DNA of 21,309 nucleotides. Origin: a virus. The notes beneath the pieces were generated by a model. That model saw only the letters and a list, made by a program, of their open reading frames with translations, searched no databases and was not told the DNA's origin. Every line of letters begins with the position of its first letter. Position 1 is the stretch's first letter. A program made the translations under genes and the position numbers. Location: positions 1 through 21,309 of the IMG/VR virus record IMGVR_UViG_3300004807_000153; one strand, written 5' to 3'. Shown one piece after another: positions 1 through 21,309 of the stretch.

Positions 1-590
1 GTTGTTTTTGTATTGGCTAGATAGGGTCTGTAAACTGCTAAATGCATTGGCCAATTGTGTATAGATATATACGTTGCCGTTGTTGGAGTCTGTGTTGGTT
101 GCATTGGGTGCGCCCACGTAAACCACGTTTCCGGTAGCATTTGTTTTGACCACTGAACCAAATGCTCCACCAGATCCAGCAATACCAGTAACTAGAGTAT
201 AGTTTACGTTTGCCACTGTATTGGCAGTCCAGTATGCATAAACATTGTTATCACCGGGCTCACCAACGTATAACCAATGTGCATCACCGCTTAGACTTAT
301 ACTAGTACCAAATTGATTACTGCCAGTTCCAGTTAATGTTTGCAATGGTGTGTATACGCCATTACTGTGTTGATAAATGTGTACGTTGCCGGCAGATGGA
401 GCACCAACAACTACAATGTTGTGTTGCGTATCTACGCTTGAACCAAAACCAGCCGCTGCATTGCTGATAGTTGCATTTGCTGAATACAAATAATCAACAT
501 TGGCAAATACCTGTACTGATCTGCTTCCGGGATTACCCACATATAAAAATTTTTCATCTCTACTGATTGCAGTTGCAGCACCAAATTGAG
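1..590 (-). repeat. Four tandem FG-GAP-like beta-propeller repeats within the giant structural protein
   Basis: Read on the minus strand, the Phe of each FG pair lies at 583-585, 445-447, 310-312 and 160-162. This gives repeat lengths of 46, 45 and 50 residues. Each unit has the pattern FGxxV/I, then YVG or VVG followed by xP, then a GNVYIY-like strand (VGNPGSRSVQVF, VGAPSAGNVHIY, VGEPGDNNVYAY, VGAPN...GNVYIY). This resembles the FG-GAP blades of integrin alpha chains, but the calcium-binding DxDxDG loop is not visible. The array continues past the left edge, so the blade count is unknown. FG-GAP propellers are known mainly from adhesion proteins; a receptor or glycan-binding role is inference. 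Confidence 0.7.
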
Positions 591-3500
591 TATTGGCTGT
601 TACAGTATTGGCTGAAACTTTTATCGCGGTGTTTGAATACCATGGAGCCTTATAGGTGTAAACTCCCCACCCCAACTCGGTTGCAGAATTGACCCATACA
701 CGATCATTTTCAATCCAATCATGTGGTGGACGTATGGTGTCAATTTCAGTGATTGTATCAATTACTGCTGATACCAATTTATAAATTATACCGGTGCCGA
801 TCAATTTTAAATTTGTACTAATTAGCAGAGCTGTTTGAGAAGCCGTCAATTGAATGGTAACTGTTAGATTGTTTGGTGCCGCAATTACTCGATATACTCC
901 ATCAAATGCCGAATTAAAATTTGATAGTATAAAGAAATCGTTTACAGATAATCCCGACGGATTGTTAAAAGTCAATTGAGCATATGAATCTAATGTGTAT
1001 TTTAAATCGGTTGCAGTTACCTTAGCCACTTCGGTTACTCTAAATACATTCCAGTGGTCTGATAAATCTTTTGCTACCCATACTTTATTACCCACATATG
1101 CTTTGGGCAGACTGGGATTTTGTGTGATATCAAAAATTTGATAATCTATATCATTTAAATTTACATAGCCTGGATATGGCAAGTCTGTAGCATACTCTTG
1201 CCCAGATCTATTGTAGTAGATATTGGTAACAGTGCTAGACAAGTTACTGGAATTGTACACATTTGCCAAACTTAGATCAATTATGGTATTTGCACTTGTG
1301 CTATACGAATTGGCAGTAAATGTGAGCGCAACTGGATTATTAAGAAATAAACTTTGATTTAATGTAAATTCAACAAAGGTATTATTTCTCACATCTCCGT
1401 AAGTGCCAACTCTAAATGCCCACTCTTCGTACGTGTTGACATTTCCAGTTACAACATCAAATGACGCCTTGGTCAATGCGTTTACTGCATTTACTGTGCC
1501 TTTTTGTTTTACGTACCCTTGATAAAATTTTGTCTGTGTGGCAACACCAATGCTTAAATTACTCAGGAACGGTCTTTCGCGGAATCCAATCAGGCCGGCA
1601 CTGAACAATTGAAAACTTTGATCAACTGGTGGATTATCTACGTCATAAAAATTAATAAACTGTTGTGCATTATGCCCAAAACTAGGCAAAAGACCAGTCT
1701 GTATATCAGTTTGAGCAATCTGTGTCCAATTGGTCAATGCAAAATTTTGACTTGCAGTGATATCTATTGGAGCGGTGTAATACAGATTGTTGTAAATTAC
1801 AATATCTCCTTGGCGATAATCAGTTCCTGGTTGCCATTGCTGTATATTGGGGTTACTGTACATGTACCCAGACATGCTGTAGCCTCCGTCCCAATATCCA
1901 GTTTTAGATCCTGACAGTTTTAATCGATATTGTCTTGTTCCTTGTTCGGGCACATAGATAATATCTCCAAAATTATCAACATTATCAAATATAAGAGTTG
2001 TTTCGTACTGTACTATTTCCAGTTGTGCAAATGCTATAGTTGATACACCATCAATCACAGACAATTGAAATCGATTTCCCGGAGGATTAAGTGGACTATC
2101 AACTCTTAAAATATCAAACGAGTTGCTTTTAATTGGTCGAAAATTAACATCAAGTATTCTGCTGCCAGTGGGCAAGTTGGTTACTTGATTTATAACCCCG
2201 CCAGGAACAGCCACATTGAGTTGATTGGCTATTGGATTTAGCATTATGATTGTGCCTGGTGCCCAGCCCTGTTGTGCCCAATATAAAAATTCTTTTACAC
2301 TTAGACTCCAGTCACGCACAGCCTGTAGATCTGTGTCAAATTCAGCAAATACAAATCCACGAGAAATCAAATATCTTTGATAACTTATTAAAAAGTCTGC
2401 AACTTGTTGTGCAGTAGCAAATGTGGTACCGTACGGTATTGTGGTAACTGTGCCGCTGCCGGTTTGATATAATTTCACAGATAAATTATTAACAGTCACA
2501 GTTGTTGAATTGGCATTGGCTATGCTGGCATATATGTTAAAAAATGGATTAGTGGTGTCGTACCCGGTTATGACATATCCAGTTGCCGAACGAGTTACAA
2601 TCACTCCGCTATAAACAATAATTGCTGCCGGTATAGGCGTTCCAATATAGGCACTATAATTTTCATTGGGAATGATAACGCTGGAGTTGGTGCTGCCTGG
2701 ACTGGTTTGTTCGGCAGTTACTGTAATCAAATTTTGATCAGTAAATCCAGCAACTCGGTACGCTAATTCAACTGAAAAATTACTGAAATAACTTTCAATT
2801 TTGGTAATAGGGTCTATTCCAAGATTTTTAATAGAATCTGCAATCCAGTTCAAGTAGCCTGCGGTTCGCAGAACAGTTCCCGGCTTGCTCACTGTGTCGC
2901 CATTTACTGTTAATAAATTGGGTGAAATTTTTTGATTGTCGGCTGTGCTAAATTGCCCAGTTACTGCATTGATATAAAATCTGCTTAGATCAATTTGAGT
3001 AGCAAAATATTCAGCCGGTCTTGCTAGAGACAACGCAAATTGAACTGCATATGGATAATCACTGCTGCGTCTCCAGGCCGACTCAACTGGCCCTTGCTCG
3101 CCAATTTGATAATTGTTGTTGACTGAAGCGACATTTACATTGAGAACTATTCCAATTTCAGTCGGCGGAATTAGATTACCTGCACTATCAACTGGAATAA
3201 AGTTAGATAGTCCCGGTCTTGCAAAATTTGCATCAGTATAAGGATCACCATTGTTCCACACATACCCGGCTTCAAGGTCTTGCCACAACACACCGTTACC
3301 ACTGGTATATGGTGCTGAACCATAACGTTGAGTCCACCAAGTGGGTTGTTCAGCAAAACCCAACATGTTCCATGGGCTCAAATGTGGTTGATCGGTGTCA
3401 AACCAATAGTTATAAATTGCACGCCACGATCCTTGTAACGGCGACCCATCAACAGTATCCACCATTTGATTGTAATTCCAGGTCCAAGGATTGTTTGCAT

Positions 3501-6500
3501 CGTACCAACTGTTGGTTGTGTAGTCTATATTATTATTACCAACCCATTGCAAAAAGTTCTGGCAGACCAACTTGTTCCATTCCAACAAACTGTAATTAGT
3601 CGTTCTAAATCTTCCAGGAACTGTGTTGTAAACATCTAAAATATTTCGAGAATTATAATCAACTTTGAGATTGTTATATATTCTTCGTTCAAGTTCTAAC
3701 AAGAACTGATCTCTAAAATCACCAAACGCCGGAGTTTTGCTTCCGTCGTGACCAAGAATAACAGTGGTGGGTTCTAGGTATGTGGCATCCACATAGATAG
3801 ATGGCGGATAGCTTTGTGCCAATCCCAATTTGGTTGGAGTTTCTGGAACATAATTTCCGTCGGTGTTTGCATAGTCACGTATCACAATGGTATCGCCAAC
3901 TGTTAATGCAATGTTTAAAATAACTGCCGGACTCAACGAATCATAACTGTAATCGACTCCGTTAGCCACCAACAACGTACCGTTATGATATACCATCACT
4001 GCACGATTACTCAATTCAGTTACATTAAAGATACTGGCTATTTCGTATTTGTTTTGTCTGGCATTCAATACAGTATAAGTGGTTGTGGTATAATTACTGC
4101 CTTGTGCAACCATATCACTGTAGTACCAGGGAAAACTGCTGTTCTTAACTGAATTGATTGATTTTAGTATGGAATCAACTCCACTGGCGGGATTTTTATA
4201 ATCCAGTCCGGTCAGTGTTGTACACAAAGTTAAAAATTTATTTTTAAATCTTTGATATTCTTTTCGTGCCAAATTGATACCGTTAACAAAATTCACAACA
4301 GGATCAATTAAAAAAGTCATGCCGTATATCAACGGACTGCTGTGTTGCAGTAGTGTTCCGCCTTGGGCTTTGATATATCTGTCTTGATATGGTATTGGCG
4401 AGTCAGATCCTAGAGCAGTATTTTCTATTAATTTATTATAGTGATTGCGTAATTGCCCTAAAGTGATAGAATCAAACGTTTGATTTAATGGATTGTAATC
4501 TAGATTCTCGGGAATTTCATAATATCCCAAGGCACTGATGCTTGAACTGAATATTAAAATATCAATCTTGTCACCAATGTTGGGAGTATTTGTTAACAAT
4601 AATACTTGATAAGACGTGTAAGAAGTTATTTGATAATCAGTATCGACTGTTAACAATTTGTTATTCAAATAGACTTTTGTATAAGGAATAGTTTTGCTAG
4701 TGGCCGGAGTTATGTCAATTTGAACAAATGCATAGTTAACTCCGTTGACAGGCAAAACATATCCATCATATATCTTTGTGATAATTTGATACTGCTGAGT
4801 TGGTTCTTTGCCTTTGATCCAGTTGTTTGTCAAGGTTGGCGTATTTAGATCTTTGTTGACTGCAAGATAACCAGTATTACAATTAGCAGTTTGAGTTGTG
4901 TAGTTTTCAACGTAACTAAATGTGTCAGTGTCGTAGTAGTTGTTGAAAACTATATCACCAATGTTGTTAAAATTTTGATAACTTAATGGAAATCCCAAAA
5001 CCAAATCATTGGCTCCAGTACCAACTGCGTACCCAAAAAATCTAGTACCGGCAAATGTGCTTGCAGGATAGGCCGAGGTATCGCCGAAACTGTATCCGTC
5101 AGCATCTACTAGATCAAATAACGGTGCTTGATTTAATTGGGTCTTTGCTTGACATTCGTGCCAATTTGCACCATCATAATACCAGGTTGTCCCGGCATTG
5201 GTGCCTTGTGTGACTAGAACATTTTGATTGGCCACAATTGGGTCATCAACAGTTTCTATCAATCTTAGATAATTTTGACTGTTGATTAATTCGTAATCAA
5301 CTTGCCAAATCTGTTGTTTTACATTGGGATCGTAGTCATTAGCAAATATCACTCGCATGCCTTGTTTTAACACAGTGCCATCAAGTGTGTATGTGATTTG
5401 GCCCTCAATGTTAACAAAAGCATCGGTGCTGTCAAATGTGATTAAATCAATGTTGTTTTTTGCCTGACGGCCAAAATTGAATAATTGTAAATTGGGCTCA
5501 AATTCAATAATTGCACGTCGTCCGGGAATATTTGGGCCGTAATTTAAAGTGGTACCGTTATATTTTGCAGTTGCGGTTAATACATCGATATGAAACCAGC
5601 AATTGCTTCTAGTCCAGGGATTTTGATCTTGGCTGGCACGATTGATTGTGATATAGTCGGCACTTGTTTGTAGAGTGCTGGTATATGGCTCAGGAATAGT
5701 CAATTGCAACACAGGAACCAACTGTATGCTGGTGCCAACTCCTTCTACATAATACTGATTGCTTGCATAAAAACTAGGAACTACCAAGGCATCAAATTCT
5801 ACTTTTAATCCGTTGGTAAACACCACACCATTGGGGCTGGTGTAATTGGTTTTTCCAATTATGTCGGTGGTGGCATTGATTGGTGTTGCAACATTATCAA
5901 CCAATTTTATTATTCCAAAAAAATCAGGATTTGTGCTGTCTTGATAATAAAGATAATCGCTTGGAGCAGTTATCAGAGGAACCACAGTGTATTGATAATT
6001 GTTGTTTAACCAAAATTGTTGGCTTGCATAAACCAGCCCGGATCCAATAAAAACTTTTTGTAATGGGGCGACTGATGTGGTTGGTTGTATTTGAATCACG
6101 TAATCGCCAGTACCAGTTGATACTAAATTAATTTGCCATACATTGGTTCTAGTGGCCCCGGTTATTACTTCGCCAGGCTGTATTTGTGTGTTATCTGGTA
6201 TGCTATATCCATTTGGCAAATTAGGTGTGGTCCAGTAACTGGCATCAATTTGATTACTGATAAAAACAAATGTTTTGCCTTGCAATTGCGTGGTAATTCC
6301 ATCAAATCCTGTGGGGAAATTAGTAAGGAAAGTGCTCAACAGTTGATTTTGTATATCGGTATATTTAAAAGTGGCCACCGAATTAACTGTTGCTTGAACC
6401 GGTAATGTTGTATAAAAATTTTGTGCGTTGCTTAACGGTACATTAAATGTAACTGTGCCGTCGTCTGCACCATTATTGACTACACCAAACACTGATCGAG

Positions 6501-7152
6501 TGCTGATCTCGGACACATTTATGTCGGCACCGGCCACACCAGGCTCGCTTTGAATCCAGAAACGAAATCCCGGTTGATCAACTTTGAATGTGTAGGTGCC
6601 GCCTCTTGCTAGAGTAATTTGGGGATTCGGTTGCCCGCCGTACTCGCTGATGGTGTATCCCTGCACTGCAGAATTTCTAGTCACAACATAATTGGATAGA
6701 TAAGGTGTGGCCGCCGATGTTATTACCACCGGGTCTGGGCCGCCTGGTATCCAATAATAATTGTTGTAGTTTACAAATTTATCGTAATCAAAATGTCCAT
6801 CGTAGTTGTAGTATGTCGACGAGAACAGGCGTTGTTGATTGTGATTTAGTCCGCCATTGTTTGCAATGCTTTGTAATAAGTCAATATAGGTGCTGTTTTC
6901 AATTACGTTGCCATTTACATCTTTGATGACCACACTGGGCTCAAGTTGGTAAACAGATCTTGCAGTCGAACTTTCTCCAATGTAGTTGTCACCAGATTTG
7001 TAAGTGGGGGCAAATGTTCTACCAATATAGCCATTAATTGAAACGTTGTATGCGTCGGTGGCCAATTGATCCATGGTAGCACCAAAAAATCGTTGATTTG
7101 TGGTACTTCTGAATACTTCTGGTAAAAAATTTAGTGTGTTATTTACAGCCAT
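1..7152 (-). CDS. Giant baseplate/tail structural protein with FG-GAP repeats (partial, C-terminus beyond window)
   Basis: The frame read backwards from the ATG at 7152-7150 appears open to the left edge (2384 codons, no stop found in the stretches translated). It therefore has a start but no end here. The N-terminus (MAVNNTLNFLPEVFRSTTNQ) and the nearby segments GYIGRTFAPTYKSGDNYIGE and DKFVNYNNYYWIPGGPD match, from memory, a family of very large virion structural proteins next to gp6 in marine T4-like phages. The middle is low in cysteine and rich in N, T, Y and beta-prone residues, as expected of tail fibre or baseplate proteins. From about residue 2185 it enters repeats resembling integrin-type FG-GAP blades (FG, then VGxP, then NVYxY). 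The start overlaps the gp6 stop by 1 nt (TAATG) and has AGGA 8 nt upstream inside gp6, so translation is probably coupled. It likely sits at the baseplate edge and may touch the host surface. Role inferred; family recognition good. Confidence 0.85.
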   Translation of the reverse strand, partial: MAVNNTLNFLPEVFRSTTNQRFFGATMDQLATDAYNVSINGYIGRTFAPTYKSGDNYIGESSTARSVYQLEPSVVIKDVNGNVIENSTYIDLLQSIANNGGLNHNQQRLFSSTYYNYDGHFDYDKFVNYNNYYWIPGGPDPVVITSAATPYLSNYVVTRNSAVQGYTISEYGGQPNPQITLARGGTYTFKVDQPGFRFWIQSEPGVAGADINVSEISTRSVFGVVNNGADDGTVTFNVPLSNAQNFYTTLPVQATVNSVATFKYTDIQNQLLSTFLTNFPTGFDGITTQLQGKTFVFISNQIDASYWTTPNLPNGYSIPDNTQIQPGEVITGATRTNVWQINLVSTGTGDYVIQIQPTTSVAPLQKVFIGSGLVYASQQFWLNNNYQYTVVPLITAPSDYLYYQDSTNPDFFGIIKLVDNVATPINATTDIIGKTNYTSPNGVVFTNGLKVEFDALVVPSFYASNQYYVEGVGTSIQLVPVLQLTIPEPYTSTLQTSADYITINRASQDQNPWTRSNCWFHIDVLTATAKYNGTTLNYGPNIPGRRAIIEFEPNLQLFNFGRQAKNNIDLITFDSTDAFVNIEGQITYTLDGTVLKQGMRVIFANDYDPNVKQQIWQVDYELINSQNYLRLIETVDDPIVANQNVLVTQGTNAGTTWYYDGANWHECQAKTQLNQAPLFDLVDADGYSFGDTSAYPASTFAGTRFFGYAVGTGANDLVLGFPLSYQNFNNIGDIVFNNYYDTDTFSYVENYTTQTANCNTGYLAVNKDLNTPTLTNNWIKGKEPTQQYQIITKIYDGYVLPVNGVNYAFVQIDITPATSKTIPYTKVYLNNKLLTVDTDYQITSYTSYQVLLLTNTPNIGDKIDILIFSSSISALGYYEIPENLDYNPLNQTFDSITLGQLRNHYNKLIENTALGSDSPIPYQDRYIKAQGGTLLQHSSPLIYGMTFLIDPVVNFVNGINLARKEYQRFKNKFLTLCTTLTGLDYKNPASGVDSILKSINSVKNSSFPWYYSDMVAQGSNYTTTTYTVLNARQNKYEIASIFNVTELSNRAVMVYHNGTLLVANGVDYSYDSLSPAVILNIALTVGDTIVIRDYANTDGNYVPETPTKLGLAQSYPPSIYVDATYLEPTTVILGHDGSKTPAFGDFRDQFLLELERRIYNNLKVDYNSRNILDVYNTVPGRFRTTNYSLLEWNKLVCQNFLQWVGNNNIDYTTNSWYDANNPWTWNYNQMVDTVDGSPLQGSWRAIYNYWFDTDQPHLSPWNMLGFAEQPTWWTQRYGSAPYTSGNGVLWQDLEAGYVWNNGDPYTDANFARPGLSNFIPVDSAGNLIPPTEIGIVLNVNVASVNNNYQIGEQGPVESAWRRSSDYPYAVQFALSLARPAEYFATQIDLSRFYINAVTGQFSTADNQKISPNLLTVNGDTVSKPGTVLRTAGYLNWIADSIKNLGIDPITKIESYFSNFSVELAYRVAGFTDQNLITVTAEQTSPGSTNSSVIIPNENYSAYIGTPIPAAIIVYSGVIVTRSATGYVITGYDTTNPFFNIYASIANANSTTVTVNNLSVKLYQTGSGTVTTIPYGTTFATAQQVADFLISYQRYLISRGFVFAEFDTDLQAVRDWSLSVKEFLYWAQQGWAPGTIIMLNPIANQLNVAVPGGVINQVTNLPTGSRILDVNFRPIKSNSFDILRVDSPLNPPGNRFQLSVIDGVSTIAFAQLEIVQYETTLIFDNVDNFGDIIYVPEQGTRQYRLKLSGSKTGYWDGGYSMSGYMYSNPNIQQWQPGTDYRQGDIVIYNNLYYTAPIDITASQNFALTNWTQIAQTDIQTGLLPSFGHNAQQFINFYDVDNPPVDQSFQLFSAGLIGFRERPFLSNLSIGVATQTKFYQGYVKQKGTVNAVNALTKASFDVVTGNVNTYEEWAFRVGTYGDVRNNTFVEFTLNQSLFLNNPVALTFTANSYSTSANTIIDLSLANVYNSSNLSSTVTNIYYNRSGQEYATDLPYPGYVNLNDIDYQIFDITQNPSLPKAYVGNKVWVAKDLSDHWNVFRVTEVAKVTATDLKYTLDSYAQLTFNNPSGLSVNDFFILSNFNSAFDGVYRVIAAPNNLTVTIQLTASQTALLISTNLKLIGTGIIYKLVSAVIDTITEIDTIRPPHDWIENDRVWVNSATELGWGVYTYKAPWYSNTAIKVSANTVTANTQFGAATAISRDEKFLYVGNPGSRSVQVFANVDYLYSANATISNAAAGFGSSVDTQHNIVVVGAPSAGNVHIYQHSNGVYTPLQTLTGTGSNQFGTSISLSGDAHWLYVGEPGDNNVYAYWTANTVANVNYTLVTGIAGSGGAFGSVVKTNATGNVVYVGAPNATNTDSNNGNVYIYTQLANAFSSLQTLSSQYKNN

Positions 7153-10100
7153 TAATATGTTCCTATTAGCGTGTTGCCCAAATTGAGTTGTGCAGCAGTG
7201 ACTGCGCTGACAACTTCTACGTTATCTACAGTTGCGGCACTTGTAATTATTTCCCAGGGTTCGCTATTGATTTGAAAATAGTTACCAAACACCAAGGTAT
7301 CATCTGCAGGTACAATCAGCACGCTGGCAATATTTGGTGCCAGCGTTGTGTGTAAATACGCAGCCAATTCACTGAAATAAAATGTGTCACCAAAGTCCCA
7401 GTTTGCAATATTAAAATAACTATTGATTGCTGATATCACTTGAGTTTTAATTTCGTTTGCAGTTATGCTAACTGCAGGATTTGGAACCACTACAAAATTT
7501 GCCTGCAGACTTGGATCTGCTTTTGCACCAAATAACGGTTTAAATTTTGCTGGGTTGTAAATCAAGGTGTCACTAATGGTTTTGTAATTGTCCAATGTGC
7601 TATAAGCAATTGCAAGACTGCTTGATGTTGGCGGAATTGGTTCCTTTACTGTTCCTGTTAAATCTTGTAACCAAATCTGATAATCTTTCAAATAGTCAGC
7701 GGTCAAAATATATAAATCTATTAGATTTACACTGGTTGGATCTATTCTGTTGTTTCCTGGAGCATTGTGTTTGTATTGAAAATACAAACCAGACCGACTG
7801 CTTGCAGTATTTGCCACTATGGTGTATAAATCTGGGTTATCAGGTACACCGGTCATTTGTGTATCAGGGAACGACACATATACCTGGGTTGGATCAATGT
7901 AGCCATCTGTTTCTACAATTACATTATCAATTTTCCAAGTTATATTGGTGCCCAATGGCGTACTAGAACTGGGTTGCGGATTAATTTTAAGTATTGTTAT
8001 TGTGTCTGACACCGGAGTGCCAACAGTGCTGTCATATACTCGTACCGAGGGGTTATAATAAAAATTAGTTTCGCTAGCACTGCCAAATGTGTATAATAAA
8101 TTTTGATACTGTATGTTATAAATTCCACCAGTATAGGTAAATTTTAACAACCAATTGGTGCTGGTAGCGATTTGGCTGGGAGGAATATTTGTCCATGCCT
8201 GATTTATTTGATCATAAGTTAGACCAAAATTGACCTGTGATGAAATTTGACTAATGACATTTGCAATCACTGTGCTAGATAAATCGTTCTTTAAGGGTGG
8301 AATGATGCTGGTCAGTATAGATCCTGTTGGCACCACTGTTCCAAAGTATACTTGAGTATTTGCAGTGCTGGTTACTGCGGCATAAAAACTAGATCCGTTG
8401 TTTGTAAACTGCAGACTTGCGCCCGGATCAATATATGCCAAATTACCACTTCCCACAGATCCAACGCTTTGAACGTTGTTGTTGTAAATCAAATTGCCCC
8501 AGCTGCTGGATGTGGTATTGCCGTTTGTGGCTTGCACAAATTCCACATTGGCCACCATGGGTGTGATATTGCCACTGTATCTAGGATAGGTGGCATAGTA
8601 ATAATTACTGATGCCCACAGAACCAATAATGGGAATTATGTCATTATAAATTGCATTATAGATATCGGTGCTGGTTAAAAATGTAAAACTACTTGATCCC
8701 ACTGTACTATTAGACGAAAGCACACCATCGTCGCAAAAAATGTTGGTGCTGCTAAAGGTGCCTGTGGGATCTAGGGTATCTAGATACAAACTGACCCCCG
8801 AACTGATTCGGTTAATTGCTTTGATTTTTTGTATACTTGTAAAATTGGTCAATGGAAAGATTTGATAATCTTCGCCAGTGATCATGCGATTTTGTGTGTA
8901 GTACTGTTGTGGTGCGTATGTTTTTATGCTGTCTAGCGACTGTGTGGCACTTGCATTGGTTACCGTGTATTTCAAGCTGGCCGATACTGTCAAGGTCTGC
9001 AGTGATCCGGCAGCATTTAAATACTGTAAAGCAATAGTAACATCGGCAATATCATCCGGAGTCACACTGTATGCCAATCCATTGCTGGTTCTAAAGTAAA
9101 ATCTAAAGTTACCTTGCGGTATGTTGGCAAAACTTCCATCGCCAAATACAATATTGACTTGATCATTGTTTTGTGTGTTGAGTTGATATAAATTCTTATT
9201 TGTCAATTGATTGTAAATTACGTTGACCCCGGCAATGGCGGGAACCTGTGTCCATAAAGTTTGTGTGCTACCATTAACATTTAAACTGTACAACCAAGCA
9301 TCGGTATTATTAATGTTGTTGGTTGTAATTGGCACATAGTTGTTGGGTACTGCATTTGTTATATTAAAATTACTGGATTGTAGTGAGCCTTGTTTAAAAT
9401 ATAAAAAGAAACCGGTATTGTTACTGCCATTCCCGTTATTGTCGTTTTGATACAAAATATTGAACTGTCCTTGATTGGTGGGGTCGCGTTCGTAAATGTA
9501 AGTTTCGCCTAGAGTGGTTGCACTGACTGCTTCAAAATTAACTGGTACATTGTCTATATTGACCGAAAACGGTGCAACCGGCAACGCTGCAGGATTGAGA
9601 TTGATTGTGTATTCGTCGGTCTGAATTCCATTAAGAACTTGGCTGTTTCCAGGTTTGCCAATTGCTTGACTAGAAATTAATGCGTCATTTAAAACAATTG
9701 TAAATTGTTCAAGCCAGTTGTCGTTGGTCAAATCATTCCAGTTTATTGTGGTATTTGCTAGATTTATGCCGTCACTATCGTATACATTATCGGTTGTGCG
9801 CACACTGTTAATTTTGAGCAAACCACTGGCACTGTTTGTTCTTTGCGGGTTATAACTCAGCATACGAGCCAATTTTAAGATACTGTCGCGGCGTTGTGCA
9901 GTATCAATAAAGTTTTCGCGTGCGTTTAAATCGGTACGAAATGCAAGACTCTGCCCCAAAAATGCAATCATGTCAATCAGTGCAACGTACTCACTGCTTT
10001 CCAAGAAATCGTTAAATGTTTCGGGGTAGTAGGTCTGGAGATAGTTTATCATGCTATTTCGCAGAGTCTCAAAATCATAACTAGTAAAATCGGCATTGGT

Positions 10101-10169
10101 GAATGCTTGATAGACCTTGGTCCAATTTTGATTTACTAGTAGATTTGATTGACGTGTGGTTTGTGCCAT
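7152..10169 (-). CDS. gp6: Baseplate wedge subunit, T4 gp6-like
   Basis: This 1005-residue protein is the probable gp6 homologue, which in T4 forms the inner iris ring joining the baseplate wedges. The N-terminal part (about residues 60-110: SEYVALIDMIAFLGQSLAFR, then NARENFIDTAQRRDSILKLA and the L-S-Y-N-P-Q segment) is the recognisable block: in gp6 the equivalent region also describes a short helix pair followed by a sequence about giving up on shape at 'N-P'. The rest is long, N/T/S-rich beta structure. At 1005 residues it is much longer than T4 gp6 (about 660), as I expect for marine relatives. It follows gp25 after 46 nt and overlaps the giant protein gene by 1 nt. The ribosome site is AGG, 8 nt before the ATG, within a hairpin described separately. 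Identity rests on the N-terminal block plus its place between gp25 and the giant protein. Confidence 0.85.
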   Translation of the reverse strand: MAQTTRQSNLLVNQNWTKVYQAFTNADFTSYDFETLRNSMINYLQTYYPETFNDFLESSEYVALIDMIAFLGQSLAFRTDLNARENFIDTAQRRDSILKLARMLSYNPQRTNSASGLLKINSVRTTDNVYDSDGINLANTTINWNDLTNDNWLEQFTIVLNDALISSQAIGKPGNSQVLNGIQTDEYTINLNPAALPVAPFSVNIDNVPVNFEAVSATTLGETYIYERDPTNQGQFNILYQNDNNGNGSNNTGFFLYFKQGSLQSSNFNITNAVPNNYVPITTNNINNTDAWLYSLNVNGSTQTLWTQVPAIAGVNVIYNQLTNKNLYQLNTQNNDQVNIVFGDGSFANIPQGNFRFYFRTSNGLAYSVTPDDIADVTIALQYLNAAGSLQTLTVSASLKYTVTNASATQSLDSIKTYAPQQYYTQNRMITGEDYQIFPLTNFTSIQKIKAINRISSGVSLYLDTLDPTGTFSSTNIFCDDGVLSSNSTVGSSSFTFLTSTDIYNAIYNDIIPIIGSVGISNYYYATYPRYSGNITPMVANVEFVQATNGNTTSSSWGNLIYNNNVQSVGSVGSGNLAYIDPGASLQFTNNGSSFYAAVTSTANTQVYFGTVVPTGSILTSIIPPLKNDLSSTVIANVISQISSQVNFGLTYDQINQAWTNIPPSQIATSTNWLLKFTYTGGIYNIQYQNLLYTFGSASETNFYYNPSVRVYDSTVGTPVSDTITILKINPQPSSSTPLGTNITWKIDNVIVETDGYIDPTQVYVSFPDTQMTGVPDNPDLYTIVANTASSRSGLYFQYKHNAPGNNRIDPTSVNLIDLYILTADYLKDYQIWLQDLTGTVKEPIPPTSSSLAIAYSTLDNYKTISDTLIYNPAKFKPLFGAKADPSLQANFVVVPNPAVSITANEIKTQVISAINSYFNIANWDFGDTFYFSELAAYLHTTLAPNIASVLIVPADDTLVFGNYFQINSEPWEIITSAATVDNVEVVSAVTAAQLNLGNTLIGTY

Positions 10170-10174
10170 ATTGT

Positions 10175-10203
10175 TTACCTATATCTAGTATTTATTTAGG
10201 TAA
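10175..10203 (-). promoter_or_regulatory. Hairpin enclosing the gp6 late promoter and ribosome site
   Basis: Plus-strand 10175-10181 (TTACCTA) and 10197-10203 (TAGGTAA) form a perfect 7-bp inverted repeat around 15 nt. In minus-strand RNA the 3' arm holds UAGG, the only Shine-Dalgarno candidate for gp6 (AGG is 8 nt from the AUG). Read-through RNA from upstream genes would fold and hide this site. RNA started at the late motif inside the loop would lack the 5' arm and leave it free. T4 genes such as e and soc are known to use this logic. Confidence 0.55.
10187..10198 (-). promoter_or_regulatory. Putative late promoter of gp6
   Basis: On the minus strand this reads TAAATAAATACT, close to the T4 late consensus TATAAATA that gp55 recognises. 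The same 12 bases occur upstream of gp48. By T4 spacing, the transcript would begin near 10183-10184 and give a leader of about 14 nt that still contains AGG. The preceding gap of 46 nt is the longest in the operon, which fits an internal promoter. Confidence 0.55.
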
Positions 10204-10215
10204 TAATATGTGTAG

Positions 10216-10590
10216 TTAATTAGTGGTAAGAGTTTGACTGTTGTTGTCGAAATTTAACAGTAGAGTTTCACTTTGATTTGTTGGAATATAGTTCAAAGTG
10301 AGTTGGATCTGTATTCCGTTAGACTGTTGACTGACCTGTATCCGAGTCGCCGACAATCTTGGATCGTAACCAACGATTCGGGTTATGTCGTCGGTGATAG
10401 TGGTTTGTACAGTTTCGGTTAACGGTTCAAACAATTGGCTCCAGATAATGGTGCCAAAATTTGGTTGCATTAGCTTTTCGCCTTTTCGAATTTGAAAATA
10501 GTTGAGCAGGTCCTGTTTGGCCAAGGCAAAATTAGTAAGAGTGTACTTCTTTTTATTGACCAATGTGCTGAATCCGTTATAAGTTGCCAT
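10216..10590 (-). CDS. gp25: Baseplate wedge subunit gp25-like (GPW/gp25 family)
   Basis: This 124-residue protein has the length and layout of the GPW/gp25 family, a small baseplate wedge protein conserved across contractile injection systems that helps start sheath assembly. The N-terminus (Y-N-G-F-S-T-L-V) leads into the helix KQDLLNYFQIRKGEKLM (about 25-41). The core motif P-N-F-G-T-I-I-W-S-Q-L-F-E-P follows (about 43-56), then a helix with I-x-R-I-V-G-Y-D-P-R (about 70-79) and C-terminal strands ending N-Y-I-P-T-N-Q-S-E. The order gp25 then gp6 is as in many T4-like phages. There is no clear Shine-Dalgarno. Instead a late-promoter-like ATAAATA ends about 8 nt before the ATG. Confidence 0.92.
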   Translation of the reverse strand: MATYNGFSTLVNKKKYTLTNFALAKQDLLNYFQIRKGEKLMQPNFGTIIWSQLFEPLTETVQTTITDDITRIVGYDPRLSATRIQVSQQSNGIQIQLTLNYIPTNQSETLLLNFDNNSQTLTTN

Positions 10591-10593
10591 AGT

Positions 10594-10602
10594 TATATTT
10601 AT
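10594..10602 (-). promoter_or_regulatory. Late-promoter-like ATAAATA before gp25
   Basis: The minus strand reads CATAAATAT, one base from the T4 late consensus TATAAATA. It spans the stop codon of the upstream lysozyme-like gene and lies just before the gp25 ATG at 10590, which has no Shine-Dalgarno. If used, the transcript would start at or within a few bases of the ATG. AT-rich sequence makes chance matches common. Confidence 0.35.
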
Positions 10603-11264
10603 GTGCTCAAAACTGTGATGGCATATCTGCCACTGTTGTACGAGTTAGCGCCTGCTCCTATATTGTAATACCTCCAGGCCCAGGCGCCGGTACCACTGGA
10701 TTGATTTACTGCAGCCGGAGTCCCCACTCCCAAAGTCCATGCAACGTATATCATGCCAGCAACCACATCCGGAGCATCGGTAGTCAATATGGCACCTATA
10801 TTTTTACTGGTCAAATAGATATCCACTAGACGTTGATATGCTAGATGCTCTTGTGCTATTGTGGTAGTTAGGAAACTAGATAAGTTGGTGGTATTATAAA
10901 AGTAATTTTGATAAGCATTTATGCCATTATTGATATAAATTGGATTCCAACAAAAATTGTAATTCACACAGGCGCTACCATAATTCTCATTTGATCCTGC
11001 AATCAGCAGTCCGTAGGCTTCCAGTATAGCACTTGATATTTGATATCTACCCAATTGATTATTGGTGCCAATTAATGAGTAGTTCCAGCCACTGTGATCA
11101 TACCCAATTTGCGCCAGTAGTGCTCGTAGTTCGACGTTGGTTAGAGCCCCAATATTGGCCCAATTTGGCGGCAGCGGCGGAGCAGTGCTTTTGCCCAGCC
11201 AACTTTTTGGTAGTGGGTTTGCTATCCCGATGCCTGCTGATGATTGTATTCCAGAATCGGTCAT
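10599..11264 (-). CDS. Small lysozyme/lytic transglycosylase-like tail protein
   Basis: This 221-residue protein is read from the ATG at 11264, with AGGA 8 nt upstream. A TTG at 11270 would add two residues but is too close to the AGGA. After a Pro-rich leader, residues 43-78 (LTNVELRALLAQIGYDHSGW, then N-Q-L-G-R-Y-Q-I) follow the layout of lysozyme-like transglycosylases: a helix, E-S-x-G, then G-x-Y-Q. About residues 168-180 (VVAGMIYVAWTLGVG) resemble the G-x-x-A-A-x-H-x-x-G segment of phage enzymes of this fold. The usual catalytic Glu is replaced by Asp56 in D-H-S-G, so activity is uncertain. It sits directly behind the gp5 spike, which lacks a lysozyme domain, so it probably supplies or once supplied the wall-cutting function of T4 gp5. 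Fold call inferred from motifs only. Confidence 0.55.
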   Translation of the reverse strand: MTDSGIQSSAGIGIANPLPKSWLGKSTAPPLPPNWANIGALTNVELRALLAQIGYDHSGWNYSLIGTNNQLGRYQISSAILEAYGLLIAGSNENYGSACVNYNFCWNPIYINNGINAYQNYFYNTTNLSSFLTTTIAQEHLAYQRLVDIYLTSKNIGAILTTDAPDVVAGMIYVAWTLGVGTPAAVNQSSGTGAWAWRYYNIGAGANSYNSGRYAITVLST

Positions 11265-11266
11265 GA

Positions 11267-12868
11267 TCAAAATCCTAGTGCGCTTGCGGCACTTGAGCCC
11301 AATCCCACCCCGGCAGCTGCACCAGCACTGGCAGCTGCACCCACTGCAAGTCCGGTTGCAATGGTGCCAATATTGTTTGTGGGAGTGGTCAGTGTGGGTC
11401 TATTACCGGTCTTGGGATCAATCCAGGGTTCGTGCGCAGGTGCATTCAAACAGATGGTTTTTAACGAGCCCGACTGCAAGACCCATTGTTGCCCGTTCCA
11501 GGTAACATCGGGTAAGTTTACTTTTTGTGCCGAGCTGGGTATTCCGCCACCAAGTCCAGGTTTGCCAGTTAAATTGGTCATTGATCCACTGATGTTTGTG
11601 ATTCCGGCACTGCCAAGATTTAGTAAACCGCCAGCAGTCAGACTTGCTATCCCACCGGCGCCTAATGATACTGCTCCAGCGGCTTTTATACTTACATCAG
11701 CAAATGCATTCAATGATATACCAATGGTACTGGTTATCGACACTGCGTTGTCACCGTTGATGCTCACAGTTCCTCCGCCTTGGCTTCCGCCACCACTGTT
11801 GATAAACACGCCTTGATCGCCTTGTAAATTTAATACTCCCTCGGTTCTAATATTGATACCGTTTCGTCCGTACACGTTGATGGTGCCATCGTTGCTGAAT
11901 TCAACCCAATGTGCTCCTGATGCACTGGCAATATACAATATATTTTGTGTGTCGTTCATTAAAATTTGATGTCCGCCTGAAGTTTTTAACCGTATCAATT
12001 GATCTACACCAACGTTGGTTCCGGTTGCGGGGTCTCCGGTGGCGCCGTCATCCATGACAAAACTGTGTCCGCCAATTCTAGCATATACTGCATCGGCACT
12101 TTGTACGCTGGGATCGTTTATGTTTTGATTTATATTACCAGTGATACTTCTACCAGGAGTACTTATACCGTATACGTTGCTGGGACTTTCGCGCATGCTA
12201 CTGCTGCTAATAGCACCACGCACTAGATCGCGATCTAGGCCTTGGTTGATCAGTACACTGGCTTGATAAGGATGTATATATCTTTGAGTATTGACCAAAT
12301 CAGTGAACGCAGTGGGCAATCCGGTGTCATACTCAACAGTGGGCATGGCACTGTTTGCTCCAATGCTTTGATTGTTGTACAAAGGTCCAGTAACATTGCT
12401 AGGCAATGCAGGATCTATTAGACTGTTGCTTTCGCCACCAATGTTTCTACCAAGTGCGGGAACCATCGAATGACTGGGCCCATCGTATTTGCTGCCAATA
12501 TAGATACCGCGATTTCTATCGCCAGCAATAAACATAACAACAACAATGTTTCCGATGTCGGGCGGCACCATCCACATGCCGTAACTCTGTCCCGATGTAT
12601 ATGCTCCAGGAGGTGCAGTTTGCGTGTCGGTTCCGTAAGTTACACCATAAAACGGGCTCACATAACTCACTGTTGCCTGACTATTGGGGTCAGTTTTCAA
12701 TCCGCCCCAATCTGGCACCCAAACACGCATTTGTCCTTGCCGTGTGCCCGGAACCCAGCCAATAACTTCAGCCTCGTACGGTCCTGTATCAAGGTTGTAC
12801 CCAGATTTTGCATCGGCTTTGGCAGTGGGGTCTGCGCCGCGTCTTCTCATGAAACTTGATTTTCCCAT
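11267..12868 (-). CDS. gp5: Baseplate hub spike protein, gp5-like (OB fold plus beta-helix, no lysozyme domain)
   Basis: This 533-residue protein forms the membrane-puncturing spike under the tail tube. Residues about 30-130 form the gp5/VgrG OB fold (YEAEVIGWVPGTRQGQMRVW, then YGMWMVPPDIGNIVVVMFIA, G-D-R-N-R-G-I-Y-I-G). Residues about 264-420 are the beta-helix, starting R-I-G-G-H-S-F-V-M-D-D-G and passing into short repeats (V-S-I-N-G, V-S-I-T, V-S-I-K-A-A). Near the end is L-N-A-P-A-H-E-P-W (474-482), a motif I recall from phage spike and hub proteins. The last 33 residues are almost wholly Gly, Ala, Ser, Leu and Val with GxxxG spacing. T4 gp5 has a lysozyme domain between OB fold and helix; here that place holds a linker with no such motif. 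A strong AAGGA lies 7 nt before the ATG. The gene is 10 nt after the hub gene. Confidence 0.88.
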   Translation of the reverse strand: MGKSSFMRRRGADPTAKADAKSGYNLDTGPYEAEVIGWVPGTRQGQMRVWVPDWGGLKTDPNSQATVSYVSPFYGVTYGTDTQTAPPGAYTSGQSYGMWMVPPDIGNIVVVMFIAGDRNRGIYIGSKYDGPSHSMVPALGRNIGGESNSLIDPALPSNVTGPLYNNQSIGANSAMPTVEYDTGLPTAFTDLVNTQRYIHPYQASVLINQGLDRDLVRGAISSSSMRESPSNVYGISTPGRSITGNINQNINDPSVQSADAVYARIGGHSFVMDDGATGDPATGTNVGVDQLIRLKTSGGHQILMNDTQNILYIASASGAHWVEFSNDGTINVYGRNGINIRTEGVLNLQGDQGVFINSGGGSQGGGTVSINGDNAVSITSTIGISLNAFADVSIKAAGAVSLGAGGIASLTAGGLLNLGSAGITNISGSMTNLTGKPGLGGGIPSSAQKVNLPDVTWNGQQWVLQSGSLKTICLNAPAHEPWIDPKTGNRPTLTTPTNNIGTIATGLAVGAAASAGAAAGVGLGSSAASALGF

Positions 12869-12878
12869 TGATTCGTCC

Positions 12879-15065
12879 TTAGTTGGTGCGTGTGCTGTCA
12901 GTGCTGACCGCAGCTGGAGTTGATGTGTTGGCCGGTATTGCAGTATTGTTTGAATTTAGGGCATTGGTTGTAGTTGATACCGCGGTGCCACCTGTTCTAC
13001 TGCTGTTGCTGTTGATGCCGTTTGACAGTTGTGATGCAGTAATATAATCACTATTCATCAATCTATACAGTTTCAACACTTGAGTAAATTCACTGCCGGT
13101 AAATTGATTGGTAATACTGGCAATTTTGTATAATCCAGTAAACAGGCTTTTATTGGTGCCCGGCAACGGGAACATGAGTCCTTGATTGGTCCAGTCGGTA
13201 TCAATGTCCACACTGCTTTGCACATTCAACTGCACAATCAATGCGCCCACATCCATTCTAATATGTCCGTATGTTTTGGCAAATTGATCGTTTGGTAGCA
13301 CGTCCCAGGAATTGTAATTGCCGCCAACAGTGGGGTCGGGTACATACAACCAATCATCTTGTTTTACCAGTGTAGGATCACCAACAATGGTCAGATCCAC
13401 AGTGATCATGTCTGAGTAGGTGTAACTGAATGTAGATTCAATTGCGTCTGCGGCTGTTGCTTTGTTGCTGTCTTGTCCTAGGCCAAATCCGGTTACTGCT
13501 TTTTGATCAACACCTTGTATACTGTATCTGATGGGATTAAGATTGGGTACTTTTCCAATGGCAGGAACTACCCCGCTTGCGGCTAACCAATTGGGACTTA
13601 GCATCACCATTGGCGCATTGGCCAACACATTGTCTACACCAGTTCCGGCAGTGGTCTGCGTGCTGGTTAAATTATTATTGTAAGCCGCTACCCGAGTATA
13701 CCAAGTGGTATCAAATTGCAACTTAAAATCCACTATGTCTATATTTTTACTGTTGTACAAATAATTGTACTGTTTGACAATGTAGGGTCTGCTGTCGGTC
13801 AAAGATGGCAATGCTGGATGTGCACTGTCAAATATAGGATACTGATGTATACAATATTTAAATTGCACCGGCCAGGTATTGCGTACATCATCGTATGCAG
13901 TTGCAGTTTTTCCACCATTTTTGTTTGTGCCTATGTACTGAGTTTCTAATACGATCCGGTACTTGTTAAAAATTTGCGTCAACGACTGCGAAAACTGCTG
14001 AGCAGCAGTAGCATCTTTAACGTTGTTTTGTTGTAAATTCAGTCCCAGTTGGCCCAATATATATTTAGATTGCAAACAGATTCGATCTATTACTTCGTTT
14101 ATAGAAGTGCCCTTTGGCGCTATAAATGCTTGTACTTGTTGATCCACTGTGGTTGAGGAGGTGGGGTCTCGTTGACTCAGTGGTAAATTGGCAGTGTAAA
14201 CTACTGGACTATTTGCTATCGCAGGATCAATTTTAAACAATATAGAATCTGCCCATTGTACTTTTGAATCTGCTGCTTCGTTTTGCCAATGTTCGTTCAA
14301 TTGATTTGCAAAACTGGTAAGCACATCATTCACTGTTGTGCCCGACATTGTCAATTGCTTGGGACACGAAGCATGTTCGGGATGATATCCTTTGTGACCG
14401 ATAGGAATAAATTCTATTTCGTAACGGCTGCCGCCGTTGTCTACACTGACATTATAACTGACTATTTGTACAGGAAATCGTTTTCTAAATAACGACGTTT
14501 GTCCGGATGGTATTGGATCGCCGTTGTCGTCGTATCCCACAAAATCCAATTGTAACAGATAAGGTTGTTGTGTATGATTTGTGTATTTTTTTGTAGCCGG
14601 ATTCACTGCAGCATACACCAATGCATCTAAAAAAGTAACTCCGTAGGGTTCCATGACCGTCATCTTGCCAGTGATTAAATTGGTATGTTTGGTGGTTGTA
14701 TTGGGAGTCACCAGTGATTCAAATTCCACCGATGATATATAATAGTTCAACCCGCCAGTGCTGGGTAGACGCTGATTGGGATTGGCAGTGTTGTTTGCAT
14801 ATATTCCACCCGATTCAGCTACCACGTAACTGTTGCTCAACGGATCTTGTAATCCAACACCAATATCTATTCCAGTCATTAATTTGTTGTGGTCAGCAGG
14901 ACTCAACCACCATAGGCTCCAGTTGTAGGTCCAACTGGCAAGATTATGCAATGGGTTAGGAATTGGTGACAGTACCGGTATTGGCTTTTTTATATTTCCA
15001 GCGGGAGTAGTACCGGTCGGTATTTGGGTTGTTCCAGTGCCCGACGTTAATTGATTAAATGGCAT
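12879..15065 (-). CDS. Large baseplate hub protein (position and features of gp27)
   Basis: This 728-residue protein begins with a Pro-rich leader and then N-P-L-H-N-L-A-S-W-T-Y-N-W-S-L (37-51), a block I recognise from a large structural protein of marine T4-like phages. The segments Y-Y-I-S-S-V-E-F-E-S-L-V and MTVMEPYGVTFLDALVYAA follow. Near the C-terminus, residues 647-669 (KIASITNQFTGSEFTQVLKL, then Y-R-L) match the ending typical of tail hub proteins of the gp27/VgrG-N type, in which this strand closes a beta barrel. The last ~50 residues are a low-complexity S/T/N tail. It sits one nucleotide after the gp53-like gene and 10 nt before the gp5 spike it would hold, with AGGGG 7 nt before its ATG. 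Hub function is well supported by context; strict homology with T4 gp27 is inferred. Confidence 0.65.
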   Translation of the reverse strand: MPFNQLTSGTGTTQIPTGTTPAGNIKKPIPVLSPIPNPLHNLASWTYNWSLWWLSPADHNKLMTGIDIGVGLQDPLSNSYVVAESGGIYANNTANPNQRLPSTGGLNYYISSVEFESLVTPNTTTKHTNLITGKMTVMEPYGVTFLDALVYAAVNPATKKYTNHTQQPYLLQLDFVGYDDNGDPIPSGQTSLFRKRFPVQIVSYNVSVDNGGSRYEIEFIPIGHKGYHPEHASCPKQLTMSGTTVNDVLTSFANQLNEHWQNEAADSKVQWADSILFKIDPAIANSPVVYTANLPLSQRDPTSSTTVDQQVQAFIAPKGTSINEVIDRICLQSKYILGQLGLNLQQNNVKDATAAQQFSQSLTQIFNKYRIVLETQYIGTNKNGGKTATAYDDVRNTWPVQFKYCIHQYPIFDSAHPALPSLTDSRPYIVKQYNYLYNSKNIDIVDFKLQFDTTWYTRVAAYNNNLTSTQTTAGTGVDNVLANAPMVMLSPNWLAASGVVPAIGKVPNLNPIRYSIQGVDQKAVTGFGLGQDSNKATAADAIESTFSYTYSDMITVDLTIVGDPTLVKQDDWLYVPDPTVGGNYNSWDVLPNDQFAKTYGHIRMDVGALIVQLNVQSSVDIDTDWTNQGLMFPLPGTNKSLFTGLYKIASITNQFTGSEFTQVLKLYRLMNSDYITASQLSNGINSNSSRTGGTAVSTTTNALNSNNTAIPANTSTPAAVSTDSTRTN

Positions 15066-15066
15066 G

Positions 15067-15378
15067 TTATACCCCTAGTGCAGATTTAACGATTGCTCGA
15101 GTAGGAACATATATCACGTTTGGTGCCACAAAACTAAACACTGGATCAATCAAGATATCAGGATTCCGCACCGCAAATATCCACCAAAGATTGGTGTCTT
15201 GGTACATGTCGTAGGCCAACAAGTCTGGCCTACGATTGTAAGGTGGATCAATTTGATAAAGTGCATCAGTTACATCTGGCGGTATAGTTAACGTATTGTA
15301 TCCCCATACATCTAAGAATTGTCCCCAAGTTTGAGTATTAAAGTAAGGACTAGTTGATGCGTATGTGGCAGTAGTCAT
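15067..15378 (-). CDS. gp53: Baseplate wedge protein, gp53-like
   Basis: This 103-residue protein carries the block Y-N-R-R-P-D-L-L-A-Y-D-M-Y (47-59), then N-L-W-W-I-F-A-V-R-N-P-D (63-74), and near the end P-N-V-I-Y-V-P (86-92). This R-P-D, L-W-W, I-x-I-P-type arrangement is that of the gp53 family and related LysM-like tail proteins, which in T4 bind between neighbouring wedges. T4 gp53 is longer (about 196 residues), so this is a compact form. Its ATG overlaps the gp48 stop by one base (TAATG). AGGTGG lies 9 nt upstream. Its stop is one base before the hub gene. Placement between the tube cap and hub genes supports the call. Confidence 0.8.
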   Translation of the reverse strand: MTTATYASTSPYFNTQTWGQFLDVWGYNTLTIPPDVTDALYQIDPPYNRRPDLLAYDMYQDTNLWWIFAVRNPDILIDPVFSFVAPNVIYVPTRAIVKSALGV

Positions 15379-16373
15379 TATAGGAATCCACCTGCACCAG
15401 AAGCACCACCGTTAAGTGGTTTTGTTGTGGCATTAAATGCCGTAGCACTTGAAGGATTACGATTAATCAATGCTCCGCGTGCAAAATCATTGAGATTAAA
15501 GTTGAGACTTTGCGCTTTGCGACTGTAAACTGGTTGTAGTGTCACGTTAACTGTGCTGGTTGTTGGCAAACGTGTGCTGTTCAGCACTGGATTTTGTATG
15601 TAAGGATTGTATGTTAACCCAGGCTCAGGAATGTCCATGTAGTCAACATCGGGCGGCATTGTGTGTTGGAAACTTTTTACCACACAAGGCACATTGGGTA
15701 GATAATATTTGCCGTAGCCGTTCAAGTAAACAATTGGAGGAGGATTACCTGCACTGCCAGTTGCGTCATTTCCAAAAAACATCTTGGTCAAACTTCTAAA
15801 CAAATAGATTGTGGCCAATAGATATTGCCCTTCGTTGACATTTTGTACAGTAAACTCGCCCGAGATGGTTATTTCTCCAACTTCAGAATTTTCATAAAAA
15901 TACTGAGCATAGTTGTTGTGCATTAGTTTTTGTTGTGTGTAATTGGCAGTGTGCGATATTTGCAATTGTGGTGTGTAAGGAAATACTACGCCGACACGTT
16001 GTTGTCCGTCGCTGGTGCCGAACACTGCTCCGGCGCTTTGTACCAGTGCACCTGCTACATTGTTGGTTACTTCGGTCCTTAACGGACTCAGCAAAGTGTT
16101 ACTTGGGTCAGCGTAAAAATAATTGGCATTTGGTGCAAGTGTTATTCTAACTCGCCAGTCTTGGGATGCCTGCGGGGTAAACCCGACAATTGCAGTGGGA
16201 CCGGTGGTATTTTGACTATACTGAAACATTGTGGCCACATTTTGGCGGCTCATGTAGGGATTGAATCCAAATGCCCCTTGAACCGAGTTGGTCGCAGACT
16301 GGGCAATCTGGTTTAAAATACCAGAATTTTGGTTGATTGCATTGTTCAAAGGTTGGTTGGGTAATACTGCCAT
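15378..16373 (-). CDS. gp48: Baseplate tail-tube cap protein, gp48-like (gp48/gp54 family)
   Basis: This 331-residue protein is probably the platform on which the tail tube begins to polymerise. The recognisable core runs from V-V-F-P-Y-T-P-Q-L-Q-I-S-H (129-141), through the H-x-N-Y block (152-155) and I-S-G-E-F-T-V-Q (170-177), to Y-L-F-R-S-L-T-K-M-F-F-G (190-201), P-P-P-I-V-Y-L-N-G-Y-G (211-221) and M-P-P-D-V-D-Y-M (239-246). These are hallmarks of the tube-cap family in T4-like phages. It is the first gene of the minus-strand operon. There is no Shine-Dalgarno before the ATG; a late-promoter motif ends only 3 nt upstream, so the mRNA may be leaderless. A downstream Met41 is possible but would lose a normal-looking N-terminus. 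Confidence 0.85.
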   Translation of the reverse strand: MAVLPNQPLNNAINQNSGILNQIAQSATNSVQGAFGFNPYMSRQNVATMFQYSQNTTGPTAIVGFTPQASQDWRVRITLAPNANYFYADPSNTLLSPLRTEVTNNVAGALVQSAGAVFGTSDGQQRVGVVFPYTPQLQISHTANYTQQKLMHNNYAQYFYENSEVGEITISGEFTVQNVNEGQYLLATIYLFRSLTKMFFGNDATGSAGNPPPIVYLNGYGKYYLPNVPCVVKSFQHTMPPDVDYMDIPEPGLTYNPYIQNPVLNSTRLPTTSTVNVTLQPVYSRKAQSLNFNLNDFARGALINRNPSSATAFNATTKPLNGGASGAGGFL

Positions 16374-16376
16374 ACA

Positions 16377-16388
16377 AGTATTTATTTA
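16377..16388 (-). promoter_or_regulatory. Putative late promoter of the baseplate operon
   Basis: TAAATAAATACT on the minus strand is identical to the motif before gp6 and close to the T4 late consensus TATAAATA. It ends 3 nt before the gp48 ATG, so by T4 spacing transcription would begin on or near the A of the ATG. It overlaps an AT-only inverted repeat (16381-16387 TTTATTT with 16391-16397 AAATAAA). Confidence 0.55.
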
Positions 16389-16430
16389 AAAAATAAACTG
16401 CGTATATAATGTTTTTGTCAAAAAAAAAGG

Positions 16431-16460
16431 TTGACAATCACACGATAAATATGTTAGCAT
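16431..16460 (+). promoter_or_regulatory. Putative sigma70-type promoter of gp55
   Basis: TTGACA at 16431-16436 is a perfect -35 box. TAGCAT at 16455-16460 is the best-placed -10 box (18-bp spacer, four of six consensus bases). Transcription would start near 16467, after the ATG codons at 16409 and 16451 but before the GTG at 16487. A second TATAAT at 16405-16410 has no obvious -35. Confidence 0.45.
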
Positions 16461-16473
16461 ACACTAACTTAAT

Positions 16474-16489
16474 AAAAGGACTAGAGGTG
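16474..16489 (+). promoter_or_regulatory. Ribosome site deciding the gp55 start (AAAAGGA, then GTG)
   Basis: AAAAGGA at 16474-16480 lies 6 nt before GTG 16487-16489. Neither in-frame upstream ATG (16409, 16451) has a well-placed Shine-Dalgarno, and the promoter boxes overlap them. The GTG start puts the protein three residues before NYLNNKD, which aligns with NYVNNKE near the T4 gp55 N-terminus. Confidence 0.5.
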
Positions 16490-17371
16490 CGTCACAACTA
16501 TTTAAACAACAAAGATATCTTAAAGGAAATACATAAAAGTAAAAATTCCTACTGCTATTATGAAACCAAAGATGTCGCCGATTACGACATGATCTTGCCC
16601 AGTTGGGACAAAATAAACAAAAAGAACATCAAGGAAGCAAGACAAAATCGTGCTGATCGACTGACCAAATTGGCACACGAATCAGCCACTGCTGATGGTA
16701 CCAAGCGCAAACTAGACGAATTTGAAGTAAAAATCAAGGACATCAAAGACACTGACGTGATTTTTCGAGTCATGACCTGGGATCATATTCCGGTAGACGA
16801 CATCAAAAGCCGTAAGGCCGCCGTCAAGGCACTAGAGGAAGAAGAAGGGGCAATACCGCGTAGCGAGTACGATGATGACGAACTCGATCTCAGCGGCAAT
16901 ACCAAATATGTCAAAGTCAACTTTCCACCGTTTGAGCACTACAAAGTCAACGAGGCTGGCGAACCGGTGTGTGTGGGTCGCAGTCACTGGAAAGGTGATT
17001 TGCTAACTGGATCGTTTAATCGCATGCATGGACAAATGACTCCCAAATTGGCACACATGTTTATCAAGTTGTGTGAACGCTATGCTACACGTAGCAACTG
17101 GCGCGGTTATACTTACAACGACGAAATGCGTAGTCAGGCACTACTACAATTATCACAGATAGGTCTACAGTTCGATGAATCCAAGAGTCAGAATCCATTC
17201 GCTTACTACACTGCTGCAATTACCAACAGTTTTACTCGAGTTCTCAATATCGAAAAACGCAATCAAAATTTACGAGATGACATAATGGAAATGAACGGAC
17301 TTACCCCAAGTTATACTCGTCAAGGCATGAGTGGCGGTTATTCTGGTGGTGATGGCGGCTACGATGAGTAG
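16487..17371 (+). CDS. gp55: Late-transcription sigma factor, gp55-like (long form)
   Basis: gp55 is the small sigma factor that directs host RNA polymerase to phage late promoters. With the GTG start the protein has 294 residues (320 if begun at ATG 16409, 306 at ATG 16451). Near the N-terminus N-Y-L-N-N-K-D-I-L (4-12) matches N-Y-V-N-N-K-E-L-L of T4 gp55. About residues 191-260 match its core: S-N-W-R-G-Y-T against F-N-F-S-G-Y-T, F-D-E-S-K-S-Q-N-P-F-A-Y against F-D-E-T-K-Y-K-N-P-H-A-Y, then N-S-F-T-R against N-A-F-V-Q. Between them lie roughly 150 residues absent from T4 gp55 (185 residues in all), charged and partly helical. The C-terminus is Gly/Tyr/Asp-rich and lacks the hydrophobic S-L-D-F-L-Y-type clamp-binding end of T4 gp55. 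It is the first plus-strand gene, facing away from the baseplate operon. Confidence 0.88.
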   Translation: MRHNYLNNKDILKEIHKSKNSYCYYETKDVADYDMILPSWDKINKKNIKEARQNRADRLTKLAHESATADGTKRKLDEFEVKIKDIKDTDVIFRVMTWDHIPVDDIKSRKAAVKALEEEEGAIPRSEYDDDELDLSGNTKYVKVNFPPFEHYKVNEAGEPVCVGRSHWKGDLLTGSFNRMHGQMTPKLAHMFIKLCERYATRSNWRGYTYNDEMRSQALLQLSQIGLQFDESKSQNPFAYYTAAITNSFTRVLNIEKRNQNLRDDIMEMNGLTPSYTRQGMSGGYSGGDGGYDE

Positions 17372-17377
17372 ATTACC

Positions 17378-17395
17378 AGTTGCTCTGTAGCAACT
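17378..17395 (+). terminator. Short hairpin after gp55
   Basis: AGTTGCT, CTGT, AGCAACT form a perfect 7-bp stem with a 4-nt loop, 6 nt after the gp55 stop, followed by the T-rich GTTTGTTGT. The stem is modest and the U-tract interrupted, so termination would be weak. It lies where the -35 region of the gp47 promoter would be. Confidence 0.45.
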
Positions 17396-17403
17396 GTTTG
17401 TTG

Positions 17404-17418
17404 TATACTACACATCTA
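17404..17418 (+). promoter_or_regulatory. -10 box directly before gp47
   Basis: TATACT at 17404-17409 ends 8 nt before the gp47 ATG at 17418, in the context TATACTACACATCTATG. There is no Shine-Dalgarno and only a weak -35 (TTGCTC at 17380-17385, 18-bp spacer). Transcription would start at or next to the ATG. The arrangement closely resembles that before gp46. Confidence 0.5.
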
Positions 17419-18434
17419 TGACAAATCTTTTTAAAAAGGCCGCTATATTTACGGATATACATTTCGGCCTAAAATCCAATAGTACTCAACACAACGAAGA
17501 CTGTTTGAACTTTGTTCGATGGGCCACTGCCAAGGCGCTAGAAGAAGGGTGCGAGACTGCACTCTTTCTCGGTGATTGGCACAACAATAGGGCCAGCATC
17601 AACATCTTAACCTTGGGCTATAGCCTGCGTGCACTGGAGCACCTAAATGATAATTTTTCTACTGTTTATTTTATTCCTGGCAACCATGATCTCTATTATC
17701 GGGATAAGCGTGATGTACAGAGTGTCGAATGGGCAAAGCATCTCCCGAACGTACAAATTTGTAATGATTGGTTTAGTAGTGGTGATGTGGTTATCGCTCC
17801 TTGGCTCTGTGGTGATGACCATAAACGCATTCCTCGGCTACGAGGAAAATACATGTTCGGGCACTTTGAACTGCCAGGATACTTGATGAATGCCATGGTG
17901 GCCATGCCCGAACATGGCGAATTAAATCGTGATGCTTTTAGACAATTTGATCACGTGTTCACCGGACACTTCCACAAGCGACAAACACAACGAAATATAA
18001 CCTATATCGGCAATTGCTTTCCGCACAACTACGCCGATGCCGGGGATGACGATCGCGGTCTTACCATACTAGAGTGGGGCAAGGAACCCGAGTATCATGC
18101 TTGGCCCAATCAACCCCTGTACCGAGTATTCAATTTGAGTGATGTTATCAATCACACCGAGTCTATGTTGCGACCCAATATGCATGTTAGGGTCAATATT
18201 GATGTAGATATCAGTTACGAAGAGGCCACATTAATTAAAGAGACTTTTGTGTCACAATACGGACTTAGAGAAATAACACTGATTCCGGCCAAGACCACAG
18301 ACTTGACCGATTACGAAATACAAGGCAATATCGAATTTGAAAGCGTAGATCAAATTGTATTTGGGCAGTTGAGCAATATCGAAAGCCAACAGTTCAATAA
18401 AAATCTTTTGTTGGACATATACCGTAATTTATGA
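17418..18434 (+). CDS. gp47: Recombination endonuclease subunit gp47 (Mre11/SbcD-like)
   Basis: This 338-residue metallophosphoesterase matches T4 gp47 (339 residues) in length. With gp46 it forms the Mre11-Rad50-type complex that resects DNA ends for recombination-dependent replication. The phosphoesterase motifs are complete: F-T-D-I-H-F-G (D13, H15), L-G-D-W-H-N-N-R (D53, H55), P-G-N-H-D (N89, H90), F-G-H-F-E (H149) and F-T-G-H-F-H-K-R (H184, H186). A C-terminal region after about residue 225 would bind gp46. The gene begins 46 nt after gp55, behind its own -10 box. Its stop overlaps the ATG of the radical SAM gene (ATGA), so gp46, its expected neighbour and partner, begins 2.4 kb further on. 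Base composition is close to that of gp46. Confidence 0.95.
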   Translation: MTNLFKKAAIFTDIHFGLKSNSTQHNEDCLNFVRWATAKALEEGCETALFLGDWHNNRASINILTLGYSLRALEHLNDNFSTVYFIPGNHDLYYRDKRDVQSVEWAKHLPNVQICNDWFSSGDVVIAPWLCGDDHKRIPRLRGKYMFGHFELPGYLMNAMVAMPEHGELNRDAFRQFDHVFTGHFHKRQTQRNITYIGNCFPHNYADAGDDDRGLTILEWGKEPEYHAWPNQPLYRVFNLSDVINHTESMLRPNMHVRVNIDVDISYEEATLIKETFVSQYGLREITLIPAKTTDLTDYEIQGNIEFESVDQIVFGQLSNIESQQFNKNLLLDIYRNL

Positions 18435-19732
18435 GTGGGAACAAAGTTTTTCCAATTAGATCAGACACCGCATGTTTATTGAAATGGTCCTGGAGCACTG
18501 TATTTTTCAATAGTGGTACTTCGGCGTCGTGTCATAGAACAAAAAAATATCCCATTGATCCCGATAACTTTGATCAATTTCACAATTTACCAGACAAGAT
18601 ACGCGATAGAAATGCCATGATTCGCGGCGAATGGCCAGGTAATGGTTGTGAATACTGTAGGAATACCGAAGCAGCAGGCGGACAAAGTGATCGACTGGTC
18701 CATTTGAGCCAAGAAAATCAAGCCTGGATCACTCCACCCGAACTAGCCAACCACCATACCGCAGTGGAAGTAACTCCGACTATACTAGAAGTGTATTTTA
18801 AAAACACCTGTAACATGGCCTGCGTTTACTGTGGAGCGCATTTTAGCAGTTTGTGGGCCGCCGAAAACAATCGGTTCAAAGAAACAATTACCATAAATCC
18901 CGATTCATTTAGTGTACAACACCACCAACACAATACCAATTATGATAAAATGGTGTCAGATTTTTGGCGGTACCTTGCTGCCAACGATCGATACAAAACA
19001 ATAAAACGATATCACATTTTAGGCGGGGAACCTTTTCTATTAGACGAATTAGATGACAGTATAGAATTTTGGAAAACGCACCCAAATCCTGATTTAATTT
19101 TTGAAGTAATAACAAATTTAAACATACCAACTGCAAGATTTCAATCTTATATTAAAAAAATAGAAAAACTGATATTTAATAATAAAATATGGAAATTACA
19201 ATTGACTGCCAGTCTCGACGGATGGGGCAATAGTCAAACCTATGTTCGTTATGGTCTTGATTTAGATTTATGGCAAGAGAATTTTGAGTTTTTATTGAAC
19301 AAGCCCTGGATAAGTTTATCTATTAATAGTGTTGTATCTGCAATCACTGTAAAATCATTACCAAGTCTAATAGAAAAAATAATCTATTGGAACAGCAAAC
19401 AACAACTATCGATCAACAATCGAGCGTCAGAGCCAATCATACAGCATTTTGGGGTTTCACGTCACAAAGATCACATTTACAATTTTGACGGACAGATTTT
19501 CAACGAAGATTTTAAAAAGATTCTAGAATTAATGCCCGAAGAAACAAAGGTGCAACGTGATCAAAAAAGCATCATGTCCGGCATAGCATTAAAGTCGTTG
19601 CAGTCAAAATCTAATACGGATCACATCAATGATCTAAAACAATATCTAGATCAAATTGATCGTCGACGGCGCACCAACTGGCGCGAACATTTTCCGTGGT
19701 TGGATCAAGATTTTAGTAGTTATGAAACTTGA
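18431..19732 (+). CDS. Radical SAM enzyme with extra cysteine set (twitch/SPASM-like)
   Basis: This 433-residue protein carries the radical SAM signature C-N-M-A-C-V-Y-C (C127, C131, C134), which holds the 4Fe-4S cluster that cleaves S-adenosylmethionine. G-G-E-P-F (198-202) would be the SAM-binding GGE motif. Unusually, the candidate auxiliary-cluster cysteines lie before the core, not after it: C15 (T-A-C-L-L-K-W), C34 (S-C-H-R), and C73/C76 (G-C-E-Y-C). I recall twitch-type radical SAM proteins in marine phage sequences with G-x-H/P-F-S-S-x-W after the CxxxCxxC, as in C-G-A-H-F-S-S-L-W here. The substrate is unknown. Members of this class modify peptides, sugars or cofactors. Its ATG overlaps the gp47 stop (ATGA), and the next gene overlaps its end by 11 nt. 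GC content is patchy, falling to 8 of 60 bases at 19141-19200. Confidence 0.85.
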   Translation: MSGNKVFPIRSDTACLLKWSWSTVFFNSGTSASCHRTKKYPIDPDNFDQFHNLPDKIRDRNAMIRGEWPGNGCEYCRNTEAAGGQSDRLVHLSQENQAWITPPELANHHTAVEVTPTILEVYFKNTCNMACVYCGAHFSSLWAAENNRFKETITINPDSFSVQHHQHNTNYDKMVSDFWRYLAANDRYKTIKRYHILGGEPFLLDELDDSIEFWKTHPNPDLIFEVITNLNIPTARFQSYIKKIEKLIFNNKIWKLQLTASLDGWGNSQTYVRYGLDLDLWQENFEFLLNKPWISLSINSVVSAITVKSLPSLIEKIIYWNSKQQLSINNRASEPIIQHFGVSRHKDHIYNFDGQIFNEDFKKILELMPEETKVQRDQKSIMSGIALKSLQSKSNTDHINDLKQYLDQIDRRRRTNWREHFPWLDQDFSSYET

Positions 19733-20144
19733 TATCGAATTAGATTACGAGCCAGCAGACATTGATATCGATATCATGTTGTCTCACTTTTATTGTAAAA
19801 CAATAAACTTATTATCAGACACAAAACAGATAACAATCGAGTTTGATCTAGACAATTTCGCTCCGCAACAGTTGGAATTGTCTTTTAGCACCACTGATAT
19901 TAAAATTGTAAAGTATCCAGTGACAGTTAGTAAAATTATCATGGATGATTTTTATTCTATAGACAAGGTGCTGTATTCTGGGCAATCTTGCATAAATGAC
20001 AGATACGCATTGTATTTAAAAATTAAAAATATCAATCTTGCACACGAACTACTAGATACCAATCGATTGGATTTTACTGGGAGTTTAAAATACACTTTGC
20101 AGTGGCCGTTTTATAAAAATGTCTACGATTACATGGGCAATTAG
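19722..20144 (+). CDS. Unknown 140-residue protein of the gp47-gp46 cassette
   Basis: I do not recognise this family. The start chosen is ATG 19722, 11 nt inside the radical SAM gene; an in-frame ORF extends further upstream but would overlap by more than 70 nt. The protein is acidic at its start (MKLDIELDYEPADIDIDIML). It then alternates hydrophobic and polar residues as in beta strands (I-T-I-E-F-D-L-D, L-E-L-S-F-S-T, I-K-I-V-K-Y-P-V-T-V), and ends Y-T-L-Q-W-P-F-Y-K-N-V-Y. There is no signal peptide, membrane helix or known catalytic motif, and only two cysteines (C25, C91). The likely shape is one small beta-sandwich domain. Tight packing between two enzymes suggests a partner, carrier or substrate-binding protein for one of them, but this is inference. 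The stop is one base before the next ATG. Confidence 0.7.
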   Translation: MKLDIELDYEPADIDIDIMLSHFYCKTINLLSDTKQITIEFDLDNFAPQQLELSFSTTDIKIVKYPVTVSKIIMDDFYSIDKVLYSGQSCINDRYALYLKIKNINLAHELLDTNRLDFTGSLKYTLQWPFYKNVYDYMGN

Positions 20145-20145
20145 C

Positions 20146-20847
20146 ATGAAACAAAAGCATATTATCAACATTGGTCACCCCAAATGTGGCACTACTTGGT
20201 TATGGAAACAACTGGACCGTCATCCTGCAGTCACCAGCGGAATACTAAAAGAAAACAACATGTTTTTAAACACCGTAGATATAGCACAATACAAAAATTA
20301 TTACAATCAGTACGACATAACCACAAACTTTCATATTACACAATGGGCCATGGATCAAGCCATGATACAACAACTGGGCACGTGTACCACTCACGCATCA
20401 GTTATTTTAAGAAACCCATATGATTTTATTGAACGATGGAAGGATTGGTTAGAAGTACACGATTCCATAAAGCCTTATAAAATATATAATACAAAATTTT
20501 CTGATTTAGAATTTGTTGATTGGTGTTTGACTTCTAACATTATACAATACGCAGAAATTGTTTCACGGTGGACTCGAAATCTTGTTAGTGCTAAATTCAA
20601 AGTATTTTTATATGAAGATTTAAAAAAAGATTCAGCACAGTTTTTGTCAAACTATTTTGATTTTTGCGGATTGGAAAATATAAAAATTCCCGACAGCGAA
20701 CAACCAGTCAATGTAAACCCAAACACTGTAAGAAAAAAATTATCATTTGATAAAAATCAAATATCAATTATAAACAACGAAATAAAAATGTTTGAAGAAT
20801 TAATTGAACGAGATTTGACTCATTGGCTAAATTTCCAAAGCCCGTGA
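20146..20847 (+). CDS. Sulfotransferase (PAPS-dependent family)
   Basis: This 233-residue protein starts at ATG 20146, one base after the previous stop. A start at 20119 would add nine residues but overlap that gene. The N-terminus (I-I-N-I-G-H-P-K-C-G-T-T-W-L, 6-19) is the 5'-phosphosulfate-binding loop that grips the PAPS donor; K13 and the T16-T17 pair are the key residues. S-V-I-L-R-N-P-Y-D-F (85-94) is the 3'-phosphate motif with R89, but the Ser usually eight residues after that Arg is not present (R97). F-K-V-F-L-Y-E-D-L-K-K-D (151-162) is the typical later motif. At 233 residues it is at the short end of the family. The acceptor is unknown: glycan, lipid, tyrosine or small molecule. 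It is the last cassette gene, followed after 34 nt by gp46, and has AT-rich stretches (12 of 60 G+C at 20461-20520). Confidence 0.85.
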   Translation: MKQKHIINIGHPKCGTTWLWKQLDRHPAVTSGILKENNMFLNTVDIAQYKNYYNQYDITTNFHITQWAMDQAMIQQLGTCTTHASVILRNPYDFIERWKDWLEVHDSIKPYKIYNTKFSDLEFVDWCLTSNIIQYAEIVSRWTRNLVSAKFKVFLYEDLKKDSAQFLSNYFDFCGLENIKIPDSEQPVNVNPNTVRKKLSFDKNQISIINNEIKMFEELIERDLTHWLNFQSP

Positions 20848-20882
20848 CTTATACTGTACACTGTGTTATAATACCAAATCTA
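20845..20882 (+). promoter_or_regulatory. Extended -10 promoter directly before gp46
   Basis: TATAAT at 20867-20872 is a perfect -10 box preceded by TGT (TGn extended -10). A partial -35 (TGACTT, 20845-20850, 16-bp spacer) is present. The box ends 9 nt before the gp46 ATG at 20882 and there is no Shine-Dalgarno, so the leader would be about 3 nt. The tail ATCTATG is shared with the gp47 promoter. Confidence 0.6.
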
Positions 20883-21309
20883 TGTTTAAAATAAAAGACC
20901 TTACTGTTCGAAATTTTATGAGTGTGGGCAATACCACACAAGCAGTCAACTTTGATCGAAACGATCTTACCTTGGTGCTGGGAGAAAATCTAGACCTAGG
21001 CGGTGATGATTCGGGTGCAAGAAATGGTACTGGCAAGACCACTATTATAAATGCGCTCAGTTACGGCTTGTACGGTAACGCTCTTACCAATATCAAGAAA
21101 GATAATTTAATCAACAAAACCAATACCAAGGGCATGCTGGTCACTGTTGATTTTGAAAGCAACGGTACTCGATACCGAATCGAGCGTGGGCGCAAACCCG
21201 GTATAATGAAATTCTGGGTTGGCGATACCGAACAAGAAATTACCGATGATGCGCAAGGCGATTCACGAGAAACACAGGCACATATTGAGCGTTTGTTAGG
21301 TATGAGCCA
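20882..21309 (+). CDS. gp46: Recombination endonuclease subunit gp46 (Rad50/SbcC-like), 5' part only
   Basis: The first 142 codons are present and the frame is open to the right edge. The N-terminus (M-F-K-I-K-D-L-T-V-R-N-F-M-S-V-G) matches the start of T4 gp46, where M-S-V-G is conserved. The Walker A loop is G-A-R-N-G-T-G-K-T-T (45-54). The preceding E-N-L-D-L-G-G-D-D-S loop is the longer form I recall from marine T4-like phages. Further T4-like blocks are Y-G-L-Y-G (61-65), N-L-I-N-K-T-N-T-K, Y-R-I-E-R-G-R-K-P and R-L-L-G-M-S. It is the ATPase partner of gp47 in DNA end resection. T4 gp46 is about 560 residues, so most of the protein, including the coiled coil and Walker B, lies outside. 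It has its own promoter, so it need not depend on cassette transcription. Confidence 0.95.
   Translation, partial: MFKIKDLTVRNFMSVGNTTQAVNFDRNDLTLVLGENLDLGGDDSGARNGTGKTTIINALSYGLYGNALTNIKKDNLINKTNTKGMLVTVDFESNGTRYRIERGRKPGIMKFWVGDTEQEITDDAQGDSRETQAHIERLLGMS

Follow-up and report, generated by a model that had tools for sequence, protein, structure and literature searches.

The three genes that separate gp47 from gp46 in the window (the whole 21,309-nucleotide stretch of viral DNA analysed here) form, judging from sequence comparisons, a genuine insert in a cargo slot of the gp55 - gp47 - gp46 operon of a jumbo phage, in a combination met only once among the loci examined. The slot belongs to a hypervariable cargo region of T4-like phages, in which different genes occupy one syntenic site and some sites are empty. 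We consider the chances about even that the slot cargo of this operon encodes enzymes for remodelling carbohydrates, either those of the virion or those of the cell under infection.

Cargo slots in the operon

We sampled 80 loci by gp47 similarity alone and counted an insert wherever one exceeded 150 nt. Slot A lies between gp55 and gp47, slot B between gp47 and gp46, and a third slot between gp46 and the next anchor. Inserts were present in 34/77, 44/80 and 38/56 cases, respectively, and the cargo of the first two slots was varied. Control junctions inside the adjacent baseplate operon were filled in 0/24, 0/40 and 1/58 cases (1/122 in total), and the divergent v331|gp55 spacer in 10/61. An earlier note on this DNA took gp47 and gp46 to be usual neighbours in T4-like genomes; this holds for only about half of the relatives and fails for the 44 with an insert, and in T4, too, the gap is occupied, by 46.1 and 46.2. 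Comparison of the loci shows that the three slots hold exchangeable enzyme genes, which are read with the operon, usually via overlapping starts.

The closest gp47 relative (L023, 92% amino acid identity) has an empty slot B. By blastn, window positions 16377-18421 correspond to L023 4961-7004 (84.7%) and positions 20876-21309 to L023 7008-7444 (79.6%), and the stretch between them is absent. The insert is not an assembly accident, because the junction of the sulfotransferase gene with gp46 is also found on an independent contig (L022, 98.8% over 838 nt). Gene positions and families (NF033640, PF00685 and PHROG) bear out the gene order described in the earlier note, as well as its tight packing (Table 1). 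An ATGA overlap joins the end of gp47 to the start of the radical SAM gene, the 140-codon reading frame starts within the 3' end of that gene (11-nt overlap), and the ATG of the sulfotransferase gene follows after a 1-nt gap (a longer in-frame version could start at 20119). gp46 begins with an ATG 34 nt past the sulfotransferase gene and leaves the window at its right edge.

Table 1. Features of the window around gp47 and gp46
Feature	Position	Strand	Evidence or remark
gp55-like late sigma factor	16409..17371	+	PHROG 12791, E 1e-78; left border of slot A
gp47 (SbcD/Mre11-like)	17418..18434	+	PHROG 100, E 2e-59; borders slots A and B
Whole insert (slot B cargo)	18422..20875	+	no equivalent segment in L023 (blastn)
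Radical SAM enzyme (rSAM)	18431..19732	+	NF033640, 204.9 bits, cut-off 170
140-aa small beta-sandwich protein, predicted CBM60/CBM36-like fold	19722..20144	+	bridge to D16 family; model
PAPS-type sulfotransferase (ST)	20146..20847	+	PF00685, 31.1 bits, cut-off 22
Tentative promoter-like site GTGACT-17-TATAAT, extended -10	20844..20872	+	right end of insert
gp46 (SbcC/Rad50-like), 5' part only	20882..21309	+	PHROG 77, E 2e-37; right border of slot B

The earlier note also proposed that the three genes form a joint unit, and this part was not upheld. Neither the 80 gp47-chosen loci nor scans directed at the rSAM, the ST or the 140-aa protein yielded a second case of all three together, and unrelated genes fill the same gap in relatives, as expected of a general insertion hotspot; this is the outcome that the earlier note itself had named as refuting its proposal. 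We therefore reject a conserved three-gene cassette. Cultured phages contained no close relative of any of the three proteins or of the window DNA. Radical SAM enzymes are the most frequent cargo, accounting for 50 of the 142 non-redundant proteins; related contigs of 330-357 kb carry 17-20 radical SAM genes apiece. By contrast, dCMP-deaminase-like genes are rare cargo. The proteins of a further cargo superfamily (C1/C3) have a glycine-rich loop and are about 290 aa long.

The insert is lower in GC than the backbone, at 0.32-0.34 in the 3' half of the rSAM gene, the 140-aa gene and the ST gene, compared to 0.42-0.43. The 5' half of the rSAM gene is backbone-like in GC, which would suit a mosaic origin of this gene, but relatives L007, L075 and L012 have a similar trend. 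Insertion by a homing endonuclease or transposon was considered and set aside, as the window's insert contains no endonuclease, integrase or transposase gene and flanking direct repeats were not found; the ends of the inserts are no more alike than shuffled sequences (the mean score is attained by 28/200 shuffles). Only three other loci have cargo that, from its sequence, looks HNH-like or GIY-YIG-like. The promoter-like site lies 9 nt before gp46, but sites of this kind are no more frequent in the region than chance would explain (19 found, 15.4 expected). Restoration of gp46 expression by an insert-borne promoter was likewise rejected: TATA-like sites precede gp46 in 14/43 filled loci, a share not clearly different from the 9/36 among empty ones. 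A late-promoter motif scan gave too many near matches to be of use.

Two units in the window slot

Comparison with relatives shows that the slot in the window holds two units: a twitch-type rSAM, which is a self-sufficient resident in relatives, and a pair made up of the ST and a protein with a predicted CBM60-like fold. The rSAM matches the NCBIfam model N_Twi_rSAM (NF033640) over residues 11-425 of 433, above its curated cut-off; all 19 of the aligned rSAM sequences match the model. This is a family name without a stated function, and the window's member resides in a phage operon. Its N-terminal twitch/SPASM-like region has four cysteines (C15, C34, C73 and C76) and its CxxxCxxC motif three (C127, C131 and C134), and all seven are invariant in the alignment. 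The Pfam Radical_SAM model (PF04055) gives E 1.2e-5 and 26 bits, below its gathering cut-off of 29.5, and Pfam SPASM (PF13186) does not match the window rSAM. Elsewhere PF13186 matches 23 of the 142 cargo proteins, and in L034 and L050 SPASM precedes the radical SAM domain. In L002-L007 and L075 the window's rSAM subfamily lies before gp46 without the 140-aa protein or the ST, and other relatives have it in slot A or elsewhere. On the tree of these rSAM_N enzymes the slot label requires 14 changes.

By sequence, the window's 140-aa protein has no family match. A bridge sequence (L006:11311-11790, E 5e-4) ties it to the D16 family; the link depends on this bridge, and direct HHalign comparison of the ORF pair with the D16 pair was not significant. 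It is a member of a small beta-sandwich family found next to radical SAM genes, which is new here: family members adjoin such genes in 8/10 cases against a background of 75/560 (13%). A model built from 14 divergent sequences (pLDDT 81.6) predicts a fold like that of CBM60/CBM36, a type of calcium-dependent sugar-binding module. In the VIA comparison it matches vCBM60 2xfd with Z 9.0 and rmsd 3.0 over 104/109 residues. The two top matches, 2xfd and 2xhh (Z 9.0 and 8.8), both belong to CBM60/CBM36 and the next family reaches 6.2, with an identity to CBM60/CBM36 of 10-12%. Two of the 14 family members touch Pfam CBM60 independently and weakly (best E 0.0068). The window protein lacks a longer loop of its relatives and, unlike the solved CBM structures, is a stand-alone phage protein known from a predicted model.

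The ST passes the PF00685 gathering cut-off and, read off its sequence, carries a P-loop of the KCGTTW type, GHPKCGTTWLWKQL, and an RNP motif, LRNPYDF; PAPS-dependent sulfate transfer is its putative activity. Among 13 large related records no ST exceeded the cut-off. The 140-aa gene and the ST gene recur as a pair in one other lineage (L039 and its duplicate assembly), in the same slot and at 27-30% identity. By this recurrence they look like a real two-gene module. The L039 slot has the order 140-aa gene, ST gene, rSAM_C, and this radical SAM gene is from a different family than the window's.

Possible targets of the cargo

The earlier note inferred a modification function, which stands in part: modification-type enzymes dominate the cargo, the pair is module-like and carbohydrate is favoured, but the rSAM is not part of a conserved trio. 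Carbohydrate is the most likely target of the cargo enzymes, although unproven, and gains support from the predicted CBM60/CBM36-like fold and from the sugar genes of related genomes. Epimerases and DegT aminotransferases are encoded in related records, and related genomes have carbamoyltransferase genes. In L003 (= G001), the relative with the closest rSAM, six rSAM_N-type genes form an array together with SGNH-like genes and a carbamoyltransferase gene, and in the cultured phages CP220 and Pelagibacter phage Mosig radical SAM genes adjoin nucleotide-sugar enzymes. Against this, none of the cargo proteins of the sampled loci was recognised as a glycosyltransferase, and Glycos_transf_2 seldom occurs in the large related records. 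In the most likely mechanism, the rSAM would act on a sugar, or on a substrate that bears one, by radical chemistry such as deoxygenation, epimerisation or dehydrogenation, the CBM-like protein would hold the glycan, and the ST would add sulfate from host PAPS. The outcome could be altered receptors, or altered glycans met by superinfecting phages or host defences. More tentatively, this jumbo-phage lineage, whose genomes encode as many as 20 radical SAM enzymes, may have a glycan-tailoring chemistry of its own, with stand-alone CBM60-like proteins as substrate-holding partners of these enzymes and, in the window, an ST. If so, we are aware of no earlier example of a sulfated glycan made by a phage, nor of a function for the phage radical SAM enzymes of the twitch type.

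A single three-gene pathway, along the lines of the earlier note, seems unlikely; in it the rSAM would make or ready a group for sulfation by the ST, with the 140-aa protein as carrier or presenter of the substrate. The close packing of the genes, the habit of the wider 140-aa family of adjoining radical SAM genes, and the radical SAM gene beside the pair in L039 are all consistent with it. However, the L039 enzyme is from another family, radical SAM genes are the commonest cargo regardless, and the pathway lacks comparative support: the trio never recurs in the loci examined, and in all close relatives the rSAM lacks both partners. Many SPASM/twitch enzymes are peptide maturases, which counts for the decidedly unlikely reading that the rSAM acts on a peptide and the ST on an amino acid side chain in a protein of the virion or host. 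Some rSAM relatives are weakly similar to NCBIfam peptide maturases, and in VIA the rSAM model (pLDDT 87.9) ties between sugar enzymes (DesII Z 13.0, BlsE 12.6) and peptide enzymes (anSME 12.4, SkfB 12.3). Against a peptide target, a precursor-peptide gene is absent from the insert, which is too densely packed to accommodate one, and the fold of the partner protein suggests carbohydrate. When the rSAM and the 140-aa family were compared by sequence with solved structures, all matches were at chance level.

T4, whose order is 55 - a-gt - mobB - 47 - 46.2 - 46.1 - 46, has the same two gaps filled, one modification enzyme among the fillings. Its slot A holds the alpha-glucosyltransferase gene (and the homing enzyme gene mobB), so that cargo might by analogy modify phage DNA; the rare dCMP-deaminase-like cargo and ThyA-like genes in 5/13 related records would fit. 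We regard this as very unlikely, since the window's three genes include no DNA-binding or known DNA-hypermodification family and since SGNH-like, CBM-like and carbamoyltransferase genes fit poorly. The T4 cargo is unrelated to the window's, serves DNA glucosylation and has a homing endonuclease nearby. We know of no sulfated DNA bases. Viperin-like nucleotide chemistry against superinfecting phages is scarcely credible: viperin tops the Foldseek matches and there is weak family similarity (E 2e-5), but the score is 23.8 bits where 180 are needed, the rSAM has the additional N-terminal four-Cys region, and VIA places other families above viperin. The shared radical SAM core accounts for the similarity.

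Relation to other phage systems

Radical SAM genes have been reported since 2010 in T4-related phages as unexplained exchangeable modules, without a substrate. In Campylobacter phages CP220 and CPt10 they form clusters, 11-12 genes per genome, termed an interchangeable module, which adjoins amidinotransferase and nucleotide-diphospho-sugar transferase genes (PMC2853527). In contrast to the window's genes, this module was not seen in the gp55-gp47-gp46 operon, no ST or CBM60-like partner is annotated, and the proteins are only distantly similar to the window rSAM (27%). The pelagimyophage host recognition cluster is likewise a variable island of T4-like phages, with LPS genes and with versions that differ by cassettes related to radical SAM, but lies between VrlC and gp14 near the tail fibres, outside the recombination operon (PMC7029224). 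A defined docking operon whose cargo is often exchanged, and which occurs both empty and filled, together with a candidate sugar-binding partner protein, makes it testable whether any glycan is altered, which one, and who benefits. The gp47-gp46 gap of this jumbo-phage lineage is also a place for finding new phage enzymes.

The insert and its empty site

The window is a fragment (21.3 kb, from a virus record) of a T4-related phage. The baseplate operon is on the minus strand, and gp55, gp47, the insert and gp46 are on the divergent plus strand. The closest annotated relatives of its gp47 are from the jumbo phages PA5oct, Phosso and RaK2 (45-49% identity), and the nearest uncultivated relatives include several contigs of 330-357 kb. 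The first third of the window is one giant gene and is not empty: ATG 7152 opens a frame of ~2380 aa that runs off the left end (window 1-7152, minus strand), probably a tail gene.

The insert comprises genes for a radical SAM protein, a 140-aa protein and a sulfotransferase, as described in the earlier note; coordinates and spacing agreed on re-checking. In locus L023, whose gp47 is 92% identical to that of the window, gp47 and gp46 are joined directly (TAATG). The alignment with L023 covers window 16377-18421 (84.7%) and 20876-21309 (79.6%), and window 18422-20875 has no counterpart. GC content is 32-34% in the 3' half of the radical SAM gene, the 140-aa ORF and the sulfotransferase gene, compared to 42-43% in the backbone. 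The insert is not a chimera, because the sulfotransferase-gp46 junction is also found in a separate contig (L022, 98.8%). In several loci with a filled gp47-gp46 gap, a (G)TGTATAAT-like box is ~9-10 nt before the gp46 ATG (window 20844-20872; L042, L043, L028, L034), at a frequency not demonstrably above chance expectation. Such a box could yield a leaderless gp46 transcript as a candidate outcome.

Slots and cargo in the gp55-gp47-gp46 region

We compared 80 loci that were picked on gp47 similarity only (72-92%), blind to cargo; the set consists of partial loci and includes some near-duplicates. Counting inserts of >150 nt, the gp55-gp47 slot was filled in 34 of 77 loci, the gp47-gp46 slot in 44 of 80, and the slot between gp46 and its downstream anchor in 38 of 56, versus 0/24, 0/40 and 1/58 for control junctions inside the baseplate operon. 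The divergent spacer before gp55 was filled in 10 of 61. The contrast holds when loci are collapsed at ~95% gp47 identity (22/57 for gp55-gp47 and 35/60 for gp47-gp46 versus 0/17, 0/31 and 1/44). Cargo genes are probably translated together with the operon, since their starts commonly overlap the preceding gene by a few nt.

The slot is real, as is its cargo rich in radical SAM genes, and both are partly of a known kind. In T4, the first gap contains a-gt and mobB, and the second contains 46.1/46.2. The first gap of Phosso holds a gene annotated as a glycosyltransferase; PA5oct and RaK2 carry no insert.

Radical_SAM is matched by 50 of the 142 non-redundant cargo proteins, SPASM by 23 and N_Twi_rSAM (NCBIfam NF033640) by 44. 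DUF6071 is matched by 15, AMP-binding and short-chain dehydrogenase by 4 each, and sulfotransferase by 2; other families are few. Inspected by eye, the DUF6071 group has GxSxxxGDE near the start and a late conserved His, and reads like SGNH/GDSL hydrolases. Short-chain dehydrogenase cargo adjoins a radical SAM gene in 16/16 cases versus 0/59 for SGNH-like and C1/C3 family cargo. Thus, the slots hold small modules, some with fixed composition. The 122-aa protein of L002 and L005 is related by profile to cargo of 182-192 aa in L051 and L062.

Radical SAM abundance extends genome-wide. The four related contigs of 330-357 kb (G001, G003, G004 and G005, the records of L003, L025, L077 and L100) have 17-20 Radical_SAM matches each; the published count for CP220/CPt10 is lower, at 11-12.

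Locations of features in the window and related loci
Feature	Location	Remark
Terminator-like hairpin, 8 pairs then T-rich	window 17377-17396	between gp55 and gp47
Radical SAM protein, 493-532 aa	L060:9092-11060, L013:10107-12121, L083:5506-7520	usually a direct neighbor of the CBM60-like D16 gene
Six rSAM_N-type genes with SGNH-like genes and carbamoyltransferase (PF16861, E 3e-48)	L121 (G001:C1:310000-329900), 3762-19383	array
Consecutive DegT, epimerase and ThyA-like genes	G001:C1:333760-336678	~10 kb from radical SAM array
Short-chain dehydrogenase + radical SAM	e.g., L089:9785-11466, L080:9471-11112	fixed two-gene module, slot after gp46
AMP-binding (adenylating) enzyme	L024:1305-2762, L041:7020-8450, L069:3113-4534, L054:1296-2372	gp47-gp46 slot
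122-aa protein	L002:4742-5110, L005:5634-6005	between gp47 and twitch radical SAM gene; weak PadR-like match

The radical SAM enzyme and its partners

The window radical SAM protein is a twitch/SPASM-type enzyme with its auxiliary region at the front. Seven Cys are invariant across 19 sequences (CxxxCxxC and four N-terminal), and in its relatives SPASM precedes the radical SAM domain (Pfam). The predicted model is of good quality (pLDDT 87.9), but its structure matches are tied (DesII 13.0, BlsE 12.6, anSME 12.4, SkfB 12.3), and the substrate cannot be told from them. In the tree, the enzyme is inside a supported clade of ten gp47-gp46 slot enzymes, nested in a clade also found in the gp55-gp47 slot and elsewhere.

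A conserved pathway made up of the three genes in the earlier note is unsupported. The 140-aa ORF and the sulfotransferase recur as a pair only with a different radical SAM type, and L002, L005, L006 and L007 have the radical SAM gene without these two in the slot, ending 9 nt before gp46 with nothing in between. Relatives of both genes were found only in L039 and the duplicate assembly L110/L112 (27-30% identity), in scans with short exact peptide patterns that distant relatives may escape. The L039 pair is in the gp47-gp46 slot, in the order ORF, sulfotransferase, radical SAM. This conservation argues that the ORF and sulfotransferase truly form a unit of two genes.

L006:11311-11790, which clearly belongs to a wider family (D16), is matched by a profile built from the window and L039 ORFs (E 5e-4); direct profile comparison of the two ORFs with D16 gave no significant match. 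D16 genes adjoin a radical SAM gene in 8/10 cases versus 75/560 background genes (one-sided p 5e-6, a guide only because the loci are related), and the radical SAM protein of 493-532 aa that is beside D16 in most cases looks B12-type by eye. The 140-aa protein, modeled on a 14-sequence alignment (pLDDT 81.6), likely has a carbohydrate-binding-module-like fold. Its top two Foldseek matches were CBM60 and a related CBM36 entry, and VIA-align gave Z 9.0 for CBM60 and 8.8 for CBM36, followed by lipoxygenase domains at 6.2. Independent of the model, two D16 members touch Pfam CBM60 (best E 0.0068). Sugar binding by the protein is no more than plausible. The CBM-like partner provides a route for following up the slot and the radical SAM-rich cargo in it.

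Carbohydrate context

A carbohydrate reading is suggested by the CBM-like fold, the radical SAM array in the L003 record, the Epimerase and DegT matches, and gene neighbors in the cultured phages CP220 and Mosig; every function assigned here is inferred from sequence and predicted structure. In CP220, the radical SAM cluster, termed an interchangeable module (PMC2853527), adjoins an amidinotransferase and genes for nucleotide-diphospho-sugar transferases. The MoaA-like genes of Pelagibacter phage Mosig occur together with a carbamoyltransferase and a UDP-4-amino-4-deoxy-L-arabinose aminotransferase. For pelagimyophages, radical SAM cassettes are described in the host recognition cluster (PMC7029224), and a marine genome of T4-like type has 12 radical SAM genes (PMC5332604); the passages covered from these three reports name no substrate. 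The six-gene rSAM_N-type array is elsewhere in the record of L003, the locus whose radical SAM protein is closest to that of the window. Epimerase matches are found in 11 of 13 related records and DegT matches in 10.
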